DNA of 37,489 bases from Planctomycetota bacterium (GTDB taxonomy: Bacteria > Planctomycetota > B15-G4 > JADJEK01), in assembly GCA_016213895.1 (NCBI GenBank), contig JACQZJ010000064.1, positions 1 through 37,489 of the forward strand. The letters run 5' to 3'. Both the position numbers and the translations under genes were made by a program. Positions within the stretch are counted from its first letter, which is position 1; each line of letters begins with the position of its first letter. The notes beneath the pieces were generated by a model that saw only the letters and a list, made by a program, of their open reading frames with translations, ran no database searches and was not told the origin of the DNA. Shown here in pieces: positions 1-37,489 of this stretch.

Positions 1-1
1 C

Positions 2-46
2 TCGCGACGCATCCCCGGGCTCCCCAAGCTCAAGCAATCCGCCTGA
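2..46 (+). CDS. Possible 3' end of a gene entering from the left
   Basis: A short open frame runs from the window edge to a TGA at 44-46 and would encode a basic tail (SRRIPGLPKLKQSA). A strong hairpin follows 18 bases later, as expected after a gene end. Fourteen codons are too few to recognise a family and the other frames are also open here, so this is only a suggestion. Confidence 0.2.
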   Translation, partial: SRRIPGLPKLKQSA

Positions 47-63
47 GAATCGTGAATTCCAGA

Positions 64-88
64 TGAGCCTCTCCTGCGGAGAGGCTCA
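64..88. terminator. Hairpin, 11-bp perfect stem
   Basis: TGAGCCTCTCC (64-74) pairs perfectly with GGAGAGGCTCA (78-88) around the loop TGC. It covers the stop codon of the minus-strand gene at 86 and lies just beyond a possible plus-strand gene end at 46, so it could terminate either or both. No T tract follows on either strand. Confidence 0.45.
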
Positions 89-364
89 GTTCGAGAAGCG
101 GGCGGCCGCGGCCTCCGGCAAGCAAGACCAGGAGAGGATCCCGCGGCGGCCACCGAGGTCAAGCGGCAGGCTGCCCCGGAGCGCGTCCAGGGGATCGCGC
201 GAGCGCTCGCACAGCTCCTGGTAGAGGCGGGGATGCTGCTCGAAAAGGCGCGGCAGGAGGAACTCGGGAACGAACCTGCTGTCCGGCAGCAGGTCCGCGA
301 GAAGGCGGCCCTCGAGCTCGATGAGCCGCATGTCGGAGGAATCCAGAGGATAGTCAGCGTACAC
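86..364 (-). CDS. Small protein of unknown function (92 aa)
   Basis: I do not recognise the family. The frame encodes an acidic N-terminus followed by amphipathic helical sequence rich in Leu, Glu and Arg (RLLADLLPDSRFVPEFLLPR and similar), with no signal peptide or membrane segment, so a small cytoplasmic protein is likely. The GTG start at 364 is chosen because AAGGAGGAG lies just upstream of it; the internal ATG at 331 has no ribosome binding site. It is transcribed divergently from gluQ and its stop lies inside a perfect hairpin. Function is unknown. Confidence 0.55.
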   Translation of the reverse strand: MYADYPLDSSDMRLIELEGRLLADLLPDSRFVPEFLLPRLFEQHPRLYQELCERSRDPLDALRGSLPLDLGGRRGILSWSCLPEAAAARFSN

Positions 365-614
365 GGCTCCTCCTTCGGCGCTGCTCGGGTTTTGCGCTGC
401 GGAAACGGAGGCTGGGTGACACGGCTGCGGCAGCCGGTGTCGTGCGCGTGCGAGGAATACCTCGCTCGCCTGCGGGAGTAACTTCGCCGGATGCGTTGCT
501 GTGGCGATGCAGCGCGAAACGCAACGTTCAGGCAGCGCCCATTGGACGCATGGCGCGCCTCCTCCTTCCCAGGCGCGGCGGATTCTCGCGCGGCGCAGGG
601 TAATCTTCCCCGTC

Positions 615-1556
615 ATGGCCTCGTTCCGCACGCGCCTGGCGCCGAGCCCGACGGGATCCATGCACCTCGGGAACGCGCGCACCTTCCTCGTGGCCTGGTG
701 GATGGCCCGCCATGCGGGCGGCGAGGTCGTGCTCCGGCTCGAGGACCTGGATCGCGCGCGCGTGAAGCCGGGCCTCGTGGAGCGCGTGATCGAGGACTTG
801 CGCTGGCTCGGTCTCGACTGGGACGAAGGGCCGATCCTGCAGTCGGAGCGCCTTGCGCTCTACGACGCGGCGCTCCGCCGCCTGATCGAGGCCGGACACT
901 GCTACCCCTGCGTGTGCTCGAGGAAGGAGATCCGCGCCGCGGTCAACGCTCCGCACGCCGAGGACGAGGAGTCCGTTTATCCCGGCACCTGCCGCGGCCG
1001 CTTCGCGAGTTGGGAAGAGGCGCGGGCGTTCAAAGGGCGACCGCCGGCCTGCCGCTTCCGCGTGCCGCAAGGCGAGATCGCGTTCGACGACCGCTTCCTC
1101 GGCCGCGTCGCCCTCGATCCGGCGCGGGCAGGCGGCGACTTCGTGGTGCGCTCGGTGGACGGCGCCTTCGCCTACCAGCTCGCGGTGACCGTGGACGACG
1201 CGGCCATGGGCATCAGCGAGGTGGTGCGCGGCGACGACCTCGTGGCTTCCACGCCGCGCCAGATCCTCCTCTACCACGCGCTCGGACACAGAGCGCCGCG
1301 CTTCACCCACCTGCCCCTGGTCCTGGACGAGAGCGGCGCGCGCATGGCCAAGCGCAGGGGCGACACCGAGATCGCCTTCCTGCGCGCGCGCGGCATCGAC
1401 CCGCGCGAGGTGATCGCGCTGCTCGCGCGCAGCTCCGGCTTCCCGGAGGCGGGAGCGGCGGTCTCGGCCGCCGACCTCATCGAACGCTTCGACCTCGCGC
1501 GCCTGCCGCGCGAGGCCGCGCGCCTTTCGCCCCTGCCCTGGGCCGCGGCGCGCTGA
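615..1556 (+). CDS. gluQ: Glutamyl-Q tRNA(Asp) synthetase (GluQRS)
   Basis: This paralog of the glutamyl-tRNA synthetase catalytic core activates glutamate and attaches it to the queuosine base at the wobble position of tRNA(Asp). The 313-residue product starts with the class I signature (RLAPSPTGSMHLGNART) including the HLGN form of the HIGH motif. It carries the Cys-x-Cys/Tyr-x3-Cys zinc-site pattern (YPCVCSR, then VYPGTC) and the KMSKS equivalent RMAKRRGD near residue 240. There is no anticodon-binding domain, as expected for GluQRS and unlike GltX. ATG 615 is used because the conserved N-terminus begins there; an upstream in-frame ATG at 501 would add an unrelated Arg-rich stretch. The stop is 9 bases from the stop of the convergent transketolase gene. 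Confidence 0.93.
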   Translation: MASFRTRLAPSPTGSMHLGNARTFLVAWWMARHAGGEVVLRLEDLDRARVKPGLVERVIEDLRWLGLDWDEGPILQSERLALYDAALRRLIEAGHCYPCVCSRKEIRAAVNAPHAEDEESVYPGTCRGRFASWEEARAFKGRPPACRFRVPQGEIAFDDRFLGRVALDPARAGGDFVVRSVDGAFAYQLAVTVDDAAMGISEVVRGDDLVASTPRQILLYHALGHRAPRFTHLPLVLDESGARMAKRRGDTEIAFLRARGIDPREVIALLARSSGFPEAGAAVSAADLIERFDLARLPREAARLSPLPWAAAR

Positions 1557-1578
1557 ACCGCGGGCTCAGCGCAGCCGC
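1545..1578. terminator. Shared bidirectional terminator hairpin of gluQ and the transketolase gene
   Basis: GCGCTGA (1550-1556) pairs with TCAGCGC (1566-1572), and after a one-base bulge at 1573 GCGGC (1545-1549) pairs with GCCGC (1574-1578). Both convergent stop codons lie inside the two arms, so one compact structure can end transcription from both sides. There is no flanking T tract. Confidence 0.5.
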
Positions 1579-3887
1579 GCCATCCTCTGCTCGTGCTCGG
1601 CGGCAAAGCGGCGGATGCCTTCGAGCACCCACTGCCACGTCAGATGCGCCTCGTCCAGCACCTCCTCTAGGGTGCCGCCAGTGCGCCAGCGGTCGTCGAA
1701 GTCCGGGGAAAGCGTGTACTCCTCTGCGACCTTGTTGGCGAGCCAGTCATGCAGGGTGCGGCGCGCCATGTTGGTCACGACCATCGAGTCCTGCCAGTCG
1801 CGCCAGGGCAAGACACGCTCCTGGTATTCGCGCGGCTGGCGCTCGAACAGGTAGCGGCTCGGCGCGGCGAGGAAGCGCACGTTCGGCAGCTCGTCGCGGT
1901 GCTCCTTCAGGAGCTGGAAGGCGGCCGCCACCGGGCTCGTGCCGCGGAAGATGACCGTGCCGGCGCGCTGGCCGCGCGCGTCGTCCCACTCCTTCAGCAC
2001 GTAGGCCCCGCGCGCGGCCGCGAGGAAGGAGTCGGCGCCGAGCGCGGCGCGGTCTGGAACCTCCACGGCCGGGCGCGTGAGGTGCAGGGCGATGATGTGC
2101 GCGTCTTCCTTCAGCGCGGCGGCCAAGAGAGCCAGCACCTCGTTCTGATCGAAGGGATGCAGGTCGATCACCTGGCCGCGCGGGAACAGGTCGAGAACGC
2201 CGGGCGAGAACACGCCGAAGTGCGTGCGCGAGTCCTCGGCCGTCTCCGGCCCGGAGTGGCCCGCGACCCAGAGCACCTTGCCCGTCTTCTGCTGCGTGTC
2301 CTGGGTGAGCTGCGCGAAGAGCCGCATGGGCCCGTACTTCAAGTACGAGAACGAGCCGTAGGTCGAGCAGGCGCCGAAGTAGCCGGCGAATCTCACCTCC
2401 GGGTCGGCGGCGAAGTTGACCGTGGCGAGGTGCGCGGCGATGGCCGCGTTGGCGAACTCGGTGATCTGCTGCGGCAGGAGCGCGCCGCGCGGGTTCTCGC
2501 GGCGCTCATACCAACCGAAGCCGGCGAAGCCGCCCGTGCCCTTGGCGAAGCCGGCGATGTTCGTGGACTCGGCGAGGTCGGCGGAGCAGGCCAGGAAGAG
2601 GGGCCGGCCGGCGACCTCGCGCGCCACGCTGTTCACGTGGGCGCCCCACGCGGCCAAGCCGGCGCGGTTCGGCGTCTTGTCGCCCGGCTTGGCGAAGAGT
2701 TCGGCCGGGTAGCGCGCGACGTCCAGGATGCGCTCGTCGCGGGACGGGTCCTGCTGCGTGTCGAACCACGCCGCGGCCGGCCGCTCCGGCACGCTCTCCG
2801 CGGCGGCGAGGAGCCTCTCGGCGAGGAAGCGCACCAGCGTTTCGTCACGGCGCAGCACGTCGACCACGAGGTCGATGTTCGCGCGCGTCTGCTCGCGGAA
2901 TGCCTCGCCCGCGGGCGCGGGACGGCCGAAGCCATCGAACGCGACGCCGTACTTCTCCTGGAAGGGGCGCTTCGTGGCCCAGAAGCCCTCGGAGTTGGCC
3001 TTGTGCATGGCGCCGTGGCTCTTGTAGCCCTCCATGTCGCCCAGCCCGCGGCCCTTGATGTTCTTGGACCAGACCAGGGCCGGCCGGCCGTGTTTGTCCG
3101 GGTCGTCGAGGATCGCGCGCAGCGCACCGATCAGCGCCGCGAAGTCGGTGCCGCGCTCGGCGCCCGCCACGCGCCAGCCGTGGGCCATGAACCACTCCTG
3201 CGGCGCACCATGCACCAGCGACGACGCGCGGTGCGGATCGATGCCGTAGTCGTTCCAGTCGAGCAGCACGATGAAGTTCTCGAGGCCGAGGCCGTGCGCC
3301 GAGTTCTGCGTCTCGTGCGCCGCGCCCGTGGAGAGGCCGCCCTCTCCCTCCAGGGCGAAGACGCAGGAATCGCGCGCGCCCGCGTGCAGGAGCGCCAGCG
3401 CCTGCCCCGCGGCCGCAGGCAGGCCGTGGCCCGACGGCCCGGTGTTCGCCTTCACGAAGAGCGTCTTGCCCTCCATCTCGGCGTGGCCGGGCAAGCCGCC
3501 GCGGCGGCGGAAGGTCAAGAGGTCCTCGGCGAGCAGCACGCGCTCGCGGCGCGAGTCGAGCGCGCAGCGCTCGTCGCCGGTCAGGTCGTGGGCGGCGCGC
3601 AGGGCCTCGTTCAGCAAGGCGAGCACGGAGTAAAGAAGCGGCGTGCAGTGGCCGGCCGCGAGCACGAAGCGGTCGGCGAACGGCAGGACCGGCCGCCTCA
3701 AGTCGAAGCGCATGGCGCCCGAGAGCAGTGTGGCCAGGAACAGGTGGACCTTGGAGCGCGAGCCGCCCGGATGCCCGCTCTGGCGGTAGTTGAGCATCAG
3801 GTCGATCAGTTGATCGACCAGGTCGGCGGTCTTCTCGAAGAGCGGCAGGCGTTCACGAACTTCGGATTCGCTCAGAATGGTGCGCAT
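1566..3887 (-). CDS. Transketolase-family thiamine-diphosphate enzyme (copy A, 773 aa)
   Basis: The order is that of transketolase: an N-terminal thiamine-diphosphate domain with SGHPGGS near residue 37 and DRFVLAAGH near 85, a cofactor stretch EGEGGLSTGAAHETQNSA followed by LLDWNDYGID, then a pyrimidine domain (GHSGPETAEDSRTH) and a C-terminal domain. The usual GDG...N cofactor motif is present as GEGG...DWN, and the GEDGPTH motif of the pyrimidine domain is altered to AEDSRTH. That places it in a divergent branch, and the sugar substrates cannot be named. Length exceeds E. coli TktA (663 aa). ATG 3887 is preferred over GTG 3893. It diverges from the lipoprotein gene 63 bases away. A second divergent copy lies at 10258-12621. 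Confidence 0.85.
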   Translation of the reverse strand: MRTILSESEVRERLPLFEKTADLVDQLIDLMLNYRQSGHPGGSRSKVHLFLATLLSGAMRFDLRRPVLPFADRFVLAAGHCTPLLYSVLALLNEALRAAHDLTGDERCALDSRRERVLLAEDLLTFRRRGGLPGHAEMEGKTLFVKANTGPSGHGLPAAAGQALALLHAGARDSCVFALEGEGGLSTGAAHETQNSAHGLGLENFIVLLDWNDYGIDPHRASSLVHGAPQEWFMAHGWRVAGAERGTDFAALIGALRAILDDPDKHGRPALVWSKNIKGRGLGDMEGYKSHGAMHKANSEGFWATKRPFQEKYGVAFDGFGRPAPAGEAFREQTRANIDLVVDVLRRDETLVRFLAERLLAAAESVPERPAAAWFDTQQDPSRDERILDVARYPAELFAKPGDKTPNRAGLAAWGAHVNSVAREVAGRPLFLACSADLAESTNIAGFAKGTGGFAGFGWYERRENPRGALLPQQITEFANAAIAAHLATVNFAADPEVRFAGYFGACSTYGSFSYLKYGPMRLFAQLTQDTQQKTGKVLWVAGHSGPETAEDSRTHFGVFSPGVLDLFPRGQVIDLHPFDQNEVLALLAAALKEDAHIIALHLTRPAVEVPDRAALGADSFLAAARGAYVLKEWDDARGQRAGTVIFRGTSPVAAAFQLLKEHRDELPNVRFLAAPSRYLFERQPREYQERVLPWRDWQDSMVVTNMARRTLHDWLANKVAEEYTLSPDFDDRWRTGGTLEEVLDEAHLTWQWVLEGIRRFAAEHEQRMARLR

Positions 3888-3950
3888 CGCCACAATCTAC
3901 CGCACGGGCGCGCTGCCGCGCGCCCCCACCGCCATCCGGGAGGCCCCTCG

Positions 3951-6272
3951 ATGAACCGCGCTGTTGCTCTCGTGCTCGGCCTCGCCCTGGCGGGCTGCGC
4001 CGCCCTGGACGGCCTGTTCGTCGACGAGTTGGCCGCTCCCGCCGATCCCTTCGCCCGCGATCCGTTCTTCCTCGACGACGTGCTCGCCTGGCCCGGATCG
4101 CGGCACGGCACGCTCGGGCCCGCGGGCCAGCGCCTCTTCGCGGACGACCTCGAATCCGCTCCCGGGCTTCGCGGCCGCTTCGGCTACGTCCAGGACTGCG
4201 CGGGCCTCCGCGACCTCGTGCGCTTCTCCTTCGCCATGCCCGGCGGGGAGGTCTCGCCCAGCGGCTTCACCGAGACCTGGCATCCGTCCTTCCACGAGAC
4301 ATCCTTTCGCCTCGGCGAAGTGCTCGTGCGCGAGCGGAAGTTCATCACCGAGGACGACGTGGCGGTCGTCATCCTGAGCTTCGCGAACCCGGGCACGGCG
4401 GAGCGGCGCCTCGGCGTGAGCGTGGCGAGCGACAACGCGACCGGGGCGGCCTTCCGCCGCGCCGACATGGTCCCGCTCGACCTGTCGGTTCTCGCGAACC
4501 GCGCGCCGCTTCATGGGCAGGATGCTCCGCTCGCGCCCGCGCTCGAGGTGGAGGGAATCCCCTTCCTCCTGCCTGACGCACGCGCAAACGGCGGCCGCTC
4601 CGTCCTCGGCCTGCGCGGCGGCAGCCAGGGCGACCCGCGCTTCGAGCTGCCGCGAGCGCTCGAGATCCCGGTCAACAGGAAGGCCGCGCGCCTGCACTTT
4701 CTCGGCCAGGTGGGCGAGGCGCTCGGTCCGCTCGAGGAGGACGCGATCGTCGCGCTCTACCAGGTCTTCTACGAGGACGGAGCGCCGTTCACGCACGCGC
4801 TCCGCTTCGGCCGGAACGTGGCGCCCCTCGGCCAGGCCGGCGGCCTGCCGCAGGCGCGCGGCCGCGACGGGCGCTTGGTCCTGACCATCCCGGTGAACCC
4901 GGCGCGAGCGGTGCGCTTCGTGCGCTTCGAGACGGTGAACGCCGCGTTCGCTCCGCTGCTCCACGCGCTCACGGCCGAGCTGCCGCACCCCGCGGGCGCG
5001 GCCTCTGCCCTCGCGGCCCGGGCGGCCTGGGGCGGCGTGGTGGCGGAGCACGCCCTCCTCGGCGAGATCCGCGGAGCGGACGGCATCGCGCGCCTCCGCA
5101 TCAGGGAATGGAACCGGCCCGCGCTCTGCCTCGAGGGCATCATCGACGTCGCCGCGGGAGGCACTGCGGAGCTGCGCGTCGCCCACGCCCTGGCCGAGCG
5201 GCCGGGCGAGGCCGCCGCGCGCGCGGACAGGGCGCTCGCCGCGCAGGACCCGCTTCAGAAGCAGCGCGTCGCCTTTCATTCGTGGTTCGACGCGAACTGC
5301 CCGCGCTGGACGTGCGGGGACGAGCGCCTCGACCGGCTCTGGCGGTACCGCTGCTTCCTGCTGCGAAGGAGCCTCGCTCTGCCGGCGCGGCTCGGCTCCG
5401 TCGCCACGCCCTTCGTCGTCGCCGAGGCGCGCTGGCTCGCCGATCCGCGCTACGCGCAGAACCTGATCCGCGCGCACCTCGACGCCGCGGACGCGAGCGG
5501 CGGCCCAGCCCAGCCCCGCGGGATTGCCCTCGCCGCGTGGGAGCTGCACCTGGTGCATCCCGATCGCGCCTTCCTCAGGGAGGTCGCCCCGGCCCTGGAG
5601 CGCGAGGTGCGCGCCGTGCTCGATCGCTGCGACGCGGACGGCGATTCCCTGCCCGAGACCGCGGCGGCCGCAACGGGCGCGCTCGAGCGGCCCGGGGACG
5701 CTGCCTTCCTCTACGGCGACGCGCGCGCCGTCCAGGCCATGTTCGAGGAGCTTCAGGACGATGCTGAAGCTCGGGCCATGTCCGTGATCGCCGAGGAAGT
5801 GCGCGCCGCGGCCCTCGACACGCTCTGGGACGACGCGGACGCCTGCTTCTACGCCGTGCGCGCAGAGGACGGGGCCATGGTGCGCTGCGCGGAGCTCGAC
5901 GCCTTCTACCCGTTCCTCACCGGGCTCGCTCCGGACGACTTCCGCTACGCGCGGTCGCTGAACCGCTTGCTGGCGCAAGACCGCGCGTGGAACGGACCGA
6001 TCCGCCCCGAGGCCGACAGCGTGATCGCCTGCGCGTTCGCGGCGACGCTCCAGCGCCGCGCGAACCACGACCTGTGCGCGGAAGACCTGCGCGACCTGCT
6101 CCTCGCCAACGCCGCGCGCCAGTTCGAGAACGGCGCGCAGGAGGGCTGCGCCGACTGCCTGACCTCGACCTGGATCGACCTGGTGTTCCGCTGCCACGAG
6201 CTGGTGGACTGGCCGGCGCCGGAAACGCCGCCCGCGACGGCGCCGCCGGGCGAGGCCGCGCCTCGTCCCTGA
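3951..6272 (+). CDS. Lipoprotein with six-hairpin glycosidase-like C-terminal domain (773 aa)
   Basis: The N-terminus is a lipoprotein signal (MNRAVALVLGLALAGC, lipidated Cys16), so the protein should be exported and membrane-anchored. Residues of about 60-420 look beta-rich, resembling the N-terminal domain of family 63-like glycosidases. From about 440 the sequence resembles an (alpha/alpha)6 toroid (CGDERLDRLWRYRCFLLRRS, WLADPRYAQNLIRAHLDAAD, DADGDSLPETAAAA, DAFYPFLTGLAPDDFRYA). This is the general pattern of MGH1-like or trehalase-like glycoside hydrolases, seen by motif style only. Catalytic acids and substrate cannot be assigned. ATG 3951 fits the signal peptide. The tail is Pro/Ala-rich. 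Some other carbohydrate-binding lipoprotein is possible. Confidence 0.65.
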   Translation: MNRAVALVLGLALAGCAALDGLFVDELAAPADPFARDPFFLDDVLAWPGSRHGTLGPAGQRLFADDLESAPGLRGRFGYVQDCAGLRDLVRFSFAMPGGEVSPSGFTETWHPSFHETSFRLGEVLVRERKFITEDDVAVVILSFANPGTAERRLGVSVASDNATGAAFRRADMVPLDLSVLANRAPLHGQDAPLAPALEVEGIPFLLPDARANGGRSVLGLRGGSQGDPRFELPRALEIPVNRKAARLHFLGQVGEALGPLEEDAIVALYQVFYEDGAPFTHALRFGRNVAPLGQAGGLPQARGRDGRLVLTIPVNPARAVRFVRFETVNAAFAPLLHALTAELPHPAGAASALAARAAWGGVVAEHALLGEIRGADGIARLRIREWNRPALCLEGIIDVAAGGTAELRVAHALAERPGEAAARADRALAAQDPLQKQRVAFHSWFDANCPRWTCGDERLDRLWRYRCFLLRRSLALPARLGSVATPFVVAEARWLADPRYAQNLIRAHLDAADASGGPAQPRGIALAAWELHLVHPDRAFLREVAPALEREVRAVLDRCDADGDSLPETAAAATGALERPGDAAFLYGDARAVQAMFEELQDDAEARAMSVIAEEVRAAALDTLWDDADACFYAVRAEDGAMVRCAELDAFYPFLTGLAPDDFRYARSLNRLLAQDRAWNGPIRPEADSVIACAFAATLQRRANHDLCAEDLRDLLLANAARQFENGAQEGCADCLTSTWIDLVFRCHELVDWPAPETPPATAPPGEAAPRP

Positions 6273-6329
6273 ACCGGAGGCGCGGGGCGCTCCTTGCGGC
6301 CGCCTGGCCCGGTATCTCCAATAGGCCCC

Positions 6330-8018
6330 ATGAGCGCCGACCCACAGAACAGCGACACGCCCGAGCCGAGCATCGTCCAGGACCTCGTCATCGAGTGCCT
6401 CGACCGCCTGGAGGCGCAGGGCCTCAAGGCGATCGACGACGTCTGCCGCGAACACCCCGAGCACGCCGGGGCGATCCGCAGGAAGCTCGCCAAGCTGCAG
6501 GAGGTCGGGCTCTTGGACGACGCGGCCGCGGCGCCGGCCGCGCAGGGCGAGGTCCGCATCCCGGAGAAGCTCGGCGAGTTCCGCCTGCTCGCCAAGCTCG
6601 GCGGGGGCGGCATGGGCGTGGTCTACCTGGCCGAGCAGGAGGGCCTCGGCCGCCAGGTGGCGCTCAAGCTCATCAAGCCGGAGCAGCTCCGCTTCCCCGG
6701 CGTGCGCGAGCGCTTCCGCCGCGAGGTGAAGACGATCGCGAAGCTCAAGCACCCGGGCATCGTGCCGATCTACACCGTGGGCGAGGACGCGGGCATCCCC
6801 TACTTCGTCATGGAGCACGTGCGCGGCGCCACGCTCGACGAGGTGCTCGCCGCCCTGCGCGGCAGGAAGCCCGAGACCCTGAGCGGCGCGGACATGGCCG
6901 CGGCCGTGGCCGAGCGCGCCGGCGGTGCGGAGGGCACTGGCCCCGAGCTGGCGGTCGCCTACCTGTTCAGCGGAAGCTGGGAGCAGTGCTGCCTGCGCGC
7001 CGTCCAGCAGGTGGCGGAGGCGCTCGAGCACGCCCATCGCCGCGGCATCCTGCACCGCGACATCAAGCCTTCGAACGTCATGATCACGCCGGCTGGGCGG
7101 GCGCTGCTCTTCGACTTCGGCCTGGCCACGGGCGAGGACGTGACGCGGCTGACGCGCACCGGCGTGCGCCTCGGCTCGCTCTACTACATGTCGCCCGAGC
7201 AGGCGCGCGGCGAGTTCGATCGGCTGGACGTGCGCACCGATGTCTACTCGCTCGGCGTCACCCTGTACGAGCTGCTGGCGCTGCGGCCGGCCTTCGCGGG
7301 CGACTCTGCCCACGAGGTGTTCCAGGCCATCCAGGAGGGAAAGCCGCAGCCGCTGCGCCGCCGGAACCCCGCGGTCTCTTGGGAGGCGGAGGCGGTCTGT
7401 GCCAAGGCCATAGACGCCGCGGCGGCGCGGCGCTACGGCCGCGCCGCGGACCTCGCGCGCGACCTCGGCAACGCTCTCGATCACCGCCCGCTCGAGGCGC
7501 GGCGCGGGGGCGCGCTCAGCCGCGCGCGGCGCCTGGCGCTGCGCGGTCCGGCGCGCTGGGTGCTGAGCCTGCTGTTCCTGCTGCTCGCTGCCGGCGGGTC
7601 GATCGGCTTCGGCTTGATGGAGCGCGCCGCTCGCCTGCGCGCCGAAGCGCAGAGCGAGCGAGCGCTCGAGAGCCTCGAGTGGGCGGCAGGCGTTCTCCTC
7701 GACCTCGGCCGGCACGAGGAGGCGGCGCGGGCCGCCGAGGGCCTCCTGGCCGCTTCCCCCGAGTCCTTCGAGGAACACGTCAACGCCGCGCGCTTGCTGC
7801 TCCGCTGCGCGGACGAGGCCGAGCGCCAGGCGACGGCCGCACCTGGCGCGCTCGCGGAGCAGCACGCGCAGCGCGCGCTCGAGCTGCTCGGCCGCGCCGC
7901 GGAGCTGGGCTTCGCGGACGCCGCGGTCTTGCGCGCCGATCCCAGCTTCGAGCGGCTGCGCGAGCTGCCGGACTTCCAGGAGCTGATCGAACGCATCGAG
8001 AAGCGCGGCCGCGGCTGA
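6330..8018 (+). CDS. Transmembrane Hanks-type Ser/Thr protein kinase (562 aa)
   Basis: A full kinase domain is visible: glycine loop LGGGGMGVVY (residues 90-99), ATP-contacting Lys113 (VALKLI), catalytic loop HRDIKPSN (242-249), DFG (262-264) and SPE in place of APE (288-290). An acidic leader of about 80 residues precedes it. About 40 extra residues sit between the hinge and helix E (roughly 175-218). One hydrophobic helix at about 409-427 anchors the protein. About 130 residues follow, probably outside, with helical TPR-like or coiled sequence (WAAGVLLDLGRHEEAARAAEGLL). Substrate and signal are unknown. The start at 6330 is the first ATG after the preceding gene and has no clear Shine-Dalgarno. 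It converges on the secreted-protein gene at 8152. Confidence 0.88.
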   Translation: MSADPQNSDTPEPSIVQDLVIECLDRLEAQGLKAIDDVCREHPEHAGAIRRKLAKLQEVGLLDDAAAAPAAQGEVRIPEKLGEFRLLAKLGGGGMGVVYLAEQEGLGRQVALKLIKPEQLRFPGVRERFRREVKTIAKLKHPGIVPIYTVGEDAGIPYFVMEHVRGATLDEVLAALRGRKPETLSGADMAAAVAERAGGAEGTGPELAVAYLFSGSWEQCCLRAVQQVAEALEHAHRRGILHRDIKPSNVMITPAGRALLFDFGLATGEDVTRLTRTGVRLGSLYYMSPEQARGEFDRLDVRTDVYSLGVTLYELLALRPAFAGDSAHEVFQAIQEGKPQPLRRRNPAVSWEAEAVCAKAIDAAAARRYGRAADLARDLGNALDHRPLEARRGGALSRARRLALRGPARWVLSLLFLLLAAGGSIGFGLMERAARLRAEAQSERALESLEWAAGVLLDLGRHEEAARAAEGLLAASPESFEEHVNAARLLLRCADEAERQATAAPGALAEQHAQRALELLGRAAELGFADAAVLRADPSFERLRELPDFQELIERIEKRGRG

Positions 8019-8103
8019 CCGCGCTTGCGCCGGCGCTCCGCGTCACTTCGAGCCGTTGGGCATGCCCCCCCTCCCCGCGCAGGCCAAGGCACTCCCTGCC
8101 AGA

Positions 8104-8126
8104 ACGCCCGGCGCCTGGCCGGGCGT
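8104..8126. terminator. Bidirectional terminator hairpin between kinase and secreted-protein genes
   Basis: ACGCCCGGC (8104-8112) pairs perfectly with GCCGGGCGT (8118-8126) across a GCCTG loop. It sits between two convergent stops (8018 on plus, 8152 on minus), the expected place for a shared terminator. No T tract follows. Confidence 0.5.
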
Positions 8127-8151
8127 CCGGCTCGTACGGATTGGCGCAGGA

Positions 8152-8925
8152 TCAGAGCATTCCGCACGAGGACGAGATCTTCAATGCCCGGTCGTCGTCC
8201 CCGACCAGCAGGCCGCGGTCCACATCCTCGTCGATGAGAATCAGGAACTGCGTGCGGCTGAGCAGCAAGACGCGGACACCGTGCGCCTCGAGTTCATGGA
8301 CGATGTCCATCGTGAGATCAGAGAGGCGGGTATACGATCCCGTGGAGAACGTCGCCGTGTGACGGTCCGTGCCGACCTCGACCGTTGCCGGATCGCCATC
8401 CATCGTCACCCCCGCGATGGCGCCTTCGAGGCTCACGGTGGCGACGAGGACCGGGTCCTGCGGCAGAGCCGCCGCAAGAAGGTCGGTGTAGGTCGTCTTG
8501 TGCTTTTCGTCCGTGTTGCTTCCGCTGAAGTTGACGTCCGTGATCGTCCCGCCCGGCACGCTGATGACCACCGCGCCCTCCACGGCGACCGCACTGACCG
8601 GCTTGCCCGCTGCCGCCGCCGCATCGTTGATGTCCTTCGCGATCGCCTGGGCCTTCTGGTCGTCGGTCTGTCCCTTCATGATGGCGCCTCGTGCCGCGGC
8701 CTGTGCCGGCGTGTCGTTCTCGCCCTTCTCGGGCGTCGTGACGGGCAGTGTCTCCCTCACGTTGCTCCCGGAGACCTTGTACTTGATGTCGAAGCTCTCC
8801 TGGCCCGTTGACTTCGGCGTCCCGACGTCGAGCGTGGCAATGGCGCCCCACGATGCCGACGTGCAGGCCAAGATCCAGGCCCCTGCAAAAGCGGTCCCCA
8901 CGATTCTCCGGCTCGGTGCGTTCAT
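8152..8925 (-). CDS. Secreted protein of unknown function, ATGA-coupled to the sigma-like gene (257 aa)
   Basis: The start ATG at 8925 has AAGGAAG just upstream and begins a signal peptide (basic MNAPSRRIV, hydrophobic core, Ala-rich cleavage region near residue 28). The mature part has two apparent halves: a Lys/Glu/Thr-rich segment with the helix AIMKGQTDDQKAQAIAKDI, then a beta-rich segment (VSAVAVEGAVVISVPGGTI, LVATVSLEGAIAGVTMDG). A C-terminal Leu/Val-rich region reads HGVRVLLLSRTQFLILIDED. No family is recognised. The ATG overlaps the stop of the upstream sigma-like frame as ATGA, consistent with co-expression. It shows no visible similarity to the glycine-rich pair at 23229 and 26492, although one of those also follows a sigma-gene copy. 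Confidence 0.75.
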   Translation of the reverse strand: MNAPSRRIVGTAFAGAWILACTSASWGAIATLDVGTPKSTGQESFDIKYKVSGSNVRETLPVTTPEKGENDTPAQAAARGAIMKGQTDDQKAQAIAKDINDAAAAAGKPVSAVAVEGAVVISVPGGTITDVNFSGSNTDEKHKTTYTDLLAAALPQDPVLVATVSLEGAIAGVTMDGDPATVEVGTDRHTATFSTGSYTRLSDLTMDIVHELEAHGVRVLLLSRTQFLILIDEDVDRGLLVGDDDRALKISSSCGML

Positions 8926-10061
8926 GACTTCCTTACTCCCTTGCAGAAACGGGTGTCTTCGCGTGCGGATTGGACTGGCAGCACGGGGATTGCTCCGTCT
9001 GCCGGCGTTCGACGCGCTGGAAGGAACTGGTGCCAAGCCGCGGACTGCGGTCCTGGGCTCCCTGGTTCCTCAACGCGCTCCCCGGAGTCCTCGCGATCCA
9101 TGACCGAGGCCGTCCGGGGGCTCCGCTCGAAGCGCCGGCCAGAGCCAGACCCGCGTGAGGGGATCGCCTGCTTCCCAGGACGGAGGATTGGTCGGGCTTC
9201 TACCCGCGCGTGCGGCATGCCTTGCCGCCGCCGGGCCGACGATGCCGAAACCTGCGACAGCAAGATCCCCGGGCCCCGCACAACAAGCCGCCTGGCGTCT
9301 CCAGCCCTTCCTGCCATGTCAGGCACTCCCGTCCACCTTCTTCCTTCGGAGCCAGAGACCCACGCCGCGTCCTGCTGTGCATCTTGCGAAAAGGGAGGGG
9401 GAGGGGTAGCGATCCACGGGTTTTTCTTGGTGAATCTGCCCGGCCACCTCTCCCGGCAGGAGGCTCCGGTGAGGACGGCGCGATGCATGTCGTGCGCCAC
9501 GCGGATGAGCCGCCGTGCCTCCTCCGCGCCGATCGGCGCCCCTCGTCGGGCCGTGGCCCAGGTGAAGAGGTAGCGGGCGACCTCCCGGCGCGGACGGCCC
9601 AGCAAGTACTGCATCTCGACGATCTGAGCGTAGGGCTGCGGCAGGGCGCGCGCCGCCTGCGCGATGCTCCGCCGCAGGGCCGTGGCCGCGTCTCGCTCCG
9701 CGGTCTCGTCGGCTTGCGGCTCGGCGGCAAGCTCCTCTCCGCCGAGAGCCTGGGACGGCCCGAGCGCGGCCGAGGCAGCGCGACGGACGCCGGCGCTGGC
9801 GCTGCGCACGAGCCGCGCGAGCCAGGGCAGCTCCGACTCGACCGCTGCACCGGAGAGCACCCTCTGCCAGGCGCCGAGAAGCACCGCTTGAAACGCATCC
9901 TCGACTCCCGGCTCATCCAGCCCGCTGGCGCGGAGCGCCTGCCGCACCTCGGGACCGGCCGCTTCATGCCAGCGGGCAAGAGGCGCGGGGTCTCCGGCAG
10001 CCGCCCGGTTGAGAGCATCTAGAAGCCCCTCCGCCCGCCCGGTCAGCCTCGGCGTACGCAT
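8922..10061 (-). CDS. ECF-like RNA polymerase sigma factor with unusual C-terminal extension (379 aa)
   Basis: Residues of about 20-100 resemble sigma region 2 (GVEDAFQAVLLGAWQRVL, then LPWLARLVRSASAGVRRAA). Residues of about 128-200 resemble region 4 with a helix-turn-helix (LPQPYAQIVEMQYLLGRPRR, then GAEEARRLIRVAHDMHRAV). A conserved tail RFTKKNPWIATPPPPFSQD (209-227) follows. In the second copy (28052-28268) the equivalent tail is followed at once by a stop. Here no stop appears and the frame runs about 150 more codons of Arg/Ser/Gly-rich, apparently unstructured sequence to 8922, where TGA overlaps the next gene's ATG. The extension may be a read-through tail after stop loss or not be translated. 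ATG 10061 is chosen by alignment with the second copy. The sigma role is inferred from motif style and the target promoters are unknown. Confidence 0.7.
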   Translation of the reverse strand: MRTPRLTGRAEGLLDALNRAAAGDPAPLARWHEAAGPEVRQALRASGLDEPGVEDAFQAVLLGAWQRVLSGAAVESELPWLARLVRSASAGVRRAASAALGPSQALGGEELAAEPQADETAERDAATALRRSIAQAARALPQPYAQIVEMQYLLGRPRREVARYLFTWATARRGAPIGAEEARRLIRVAHDMHRAVLTGASCRERWPGRFTKKNPWIATPPPPFSQDAQQDAAWVSGSEGRRWTGVPDMAGRAGDARRLVVRGPGILLSQVSASSARRRQGMPHARVEARPILRPGKQAIPSRGSGSGRRFERSPRTASVMDREDSGERVEEPGSPGPQSAAWHQFLPARRTPADGAIPVLPVQSAREDTRFCKGVRKS

Positions 10062-10173
10062 GGCCTTCCCACGCCGCCTCCGCAACCCCCACCCGCCGCC
10101 GGGCGGAGGCTCCCGGCCGCGGCCAGAATCTGGACGCCGCAGGAAGGCGCCCGTCGCCTTCCAGCGCGCGTCC

Positions 10174-10223
10174 TCCCTACTTGCCGGAAGGGCGGGCGAC
10201 CATTTCACAAGAAACGAGAATAC
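10174..10223 (-). promoter_or_regulatory. Conserved upstream region of sigma-like gene, copy 1
   Basis: Read on the minus strand this 50-base block begins GTATTCTCGTTTCTTGTGAA and continues TGGTCGCCCGCC. It is about 80% identical, with one single-base gap, to 28339-28387 upstream of the deleted copy. It ends 112 bases before the start codon at 10061. Its conservation while the coding copy decayed suggests a promoter or operator, perhaps autoregulatory; that role is inference. Confidence 0.5.
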
Positions 10224-10257
10224 TCGCCCGCCGGCCGCCGGGAGGCCGTGGGCGCGC

Positions 10258-12621
10258 CTACGCCTTCTGCTTCCTCCGCGCCACGTACTCCAGGACCGCC
10301 CGGCACTGCTGCTCGCCGTCCATGCCCGCCTCCTTCAAGACCATCTGCGCCTGGCCGCTGCCCAGGAAGTGCCCCTTCTGGAAGGGGTACAGGGTCAGCG
10401 AGCGGCCGAGGTCGGAGCGGATCCAGCGATACATGGTCGGGAGCGTGAAGCCGGTGATGCCCATCGCGCTCTGAGCCACGTCCTCCGGGAAGATCCTCTG
10501 CTGCTCCGCAGGCGGCAGCGCGTCGAACAGCTCCGCGCTCGCCACGTAGTAGAGGTCGAGGTCCACGCCCTTCTTGTCGAGCAAGGGCAGCGCCTGCTCG
10601 ACGAAGGCCATGGTGACGCCGCTCCCCTGCAGCACGATCGAGCCCTCCGCCTTGCCCTTGGCCTTGCGCAACCGGTACACGCCCTGCGCGGCGTCCGTGG
10701 CCGGCGCCATCCTCAGGGCGCGGCGGTCCGGCACGGTCTCGTTCGGCCGCGTGACGAAAGGCGCGATCACGGCGAAGCGCCTGGCGAGAGCGGCGGTGAA
10801 CAGGGGCCAGAGCTCCTGCGGATCCCAGGGCGTGAGCGTGGCCGCCGTTCCGGCCGGGAAGTTCTCCTGCAGGAGCTGCAGCGGCTGCGGGTCGGCGTGG
10901 GTCGGGCCGTCCTCGCCTGTCTTGATGCCCGCGTGCGCGCACACCAGGATCATCGGCCGGTAGGCTTCCTTCTTGATGGCCTGGCGCGCCTGGCTGCCGA
11001 TGCAGTGGAGGCGCGCCGCGATGTGGCCGAGCGGCGCGATGAACGCGGCGTAGGACGAGGCAGCTCCGATGTGCCGGCCGAACGCGGCCAGGCCCGACGC
11101 GATCCCGGCCATGGCGTCCTCGCAGATGCCGCCGGCAGCCAGGCGGCGCGCGTTCGGGTTGTCCTGCGCGTTGTAGTAGCCGTCCGGGAACCCGTGCGCC
11201 GCGACCGAGACGCTCGTGGAATCGAGCAGGTCGGCGGCGGAGGCGAAGATCGCGCCCTTGCTCACCTTGTTGTAGTAGTTCAGGACCTTGCCCAGCTCGC
11301 CGCGCAGGGTCGTGGAGGTCCCGGGCCGCAGCTCGAACTCGGCGGGCACGGTGTCGCCGTTCTTCCGCGCCAGCTCGAAGGCCGCGGAGAGGTCGGGCGC
11401 GCCCTCGCGCGGCTTGCGCTTCTTGCCCTCGAGGCGCTGCCGCGCCTTCTCCAGCCGGGTGGTGAAGAACTTGTTCAGGCCGCTGTTCCCCTCGATCTCC
11501 TTCCTGACCAGCGACAGTGCGTCGAAAAAGCACTGCTCCATCACGGCGGCGCCGTCCTCGCCGGAGCAGCGCTGCTTGCCGTCGCAGCAGGCCGGGAGCT
11601 CGGCGCCCTTGCCTTCGAGCAGCGGCTTCATGGCGGCGTAGAAGCCCTCGGAGCAGAGCTTGTGGCCGCCGCCGTGCGAGGCGCGCCCCTCGATGCCGTA
11701 GCGCCAGCCCTTGACCGTGCGATAGACGATGGCGGTCGGCTGCCCGTTGTCGATGGCCGCCGCCTTGCGCTGCGCGGCGACGACCTGCTGGAAGTCCTTG
11801 CCGTCCGCCACGAACACGACGTTCCAGTCGTGCAGGTAGAACAGCTCCGCGGGATCCCACTGCACGTAGTCGCCCGGCTCGCGGCCGTCGCGGCACACGC
11901 GGTTCGAGTCGATCGACGCCTGGTTCCAGTCGAGGTGCACCACGGCGTTGTCCAGGCGCGCCGTGCCGGCCGCCGCCAGGGCCTCGGCCACGCGGCCGGG
12001 CGTCAGGCCGCCCTCGCCCTCGATGATGTGCACGCGCGGAGCGTTCTTGCCGTAGTAGTCGCGCGCGCCGAGCGCGAGCCCGAGGGAGGCCGTGACCCCC
12101 ACCCCGGACGCGCCGGTGGAGAGGCGCAGGAACGGCGTGGCAGGAGTCGGGTGCCCGTCCAGCGCCTTGGCCTTGAACTTGATGTAGAGCGGCGTGCGCG
12201 TCGCGGGGTTGCGCCGGAAGCCGAGCAGGTCCTCGAGGCGCAGGCGAAGCTCCTCGTCCGCGGGCAGGAGCGCCGGGGAGGCGGCGCGCGCCAGCTCGTC
12301 GCGCAGCGCCCACATCACGTACAGGCCGAGCGCCTTGTGCCCGGCCGCGTAGGAGATCAGGTCGGCGTCCTCGCGGTCCGGATTGGCGAGGTCGTAATCC
12401 ATGCCGTCGAAAAGCAGCGCGGTCACGATCCGGCCCGAGGAGATCGACCCGCCCGGGTGGCCGGACATCGGCACGTAGTTGTAGAGCAGGCTGCAGGTGC
12501 TGCGGTAGATCAGGTCGTAGGCCTCGAACTGCGCCAGCTCGCTCGCGGAGAGCGGGGCCTTTCCCATCTCGGACTGGATGTCGATGTAGATCCCGCGCCG
12601 GGGCCCGAGCGTGAAGGTCAT
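10258..12621 (-). CDS. Transketolase-family thiamine-diphosphate enzyme (copy B, 787 aa)
   Basis: Transketolase architecture: SGHPGGS (53-59), DLISYAAGHKALG, a cofactor stretch IEGEGGLTPGRVAEALAAAG followed by HLDWNQASID, then the pyrimidine-domain signature IKTGEDGPTHADPQPLQLL. The last is the GEDGPTH motif of true transketolases. A C-terminal domain ends in ARRKQKA. Like copy A it has GEGG...DWN instead of GDG...N, so the two are related but strongly diverged. The expected reaction is two-carbon ketol transfer between sugar phosphates in the pentose-phosphate pathway; the substrate range is not readable. ATG 12621 is supported by AAAGGAG upstream and skips an Arg-rich in-frame extension to 12699. 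It diverges from the MNT-HEPN gene. Confidence 0.85.
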   Translation of the reverse strand: MTFTLGPRRGIYIDIQSEMGKAPLSASELAQFEAYDLIYRSTCSLLYNYVPMSGHPGGSISSGRIVTALLFDGMDYDLANPDREDADLISYAAGHKALGLYVMWALRDELARAASPALLPADEELRLRLEDLLGFRRNPATRTPLYIKFKAKALDGHPTPATPFLRLSTGASGVGVTASLGLALGARDYYGKNAPRVHIIEGEGGLTPGRVAEALAAAGTARLDNAVVHLDWNQASIDSNRVCRDGREPGDYVQWDPAELFYLHDWNVVFVADGKDFQQVVAAQRKAAAIDNGQPTAIVYRTVKGWRYGIEGRASHGGGHKLCSEGFYAAMKPLLEGKGAELPACCDGKQRCSGEDGAAVMEQCFFDALSLVRKEIEGNSGLNKFFTTRLEKARQRLEGKKRKPREGAPDLSAAFELARKNGDTVPAEFELRPGTSTTLRGELGKVLNYYNKVSKGAIFASAADLLDSTSVSVAAHGFPDGYYNAQDNPNARRLAAGGICEDAMAGIASGLAAFGRHIGAASSYAAFIAPLGHIAARLHCIGSQARQAIKKEAYRPMILVCAHAGIKTGEDGPTHADPQPLQLLQENFPAGTAATLTPWDPQELWPLFTAALARRFAVIAPFVTRPNETVPDRRALRMAPATDAAQGVYRLRKAKGKAEGSIVLQGSGVTMAFVEQALPLLDKKGVDLDLYYVASAELFDALPPAEQQRIFPEDVAQSAMGITGFTLPTMYRWIRSDLGRSLTLYPFQKGHFLGSGQAQMVLKEAGMDGEQQCRAVLEYVARRKQKA

Positions 12622-12744
12622 CCTGGTTCTCCTTTGGACAGTGATCGCGGCCGCCGCGCGCCGGAGAGGTCTCGCCCCGGCCGCCTGGCGATGCAGCATG
12701 CGGAAGAGAGCCTGGGCATTCTACCCTGGCCCGCAGGTGTGCTC

Positions 12745-13560
12745 ATGATTCCGCAGCGTGATGACGTGAAGACGCGCCTGGCGCCGCTCTCAGCGCGGCC
12801 AGAGGTGCGCTTGATCGTTCTCTTCGGATCCGTGGCTCGGGGCCAGTCCACGGCCGGGAGCGACGTGGACCTCGGCGTCATCGCGGAGGGCGGGGCCCAG
12901 GCGCTCCTGCCCGAGGTGATGCGCCTCCTCGGCACGGACCGCGTGGATGTCGTCGACCTGAGGCGCGCCACCCCGCTGCTGGCCATGTCCGTGGCGCGAC
13001 ACGGCATGGCGCTGCACGAGGATCGCAGGGGGGCCTTCGCGTCGTTCGTCTCGCTGGCGCTGCGCCGTTTCGAGGACACGAGGAAGCTGCGCCGCCTGCG
13101 CGAGCAGGCGCTCTGGCGCTACGCGCGCCGCGTGCGGGGCGAGGCGGCCGGGGACGTCGTGGACCGCGAGCTGGCACGGCTGAGGCTCGACCGCATCCGG
13201 GAGAACCTGCGGCTGCTCGAACCGATCGCGCAACTTCCGCCCGCGCAATACGCCGAGGACGTCTACCGCAAGAAGGCGGCCGAGAAGCTGCTCCAGGAAG
13301 TGGTCGAGGCCGCGGCCGACGTGAACGCCCACGTCCTGGTCGAGAGCGGCCGCCCGGCTCCGGACGATCTCTACTCGAGCTTCCTCGGGCTCGCCGAGCT
13401 CGGCGTCCTCGACCAGGACCTGGCCCGGCTGCTCGCGCCGTCCGCGGGGCTCAGGAACCGGTTGGTTCACGAGTACGAGCAGATCGACGACGCCCTGGTT
13501 CTCGCGTCTCTGCGCGAGGCGCTCGACCTCTACCCGCGCTTCATCGCCGCGGTCCAGCAG
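12745..13560 (+). CDS. Fused MNT nucleotidyltransferase-HEPN protein (MntA-HepT type antitoxin-toxin), no in-frame stop
   Basis: Residues 1 to about 100 are a minimal nucleotidyltransferase domain: GSVARGQSTAGSDVDL (28-43), the GSx10DxD motif, and DVVDLRRA. After a helical linker, residues of about 138-270 are a HEPN domain with RNRLVHEY (237-244), that is R-x4-H-x-Y, the RNase motif plus the Tyr that MntA enzymes AMPylate in HepT toxins. The two are normally separate overlapping genes. Here one frame spans both, although the GTG at 13159 sits where hepT would start. ATG 12745 has AGGTG upstream. The recognisable domain ends near 13560, but the frame stays open to 16428, antisense to the OPT gene; the next stop is one frame over at 13598-13600. 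The real end is therefore unknown. Confidence 0.7.
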
Positions 13561-15585
13561 CGCGCCGAGCACGAGAATGCAGCCCACGCTCAGCAAGTAG
13601 GACGGAGCGGCGAAGAGCTGCGGAGTGCGCAAATCGCCGAAGGCCATGCCCGCGAACAAGAGGCCGAGCAGCGCCTCGCCGGCGATCATCCCGGACGCCA
13701 CCAGCACCCCCACGTTCGAGACCCTCTCCTTGGTCGCTGCCGTCGCCTGGCGCTTGTCCAGCGCGCGCTCGAGCAGCCCCTTCATCAAGCCGCCCACGAA
13801 GATGGCGAACGAGGTCTCGATCGGCAGGTACATGCCCACGCTGATCAGCATCGGGCTCTTCACCTGCATGAGGATGAGCGCCAGCCCCATGAAGACCCCG
13901 GCCACGATCAGGATCAGCTCGGTCTTCGCCTCGACGATCCCGCGGCCCACGACCGCCATCAGGCTGGCCTGCGGCGCGGCGAGCCTGTCGCCGCCGAAGC
14001 CCGCCTGCGTGCCGAGCACGTCGTTCTGCTGCTCGGGCTCGAGCGCCCGGATCTCGGCCAACGTGTACTGCGTGCCGGCGAGCTCCAGGTGCTTGCCCTG
14101 GTAGGTCACGCTCGCGACCTGCTGCTCCTCGAGGCGCTCCAGCTCATCCGCGACCGCGCCCTTCACGTCGCCGAGGTGCAGCAGCGCGAGCACGAAGAAC
14201 ATGACCACGGCGCTGGAGATGATGCCGAAGATGTCGCCGACCTGCATCCTCCAGGGCGTGCAGCCCAGGATGTGCCCGGCCTTCAGGTCCTGCATCATCT
14301 CCCCGGCCACGGACACGCTGGTGCAGGCGAACGCGGCCACCCCCAGGACGGCCGCGAGGCCGGCCTCGCCGTGCATGCCGAGCGCCACCATGAGGAACGC
14401 CACCACGATCAGCACCGAGACCGTCAGCCCGCTGGTCGGGTTGTTGCTCACGCCGATCATGCCCACGAGGTGCCCCGACACCGCGGCGAACACGAAGCCG
14501 AGGAAGAGCATCACGATGGCCGCGACGCCGGCGGGCATGAGCCGGCTGGTGAAGTAGTTGAAGACGAAGAGCATGACGCCGGTGATGACGCCGATCGCGA
14601 GCAGCGACCAGCGGATGTTGATGTCCCTCTCCGTGCGCGGCAGCTCCCCTTCGCCCTGCGCCGACTTGCGCACGTAAGAAAAGGAGCGCCGCAGGCCGGT
14701 GAAGAGGCTGCCACGCATGCGGTAGAGCGTGTAGAAGGCGCCGACCAGCATGCCGCCGATGGCGACGTAGCGCACCGAGCCCTTCCACACCGCGGTCAGC
14801 TCCGCCTGCCAGTCGGTCACCGCGCTCAGGTCGTCGCGATGGATGAAGTAGGCGATCAAGGGCGCGAGCAGGCCCCAGGCCAGCACGCCGCCGCTGAAGT
14901 TGATCGCCCCGAGCTTGGGCCCGATGATGTAGCCCACGCCGAAGTAGGCCGGGTTCATGCCGGGCGCGCGCAGGAGCAGGCTGCCCTTCGTGAGGCTGAC
15001 GAGCTTCTGCCAGCCGCCGGCCACCACCTGGAACTCCACCAGGGCCTTGAAGAAGGCGCCCGCGCCCATGCCCAGGAACAGGAAGCGCGAGCCGCTGGCG
15101 CCGGCCTGGCCCGACTTGTGGATCTCCGCCGCGGCGATCGATTCCGGGAAGGGCAGATCCTTGTCCTCGACCAGCACGCGCCTGAGGATGGTGACGAACA
15201 TGATCCCGAGCACGCCCGCGACGATGAGGATGATGGTCGAGATGATGGCGTGCTCGAACGAGAAGAAGGGATCCCACACGGAAGCGATGTAGAAGGCGGG
15301 CAGGGTGAAGGTCGCGCCGGTGGCGATGTTGCCGCCGATCGAGCCCACGGTGCGCGCCGCGTTCTCCTCGAGGAGCGTGCCCTTCATGGCCTTGATCACG
15401 GCCATGCCCACCACGGCGGTGGTGTAGGTCGCGGCGATCGTCATGCCGGCGGTCAACCCGAGGTAGGCGTTGGCCGCGCCCATGATCGCCGCCATGACCA
15501 CGCCCAGGAGCACGGCCTTGAGCGTGAACTCGGGCATCCGGGATTCGGCGGGAACCAGCGGGGTGGTGTGCTTCTCGTCTGCCAT
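12790..15585 (-). CDS. OPT-family oligopeptide/metal-chelate transporter with aberrant 3' end
   Basis: A polytopic inner-membrane protein: ATG 15585 (MADEKHTTPLVP) leads to EFTLKAVLLGVVMAAIMGAA and AYLGLTAGMTIAATY, the N-terminal signature of OPT transporters, with about 14-16 hydrophobic segments. Family members import oligopeptides or metal-siderophore complexes with protons; the substrate is unassigned here. Homology-like sequence ends with the last membrane helix (SYLLSVGCILVLGALL) near 13555, about 675 residues, a normal family length. The frame then continues 255 codons antisense to the MNT-HEPN gene before a stop at 12790. That tail is Arg/Gly/His-rich and almost certainly not native. 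An in-frame GTG at 15636 would add 17 residues. It is tail-to-tail with MNT-HEPN. Confidence 0.85.
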   Translation of the reverse strand: MADEKHTTPLVPAESRMPEFTLKAVLLGVVMAAIMGAANAYLGLTAGMTIAATYTTAVVGMAVIKAMKGTLLEENAARTVGSIGGNIATGATFTLPAFYIASVWDPFFSFEHAIISTIILIVAGVLGIMFVTILRRVLVEDKDLPFPESIAAAEIHKSGQAGASGSRFLFLGMGAGAFFKALVEFQVVAGGWQKLVSLTKGSLLLRAPGMNPAYFGVGYIIGPKLGAINFSGGVLAWGLLAPLIAYFIHRDDLSAVTDWQAELTAVWKGSVRYVAIGGMLVGAFYTLYRMRGSLFTGLRRSFSYVRKSAQGEGELPRTERDINIRWSLLAIGVITGVMLFVFNYFTSRLMPAGVAAIVMLFLGFVFAAVSGHLVGMIGVSNNPTSGLTVSVLIVVAFLMVALGMHGEAGLAAVLGVAAFACTSVSVAGEMMQDLKAGHILGCTPWRMQVGDIFGIISSAVVMFFVLALLHLGDVKGAVADELERLEEQQVASVTYQGKHLELAGTQYTLAEIRALEPEQQNDVLGTQAGFGGDRLAAPQASLMAVVGRGIVEAKTELILIVAGVFMGLALILMQVKSPMLISVGMYLPIETSFAIFVGGLMKGLLERALDKRQATAATKERVSNVGVLVASGMIAGEALLGLLFAGMAFGDLRTPQLFAAPSYLLSVGCILVLGALLDRGDEARVEVERLAQRRENQGVVDLLVLVNQPVPEPRGRREQPGQVLVEDAELGEPEEARVEIVRSRAAALDQDVGVHVGRGLDHFLEQLLGRLLAVDVLGVLRGRKLRDRFEQPQVLPDAVEPQPCQLAVHDVPGRLAPHAARVAPERLLAQAAQLPRVLETAQRQRDERREGPPAILVQRHAVSRHGHGQQRGGAPQVDDIHAVRAEEAHHLGQERLGPALRDDAEVHVAPGRGLAPSHGSEENDQAHLWPR

Positions 15586-15698
15586 GCTCGCGCTCGCGAC
15601 AGGGGGGGTTTCGGTGCGTCCGGTGAATCCGGACACGTGCGAAGTCTACTGGTGGCGAAAGCGAGGGGACAAGCAAATCGAGCCCCGCGCGCGCCGGG

Positions 15699-16196
15699 CT
15701 ACGGCGCGATCCAGATGCCGCTCGCCAGCACCGTGAGGTTGCCGGCCGCGTCCCGGCGCGCAATGCCGGCCACCACGACCGCCCGCAGGTGGTCGAGGCC
15801 GTGGAAACCCTGGAGGCCCGCCTCGATCAGCTCGCCGTCCTTCCGAAACTCGACCGTGGCGCTGGCGCGGGCCACCTCGGCCTGGTCCTCGCAGCAGAAG
15901 TCCCAGGGCGTGGCGCAGGAGTCCGCCCCCTTCTCGCCGCAGGCCGGAATGGAGCGATCGACGAGCGTGAGCACGGCGGCGCTGGCGACGAAGTCCCGTG
16001 CGCGCGCGCGCACGGCCACGACCTCGCCGTCTCTTGCCTCGGCGCGCACCGCGAGCAAGTCCTTTGCGCCCGCCGGCTCGGCGCTCAGGAAGAAGGAGTC
16101 AGGAAGCGCCGCGACCGCCGCGGGCGCTGGCTTCTCGCCGGCATCGCAGCCCGCGAGAACAACCAGGAACAGAGGGAGAAGACCGTATCGTGACAT
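15699..16196 (-). CDS. Small lipoprotein with Cys cluster, end of export operon (165 aa)
   Basis: The signal MSRYGLLPLFLVVLAGC has a clear lipobox (Cys17). The mature protein is mainly beta-rich with a central Cys cluster, CGEKGADSCATPWDFCCEDQ: five cysteines in 20 residues, suggesting disulfides or metal binding. No named family is assigned. GGAGG lies just upstream of ATG 16196. It begins 18 bases after the stop of the truncated permease and is probably the last gene of the minus-strand export operon. A sequence-based guess would be a periplasmic or surface accessory, but nothing fixes its role. Confidence 0.75.
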   Translation of the reverse strand: MSRYGLLPLFLVVLAGCDAGEKPAPAAVAALPDSFFLSAEPAGAKDLLAVRAEARDGEVVAVRARARDFVASAAVLTLVDRSIPACGEKGADSCATPWDFCCEDQAEVARASATVEFRKDGELIEAGLQGFHGLDHLRAVVVAGIARRDAAGNLTVLASGIWIAP

Positions 16197-16214
16197 GAGA
16201 ATCCTCCAGACGTG

Positions 16215-17195
16215 TCAATCCTCGCGCAGAGCAGCGGCCACATGCAAGCGCAGCGCGAGGAGCGAACGCGCCAGGGCGAGAGCGCCGAAGCCCAGGGCGC
16301 GCAGCGTGGCCAGCTCGCCGGCGCGCTCGCGCACGGCCGTATGCAGCGTGCTCGCTCCGGTGAGCAGGCCGGCGACCGCGATCAGCAGGCACATCGCCAC
16401 CACCAGACGCCTGAGCGGTCCGAAGTAGGCCGCGAGGTCCGCGTAGTAAGCGCTCGAGCGCACGCTCGAAAGCTCGAGGTCGAGCCGCCGCCGGCTGAAC
16501 ACCTCGAGCTCGGTGAACGCCCGCGGCGACTCGAGGCCGACGAATACGCACGAGATGTCGTCGCGCCGCGCCACGCCCATCAGTTCATGCAGCGGCGCCC
16601 AGATCTCCCCCTCGAGGGCGGTGCCGGGCGCAGCGAAGCGGCCGGAGACCCTGTACGCCCGGCCTTCGATACGAATGGTCGCACCGACTGCCAGGCGCTC
16701 GTCGGCCACGCCCAGGCGCGTCGCGGCGAGGCGGCCAGCGACGACCTCTCCCGGTCCGGGAGTCGATCCCTCGAGGAGCGTGACCGCGCCGTGCACCAGG
16801 AAGGCTCGGCTGGTCACGCCGCGCAAGAGCGCCGCGTGGCGCTCGGGCTCGTCGCCCAGGCAGATGTCGTAGGCGAGGTGGATCTCGGGCGAGACATGGG
16901 GTACACCCTCGCTCGAGCGCACGCCCTGCACCTCCGCGGCCACGATCTCGGCCACCGCCGGGCTGATGGCCGAGCGCATGACGTCGCGCTCCGAGGCGGC
17001 CGATACCAGGATCGCGACGTCCTCGCGCCCCATGCCGCTGAAGCCGCGGGAGAGCGCGCGGGAGAAGGCCGCGGCCGCGACGAGCAGCGCCGCGACCAGC
17101 GCGCAGGCGAGCACGCCGAGCAGCGACCGGAGCGGCCGGCGCAGCAGGTTCTTCGCCGCATAGTCGAAGGGCAAGAGGCGCAGTGCAACCATCAC
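16215..17195 (-). CDS. FtsX/MacB-type ABC permease lacking its last membrane helices (326 aa)
   Basis: The protein has the usual start (basic NLLRRPLRSLLG, then a helix of about 20 residues at 27-46), a periplasmic domain of about 200 residues and the second helix (LVVAMCLLIAVAGLLTGAST). The cytoplasmic FtsX signature follows (VRERAGELATLRALGFG). The family continues from there with two more membrane helices of about 60 residues. Here the frame ends after ARSLLALRLHVAAALRED, and the lipoprotein gene begins 18 bases later. No other frame downstream encodes the missing helices. The start ATG overlaps the stop of the neighbouring permease as ATGA. It probably pairs with permease 17192-18334, but its competence to form a channel is doubtful. 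Confidence 0.8.
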   Translation of the reverse strand: MMVALRLLPFDYAAKNLLRRPLRSLLGVLACALVAALLVAAAAFSRALSRGFSGMGREDVAILVSAASERDVMRSAISPAVAEIVAAEVQGVRSSEGVPHVSPEIHLAYDICLGDEPERHAALLRGVTSRAFLVHGAVTLLEGSTPGPGEVVAGRLAATRLGVADERLAVGATIRIEGRAYRVSGRFAAPGTALEGEIWAPLHELMGVARRDDISCVFVGLESPRAFTELEVFSRRRLDLELSSVRSSAYYADLAAYFGPLRRLVVAMCLLIAVAGLLTGASTLHTAVRERAGELATLRALGFGALALARSLLALRLHVAAALRED

Positions 17196-18334
17196 GCCGC
17201 CCCCAGCGAGCGCACCACCTCGGTGCGCGCGGCAGACAGCGCGGGCACGAGCGCGGCGAGCGCGGCCGCGGCCACGGCGACGAGCACGCCCCTCCCCACC
17301 ACCGCCGCCGAGATCGTGAGCTGGATGGGCACGCCCTCCACGCCGACCGACACGCTGCCGGCGAGGATCAGGACGAGCGCCGCGCCCAGGCCGAGCGCGC
17401 CGCCCGCGAGCCCGATGGCCAGCGCCTCGCCCACGACCAGGAGAGCGACGTGCTCGCCGCGATAGCCCATGGCCAGGAGGATCCCGAACTCGCGCGCGCG
17501 CTCGTGCACGGCCAGCACCAGCGTGTTGGCCACCAGCACGAGGAGCACGGCCACGCAGGCCGCGCCGAAGCGGCGCGCGAAGCGCAAGAGCTCGCGCACC
17601 TCGGCGCTCGCGCGCGCGAGGTGCGCGGTGCGCGCCTGCGTGGCGGTCGGCGCCTCGGCCGTGGAAAACAGCTCGTCGATCTTGAGCGCCACGGCCTCGG
17701 CCTGGCCGGCGTCCGCCACCTGCACCTCGAACTGCGTGACGGAGCCCGGGCGATTCACGCGGCTCGAACGCTGCAGGAACTCGAGGTGGGTGAAAACCAG
17801 CCCTTCGTTGACCGGGTCCGGCGAGCGCACGATGCCGGCGACCTTGACGTCGACGCCGGCGAAGCGGAACGAGTCGCCCGTCTGCAGGCCGCGCCGCTCG
17901 GCGAAGGCCCGGCCGACCAGGGCGGCGTCCCGCTCGCGCGCGAAGCGCGCCGCGTCGCCCTCGACCACCTCCAGGCGCCGCATCTCGATGAGGTCCTCGG
18001 CCGGAGCGCCGGCGAAGCTCACCAGGTCGAGGCTGGCGCGGCAGCTCGAGAGCGCCACCTGCACGGGCAGCACGGCGCGCACGCCGGGCACGCGCCGGAT
18101 GCGCTCCACGTAGGACTCGGGCAGGACCGAGGTGAGCGGGCAGTAGCGGTTCTGGCGGTAGACGATGAGCGTGGCGGCCTCGCCGTCGCCCGCAAGCGCG
18201 CGCTCGAGCCCGGCGCCCAGGCTGTCGATCGCCACGAACAGGAAGATGGCCGCCCCGCTGCCGAAGAGCGTGAGCAGCGCGCGGCCGGGACGGCGCGCGA
18301 GGTTCCGCCGCAGCAAGCGCAGGAGCCCCTTCAC
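17192..18334 (-). CDS. FtsX/MacB-type ABC permease (380 aa)
   Basis: A complete four-helix permease: N-terminal basic stretch RRNLARRPGRALLTLFG with a membrane helix, then a large periplasmic domain (about 45-260). Three C-terminal helices (CVAVLLVLVANTLVLAV, LLVVGEALAIGLAGGALGLG, GRGVLVAVAAAALAALVP) surround the signature VHERAREFGILLAMGYRG. It works with the LolD-like ATPase encoded just upstream in the operon. ATG 18334 overlaps the ATPase stop (ATGA), and its own stop overlaps the next permease start the same way. With the fusion protein and outer-membrane factor genes nearby, a MacAB-TolC or DevBCA-like exporter is the best reading; the cargo is not evident. Confidence 0.88.
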   Translation of the reverse strand: MKGLLRLLRRNLARRPGRALLTLFGSGAAIFLFVAIDSLGAGLERALAGDGEAATLIVYRQNRYCPLTSVLPESYVERIRRVPGVRAVLPVQVALSSCRASLDLVSFAGAPAEDLIEMRRLEVVEGDAARFARERDAALVGRAFAERRGLQTGDSFRFAGVDVKVAGIVRSPDPVNEGLVFTHLEFLQRSSRVNRPGSVTQFEVQVADAGQAEAVALKIDELFSTAEAPTATQARTAHLARASAEVRELLRFARRFGAACVAVLLVLVANTLVLAVHERAREFGILLAMGYRGEHVALLVVGEALAIGLAGGALGLGAALVLILAGSVSVGVEGVPIQLTISAAVVGRGVLVAVAAAALAALVPALSAARTEVVRSLGAA

Positions 18335-19026
18335 GGCAGCACCTCCTCGGCCGCGTGCGCCAAGAGCTCGCCCTTGTCCAGCACGAGGCAGCGCGAGCCG
18401 ATGGCCGCGGCGCGCCGGTCGTGCGTCACCATCACGATGGTCGTGCCACGCTCCTGGTTCAGGCGCCGCAGCAGTTCGAGCGTGGCGCTCGCCGACTCGT
18501 GATCGAGGTTGCCGGTGGGCTCGTCGGCCACGAGCAGCGGCGGGTCGTGCACGATGGCGCGGGCGATGGCCACGCGCTGCTCCTGCCCGCCCGAAAGCTG
18601 GCGCGGCAGATGGATCGCCCGGTCGACGAGACCCACCGCCTCAAGCGCCAGGGCCACGCGCGCGTGCCGCTCGCGCGCGTTCAGCCCGAAGAGGAAGAGC
18701 GGCAGCTCGACGTTCTCGTACGCGGTCAAGACCGGCACCAGGTGGGAGTGCTGGAACACGTAGCCGATGGTGCGCGCGCGCCACGCCGCCCGCTGCCGCC
18801 CGGAGAGCGCGCCGAGGTCCTGGCCGGCCACGCGGATCGTCCCCTTCTCGGGGCGATCGAGCGTCGCCAGCAGGTTGAGCAGCGTGGTCTTGCCCGAGCC
18901 GGAAGGCCCGAAGAGCACGAGCAGGTCGCCCTGCTCCACGTCCAGGCTCACGCCGTCGAGGATGGTGACGCGGGCGCCGCCCTTCTCGTAGCCGTGCTCC
19001 ACGTTGCGGAGTTCGATGAAGGCCAT
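18331..19026 (-). CDS. LolD/MacB-type ABC transporter ATPase (231 aa)
   Basis: ATP-hydrolysing subunit of the adjacent exporter. Walker [10 protein letters not shown] (40-48), Q-loop [12 protein letters not shown], signature [15 protein letters not shown], Walker [12 protein letters not shown] and switch VTHDRR are all intact. The length is typical of LolD/MacB/DevA ATPases. The ATG at 19026 shares a base with the true end of the membrane fusion protein reading frame (TGATG), so translation is probably coupled. Substrate specificity cannot be inferred from the ATPase. Confidence 0.93.
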
Positions 19027-19130
19027 CAGTCGTCCTCCCCGATGCGCAGCGCCGTTCCCTCGGAGAGCTGCTCGAAGCCGCCGTCGATCACCTTGTCGCT
19101 CGCGTTCAGGCCGCTCGTGATCACCACGCC
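19026..19130 (-). pseudogene. Out-of-frame 3' end of the membrane fusion protein gene
   Basis: From about 19130 a second frame reads VVITSGLNASDKVIDGGFEQ and continues to TGA at 19026-19028. This is the usual C-terminal strand and tail of membrane fusion proteins. It joins residue 424 of the upstream frame if one base is added in the run at 19124-19132. The TGA then overlaps the ATPase start as TGATG, matching the coupling elsewhere in this operon. The detached end shows that the annotated stop at 19121 is caused by a frameshift. Confidence 0.7.
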
Positions 19131-20404
19131 GCGCCCTCGCCGCCGCCGTCCAGGAAGCGCACCTGGCAGAGCATCTCCGGCCGCAGCAGGGCGCCCTCTT
19201 CCGCGACGCGCACGTGCACGCGCAGCGTGACCTTCTGGATGTCGGCCTTGGCCTCGATGCGCGTGACCTCTCCGGCGAGGATCTCGTTGCCGGCCGCCTC
19301 GGCGCTGATCTCGGCCGCCTGGCCGGGCCGCACCTTGGCGATCTCCTGCTGCGGCACGTCCACGCGCACGCGCAGGGCCGCTGGATCGTAGAGCGAGCAG
19401 ACCGCGCCGTTCTCCGCGCCGCCCACAGCGCTCCCCGGGCCGGCCAGGCGCTCGAGCACCACGCCTGAAGCCGGGGCGCGCACCGCCATGCGCTCGAGGC
19501 GCAGCTCGGCCGCGGCCAGCTCCGCCTCGCGCAGGGCGGCCAGCGCCGCAGCCTCGCCGTCCGCGGCCAGCGCGCGCTCGAGCGCGAGCCGCTCCGCCAG
19601 GCGCACCTCCCATTCCTTCTCGACTCGCGCCAGGCGCGCGACGCGCTCCTCGCTCTCGGCCGAGGCGCGTTCCGCTGCCGCGTCCGCTGCCGCGCGCGCC
19701 GCGTCCGCTTCCGCGCGGCGCGCCTCGGCCAGCTCCACCTGGCGCGGACCGGCCGCGCCGTTCTCCGCGAGGCAGCGCTGCAGCAGCAACTCCTCCTCGG
19801 CCACGCACAGCGCCGCCTCGGCGCCGCGCGCCGCTGCCTGCGCGCGGAGCGCCTCCGCCGCGCCGCCGCGCCCCAGGGCGCGCGTGGCGTCCAGCCTCTC
19901 GGTCAGCGCGAGCGCCAGGTCGAACTCCTGGCGCGCGATGGCCGCCTCTTCCTTGGCCCCGCGCGCCACGGCCCGCACTTCGGCGAGGCGCGCGCGCGCG
20001 GCCTCGACCTCGAGGCGCGCCTCCTGATCGTCGAGCACGGCCAGCACGTCTCCCTCTGCCACGCGGTCCGCGGGCTGGACCAGCATCTCGCGCACCACGC
20101 CCTCGACGAGCGGTGTCGCCAGGAGCGGGAAGGGATCGGGTTCGATCCAGCCCGCGGCCTGCAGCACCACGCGCGCCGGCCCGCCCGTGCCTGCCTCGGC
20201 GCCCGCGGCAAGCGGCAGGGGCCGCACCACGGTCACCAGGAGAGGGCGGCGCCAGCCGAGGCCGGAACTCCAGAGGAGCAGCGCGCCGAAAGCGCCGAGG
20301 ACCGCGAGCGGGATCACGGTCCTGAGCCAGCGGCGCGGCGGACGCGGCATGACTTCCTTCCGCGCCAGGCCGGAGAGGTCGAGCGTCGGATTCGGGCGGC
20401 TCAT
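19121..20404 (-). CDS. HlyD/MacA-type membrane fusion protein, frameshifted near its end
   Basis: Periplasmic adaptor linking the ABC pump to the outer-membrane factor. There is an N-terminal cytoplasmic piece, a membrane helix at about 27-46, the first half of the lipoyl domain (AGWIEPDPFPLLATPLVEGV, then DVLAVLDDQEARLEV) and a long Ala/Glu/Arg-rich coiled coil (about 115-290). The second lipoyl half (RAPASGVVLERLAGPGSAV) and the beta-barrel domain (LRVRVDVPQQEIAKVRPGQ) follow. The frame stops at 19121 after GGGEGAAW, while the expected last 34 residues continue in another frame to 19026. One missing base explains this. ATG 20404 overlaps the stop of the outer-membrane factor gene as ATGA. 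Confidence 0.85.
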   Translation of the reverse strand: MSRPNPTLDLSGLARKEVMPRPPRRWLRTVIPLAVLGAFGALLLWSSGLGWRRPLLVTVVRPLPLAAGAEAGTGGPARVVLQAAGWIEPDPFPLLATPLVEGVVREMLVQPADRVAEGDVLAVLDDQEARLEVEAARARLAEVRAVARGAKEEAAIARQEFDLALALTERLDATRALGRGGAAEALRAQAAARGAEAALCVAEEELLLQRCLAENGAAGPRQVELAEARRAEADAARAAADAAAERASAESEERVARLARVEKEWEVRLAERLALERALAADGEAAALAALREAELAAAELRLERMAVRAPASGVVLERLAGPGSAVGGAENGAVCSLYDPAALRVRVDVPQQEIAKVRPGQAAEISAEAAGNEILAGEVTRIEAKADIQKVTLRVHVRVAEEGALLRPEMLCQVRFLDGGGEGAAW

Positions 20405-21696
20405 GGCTCGCCTCCTTCCGCCCCGAGGGCTTCATCGAGGTCGACGCGCACCCGCGCCAGCGCCTCGCTCGCGGCCGCGAGCGAGGCCTGCGCCTCGATC
20501 GCCCCGGCGAGCGCCATGCTCCACTCGGCGAGGGCGGCCGCGTCCGTGACGAAAAGAGCGCGCGCTGCCCGCCAACGCGCGGCCTCGTGCCGGGCGCGCT
20601 CCGCGGCAACGCGCAGGCCCGCGGCGCGAGCGCCCGCGGCGAGCGCCAGGCCGCGCTCGATGCTGCCCTGGATCTCGAGCACGGCCTGCTCCAGGCGGGA
20701 GCGCGCTGCGGCTCGGCGCGCCGTGGCGGCCGCGAGCAGGCCGCTGCGCGCGCGCGGATCGATCGCCTCCACGTCGAGCAGGCCGCCGAAGAGCGCGGCG
20801 TCCGGCTGGAAGACGGCCCGCGGACCGATGCGGATCTCCGGCCACGCGGTGGCGGCGGCCTTCCTGACCTCGGCCTCGGCCACGGCGTAGTCGGTCACGT
20901 GGCGGCGGAGCGCCGGGTGGCGGGCGAGCAGTTGTTCGAGCGCCGGCGTCTCGGGCAGCACGCGCTGCGTGACGCGCTCGAGCCAGGTCACATCGACACC
21001 ATCGAGGGCCGCCGCCTCCGGCGGCAGTCCGGAGAGCGCGGCGAGAGCGGCGCGGCCCGTGGCCTCGCGCGCGTCAGCCTCTGCCAGGGCATGCTCCAAA
21101 CGCAGGAGCGCGGCGAGCGCCTCGCTGGCCCGGGCCTCGGCCAGCCACCCGCGCTCGCGCAGGAGGTCGATGCGCGGCCGATCGGCTTCCGCCTCGGCCT
21201 GGAAGGCGAGGAGCGCCGAGCGTTCGCCTGCCGCGGCCGCGAGGCCCGCGAGCGCGCGGTCCACGGCGTGGCGCGCGGCGAAGGCGGCGAGTTCCAGGTC
21301 GGCCGCGGCGCGCGCCTCCACGGCTTGCGCCAGGAGCGCGGCCGCCGGGAATCTGCCGAGTCCCAGGACGCCGAGCAGGTCGAAGGAGAGATTCAGCTCG
21401 GTCTCGCCTGCCTGGCCGCCCGGCGCAGCCGCGTGCTCCAGGCCGAAGCGCAGCGGCCCGGCCGCGCGCGCGGCGGTCGAGGCTGCTCGCGCCTCGGCGA
21501 GGCGGTGCTGCGCGGAGAGCACGTCGGGATGGTAGCGAGAAGAGGCGGCGTGGAAGAACGACTCCCCTGCCCCTGCCACGGCGAGCGACCGCTCCTCGAG
21601 CGAAGTGGAGAGCAGGTCAGGGTCGAGCGGCTGCGCGGGCGGCGCGGCGCAGCCGAGAAGAAGAAAGAGAAAGGAAGAGCAGAGTTGGCGTGACAT
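20401..21696 (-). CDS. TolC-like outer-membrane factor lipoprotein (431 aa)
   Basis: Signal MSRQLCSSFLFLLLGC has a lipobox (Cys16), typical of the NodT/CusC branch of outer-membrane efflux proteins. The rest is mostly alpha-helical, Ala/Glu/Arg-rich, in two similar halves. Family-like motifs are SSRYHPDVLSAQHRLAEARA in the first half and LARHPALRRHVTDYAVAEAE with AWPEIRIGPRAVF in the second. It should form the trimeric outer-membrane/periplasmic channel for the ABC exporter encoded downstream. ATG 21696 is chosen for the signal peptide. The stop overlaps the fusion-protein start (ATGA). Confidence 0.82.
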   Translation of the reverse strand: MSRQLCSSFLFLLLGCAAPPAQPLDPDLLSTSLEERSLAVAGAGESFFHAASSRYHPDVLSAQHRLAEARAASTAARAAGPLRFGLEHAAAPGGQAGETELNLSFDLLGVLGLGRFPAAALLAQAVEARAAADLELAAFAARHAVDRALAGLAAAAGERSALLAFQAEAEADRPRIDLLRERGWLAEARASEALAALLRLEHALAEADAREATGRAALAALSGLPPEAAALDGVDVTWLERVTQRVLPETPALEQLLARHPALRRHVTDYAVAEAEVRKAAATAWPEIRIGPRAVFQPDAALFGGLLDVEAIDPRARSGLLAAATARRAAARSRLEQAVLEIQGSIERGLALAAGARAAGLRVAAERARHEAARWRAARALFVTDAAALAEWSMALAGAIEAQASLAAASEALARVRVDLDEALGAEGGEP

Positions 21697-21778
21697 GAAA
21701 ACCGTTCCCTGGTCGAGGCGTGGAAGGGGCGCCGCCGGCAAGCACGCGGCTGCCGGACGCGGGGAACCGGTTCCCGGA

Positions 21779-22186
21779 TCAGATGAGAAGTGGCAGGAGG
21801 CGATCTTCCCCAGGAGGCGCGCGCTCGCGCTCGCACGGAACGGCCGCGCGCTTCGGCCGCGAGACCCACGCCGAGCCGGGCGGCGGGCCTCCGTCCGCGA
21901 GCGCGGGGTGCTGGCCCGGCGCGCTGTCCGGGACAGAGCCGGCCTGGTTCGCGAGCGGCACGGTCACGCAGCAGTCGCAGTCGCTCGCCTGGCGCACCGG
22001 GAGTGCCGGGGCCGCGGGCGGCGGTTCCTGCGGGGCGCAGCAGCAGCGCACGCGCGTCGAAGCGTCGCAGGACTCGAGAGCTGCGGCCGGCAGAAGAGGG
22101 CGCACGCACATAGACAGGTGGGCGCCGACCGGCAAGACCAGCACGGGGCTCAAAAGCGCCAGGACCAGGGCGTACGCGGCTCTCAT
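21779..22186 (-). CDS. Small secreted Cys-rich protein heading the export operon (135 aa)
   Basis: A signal-like N-terminus ([19 protein letters not shown]) is followed by a Cys-rich mature region: single cysteines at about 27 and 40, the cluster CCC near 48 and CDCC near 70. The tail is Pro/Ala/Gly-rich with no more than one further Cys. Closely spaced Cys of this kind suggest metal binding or disulfides; this is inference, and no family is recognised. It lies 82 bases upstream of the outer-membrane factor gene on the same strand. ATG 22186 has GGGG directly adjacent, a poor ribosome site. Confidence 0.6.
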
Positions 22187-22295
22187 CCCCTACAAGATAG
22201 CACGCCGCTGGCGCCGCGCAACAGCGCGGGCTATGTCCTGGATCGCGACCGCTGCCCCCGGGCGTGGCATCCCCGGCGCGGCGAAAGGACATGCG

Positions 22296-22895
22296 TTGCG
22301 GTACGGCCGGCGTTTCCTGGCGCTCTTGCTTGTCGTCGCCGCGGGCTGCGGCCGCGGCAGGGAGCAGGACGCCATCGGCCCGCCCGGACAGGAGGAGCAA
22401 GTGAGCCAGACCAGCGGCCGGGGGAGTTCGGCGAGGGGGCAGGCCTTTGCGCGGCCGAGCGACGCGGAGATCCGGCAGCGCCTGACGCCGCTCCAGTACG
22501 AGGTCACCCAGAACCAGGCGACCGAGCGCCCCTTCCAGAACGAGTTCTGGGATCACGACGCCGAGGGCATCTACGTGGACATCGTCAGCGGCGAGCCGCT
22601 CTTCTCGTCCCGCGACAAGTTCGACAGCGGCTGCGGCTGGCCGAGCTTCTCGCGGCCGCTGCTCGCCGAGAACATCGTGGAGAAGGAGGACCGCACGCTC
22701 TGGGCTCCGCGTACGGAGGTGCGGAGCCGCGCAGGCGAGAGCCACCTCGGCCACGTGTTCGACGACGGCCCTGCGCCCACGGGTCTGCGCTACTGCATCA
22801 ACAGCGCGGCGCTGCGCTTCATCCCGAAAGCAGACCTCGAGAAGGAAGGGTACGGCGAGTTCCTGGTCCTGTTCGAGGGCAAGCGGGACCGGTGA
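22296..22895 (+). CDS. msrB: Peptide-methionine (R)-S-oxide reductase, lipoprotein form
   Basis: MsrB reduces the R-sulfoxide of methionine in proteins. The core is complete: [56 protein letters not shown] and the catalytic-Cys motif [11 protein letters not shown]. It is the branch without the two CxxC zinc sites. TTG 22296 is preferred: AAAGGA lies 6 bases upstream and the product then starts with a lipoprotein signal ([14 protein letters not shown]), followed by a Gly/Gln/Ser linker. An in-frame ATG at 22233 would add 21 residues before the signal. Lipidation places repair in the cell envelope. It is alone on the plus strand, diverging from the Cys-rich gene. Confidence 0.9.
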
Positions 22896-23228
22896 TTCCA
22901 GGCGGGGACTTGGCCCCTTCGACGGGTGTCGATGGGCAGGGGCCCGGAGCGGACTCGTGCTCCTCAAGGCGAGGCGGCGCAGGTCGGACGCGAGAGTTCA
23001 CGTACGCGGCCTGGGGAGCGCCCTGAATCCCCCGCCGCTTTCGCGTGAGCTCAGCGGCAGCGCTTGGGAAGGGAATCGCCCTGGAACCAACCAGCGTCAC
23101 TCGACTTGCCCGCGCCTGCCAAGCCTGGATTCCGATGGTGCGGAATCCAGGCTTGGCAGGCGCCGCCCAGCGTGTGGCGGCCGGACCCATACCCTGACGG
23201 ACCCCGTCGTCAGACGGCAAGCCCAGTC
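22896..23228. other. Intergenic region between convergent genes
   Basis: The 333 bases between msrB and the glycine-rich gene contain one striking element, the perfect 23-bp hairpin at 23112-23163. I see no other convincing ORF, RNA gene or repeat. Confidence 0.6.
23112..23163. terminator. Perfect 23-bp inverted repeat, loop ATGGTG
   Basis: The left arm 23112-23134 (starts GCGCCTGCCAAGCC, ends TTCCG) is fully complementary to 23141-23163. The six-base loop is 23135-23140. It lies between convergent genes and could act as a bidirectional terminator. A 23-bp perfect stem is much longer than the other hairpins in the window and has no T tract, so a mobile palindrome or REP-like unit is also possible. 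Confidence 0.6.
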
Positions 23229-24668
23229 CTAGACTGACGTGCCCGACGTGCCGTGGACTTCTCCGTTCGCCACGTTGACCTTCGCTCCGGTGCCGTGTTT
23301 CCCGAGCGCCCCGCCGCCGCCTGGGGCCTGGCCGCTGAGGAACCCCGCAGTACCCTTCGCACTGCCGCCCGACCCACCCTCGCTCGATCCACCACCTGGT
23401 GTGCCGCCCTCGCCGCCCTGGGCAGTCGCCTTCTTGCCCGCGACTTTGTTCTCCGCGCTTGCCGGGCCGCCCTGTCCGCCCTTTCCACTGCTGTCCCCGC
23501 CGTCGCCGCCGATTGCCACTGCGTCGCCGCCGTTGCTCGTGGCCTTCGCTTCACCGCCCTTGGATTCGCTCCCCGGAGCGCCGTTGCCGGCGGCGGCCAC
23601 CGCCGCTCCTCCCGACTGTGTGTTCTCTGCTGTCGCGTTGTCACCCGAAGCTCCCTCGCTCCCGTTCGACCCAACCGCGATGACCAGGTCCGCCGCCCCG
23701 CTCACCGTGCCGAAGCCAACTATCACCGTCATACTCCCGACGGTCACGGACCTCTTCCCGCTGGACATCCCGCAGTTCTTGAGGCACGCGTCCAAGGCGT
23801 CGGCTGCAGCCGCGACGTCGTCCGGTCGGCCAATGCTCGTCTCGCTGCCGTCTTCAGTCGTGGCCTCCGTCGCATTCACCGCACTGATGAAGGCCGCCAC
23901 GCAGTCCGCGACACACTCATCGATCGACAGCTTCACCGGCGGATCCGCCTCGACCACGTGTTCGCTATGCACCACGAAGTACTGGTAGAGCCCCCACAAG
24001 GGGCACAGCAGCTGTACCCGATCGCCCACCGCCCCAAAACCAATCGACGCCAGGTCCACGTCGATCCGGTACATACGATCGCGAATGAACTCCTCGCGCG
24101 AGTCGTCCCAGACGACGGTCTCGGTCAGGTTCGCCGCCGCGGTCACGTCCAGGTCGTTCATTAACACGGTCGTCTGCCGGTCGAGGACCGTCATGCCCTG
24201 AATCCTGAGGTAGAAAGACACGACGTCGCCGTTCACGGCCCTCACCCAAGTCGTGTCGCTCGTCCCGATCGTCGCCGGAGGCGTCATCGACATGGTGCGC
24301 ACGATGAGCCTCTCGACCCCTCCGTTCCACACCTGCGCCTTCAACACCAGCATCGTGTCGTCGTACGATAGGCTCGACAGGTCCAGCGAGTAGCGATGCA
24401 CGAACGTCTCGTACACGCCGTCGCCGTTCTGATCGACCGCCCGGACTACCCACGACGACTGCACCACGGTGCTCGTGACGTCCGTGTCGCCCTGCTTGAT
24501 CGAGAACTCGTCTCCGGACTGGTCGATCTGACGAGCCACGACGTCGGCCACGACGGGTCCAGCTAGTGGTTGCACGAACAAAGGGAAGTTGATGTCCACC
24601 GTTGTCTGCGCGCAGGCCGCCGACGACATGGCCGCGACGGCCGCCGCGCACAACGACTTCCTCAACAC
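23229..24668 (-). CDS. Secreted glycine-rich protein, paralog 1 (479 aa)
   Basis: The signal peptide (VLRKSLCAAAVAAMSSAACA) precedes a beta-rich domain (about 20-260) with NGDGVYETFVHRYSLDLSSL, LVLKAQVWNGGVERLIVRTM and EEFIRDRMYRIDVDLASIGF. A Cys-bearing helical segment follows (ADALDACLKNCGMSSG). The last ~150 residues are a low-complexity Gly/Ala/Asn/Ser region (TAENTQSGGAAVAAAGNG, KATSNGGDAVAIGGDGG). It is clearly paralogous to 26492-27937 over its whole length. GTG 24668 is chosen because it gives the same signal peptide and length as the paralog (479 against 481), with GAGAGGGG upstream. ATG 24695 would add nine residues. Function is unknown; a surface or matrix role is only a guess. Confidence 0.82.
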   Translation of the reverse strand: MLRKSLCAAAVAAMSSAACAQTTVDINFPLFVQPLAGPVVADVVARQIDQSGDEFSIKQGDTDVTSTVVQSSWVVRAVDQNGDGVYETFVHRYSLDLSSLSYDDTMLVLKAQVWNGGVERLIVRTMSMTPPATIGTSDTTWVRAVNGDVVSFYLRIQGMTVLDRQTTVLMNDLDVTAAANLTETVVWDDSREEFIRDRMYRIDVDLASIGFGAVGDRVQLLCPLWGLYQYFVVHSEHVVEADPPVKLSIDECVADCVAAFISAVNATEATTEDGSETSIGRPDDVAAAADALDACLKNCGMSSGKRSVTVGSMTVIVGFGTVSGAADLVIAVGSNGSEGASGDNATAENTQSGGAAVAAAGNGAPGSESKGGEAKATSNGGDAVAIGGDGGDSSGKGGQGGPASAENKVAGKKATAQGGEGGTPGGGSSEGGSGGSAKGTAGFLSGQAPGGGGALGKHGTGAKVNVANGEVHGTSGTSV

Positions 24669-24738
24669 GATCGCACCCCTCTCGCAGCAGTTCATGATGG
24701 GCCCTTTCCATCCCCCTTGATACCTCCGCCTCCCTCCC

Positions 24739-24751
24739 GGGGGGGGGGGGG
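24739..24751. repeat. Homopolymer of 13 G (poly-C on the coding strand)
   Basis: Thirteen consecutive G on the plus strand, within a G/C-rich patch. On the minus strand it lies 70 bases upstream of the GTG start and 43 upstream of the alternative ATG of the glycine-rich protein gene. Tracts of this length slip during replication. The paralog has no such tract. Confidence 0.8.
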
Positions 24752-25086
24752 CGGGCCTCCGGGCCTCCTCGGATCCCCTCCGGGAGCTTCCCTTCAGGCA
24801 GAACCACGATACGAGGGACCGTTCGCGCGTGTCAAGCGGGCGCAGACAGATCTCTCCTGAAGCGGGGATGGCTGCCCGCATGGGTATCCTGCCGAATCTC
24901 GGAATCGGCGAGCGGCCGCCGCCGCATGAGGACCACCCTCGTGCCCGACCGAACGTAGCAACAACCCCTTCTCTCTTGGCCTGCACGAACGTAAGTCCTT
25001 TCAGGCAAATGATCCGACTTCTTGGACTGCGGAAGTTGGGCTACGGCGTGCCCGGTGTGACCACTGGTTCCCATCAGGTCATGGCG
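24752..25086. other. Intergenic region upstream of two divergent genes
   Basis: This 335-base stretch separates the poly-G tract from the palindrome of the ATPase gene. I see no supported gene. It is less GC-rich than the flanks around 24960-25070, as expected for promoters serving the divergent genes. No sigma-gene remnant like that at 28052 was found here. Confidence 0.5.
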
Positions 25087-25117
25087 TGAAACTTAGCGCT
25101 TGCGCGCCTAAGTTTCA
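25087..25117. promoter_or_regulatory. Palindromic operator-like site upstream of the ATPase gene
   Basis: TGAAACTTAG (25087-25096) and CTAAGTTTCA (25108-25117) form a perfect 10-bp inverted repeat with an 11-base GC-rich spacer, ending 37 bases before the start codon. The A/T-rich arms stand out from the surrounding base composition. It may be a protein binding site or a hairpin in the leader RNA. Confidence 0.6.
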
Positions 25118-25154
25118 TGGACACAGACGCAGACCGCACTTACGCTCGTGGGCC

Positions 25155-26315
25155 ATGGACCGACTCGACTACCTGGCCCGCATCCAACGCGGATTCCAGA
25201 TTCACCCCGTGGTGGTTCTCCTCGGGCCGCGCCAGGCGGGAAAGACCACGCTCGCGCGGGCCTACGTCGCTCGGATCGATGGGTTCCGTGCGGAACGAAA
25301 CTACTTCGATCTCGAGGACCCCACCGACCTCGGCCGGCTCGAGGCTCCGAAGCTCGCGCTGGAGCGGCTCGAGGGAATCGTCGTGGTCGACGAAGTTCAA
25401 CGATCCCCCGACCTGTTCCCTCTCCTCCGCACCCTGGTCGATCGTCCGCACAACCCGGCGCGCTTCCTGATCCTCGGCAGCGCGTCCCGCGATCTCATTC
25501 GGCAGAGCTCCGAGACGCTCGCCGGTCGCGTCTCCTTCATCGAAATCCATCCGTTCTCGGGCGTCGAGGTCGGCGTGAAGAACCTCGACCGCCTCTGGAT
25601 TCGCGGCGGGCTTCCTCCGGCCTACCTGCTCGAGTCCGATCAGGCCGCCTCGATGTGGCGCGAGTCGTACGTGAGGACATTCCTCGAGCGCGACGTTCCC
25701 TCGCTGGGCATCGATGTCCCTGCGAACGCCCTGCGACGCCTCTGGTTGATGTTGACTCACTACCACGGTCAGGTCATCAACCTGTCGGAGATCGCCCGTT
25801 CGATCGGAGTCTCCTACAAGACGATCGATCGCTACATCGACATCCTCGCCGGGACGTTCATGGTCCGCCGCCTCGCTCCCTGGTACGAGAACATCGGGAA
25901 GCGCCAGGTCAAACGCCCCAAGGTCTACTTCCGTGACTCCGGAATCCTCCATCAGTTCCTTGGTGTTGAAACGCGCGACCAGCTCGAAGTCCATCCCAGG
26001 CTCGGCGCGTCATGGGAGGGATTCGCGCTCGAGGAGGTGATCCGGCTGCACGGCGCCACCGCGGAAGAGGCGTTCTTCTGGGCGGTCCACGAGCAGATGG
26101 AGCTCGACCTGCTCTTGGTCCGCGGGGGGAAGCGATTGGGCTTCGAGTTCAAGTACGCGGACGCGCCGAAGCTCACGTGCGGTCTGATTGGGGCGCGGGA
26201 CCATCTCGGCCTCGATCAACTGACCGTCGTGCGCCCGGGGCGGGGCGACGCCCCCCTGGACGAGGGAATCACGGTCGTCGGATTGGAGACGCTCCTGAGC
26301 GAACGGCGCGCCTGA
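25155..26315 (+). CDS. AAA_14/DUF4143-family ATPase (386 aa)
   Basis: A family common in bacteria and archaea, of uncertain function. Walker A GPRQAGKTT (24-32), Walker B GIVVVDEVQRSPDLFPLLR and the sensor-like ILGSASRDLIRQSSETLAGR are present. A winged-helix-like region (VINLSEIARSIGVSYKTIDR) and a C-terminal nuclease-fold-like DUF4143 domain follow (WEGFALEEVIRLHG, FFWAVHEQMELDLLL, GFEFKYADAPK). The E...D...E-K pattern in that domain resembles PD-(D/E)xK folds, but activity is not established for the family. ATG 25155 begins the conserved N-terminus; an in-frame ATG at 25086 would run through the palindrome. It is a single-gene unit. Confidence 0.9.
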   Translation: MDRLDYLARIQRGFQIHPVVVLLGPRQAGKTTLARAYVARIDGFRAERNYFDLEDPTDLGRLEAPKLALERLEGIVVVDEVQRSPDLFPLLRTLVDRPHNPARFLILGSASRDLIRQSSETLAGRVSFIEIHPFSGVEVGVKNLDRLWIRGGLPPAYLLESDQAASMWRESYVRTFLERDVPSLGIDVPANALRRLWLMLTHYHGQVINLSEIARSIGVSYKTIDRYIDILAGTFMVRRLAPWYENIGKRQVKRPKVYFRDSGILHQFLGVETRDQLEVHPRLGASWEGFALEEVIRLHGATAEEAFFWAVHEQMELDLLLVRGGKRLGFEFKYADAPKLTCGLIGARDHLGLDQLTVVRPGRGDAPLDEGITVVGLETLLSERRA

Positions 26316-26453
26316 ACCTCGCCCGGTCCTTCCGGACGCACCGCGGACGGCAACCGCGCCGCGAGCACGCTGCGCCGCGCGCGGGCGCGGGCCATGTCCA
26401 CGACCGCGACCGCTGCCCCGGCCTGGAACCCTCCGCCCGGAGACAGGCGGGGA

Positions 26454-26488
26454 GGCGCGGCCGCGGCGCATCGCGGTGCGGCCGCGCC
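26454..26488. terminator. GC-rich terminator hairpin after glycine-rich paralog 2
   Basis: GGCGCGGCCGC (26454-26464) pairs perfectly with GCGGCCGCGCC (26478-26488) across 13 bases. It begins three bases beyond the minus-strand stop at 26492 and also lies downstream of the convergent ATPase gene. No T tract. Confidence 0.5.
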
Positions 26489-26491
26489 ACC

Positions 26492-27937
26492 TCAGCCAGA
26501 GCAGTTCGGAACGGACGCGCCGTCGGAGAACTGGCCCTGGCCGCCCGTGACCCTGACCTTGGCGCCGGTGCCGTGGTAGCCGATCGAGTCCGGGCCGCCT
26601 TCACCGTTCGCGCCCGTCTTGCCCGTGGTGCCCCTTGCGTGACCGCCCGATCCACCCGGCTCGTCCGACCCTCCCGGGTTGCCGCCGGCGCCGCCCTGCG
26701 CGTTCGCCGTCTTGCCCGGGACCTTGTTCTCCGCGGTCGCGTCTCCACCCGGTCCGCCGGCCGCGCCCCCACCGCCGCCCGCTCCGCCCAGGGCGACCGC
26801 GTCCCCGCCGTTGCTCGTCGCCTTGGCCTCGCCGCCCTTGGCCGCGCTGCCAGCAGCGCCATCGCCCGCGTTTGCCACCGCCGCTCCGCCCGGTTGCGTG
26901 TTCTCCGCAGTTGCGCTCCCCCCGGCATTGGACCCAGTCCCGTTCGATCCGAGCGCGATGACCAGGTCCGCCGCGCCGCTCACCGAGCCGAAGCCGACCA
27001 TCACGGTCACGCCGCCGGACAACGTGACCGTCTGACTCCCGCTGGACATCCCGCATGCCTTGAGACAGGCGTCCAGCGCGTCCGCTGCCGCGCCCACGCC
27101 CTCGGGGCTCCCGATGGTCGTCTCGCCGTTCGCCTTGACCGCGTTCACCGCGTGCACGAACGCCGCCACGCAGTTCGCGATGCGCTCCTTCTTCGCCGCA
27201 TCCGCCGACGGCTCGATCTCCACGTCGGCAGCGCACGGCACCGACAGGAACCGGTTGGCGAACCAGATGTCGCTCCGCAGCTCCAGCCGGTCGCCGATCG
27301 CGCCAAAGCCGATCGACGGAAGATCCACGTCGATCCGGATCATGCGGTCACGGATGAAGCCCTCGTTCGACTCGTCCCAGATCACGGTCTCCGTCACCTT
27401 CGCTCTCGCGGTCACGTCCACGCCGTTCATGAACACGACCGTCGCCCGGTCCAGCACGGTCCCGCCCTGGAGCCTGAGGTAGTACGGCACGACGTTGCCG
27501 TTCACCGCGCTCACCCAGGTCGTGTCGCCCGTGCCGAGCGTGGCCGGAGAGATCATCGCCATGCCGCGCAGAATCAGGGTCTCCACCCCGCCGTTCCACA
27601 CCTGCGCCTTGAGCACGAGATGCGTGTCGTCGTACGACAGGTTGGACAGGTCCAGCCAGTAGCGGTGCTCGAACGTCTCGTAGACGCCGTCGCCGTTCGC
27701 GTCGACTGCCCGCACCACGGACTCCGACTGGACCACCGCGCTCGTCACGTCCGTCTCGCCCTGCTTGATCGTCAGCTCGTCTCCAGCGACGTCGATCTGG
27801 TTCGCAACCACGTCCGCCACGACGATCCCGGCCAGCGGCTCCACGAATGGCGGGAACATGATGTCCACCGTGGTCTCTGCGCACGCCGCGGACGACAAGA
27901 GCGCGGCGGCCGCCGCGCACAACGATTTCCTCAACAT
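26492..27937 (-). CDS. Secreted glycine-rich protein, paralog 2 (481 aa)
   Basis: Same plan as the protein at 23229: signal peptide MLRKSLCAAAAALLSSAACA, a beta-rich domain (NGDGVYETFEHRYWLDLSNL, LVLKAQVWNGGVETLILRGM), the Cys helix ADALDACLKACGMSSGS, then Gly/Ala/Asn-rich repeats (KATSNGGDAVALGGAGGGGG). It ends in CSG. ATG 27937 has a near-consensus AAGGAGGT upstream, implying strong translation. The start lies 114 bases after the tail of a sigma-factor pseudogene, echoing the sigma/secreted pair at 8152-10061. The two paralogs flank the DUF4143 ATPase gene in the same orientation. Function unknown. Confidence 0.85.
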   Translation of the reverse strand: MLRKSLCAAAAALLSSAACAETTVDIMFPPFVEPLAGIVVADVVANQIDVAGDELTIKQGETDVTSAVVQSESVVRAVDANGDGVYETFEHRYWLDLSNLSYDDTHLVLKAQVWNGGVETLILRGMAMISPATLGTGDTTWVSAVNGNVVPYYLRLQGGTVLDRATVVFMNGVDVTARAKVTETVIWDESNEGFIRDRMIRIDVDLPSIGFGAIGDRLELRSDIWFANRFLSVPCAADVEIEPSADAAKKERIANCVAAFVHAVNAVKANGETTIGSPEGVGAAADALDACLKACGMSSGSQTVTLSGGVTVMVGFGSVSGAADLVIALGSNGTGSNAGGSATAENTQPGGAAVANAGDGAAGSAAKGGEAKATSNGGDAVALGGAGGGGGAAGGPGGDATAENKVPGKTANAQGGAGGNPGGSDEPGGSGGHARGTTGKTGANGEGGPDSIGYHGTGAKVRVTGGQGQFSDGASVPNCSG

Positions 27938-28051
27938 GGTCGACCTCCTTCCCTGCTTCTTCGGACCCGTCCGCGACCGCGGAGTCTGCCGGCGCCGCCC
28001 CTTCATGAGGCCGCCCTCTCCTGCAGGCCGCGGTGCGGACCAGGTCATCTG

Positions 28052-28268
28052 CTATCTATCTTCCAAGAAGGGAGGGGGAGGGGTGACGATCCACGAGTTT
28101 CTTCTCGTGAATCTCCCCCGCCACCGCTCCACTGGCTCGGAGCGCACGCCGCACTTCGGGACCCGCCGTCCGGTGCCAGCGCGGAAGAGCCGCCGGCTCA
28201 CCGGCCGCGGCTTTCCGCAGGGCATCCAGGAGCCCCTCTGCCCGGCGACTCAGCTTGGAAGTGCGCAT
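28052..28268 (-). pseudogene. Deleted copy of the ECF-like sigma factor gene
   Basis: The first 47 codons (MRTSKLSRRAEGLLDALRKA to ALRASG) match the start of the gene at 10061. The sequence then jumps to the equivalent of residue 204 onward. In the matching frame the tail reads RFTRRNSWIVTPPPPFLEDR and stops at TAG (28052-28054). About 470 bases holding most of regions 2 and 4 are gone, and the join is out of frame, so the actual product would be a 70-residue peptide ending at 28056. No sigma activity is expected. The tail differs from copy 1 mostly by conservative changes, and its stop shows the probable natural end of the family. Confidence 0.75.
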
Positions 28269-28338
28269 GGACCTTTCGGCAGCCTTCCCGTGCCTTCTGC
28301 GCGCCGCCGGGGAGCGATCGCCGGCCGGCGCGCCTCAT

Positions 28339-28387
28339 TCCCACTTGACGCAACGGCAGGCGATCATTTCACGAAAAACGAGAATAC
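28339..28387 (-). promoter_or_regulatory. Conserved upstream region of sigma-like gene, copy 2
   Basis: On the minus strand it starts GTATTCTCGTTTTTCGTGAA and continues ATGATCGCCTGCC. It aligns with 10174-10223 at about 80% identity with one gap. It ends 70 bases before the pseudogene ATG (28268). It may still drive the glycine-rich gene downstream. Confidence 0.5.
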
Positions 28388-28423
28388 CGGCGCACGGCAC
28401 GAGGGACCGAGGACCCGCGCTCG

Positions 28424-29329
28424 TCATGGCGCGAGGATGGTGAGATGCGCCGGCAGCACCTCGATCTCGAGGCGCTCGGTGAAGCCCATGGGATCGCCGT
28501 CAGCCTGCCAGGAAAACGGCGCGCTCGAGGCGATCACGAACTCCTTGCCGCGGCCGTACTCCGCGATGAAGGGCGCGACGCGCCGGCGGCGCCTGGCCTG
28601 CAGGAGCTGCCAGGCCACGAGCGGCGCGGCCGAGCGCCAGCAGGCCTGGTAGTCGAAGACCCCGTCGCTCGTGCTCGCTCCGGGCGTCACGGCCCAGTCA
28701 CGAGCGTAGGCCTCGGTGTTGGCCACGATGATGGAACACGGCCTGCGGTCGAGTGCACGACCGTCGACGGAGAGCGTGAAGCGGCGCGGCAGCAGGCGCC
28801 AGAGCGCCAGGAAGCCGCACGCGGCATAGACCGAGCTGCCGAGGCGCTGATAGGCGCGCTCTCCGAGAGGGACGCGCCGGAGCGCGCCCACCCGGCGCGT
28901 GACGAGCGCGTCGAAGCCCACGCCCACCATGGCGAGGAACAGGTGTCCGTTGGCCCGGCCTGCGTCCATCGCCCTGGGCTTGCCAGAGAACAGGACTTCC
29001 ACGGCCGCGCGCGGATCGAGCGGGATCCCGAGCTCGCGAGCCACGACGTTGCCGTGGCCGATGGGAATGAAGCCGAGCACGCGGGCGCTGCCGCGGCCCG
29101 CGAGGCCGGAGGCCGCCTCGCGCAGGGTCCCGTCGCCGCCCACGACCACGACCAGGTCGCTGTCTTGCCCCAGCACGCGCGCCAGCTCGGCCGCGTGGCC
29201 CGGATGGTCCGTGGGCACGCACTCGACCGAGACGCCGCGCGCGCGCAGGTGCTCGGCCGCGAGGTCCGCGGCTGCGAGGGCGCGCCCGCGTCCGGCCTTC
29301 GCGTTGACGATGATGAGCGCCTGCCGCAT
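28424..29329 (-). CDS. Diacylglycerol kinase/YegS-like lipid kinase (301 aa)
   Basis: DAGK-catalytic family: LIIVNAKAGRGRA at the N-terminus, nucleotide motif VVGGDGTLREAASGL (GGDGT at 64-68), GFIPIGHGNVVARELGIPLD and a C-terminal beta domain (FVIASSAPFSWQADGDPMGF). It should phosphorylate diacylglycerol, ceramide or a related lipid at the membrane; the substrate is not determined. The usual family sequence PxGTxND is here IPIGHGNVV. ATG 29329 is chosen because the first beta strand begins there; no strong ribosome site precedes it. It diverges from the membrane protein gene at 29443. Confidence 0.85.
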   Translation of the reverse strand: MRQALIIVNAKAGRGRALAAADLAAEHLRARGVSVECVPTDHPGHAAELARVLGQDSDLVVVVGGDGTLREAASGLAGRGSARVLGFIPIGHGNVVARELGIPLDPRAAVEVLFSGKPRAMDAGRANGHLFLAMVGVGFDALVTRRVGALRRVPLGERAYQRLGSSVYAACGFLALWRLLPRRFTLSVDGRALDRRPCSIIVANTEAYARDWAVTPGASTSDGVFDYQACWRSAAPLVAWQLLQARRRRRVAPFIAEYGRGKEFVIASSAPFSWQADGDPMGFTERLEIEVLPAHLTILAP

Positions 29330-29442
29330 GGGAGCGTTGATCCTACGCGCGGCCGCGGCGGCAGTGGAGGGCTTACTCCGCCCGCCGGCCGGCGATATGG
29401 TGGTGAGCGTACACAAGCGGCCAGCCACGCACGGAGGGGCCG

Positions 29443-31362
29443 ATGAAAGACGAGTCGGCGAGCACGCAACAGGCCCTCGGCGCCAATGCCGCGCCGCCGC
29501 AGGCGGCCCCGCCCTGGTGGGTCGTCCTCGGCGTCACCTTCCTGTTCGGCGTGATGGTCGGCGGCGTCGCGGTCTACAGCTTCTTCCCCAGGGTGAAGTC
29601 GGCGCCGGTGGAGACCGAGCCGGCGCCGCGCTCCGCGACGCCGCCTGCGAGCGAGGAGACGGCCCCGGAAGTCGCGGCGGAGCCCGTACTCCTGCCGGCT
29701 CTCGAGGAGCGCGAGGACCTGACCGCGGCCGCGCCGGTCGAGCCGATCGCCGCGGAGGAGGAGGTCGAACCGCTCGACTCCTCCCCGCTCGGCCTGCGCC
29801 GGGCCTTCGGCGCGGCCGTGCTGAGCCTGACCGCCTTCGACGAGGAGGGCGACAGCCGGCCGCCGGTTCCCGCCGTGCTCCTCGGCCCGTCCACGCTGCT
29901 CGCGCCCTATTCGGCGGTCGAAGGAGCGGCACACGCGCGGGTCCGCGGATCCGATCGCGGCACCACGGACGTGGAAGGCGTGCTCGCCCACGCGCCGCAG
30001 TATGACCTGGTGCTGCTCGCCCTCGCCGCGGACCTGCCCGAGCCGCACCTGCGGCTCTCCCCCGAGGTCATCGGCTCGACCGTGGACGCAGTGCTCATCG
30101 GCGCGGTCGCGGACCCGGCCTGGCAGGAGACCGCGGTGCGCCTGTCTCCGGGCAGCGTCGACCCCTGGAGCGGCGGCCCGCGCCTCACGCTGGAGCGCGC
30201 CGCCGGCTTTGCCGGGGCCGCGCTCGACGCGCAGGGCATGGTAGTGGCGCTGGCGCCGGACGGCACGAGGAGCGCTCTCGCCGTGCATCCCGCCGCGCCG
30301 TGGATCGCTTCCGCCCTGTCGGCCGTGCCGCTCGAGGCCTTCTCACGCACGGCCGGCCCGGGCTCGCCGCCCTCGCGCCTGGCGCGGGCCCGCAAGCTGC
30401 TCCAGCAGCGCCGCTACGAGGAGGCGGCGCGGCTGCTCCTGGTGGTCACGGCCGAGGAGCCGCGGCTCATCCCCGAGGCGCGGCCGGATCTGCACCGCGC
30501 GGCCGAGGAGGCGGCGCGCCAGAGCATCACCGCCGGAAACGGCTTCGCCGCGGTCGCGCTGCTCACCGAGACCCTGGTGCGGCTGCCGGACGACGCCGAT
30601 CTCTGGGCGCTCAGGGGGCGCGGGCACGGCGTGAGCGGCGACATCCGCCTGGCGATCGAGTCATTCCTGCGCGCCGGAGAGATCGATCCCGGCCAGGCGG
30701 AGAACTGGCGCGGCGAGGCGCGTGGTCTCCTGCTCGAGGAGGCGAACCGGCTGCATGCCCAGGGCTACACCGCCGCCGCCCTGTCGCTGCTGCTCGAGGA
30801 GCGCGGCTCGTTCCCGGGCGACGGCCGCCTGCGCGTGACCGCGGGGCGTCTGCTGCTGCAGAGCCGGCGCTTCGCCGAGGCCGCCCAGGTCTTCTCCGAG
30901 GCGGCGGCCATGGACGCGACCGTGGCGGGCGAGGCGCGAGAGGAAGCGGCGCGCGCGCGCGACCTCGCCGGCGGTCCGGGCGCCATCATCATCGACTTTG
31001 CGCCCGGCTCCGCGCAGGTGGTCGTTGCCGCGGTCATCGACGGCAGGGCCAGCGCCGAGCTTCTGATCTCGCCCGGCGACGAGCTGTCGGTCATTCCACC
31101 CGCGGTCGCCCAGGCCGCGGGCTACGCCCTCGCGGCCGCGCCGCGCGTCCGCTTCTTCGCTGATCCCGGCGCCGCGGAGGTGCCGTCCGTCCAGCTGCGC
31201 ACGGTCACGGTGGCCGGAGTCCCCTGCGACCGCGTGCAGGCGGTCGTGGTGGACGGCTACGCCGCGCCCGCCGCCCAGGGAGTCCTCGGCGCCTCGTTCC
31301 TGTCGCGCTTCCGCCTGGTCGAGGACCGCTCCCTCGGCAGACTGGTCTTGCATCCGCGCTGA
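29443..31362 (+). CDS. Membrane protein joining inactive HtrA-like and retropepsin-like domains (639 aa)
   Basis: Near the N-terminus is one membrane helix (about 25-47), followed by a Glu/Pro/Ala-rich linker. Residues of about 118-290 resemble a trypsin/HtrA domain: LLGPSTLLAPYSAVEGA, QYDLVLLALA, GFAGAALDAQGMVVAL. Aligned by eye, the triad would be Ser157 (His expected), Asp188 and Ala257 (Ser expected). Residues of about 315-500 are TPR-like helices (ARKLLQQRRYEEAARLLLVV). Residues of about 515-639 resemble a retropepsin-like domain (ELLISPGDELSVIPP, then GVLGASFLSRFRLVEDRSLG), but its DTG is SPG with Ser543 replacing the catalytic Asp. Neither protease seems active. A binding or scaffold role at the envelope is inferred. 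GGAGGGG precedes the ATG. Confidence 0.7.
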   Translation: MKDESASTQQALGANAAPPQAAPPWWVVLGVTFLFGVMVGGVAVYSFFPRVKSAPVETEPAPRSATPPASEETAPEVAAEPVLLPALEEREDLTAAAPVEPIAAEEEVEPLDSSPLGLRRAFGAAVLSLTAFDEEGDSRPPVPAVLLGPSTLLAPYSAVEGAAHARVRGSDRGTTDVEGVLAHAPQYDLVLLALAADLPEPHLRLSPEVIGSTVDAVLIGAVADPAWQETAVRLSPGSVDPWSGGPRLTLERAAGFAGAALDAQGMVVALAPDGTRSALAVHPAAPWIASALSAVPLEAFSRTAGPGSPPSRLARARKLLQQRRYEEAARLLLVVTAEEPRLIPEARPDLHRAAEEAARQSITAGNGFAAVALLTETLVRLPDDADLWALRGRGHGVSGDIRLAIESFLRAGEIDPGQAENWRGEARGLLLEEANRLHAQGYTAAALSLLLEERGSFPGDGRLRVTAGRLLLQSRRFAEAAQVFSEAAAMDATVAGEAREEAARARDLAGGPGAIIIDFAPGSAQVVVAAVIDGRASAELLISPGDELSVIPPAVAQAAGYALAAAPRVRFFADPGAAEVPSVQLRTVTVAGVPCDRVQAVVVDGYAAPAAQGVLGASFLSRFRLVEDRSLGRLVLHPR

Positions 31363-31450
31363 ATCCTGGTGAATTGAGTCCCCGAAACCGCGTACTCGAC
31401 TCGATCTCCGCCGGGCACCCGCAGACAGGCAGCGGACTCCAAGGACGCAG

Positions 31451-32356
31451 ATGGACTACTCACTGACCCTGGACGGCGTCACCAAGCGGTTCGGCGCGAT
31501 GGTGGCCGTCGACCACATATCCATGGCCATCCCCAGAGGGACGATCTACGGCTTCCTCGGGCCGAACGGCGCGGGCAAGACCACCACGATTCGCATGGTC
31601 ATGAGCATCATCTACCCCGACGAGGGGCAGATCCGCATCCTCGGGGAAGAGAACGCCGAGGCGGTGAAGGACCAGCTCGGCTACCTGCCCGAGGAGAAGG
31701 GGCTCTACAAGAAGATGAAGGCGGGCGAGATCCTGGCCTACTTCGGGCGCTTGAAGGGGATGCACGGCCCCGCCGCCAGGACCAAGGCCGCGGAGCTGCT
31801 CGAGCGCTACGGCCTGGGCGAGTGGCAGGACAAGCGCTGCGAGGCCCTCTCCAAAGGCATGGGCCAAAAGGTCCAGATCCTCGCCACGCTCATCCATGAC
31901 CCGGAGCTGGTGATCCTCGACGAGCCGTTCTCCGGCCTCGACCCGGTCAACGTCGAGCTGATGCGGGACGTGATCCTGCAGATGAAGCGCGACGGCCGCA
32001 CCGTGATCTTCTCGACCCACGTCATGGAGCAGGCCGAGCAGATCTGCGACGCGATCCTGCTGGTCAACAAGGGCAAGAAGATCATCGACGGGCCCCTGGC
32101 CACGGTGAAGGCGGCCGGCGGCCGCGCGGTCATGCTGGATTACGACGGCGACGGCTCCGTATTGAGAGGCCTGCCGGGAATCGCCCGCGTCAATGACTCG
32201 GGCAAGCAGGCGGAGATCTCCCTGCTGGAGGGCGCCGATCCGCAGGAGATCCTCGGGCGGCTGGTCGGCCATCTCACCATCCGCCGCTTCGACGTGCGCG
32301 AGGCGTCGCTGCACGAGATCTTCGTGAAGGCGGTGGGAGGCAAGGCCGATGCGTAG
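31451..32356 (+). CDS. NatA-like ABC-2 exporter ATPase (301 aa)
   Basis: ATPase subunit with Walker A GPNGAGKTT (37-45), signature LSKGMGQKVQ, Walker B LVILDEPFSGLDP and switch STHVMEQ. A C-terminal DUF4162-like extension follows (IRRFDVREASLHEIFVKAVG), typical of ATPases paired with ABC-2 permeases such as NatAB. AAGGA lies upstream of ATG 31451. The stop overlaps the permease start by eight bases, so the two are co-translated. The substrate is unknown; the family exports ions, drugs or lipids. Confidence 0.92.
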   Translation: MDYSLTLDGVTKRFGAMVAVDHISMAIPRGTIYGFLGPNGAGKTTTIRMVMSIIYPDEGQIRILGEENAEAVKDQLGYLPEEKGLYKKMKAGEILAYFGRLKGMHGPAARTKAAELLERYGLGEWQDKRCEALSKGMGQKVQILATLIHDPELVILDEPFSGLDPVNVELMRDVILQMKRDGRTVIFSTHVMEQAEQICDAILLVNKGKKIIDGPLATVKAAGGRAVMLDYDGDGSVLRGLPGIARVNDSGKQAEISLLEGADPQEILGRLVGHLTIRRFDVREASLHEIFVKAVGGKADA

Positions 32357-34001
32357 CAAGTCGCTTCTCGTCGCCAATCGCGAGTACGTGGAGAACCTGC
32401 GCACCAAGATGTTCTGGGTCGGGATCCTGTTCTTCCCGATCATCCTCGTGCTGTCGATCGTCGTACCGCGCTGGCTGGAAGGCAGGAAGGACGTGCGCCG
32501 CTACGCGGTCCTCGATCGCTCCGGGTTCCTGCTGGAGCGCATCGAGGAGCGCTCCGCCATGCCGGATCTGGAGAAGGTCTTCCGCGAGGCCGTCCTGCGC
32601 CAGATCAAGGGCAAGGAGTCGCTCGCCGTGTTCCCGGCCAGCGTGCAGGCCGTGGCGGCCGCGATCGGCCAGAGTCTCTGCGAGCAGGCGGAAGGCGGCA
32701 CGAACGACGCGGCGCTCGCCCTGATGAACCAGGAGGACTTCAGGAAGGGCATGCGCGACTTCGCGTCGCTCATCTCCGGCGAACCGGGATCCAGGATGCA
32801 GCAGCTCCTGTCGAATCCCCTGTTCAAGCAGGCCGCGGCCGAGCTGGAGAAGTTCCGCGCCGAGATCCAGCAGTGGTGGCGCTCGCTGCCCCCGAAGGAA
32901 GCCAAGGAGTTCGGCTCCGACCTCTCCAAGTCGCGTTATCAGCGCATCGACGACGGCGCCTCGGGCGAGATCACGGAAGAGACGCTCAACCTCAAGGTCG
33001 CCGATAACGACCTGTTCGCCTACATCGTGATCCCCGAGGACCCGATCAAGGGGGAGCAGCAGTTCAAGTACGTGTCCAGGAACCTCACCGACGAGGACCT
33101 GCGCGAGTGGTTCGCCCGCTACGCCAACGACGAGCTGCGCGAGCGCCGCCTGGAGCAGGAGTCGATCGACCGGACAACGGCTGACTGGATCCAGAAGCCG
33201 GTCGACTTCGAGAAGAAGCAGGTGAGCAAGCAAGGCAAGGAGGAGGAGATCGCGAAGGAGGACATCGCGCTCAAGTGGGCGCCGGTGGTCTGCGTCTACC
33301 TGCTGTGGATCGCGGTCTTCTCCATCTCTCAGATGCTGCTCACCAACACCGTCGAGGAGAAGTCGAACCGCATCCTCGAGGTGCTGCTGTCGTCCGTCTC
33401 GCCGCTGCAGCTCATGAGCGGCAAGATCATCGGCATCGCCTGGACCGGCCTGACCATGGTCTGCTCGTGGGTGCTGTCCTTCGTGGCGCTGGTCAAGTTC
33501 ATGCCCGCGCTCATGGGCAAGGACCTGGGCGTCAACCTGCTGCAGGCGGCGAGCGACCCGCTGCTGCTCACCTCGTTCATCGTCTACTTCCTGCTCGGCT
33601 ACCTGTTCTTCGCCGCGTTCCTGGTGGGCATCGGCTCGGTGTGCAACACGGTGAAGGAGGCCGGCAACCTGATGATGCCGGTGTCCGTGCTGCTGATGCT
33701 GCCGCTCTTCTCCATGATCCCCGTGGGCCAGGACCCGAACGGCACGCTCGCCAAGTTCCTGTCCTACATCCCGCCCTTCACGCCCTTCGTGATGATGAAC
33801 CGCGCCGGCGGCCCGCCCTCCTTGACCGAGTACGTGGTCACCTCGATCCTCCTGATCGTCACCATCGTCCTCGTCTTCTGGGCCGCCGCCAAGGTGTTCC
33901 GCATCGGCATCTTGATGACCGGCAAGCCGCCGACGCCCCTCGAGATCCTCCGCTGGATCCGGGCCCCGATCGGGCAGGTGCCGGCGCGGAAGCAGGAGTA
34001 G
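32349..34001 (+). CDS. NatB-like ABC-2 permease (550 aa)
   Basis: One N-terminal membrane helix (MFWVGILFFPIILVLSIVVP) is followed by a large soluble loop of about 250 residues (charged, helical, with AEIQQWWRSLPPKEAKEF). A block of about five helices follows from around residue 315 (VVCVYLLWIAVFSISQMLL, MVCSWVLSFVALVKF, FIVYFLLGYLFFAAFLVGI, LLMLPLFSMIPVG, ILLIVTIVLVFWAAAKVF). VEEKSNRILEVLLSSVSPLQ is a hallmark of the ABC2_membrane_3/NatB family. It forms the exporter with the ATPase encoded just upstream. It is the last plus-strand gene before the IS21 element. Confidence 0.9.
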   Translation: MRSKSLLVANREYVENLRTKMFWVGILFFPIILVLSIVVPRWLEGRKDVRRYAVLDRSGFLLERIEERSAMPDLEKVFREAVLRQIKGKESLAVFPASVQAVAAAIGQSLCEQAEGGTNDAALALMNQEDFRKGMRDFASLISGEPGSRMQQLLSNPLFKQAAAELEKFRAEIQQWWRSLPPKEAKEFGSDLSKSRYQRIDDGASGEITEETLNLKVADNDLFAYIVIPEDPIKGEQQFKYVSRNLTDEDLREWFARYANDELRERRLEQESIDRTTADWIQKPVDFEKKQVSKQGKEEEIAKEDIALKWAPVVCVYLLWIAVFSISQMLLTNTVEEKSNRILEVLLSSVSPLQLMSGKIIGIAWTGLTMVCSWVLSFVALVKFMPALMGKDLGVNLLQAASDPLLLTSFIVYFLLGYLFFAAFLVGIGSVCNTVKEAGNLMMPVSVLLMLPLFSMIPVGQDPNGTLAKFLSYIPPFTPFVMMNRAGGPPSLTEYVVTSILLIVTIVLVFWAAAKVFRIGILMTGKPPTPLEILRWIRAPIGQVPARKQE

Positions 34002-34195
34002 GAGCGCCCCCGCCCGGACCGCGGCGCCCGATCAGCGCCCCGTCCCCGCGCGCCGCGCTGGCCGCGCTTCGATCAGCCGCCGCTCGCGCTCGATCTCGCG
34101 CTTCAGCTCCGCATCCCAGGCACGTCCGATTCGAAGCGCGGCGCGTTCCGAATCCCGGCTTCTCGGGGACGGCCGGCTCGAGCTGTTGTCGACGC

Positions 34196-34711
34196 TCAGA
34201 ATCCGCGGGATTCTGGCGCTGAGGACGCGTCACGTGGCTGTCCTTTGCGAACTGGACCGGCGGCGAGCCGCCGAAGGATGTCGGCGAACATCAGCGGTTC
34301 CGACGCGGACTCCGCCGGCGAGCGGGACAAGGGGCGAGCGCGGGCCTCGGGAGTTGGTCGCGCGTCGTCTGGTGGCCCGGGCGGGAGCGGGAGGAGCTGC
34401 CAGACGCCGTCCTGGCTGGTGGGATTCCACGGCCGGAAGGCGAGCAGCCCAAGATGCAGCAGCCGCTCGAGCGCCTGGTCGAGGACACGACGCATGAGGC
34501 CGAGGGCGGCGGCCATGCGGTCGCGGCCGTAGAACGAGGCGCCGCGGGCGTCGGCGGCGAGCGCCAGGAGCAGCAGCACGGCGGCGGCTTCGGGACCAAG
34601 CGAGCGCAGCCAGTTCTGGTGCAGCAGGCGCCCCGGGAGCCAGCCGAAGGGCTCCCGGGGTCTGCGCCACAGGTCCGGCCGCGGCGGGAGCGGCGGAGGG
34701 CGGGGTTTCAC
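34196..34711 (-). CDS. Third ORF of the IS21-like element, winged-helix-like (171 aa)
   Basis: The GTG start at 34711 overlaps the istB stop (GTGA), indicating translational coupling. A Pro/Arg-rich leader (KPRPPPLPPRPDLW) precedes residues of about 24-110, which look like a winged helix: FGWLPGRLLHQNWLRSLGPE, AVLLLLALAADARGASFYG, RVLDQALERLLHLGLLAF, DGVWQLLPLP. The tail is Arg/Ser/Pro-rich and passes a hairpin at its stop. Such a DNA-binding domain could assist target choice or regulation, but this is inference; canonical IS21 elements carry only istA and istB. The last dozen codons may lie outside the element (candidate end at 34235). Confidence 0.6.
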   Translation of the reverse strand: MKPRPPPLPPRPDLWRRPREPFGWLPGRLLHQNWLRSLGPEAAAVLLLLALAADARGASFYGRDRMAAALGLMRRVLDQALERLLHLGLLAFRPWNPTSQDGVWQLLPLPPGPPDDARPTPEARARPLSRSPAESASEPLMFADILRRLAAGPVRKGQPRDASSAPESRGF

Positions 34712-35517
34712 GCCGACTTCTTCCGCTTGCCAGGGTCCTTGGACTTGCGGGCGCGCCGGCGCTCGGCCTCGCGCTCCTTGGCCTCCTTGAGGCGGTAGGA
34801 CTCGCCGCGGATCTCCACGATCTCGGCCCGATGTATGAGGCGGTCGATGAGGGCTACGACCGACGTGGAGTTCGGGAAGACCTGGTTCCACTCCGAGAAC
34901 ACACGGTTGGTGGTGACGACCGTGGACTTGTCCTGGCGGCGGTTGATGACTTCGAACAGCAGGTCGGCGTGGCGGCTGTCGTAGGACAGGTAGCCGACTT
35001 CGTCCACGCACAACAGTGTCGGATGGGCGTAGCGCCGGAAGCGGCGCTCGAGGCCGGCGGGACCATCCTGGGTCAGCAGGTCGGAGAGCATCTGGCTGGC
35101 ACCGGCGAAGCGCACGGTGTAACCGCGCTGCACCGCCTCGTTGGCCAGGTTCTTGGCGATCATGCTCTTGCCCACGCCGTTGGGTCCGATGAAGACGGCG
35201 TTGGCGCCTTCCTTGACGAAGGACAGGGTGAAGAGCTCGTCGATCTGTTCGCGGTCGACTCTCTCCGGCCACTTCCAGTCGAAGTCGCACATGGGCTTGA
35301 AGCGGCCGCAGCGGGCGTTCCTGAGGCGGCGCTCGAGGCTGCGCCGCTGGCGCGCGGCTTCCTCGAGCTGGAGGACGTGCTCGACCCACGGCTGATCCTG
35401 GATCTCCTCCCAGTTGTCGAGAAGGCCGTAGAGGCCGAGCCTTAGGGCGCGCTCGCGCCGCCTGGCGGGATCATCATGCGACGGGGCAGGTGCAAGCAGG
35501 GTCGTGGTCATCGTCAT
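34708..35517 (-). CDS. istB: IS21-family helper ATPase IstB
   Basis: AAA+ ATPase of 269 residues that loads the transposase on target DNA. The N-terminal domain is followed by Walker A GPNGVGKS (111-118), Walker B TLLCVDEVGYLSYD, the sensor STVVTTNRVFSEWNQVFPNS and a C-terminal DRLIHRAEIVEIRGESYRLK, all typical of IstB. The Lys/Arg-rich end (KSKDPGKRKKSA) is also usual. It overlaps the istA stop by 44 bases and is followed by the GTGA-coupled third ORF. Confidence 0.95.
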   Translation of the reverse strand: MTMTTTLLAPAPSHDDPARRRERALRLGLYGLLDNWEEIQDQPWVEHVLQLEEAARQRRSLERRLRNARCGRFKPMCDFDWKWPERVDREQIDELFTLSFVKEGANAVFIGPNGVGKSMIAKNLANEAVQRGYTVRFAGASQMLSDLLTQDGPAGLERRFRRYAHPTLLCVDEVGYLSYDSRHADLLFEVINRRQDKSTVVTTNRVFSEWNQVFPNSTSVVALIDRLIHRAEIVEIRGESYRLKEAKEREAERRRARKSKDPGKRKKSA

Positions 35518-37018
35518 CCTCCTTGTTGGGGTGGAATGGATCTGGGTCTGCTGCCAGTGCGTCGTAGTCGGTCAGCGGGTGGGGGCGCACGGACAGGTTC
35601 TTCAGGCGGGCGTCGTCGGGCAGGTCCACGGGCAGCAAGGGCGGCCGGCCGCTGGCCTTGCGGTTGCGCTCGAGGATGAACTCCAGGGAGCGCGGATGGA
35701 CCGCGCCGCTTGAGGCCGCCTCCTTGGCGGCCTCCTCGAGAGCCGCGGCGCCGTAGCGCTCGAGCAGGCGCACCAGGCGCGAGCAGGCCCAGCCGAGGTT
35801 CTCGCCGCGGTTCGCGAGCTCGAGCAGCACCGCCTCGAGCGCGGGCGCGGCACGCGTGAGGCGGTCCACGCCGCGCTCCTTGCGCGCCTGGCGCTTCTCC
35901 TGGACCAGGGCCTCCAGGTGTGCCGGGTCCTCGATGGTCTCCCTGCGGTCAAACGAGCGGCGGTGCGTGGCGACGAGCTCGTTCCCCTCGAGGATGCGCA
36001 CCGCATCCTCGGTGGCCCAGACCGACAGCCCGCGGCGGACCCTGGTGTGCGGCACCGAGTAGTCGTTGCCGTCGAAGCGGACATAGGGAGTCTTGCCGGC
36101 GCGCACGTCCACGCGCTCGAACACGGGGAAGGGATCGGGCGGCAGCGGCAGGAGCAGCGGCTGCTCCCTGGTGAAGGCCTGCCGCACGCTCTGGTCGTGG
36201 TCATCGGGAAGCGGGCGGTCCAGGACCTGATCGCACCAGGTGCGCGCCTGGGCATTCAGGTCAGCGAGGTCGCGGAAGGTGCGCGCTGCGTAGAACGAAT
36301 CGCGCACGAAGCGTACAGCCCGCTCCACGCGCCCTTTTTCCGAGCCCCGGTAGGGTGCCACGGGGCGCGCCTCGTAACGGTAGTGACCGGCGAACTGGAG
36401 CAGGGTCGGATGGAAGCGGATGGCGTCGCCCTTGCGCTCGAGCACGGCGCTCTTGAGGTTGTCGTAGAGAATGACGCGCGGGCAGCCCTGGGCCGCGGCG
36501 AAGGCCTCGACGTGGCCCTGCAGGAAGCACTCGGTCTTGGCGCTCAGGAAGAAACGCAGGAAGATCCAGCGCGAGAACGACAGCACCAGCAGGAAGGCGA
36601 GCAGCGGGCGCTCCGCCCGGCCGATGCGCACCTTGCCGAAGTGCGCCCAGTCGACCTGCGCCTGCTCAGCGGGCAGGGTCTTCAGGCGCAGAAACGCCTC
36701 GGCCGCCGGCCTCGGTCGGATTCCCTGGACGACGTGCCGCAGGTGGCTCGGCGAGCCGCGGTAGCCCCGCTCCCAGCACATGCGCCACAGGCGGCTGCTG
36801 AGCAGTCGTGGGTACTTCTTGAGCGTCTCCAGGATGAAGGGCAGGTACGGATCGACGATCGAGGGGCGGATGATCCTGTGCCGCGGCAGGCCGTCCTGGT
36901 CGACGACGCGCCGCACCACGTCGTGGTGCAGGGAGAGTTCGGCGGCGATGGTGCCGATCGGCCACTTCTCGGCGTGGTAGAGCCGCAGGATCAGGGCCTC
37001 GGTTTCGCGGGAGATCAC
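35474..37018 (-). CDS. istA: IS21-family transposase IstA
   Basis: DDE transposase of 514 residues. The N-terminal HTH region (about 5-50: LILRLYHAEKWPIGTIAAEL) precedes an RNase H-like core with D123 (QAQVDWAHFG), D186 (VILYDNLKSAVL) and E232 (SEKGRVERAVRFVRDSF). A C-terminal beta-barrel follows (KTPYVRFDGNDYSVPHTRVR). All three catalytic residues are present, so the element may be active. The GTG start at 37018 is supported by GGAGG seven bases upstream. Confidence 0.95.
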   Translation of the reverse strand: MISRETEALILRLYHAEKWPIGTIAAELSLHHDVVRRVVDQDGLPRHRIIRPSIVDPYLPFILETLKKYPRLLSSRLWRMCWERGYRGSPSHLRHVVQGIRPRPAAEAFLRLKTLPAEQAQVDWAHFGKVRIGRAERPLLAFLLVLSFSRWIFLRFFLSAKTECFLQGHVEAFAAAQGCPRVILYDNLKSAVLERKGDAIRFHPTLLQFAGHYRYEARPVAPYRGSEKGRVERAVRFVRDSFYAARTFRDLADLNAQARTWCDQVLDRPLPDDHDQSVRQAFTREQPLLLPLPPDPFPVFERVDVRAGKTPYVRFDGNDYSVPHTRVRRGLSVWATEDAVRILEGNELVATHRRSFDRRETIEDPAHLEALVQEKRQARKERGVDRLTRAAPALEAVLLELANRGENLGWACSRLVRLLERYGAAALEEAAKEAASSGAVHPRSLEFILERNRKASGRPPLLPVDLPDDARLKNLSVRPHPLTDYDALAADPDPFHPNKEDDDDHDPACTCPVA

Positions 37019-37323
37019 GGCCGCCTCCGGTCAGTGAGGCGGGCGGCGCGGGCCGCGCAGGAACTCGCGGCGAGAAAACGGGCCGCACGGGCCGCCGCAG
37101 AAGTGGCAGCAGGGCGAGGTCCCCGCTCTCGTGCCGGGGAAGGCCGCGGGCAGGTGGTCATGAGGAGGCTCCGGCGGCGCCGCGGGCGGCGAAGGTGCCG
37201 CGCGCTCAGCGCCGAGTGTCCCTTCTCGCGCCGGCCCGCTCGGCGGGGAACCCTGATGCGTTACGGTAGTGGCGAACTTCTGCTGCTGCTGGACGCGGTG
37301 GCGCTTCTGGCGGCGCGCTGTGA
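37019..37323 (-). other. istA upstream region with an open frame lacking a start codon
   Basis: From the right side of the window to TGA at 37031-37033 one minus-strand frame stays open. Its last part reads CCHFCGGPCGPFSRREF with strong GC at third positions and zinc-ribbon-like cysteines. No ATG, GTG or TTG occurs in this frame between 37034 and about 37380, and it runs through the IS end repeats, so translation would have to start elsewhere. It may be a chance frame or a remnant. No other gene is seen here. Confidence 0.3.
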
Positions 37324-37366
37324 GTTCCGGAAAGTCTGGCAGTAGGCGTTCCGGAAAGTCTGGCAG
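37324..37366. repeat. Tandem 19-base direct repeats at the IS21 right end
   Basis: Two identical copies of GTTCCGGAAAGTCTGGCAG at 37324-37342 and 37348-37366 (24-base period). IS21 elements carry multiple terminal transposase-binding repeats of this kind. Confidence 0.8.
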
Positions 37367-37391
37367 AGGACGTAAGCATACCGAAGGGGGA

Positions 37392-37463
37392 GCCGCCCCG
37401 AGCCTGCCGTTCAGGCAGGCGAGGCGAGGGGCGGCGGTCCGGGGGAGGCGAAGCCTCCCCCGG
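37392..37463. repeat. Two strong GC-rich hairpins beyond the IS21 end
   Basis: First: GCCGCCCC (37392-37399) with GGGGCGGC (37428-37435), enclosing GCCTGCC (37402-37408) with GGCAGGC (37414-37420). Second: CCGGGGGAGGC (37439-37449) with GCCTCCCCCGG (37453-37463), loop GAA. Together they may be a terminator, REP-like units or part of a structured RNA cut off by the window edge. Confidence 0.6.
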
Positions 37464-37489
37464 GAGGATGGGGGTGTGGGGGAAGGGGC

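Follow-up and report, generated by a model that had tools for sequence, protein, structure and literature searches.

The stretch of DNA analysed here (the window, 37,489 nt; contig C103 of a 5.5-Mb planctomycete genome) carries an ECF-like sigma factor gene, copy 1, followed by a gene for an exported protein, cargo 1, and this arrangement recurs in the family to which copy 1 belongs. An exported or N-terminally anchored protein is encoded directly downstream, on the same strand, at 8 of the 10 intact homologs, as judged by an ORF scan together with hand reading. An association of these tail-bearing sigma genes with exported neighbours is likely, though not proven. The best explanation of the whole, which we hold to be slightly better than an even bet, is that copy 1 is a self-activating, tail-bearing ECF sigma factor at the head of a short operon with a variable exported gene, and that a remnant of a second such module is served in trans. 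Copy 1 would represent a rare planctomycete ECF family whose members end in a conserved Trp/Pro-rich tail and have no anti-sigma factor evidently encoded next to them. It would most likely activate the promoter in front of its own gene, the short operon would then be transcribed, and expression of the next gene, an exported or anchored protein that differs from locus to locus, would be raised; that is, we infer that the sigma factor transcribes its cargo. In the second window module, the sigma-coding part was lost by internal deletion with the putative promoter kept, so that either copy 1 or a paralog on contig C53 could now switch on, in trans, the gene behind it, which encodes the glycine-rich protein GRP2. 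The tail would be the obvious candidate for holding the sigma factor inactive.

Little is understood of ECF sigma factors that lack an anti-sigma partner. If each sigma factor of this family were dedicated to one exported protein, the pair would form a simple, testable circuit for surface-protein control. The conserved tail is a candidate for a further mode of sigma-factor regulation, and with the remnant module nature provides a test case for control in trans. The features of the window are collected in Table 1.

Table 1. Positions of the sigma genes, promoter footprints, exported proteins and neighbouring kinase in the window.
Feature	Position	Strand	Remarks
Ser/Thr protein kinase	6330..8018	plus	Pfam PF00069; convergent with cargo 1, no demonstrated link
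Cargo 1, 257-aa exported protein	8152..8925	minus	Paralogs on contigs C11 and C109; a distant one in genome G002
In-frame read-through of the copy 1 sigma ORF	8922..9389	minus	Runs to a TGA overlapping the cargo start (ATGA)
Copy 1, ECF-like sigma factor	10061-9390	minus	224-aa core, C-terminal tail WPGRFTKKNPWIATPPPPF
Putative ECF-type promoter footprint, copy 1	10180..10223	minus	GTATTCTCGTTTCTTGTGAAATGGTC-N14-CAAG; from conservation and genome-wide pattern searches
GRP1, glycine-rich exported paralog	23229..24695	minus	No sigma remnant in front
GRP2, glycine-rich exported protein, 481 aa	26492..27937	minus	Downstream of the remnant
Sigma remnant, whole	28268-28052	minus	Upstream region, first 48 codons and last ~25 kept
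Sigma remnant head, first 48 codons	28125..28268	minus	73% identity to sigma copy 1
Sigma remnant tail codons	28052..28129	minus	ERWRGRFTRRNSWIVTPPPPFLEDR and stop; reading of the DNA; out of frame with the head
Putative promoter footprint of the remnant	28344..28387	minus	GTATTCTCGTTTTTCGTGAAATGATC-N14-CAAG; from conservation and genome-wide pattern searches

The gene order at copy 1 bears out the sequence-only reading, which had placed a sigma factor before a 257-aa secreted protein: the downstream ORF has a signal-peptide-like N terminus. In the AlphaFold2 model of copy 1 the mean pLDDT is 88, with a low-confidence stretch at residues 102-116 (the linker), and at a pTM of 0.49 the relative placement of the sigma2 and sigma4 domains is not confident. 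Region 2 matches sigmaE with a Z of 9.4 and region 4 matches SigL with a Z of 5.8; since Z values in this range can come from a shared arrangement of helices, sequence matches to sigma families matter too. Nearly all of the top rows of a Foldseek search with the model are ECF sigma entries, the best at E 3.3e-3 and none below 0.001. The sequence scores of copy 1 lie under the curated cut-offs, with 18.7 vs 25.7 bits for Pfam Sigma70_r4_2 and 26.4 vs 42.9 bits (E 4.5e-6) for NCBIfam TIGR02937. On its predicted fold, copy 1 is an ECF protein made up of only sigma2 and sigma4 domains with a linker between them. It thus shares with the ECF class (group IV, TIGR02937) the arrangement of the two domains, with SigL, SigK and E. 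coli sigmaE as the best structures, and differs from it in the sub-cut-off sequence score and, as far as reading of the adjoining genes goes, in its neighbours, no anti-sigma-like gene having been noticed at the ten intact loci. The planctomycete and Rhodopirellula ECF subfamilies TIGR02989 and TIGR02984, of the same phylum by name, gave weak matches in 7/10 and 3/10 members; copy 1 itself scored 16.5 bits against a cut-off of 124.55 for TIGR02989, and TIGR02984 was not reported for it at E <= 1.

The copy 1 frame remains open for 155 codons beyond the homologous end at residue 224, up to the TGA at the cargo ATG. As none of its six frames scores as coding and 15% of simulated sequences likewise stay open, we read this stretch as the probable result of a lost stop codon, not as a domain. 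Translational coupling through the ATGA overlap was considered and rejected on the same figures; the counterpart stretch in genome G099, of 50 codons, stays open in 79% of simulations.

Of 392 genomes sampled from the phylum, five carry at least 10 intact homologs between them (two in G000, one in G099, four in G105, one in G120 and two in G234), and a Trp/Pro-rich C-terminal tail is common to all. The family size is a lower bound because only the seven best candidates per genome were scored in the 392-genome profile searches. A profile built from seven members recovered the other three (two from G234 and one from G120) at 91-94 bits across the 392 genomes; a truncated G145 copy came next with 71 bits, and the matches after it scored 58 bits or less; a later 392-genome profile was built from the same ten members that it recovers. 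The G145 copy has no tail and was left out of the intact count, and order-level searches around G234, G105 and G099 yielded nothing else above 60 bits. The full-length paralog in the genome of the window (C53:17000-17674) is 52% identical to copy 1. We found no description of this tail-bearing sigma family in the open-access literature searched.

The genes beside these homologs are varied. Apart from cargo 1, the next gene encodes a 264-aa exported protein and then a CarboxypepD_reg protein (G099), a 111-aa exported protein and then a protein with a weak CarboxypepD_reg match (G105:C45), an exported PSD1/PSCyt1 protein (G105:C9), a 237-aa exported protein with weak Big_6 and CarboxypepD_reg matches (G105:C25), a small glycine-rich ORF whose N terminus includes a hydrophobic segment and then an anchored protein without a Pfam match (G120), a 1586-aa exported RHS-repeat protein (G234:C90), and a glycine-rich exported protein followed by a CarboxypepD_reg match below the cut-off (G234:C434). 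Behind the C53 paralog lies a gene for a 388-aa protein without an exported N terminus, and directly upstream, on the same strand, one for an 808-aa protein that has a single membrane segment, at its N terminus, and CarboxypepD_reg domains (E 1e-27). The remaining homolog (G105:C11, locus L046) has no exported gene downstream; next but one upstream on the same strand, beyond a MauE-like gene (weak Pfam match, E 0.0067), is a gene for an anchored protein of CarboxypepD_reg type, and the CarboxypepD_reg-like match there is weak as well. With one neighbour protein taken at each of nine loci, CarboxypepD_reg was matched at E <= 0.001 in six of the nine and above the Pfam cut-off in three; none of the eight window proteins scanned has it.

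BLAST comparisons show no relation between the cargos of different loci, the only strong pair being GRP1 and GRP2 of the window; a match at E 0.005 links two of the anchored proteins. Low-complexity regions were masked, which puts kinship among glycine-rich repeats outside the reach of the search. As most of the downstream proteins have no kinship with one another, the proposal of exchangeable cargo fits. Cargo 1 itself has no Pfam match at E <= 1 and no NCBIfam match at E <= 0.1, and its model is of low confidence (mean pLDDT 65). A likeness of this model to flagellin and phage tail-sheath chains was rejected, as the Foldseek matches were weak and none fell below E 0.001.

Relatives of the cargos also occur by themselves. 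The genome encodes two close paralogs of GRP2, namely GRP1, in the window, and GRP3, on contig C211, and no family sigma gene was found in front of either or of the cargo 1 paralogs on C11 and C109. In another genome, a related glycine-rich protein (E 2.6e-11) is followed by MauE and CarboxypepD_reg genes (G082:C108, locus L150), and none of the 144 candidates in G082, all scored, is a tail-bearing sigma factor. Exported modules of this kind thus occur with and without a sigma gene.

The foremost alternative to the operon explanation is that the neighbourhood is incidental: exported proteins are abundant in planctomycetes, so that finding one beside an ECF gene would say little, and the two window copies would be just a duplicated stretch. 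We consider this possible, although distinctly the less probable view. To compare the downstream neighbours, controls were taken from the 54 Sigma70_r2 matches in the genome of the window; 20 were left out for open frames above 458 aa and two for sub-cut-off scores, and of the 32 that remained two lie at contig ends, giving 30 ordinary ECF genes (28 in the classifier set, where two more had no predicted host gene). By hand reading, which is our own judgement, the next gene is exported in 8/10 members vs 3/30 ordinary ECFs (L127, L129 and L134; p = 8e-5), and a scan for signal-bearing ORFs within 300 nt found 7/10 vs 6/30 (p = 0.006); both contrasts argue against an incidental neighbourhood, as does the recurrence of similar kinds of neighbour (glycine-rich, CarboxypepD_reg) in several genomes. 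When the next gene was called automatically, its predicted start carried a signal in 4/10 vs 1/30 (p = 0.01). Other uniform criteria gave no clear contrast and favour the incidental reading, namely the same scan within 600 nt (8/10 vs 13/30, p = 0.07), an automatic neighbour-calling criterion (3/10 vs 3/30, p = 0.15) and an automatic exported-protein classifier (3/10 vs 7/30, p = 0.69), and the cargo paralogs without sigma genes point the same way.

With the last two criteria, starts were misplaced and glycine-rich genes overlooked among the family members, and they are still the uniform result; in the neighbour calling, which also rejected second hydrophobic segments, one of the three positive members counts through its second gene. 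Six of the 28 controls were called exported by the classifier, four of which were dropped by hand because the hydrophobic segment starts at residue 34-54; setting 8/10 members against 6/28 would give p = 0.002, with the eight hand-read too. The contrast with ordinary ECF genes is accordingly mixed across the automatic criteria (p from 0.69 to 0.006). For the dedicated modules that the sequence-only reading had proposed, these results cut both ways: the genes downstream of the homologs are of the kind it expected at eight of the ten intact loci, but the contrast depends on the criterion, the cargos have sigma-less paralogs and the second module of the window is a remnant.

A possible self-activation is suggested by the region upstream of the sigma genes. 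A block of the form ATTyTCGkTTyyyGyGAAATGrTC...CAAG in front of copy 1, the remnant and the C53 paralog is 0.69-0.80 identical, and both the 5' flank (0.29-0.61) and the leader (0.42-0.62) are less alike. With up to three mismatches allowed, a 26-nt version of the motif occurs twice in the window vs 0.00 expected in shuffles, and a 23-nt version occurs in the 5.5-Mb genome only at the copy 1 and remnant sites. The pattern GAAATGRTC-N11-15-TCAAG, which was derived from the very loci that it finds, has just two exact occurrences in 5.5 Mb, one in front of C53 and one in front of the remnant (reversed control, 0), and copy 1 misses it by one base. In spacing and letters the footprint is similar to the kind of ECF promoter that has a GAAA-type -35 and a CGTC-type -10 element. 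The presence of the footprint before both sigma genes and the remnant suggests self-activation and, as the remnant has kept it, control of the remnant's cargo in trans. AAC and CGT appear as typical ECF promoter boxes in a review (PMC8103513).

The second copy lacks the functional parts of a sigma factor. Two blocks of its DNA match copy 1, of which one lies upstream and the other at the tail, and a protein search recovers, besides residues 1-48, residues 182-224 in another frame at 52% identity. The head runs directly into the tail codons, with region 2 and most of region 4 missing by our reading of the DNA, so the remnant cannot make a sigma factor. GRP2 starts about 120 nt past the end of the remnant ORF. 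The claim that a sigma factor is followed by a secreted protein twice in the window therefore holds for copy 1, an intact module, and not for the second copy, where the order before the glycine-rich protein is as described but the upstream element is no longer a sigma factor. We also considered whether the conserved 5' and 3' ends mark a mobile element and rejected this, as matches to either end are confined to two places in the genome; the C53 paralog keeps the tail with different codons, so the conservation of the end was read as acting at the protein level. In both window copies the tail DNA (28049-28130 and 9372-9453) contains the inverted repeat GATTCAC...GTGGATC with a C-rich stretch behind it, and could form a hairpin.

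How such a sigma factor would be held in check bears on two further alternatives. An adjacent cognate anti-sigma factor is typical of ECF sigma factors, although not obligatory, and most anti-sigma factors belong to the class of genes with an internal membrane segment. The next gene has such a segment in 9/28 ordinary ECFs (one of the nine encodes a 1290-aa protein), vs an anti-sigma-like gene noticed in 0/10 members (p = 0.08). In SigI-RsgI of Clostridium thermocellum, too, the gene for a surface protein lies next to that for its dedicated sigma factor; RsgI, however, is itself an anti-sigma factor with a surface domain, and no anti-sigma domain of the RsgI kind was noticed here. Copy 1 may instead take part in ordinary ECF signalling with a displaced regulator, either a distant anti-sigma factor or the convergent Ser/Thr kinase, the exported protein being one of many regulon members. 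The kinase gene adjoins the copy 1 module, and a kinase-like gene, judged by eye, lies near G234:C90, but kinase-like neighbours were noticed at only 2/10 loci. Ser/Thr kinases phosphorylate the sigma factors of the groups ECF43, ECF59, ECF61, ECF62 and ECF217. The exact promoter pattern was found only before family genes, which speaks against a broad regulon, although a degenerate one would escape such a search. Phosphorylation-controlled ECFs are known, with planctomycete members listed in PMC8999054. We regard a displaced regulator as unlikely on balance.

The tail is the other candidate for control of the sigma factor. In the alignment of the ten members (window numbering) W206 and P207 are near-invariant and W216 is invariant, and by reading, N-x-W followed by prolines occurs in 7/10 tails. 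A strict tail expression matched family members only among 153 loci and recovers 6/10 members, missing G234:C434 and three G105 copies. ECF41, ECF42 and ECF238/CorE, too, are described as continuing beyond region 4 (PMC8999054), whereas the tail here has about 25 residues and carries no extension domain, neither SnoaL nor TPR nor any other being detected in the ten members (Pfam, E <= 1), nor, by eye, a cysteine-rich one. A feedback in which export or accumulation of the cargo regulates the sigma factor through the tail, an extension of the best explanation, is improbable in our view: the conserved Trp and Pro positions and the regulatory C-terminal extensions of other ECF groups (PMC8999054) would suit it, but the cytoplasmic heads of the anchored partners are very short by reading and the cargo seems too varied for one binding site. 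The still broader picture of a cassette family, with its own promoter, an anti-sigma-independent tail-bearing sigma factor and swappable cargo, in which sigma-less satellites would be served in trans and the tail would couple to export, strikes us as hardly less doubtful.

Several smaller observations concern the window and the sigma-less genes. Runs of 11-13 C in the gene direction (24739-24751 in the window, L146:4768-4778 and L147:5479-5489) precede three exported genes that have no sigma gene (GRP1, a cargo 1 paralog and GRP3) at a distance of about 40-100 nt; no run of nine or more was found in 148.5 kb of control loci, in the rest of the window or in L043, L084, L085 and L148. Phase variation of these genes is possible. 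A TTGACA-type box is visible upstream of GRP1 and GRP3. Long antisense ORFs, such as that at 10009-16428 on the plus strand, were judged to be shadows of minus-strand genes. Two adjoining minus-strand genes at 34708-37018 presumably encode an IS21-type transposase and its ATPase, and a gene for an AAA_14/DUF4143 ATPase (25086-26315, plus strand) lies between GRP1 and GRP2.

Follow-up and report, generated by a model that had tools for sequence, protein, structure and literature searches.

What does a membrane protein do when it carries two protease-like domains of unrelated catalytic classes, each apparently stripped of its active site? The question is raised by a gene at 29443–31362 (plus strand, as for all positions within it) in the window, the whole 37,489-nt stretch of planctomycetal DNA analysed here. 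An initial annotation had read its product as an HtrA/trypsin-like and a retropepsin-like domain joined by TPR-like repeats, both domains dead, and had proposed a peptide-binding scaffold at the envelope.

Two protease-like folds in one membrane protein

The gene is an intact open reading frame encoding 639 amino acids, and in a congener (G001) the homolog begins with GTG at the corresponding position. An AlphaFold2 model of the protein, built from 31 homologs, had a mean pLDDT of 86, with most blocks of residues 111–639 at 80–98; the alignments include DTG-bearing relatives and may bias the model toward the canonical fold. It comprised a helix at residues 25–47, a beta domain at 126–280, paired helices at 309–509 and a second beta domain at 515–639. 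The first helix (29515–29583) was also supported by hydropathy (Kyte-Doolittle 2.27), in agreement with the claimed membrane location. The 24 residues before it had no Pfam match, and an RsgI-type cytoplasmic anti-sigma domain was not found there. When the sequence alone was searched, Pfam detected an aspartyl-protease domain and TPRs, the latter forming, with the model and a profile match in support, a helical region of about five helix pairs (residues ~305–510, 30355–30972) between the two protease-like domains, just as had been described.

Single-sequence searches of Pfam and NCBIfam gave no trypsin match for the protein, and its N-terminal region had no Pfam match, so the HtrA-like assignment (residues ~115–300, 29785–30342) needed profile and structure methods. 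Profile–profile alignment by hhalign against the HtrAs of its own genome gave probabilities of 93–95 and E values of 2e-7 to 5e-8, and a Foldseek search of the PDB with the AlphaFold2 model returned the S1C domain of RsgI9 first (E 2.6e-10), followed by DegP, DegS and DegQ (E ~1e-7). Model and profile alignment together indicated that the S1C double beta-barrel fold is present, while the His-Asp-Ser triad of HtrA is not. Both hhalign and the homolog alignment placed Ser157 (29911–29913) at the position of the catalytic His, retained the triad Asp as Asp188 (30004–30006) and put Ala257 (30211–30213) at the nucleophile position, with FAGAA for NSGGP. The C-terminal PDZ domain that characterises the HtrA subgroup was not found in the Pfam scan, and the TPRs come next instead.

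The C-terminal domain (residues 515–639, 30985–31359) was recognised directly from the 639-aa sequence, with PF13975 scoring 29.8 against a gathering threshold of 28.2 over residues 530–622 and PF13650 scoring 28.7 against 24.3. A profile match to the Rickettsia protease APRc also backed the assignment. Modelled in isolation, the domain reached a pLDDT of 94, and Foldseek returned Rickettsia conorii APRc (5c9f) first (E 5e-8, TM 0.73) and then the HIV-1 and HIV-2 proteases. The clan AA fold of retropepsins is present, but the catalytic D-T/S-G loop is replaced by Ser543-Pro544-Gly545 (31069–31077). Among the 23 aligned homologs outside the window's own bacterial family (f1), these three columns hold Asp in 23, Thr in 22 and Gly in 23, and the placement of SPG opposite the catalytic motif is thus more than chance. 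The former flap motif, Thr-Ala in 23/23 aligned homologs outside f1, reads Ala573-Asp574 here (31159–31164). These results confirmed the residues and folds first noted in both domains, the fold searches having recovered S1C-like and retropepsin-like structures. Both active sites are almost certainly dead in this protein, and the computations show both protease folds as confidently predicted to be kept.

HtrA-type domains without the canonical motifs were also seen elsewhere. Of 11 HtrA-type domains read in the same genome (loci L068, L069 and L070 among those covered), three had neither the His nor the GNSGGP motif, so pseudo-HtrAs are common there. A different protein, found at 577–2205 (minus strand) of L010 in genome G015 and at 1375–2904 (plus strand) of L011 in G046, joins an unrelated C-terminal region to an HtrA-like N-terminal part in which Ser takes the place of the His.

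Relatives and the order of the losses

Order- and phylum-wide searches found about 30 relatives of the same architecture in the same phylum, from about 13 families, and the 639-aa protein fits this pseudo-HtrA, TPR and retropepsin membrane family in domain order and in being alignable over its full length. A scan for related loci with the single protein matched only the G001 contig, and plasmid and viral-contig searches with a DTG-bearing relative (L005) came back empty. Two CxxC motifs precede the transmembrane helix in most relatives, 19 of 31 members are hit by double zinc-ribbon profiles, and in many Lys/Arg is more frequent before the helix than after it. The 639-aa protein has Lys/Arg after the helix and not before, and no CxxC motif was found ahead of it, two features that blur its own topology; the zinc ribbon is also absent from the f1 homolog of genome G002 and from a few others, and is kept in that of G003. 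A cytoplasmic zinc ribbon in the relatives would leave the C-terminal part external, and from this homology we tentatively infer that the ectodomain of the 639-aa protein faces the periplasm.

Across the homologs the HtrA-like His position was never His and the nucleophile motif was never present, the Asp being kept in some. With both missing from all homologs, this loss is old: either the sampled proteins inherited a domain already dead in their common ancestor, or it was never active in such an architecture. The aspartic site tells a different history. Outside f1, all homologs of the same architecture carry DTG, with the exception of one DSG, and are presumed from sequence to be active proteases. 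Within f1 the site was altered in all four genomes, reading SPG in the 639-aa protein, APE in G001, DAS in G002 and DAG in G003, and all four proteins had lost the flap Thr-Ala. In the tree f1 formed one clade (100/100) adjoining the DTG-bearing family f71 (95/90), so the simplest history is an ancestral DTG that f1 then lost. On the first branch within f1, G003 retains both Asp and ribbon; G002 retains Asp without the ribbon, and the 639-aa protein has neither, which makes the order of loss readable. Apparent intermediates of aspartic-site loss persist in living relatives. As computed from these alignments, an HtrA loss present throughout the homologs recovered and an aspartic loss confined to f1 are not one event. 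The initial annotation was right that both sites are gone from one chain whose folds are predicted to be kept, but these were separate losses, and the check it called for, whether the substitutions are fixed among homologs, came out positive for the HtrA-like part and negative for the aspartic loop.

The Asp kept in G002 and G003 raises the question of residual or altered catalysis, in which DAG and DAS members would cleave weakly and the 639-aa protein would use another residue. We consider this highly improbable, given Ser or Ala at the Asp position in the 639-aa protein and G001, the loss of the flap motif from all four f1 proteins and the impairment of APRc by an Asp-to-Ala change at D140 (PMC4140852). 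Retropepsins are dimers to which each chain gives one Asp (PMC12239564), and a dead chain might act as a dominant-negative subunit, forming heterodimers with an active retropepsin and so poisoning it. This role was set aside as barely credible because the genome, 95.5% complete, yielded no further PF13975 domain.

Constraint, neighbourhood and proposed role

That f1 shed its DTG, its flap motif and its zinc ribbon step by step could also be the trace of a decaying gene, whose catalysis was lost as the protein was no longer needed. Comparison with the G001 gene by NG86 gave dN/dS of 0.215 for the pseudo-HtrA domain, 0.196 for the retropepsin-like domain and 0.536 for the linker, figures drawn from 101 and 126 codons, as the G001 gene is broken across two contigs. 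NG86 was used since YN00 failed for most pairs, and its comparisons with G002 and G003, near saturation, were left out; for the same pair YN00 put the two domains at 0.08 and 0.04. By these estimates both dead domains are computed to be under purifying selection within the genus. Such ratios of about 0.2, together with intact full-length open reading frames in three genera, argue against decay, which we regard as very unlikely, and the selection indicates that the protein is in use.

Constraint was unevenly placed within the C-terminal domain. The ex-catalytic loop 543–549 is the second most conserved 7-residue window outside f1; within f1, in figures based on four sequences, it is the least conserved (rank 1 of 120), or second least (2 of 120) when each genus contributes a single sequence. 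Conservation within f1 is highest in the C-terminal strands 626–636 (VEDRSLGRLVL, 31318–31350), and selection appears to have shifted its focus to them from the catalytic loop. This bears on the proposed peptide-binding scaffold, in which the two dead domains would still hold peptides in their former substrate clefts. Both folds are kept and ligand-binding pseudoproteases are known, but the retropepsin cleft residues (loop 543–549 and the flap Thr-Ala) are lost. Working cleft residues should stay conserved, yet the loop varies in f1, which leaves peptide binding unsupported and this reading unlikely; the membrane anchor and the non-catalytic character of the proposed scaffold stand.

The gene lies between a divergent YegS/DagK-type lipid kinase gene (28424–29335, minus strand) and, 88 bp downstream, an ABC exporter with a DrrA-like ATPase (31451–32356, plus strand) and an ABC-2 permease (PF12698; 32349–34001, plus strand). 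The positions of the kinase and ATPase genes are kept in G001 and G002, and the order lipid kinase, 639-aa gene, ABC ATPase and permease is maintained in two genera (in G001 spread over two contigs, and in G002). A search for sigma-70-type promoters or terminators between the genes found none, a result of little weight at such G+C content. The conserved order and the short gap would suit an accessory subunit of the exporter (31451–34001), with the ectodomain docked on the extracytoplasmic part of the permease. In G003, by contrast, the ABC pair adjoins another gene and is separate from the homolog, and no adjacent exporter was found for homologs outside f1, whose neighbours vary between families. 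The link to the exporter is suggestive only, and a subunit role is quite unlikely.

Other genes of the surroundings were noted mainly by eye. In the window, similar proteins with Gly/Ala-rich tails are encoded at 23229–24986 and 26492–28048 (both minus strand), with a DUF4143 ATPase gene (25086–26315, plus strand) between them, and just beyond the permease an open reading frame pair at 34708–37018 (minus strand) resembles IS21-type IstB and IstA. Elsewhere, a caspase-like protein adjoins the G003 homolog (L073, 2896–5010, minus strand; NF047832 match below cut-off), and an S41 peptidase-like protein, recognised by eye, is encoded divergently beside a homolog from family f3 (L074 in G009, 6337–8466, minus strand).

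We favour a reading in which the 639-aa protein, descended from a membrane aspartic protease, probably serves as a non-catalytic scaffold or sensor anchored in the membrane by a single helix. The ancestor would have belonged to a membrane family with zinc ribbon, transmembrane helix, pseudo-HtrA domain, TPRs and an intact retropepsin-like aspartic protease. TPRs are protein-binding repeats, and the TPR arm may be the main partner-binding surface, while the pseudo-HtrA domain would sense a ligand or partner, a function also proposed for RsgI9. The conserved C-terminal strands would preserve the retropepsin fold as a platform for structure or dimerisation, a role suggested for strands 626–636 because the dimer platform of HIV protease is built of amino- and carboxy-terminal strands (PMC12239564). 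The output would no longer be cleavage, and the protein most likely works by holding partners, not by cutting. More tentatively, and with rather less than even confidence, we suggest that a family with an already dead serine-protease-like module lost its aspartic site stepwise (DTG to DAG/DAS to SPG/APE) and became purely architectural as its conserved surface, once the catalytic loop, came to be the C-terminal strands.

Comparison with known systems

To our knowledge pseudoproteases are known singly, and no paper on double pseudoproteases was found in the literature searched; here one chain combines two, of unrelated catalytic classes. The best fold match to the N-terminal domain, the S1C domain of RsgI9 from Clostridium thermocellum (7sjy), is likewise a protease-like domain on a membrane protein, but RsgI9 has an RsgI cytoplasmic domain and an NTF2 domain that were not seen in the 639-aa protein. 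The RsgI9 domain is reported as cellulose-binding, and its ectodomain is also reported to autocleave (PMC12203970). MamO, an HtrA pseudoprotease of magnetotactic bacteria, has similarly lost catalysis and kept the HtrA fold for a non-catalytic role (PMC4794232); it differs in having H116, D149 and T225 at the triad, a C-terminal transporter-like domain and no retropepsin part.

For residues 515–639 the bacterial retropepsins APRc/RC1339 of Rickettsia and RloA of Pseudomonas share the fold, but APRc has the catalytic D140 and RloA has DTG where the 639-aa protein has SPG. IgG binding by APRc has been assayed with both the wild type and an active-site mutant (PMC8649778). With RsgI9 and MamO, this gives each of the two folds a published precedent for a role other than catalysis. 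Among TIGR02281 clan AA aspartic proteases, the relative L005 qualifies by score (60.9 against a cut-off of 57.95) and the 639-aa protein, at 18.2, does not. The closest counterparts are proteins from other families of the phylum, such as L005, L006 and L008, with zinc ribbon, transmembrane helix, pseudo-HtrA domain, TPRs and DTG protease in the same order and alignable over the full length. They too lack the HtrA His and Ser, but their flap Thr-Ala and D[TS]G loop are intact, and most have the zinc ribbon, all three of which the 639-aa protein is without. They point to a recurrent family of membrane aspartic proteases in the phylum, apparently uncharacterised and with a triad-less HtrA-like part in every member seen, whose DTG-bearing members are natural controls of the same architecture for testing what a retropepsin domain does besides cutting.
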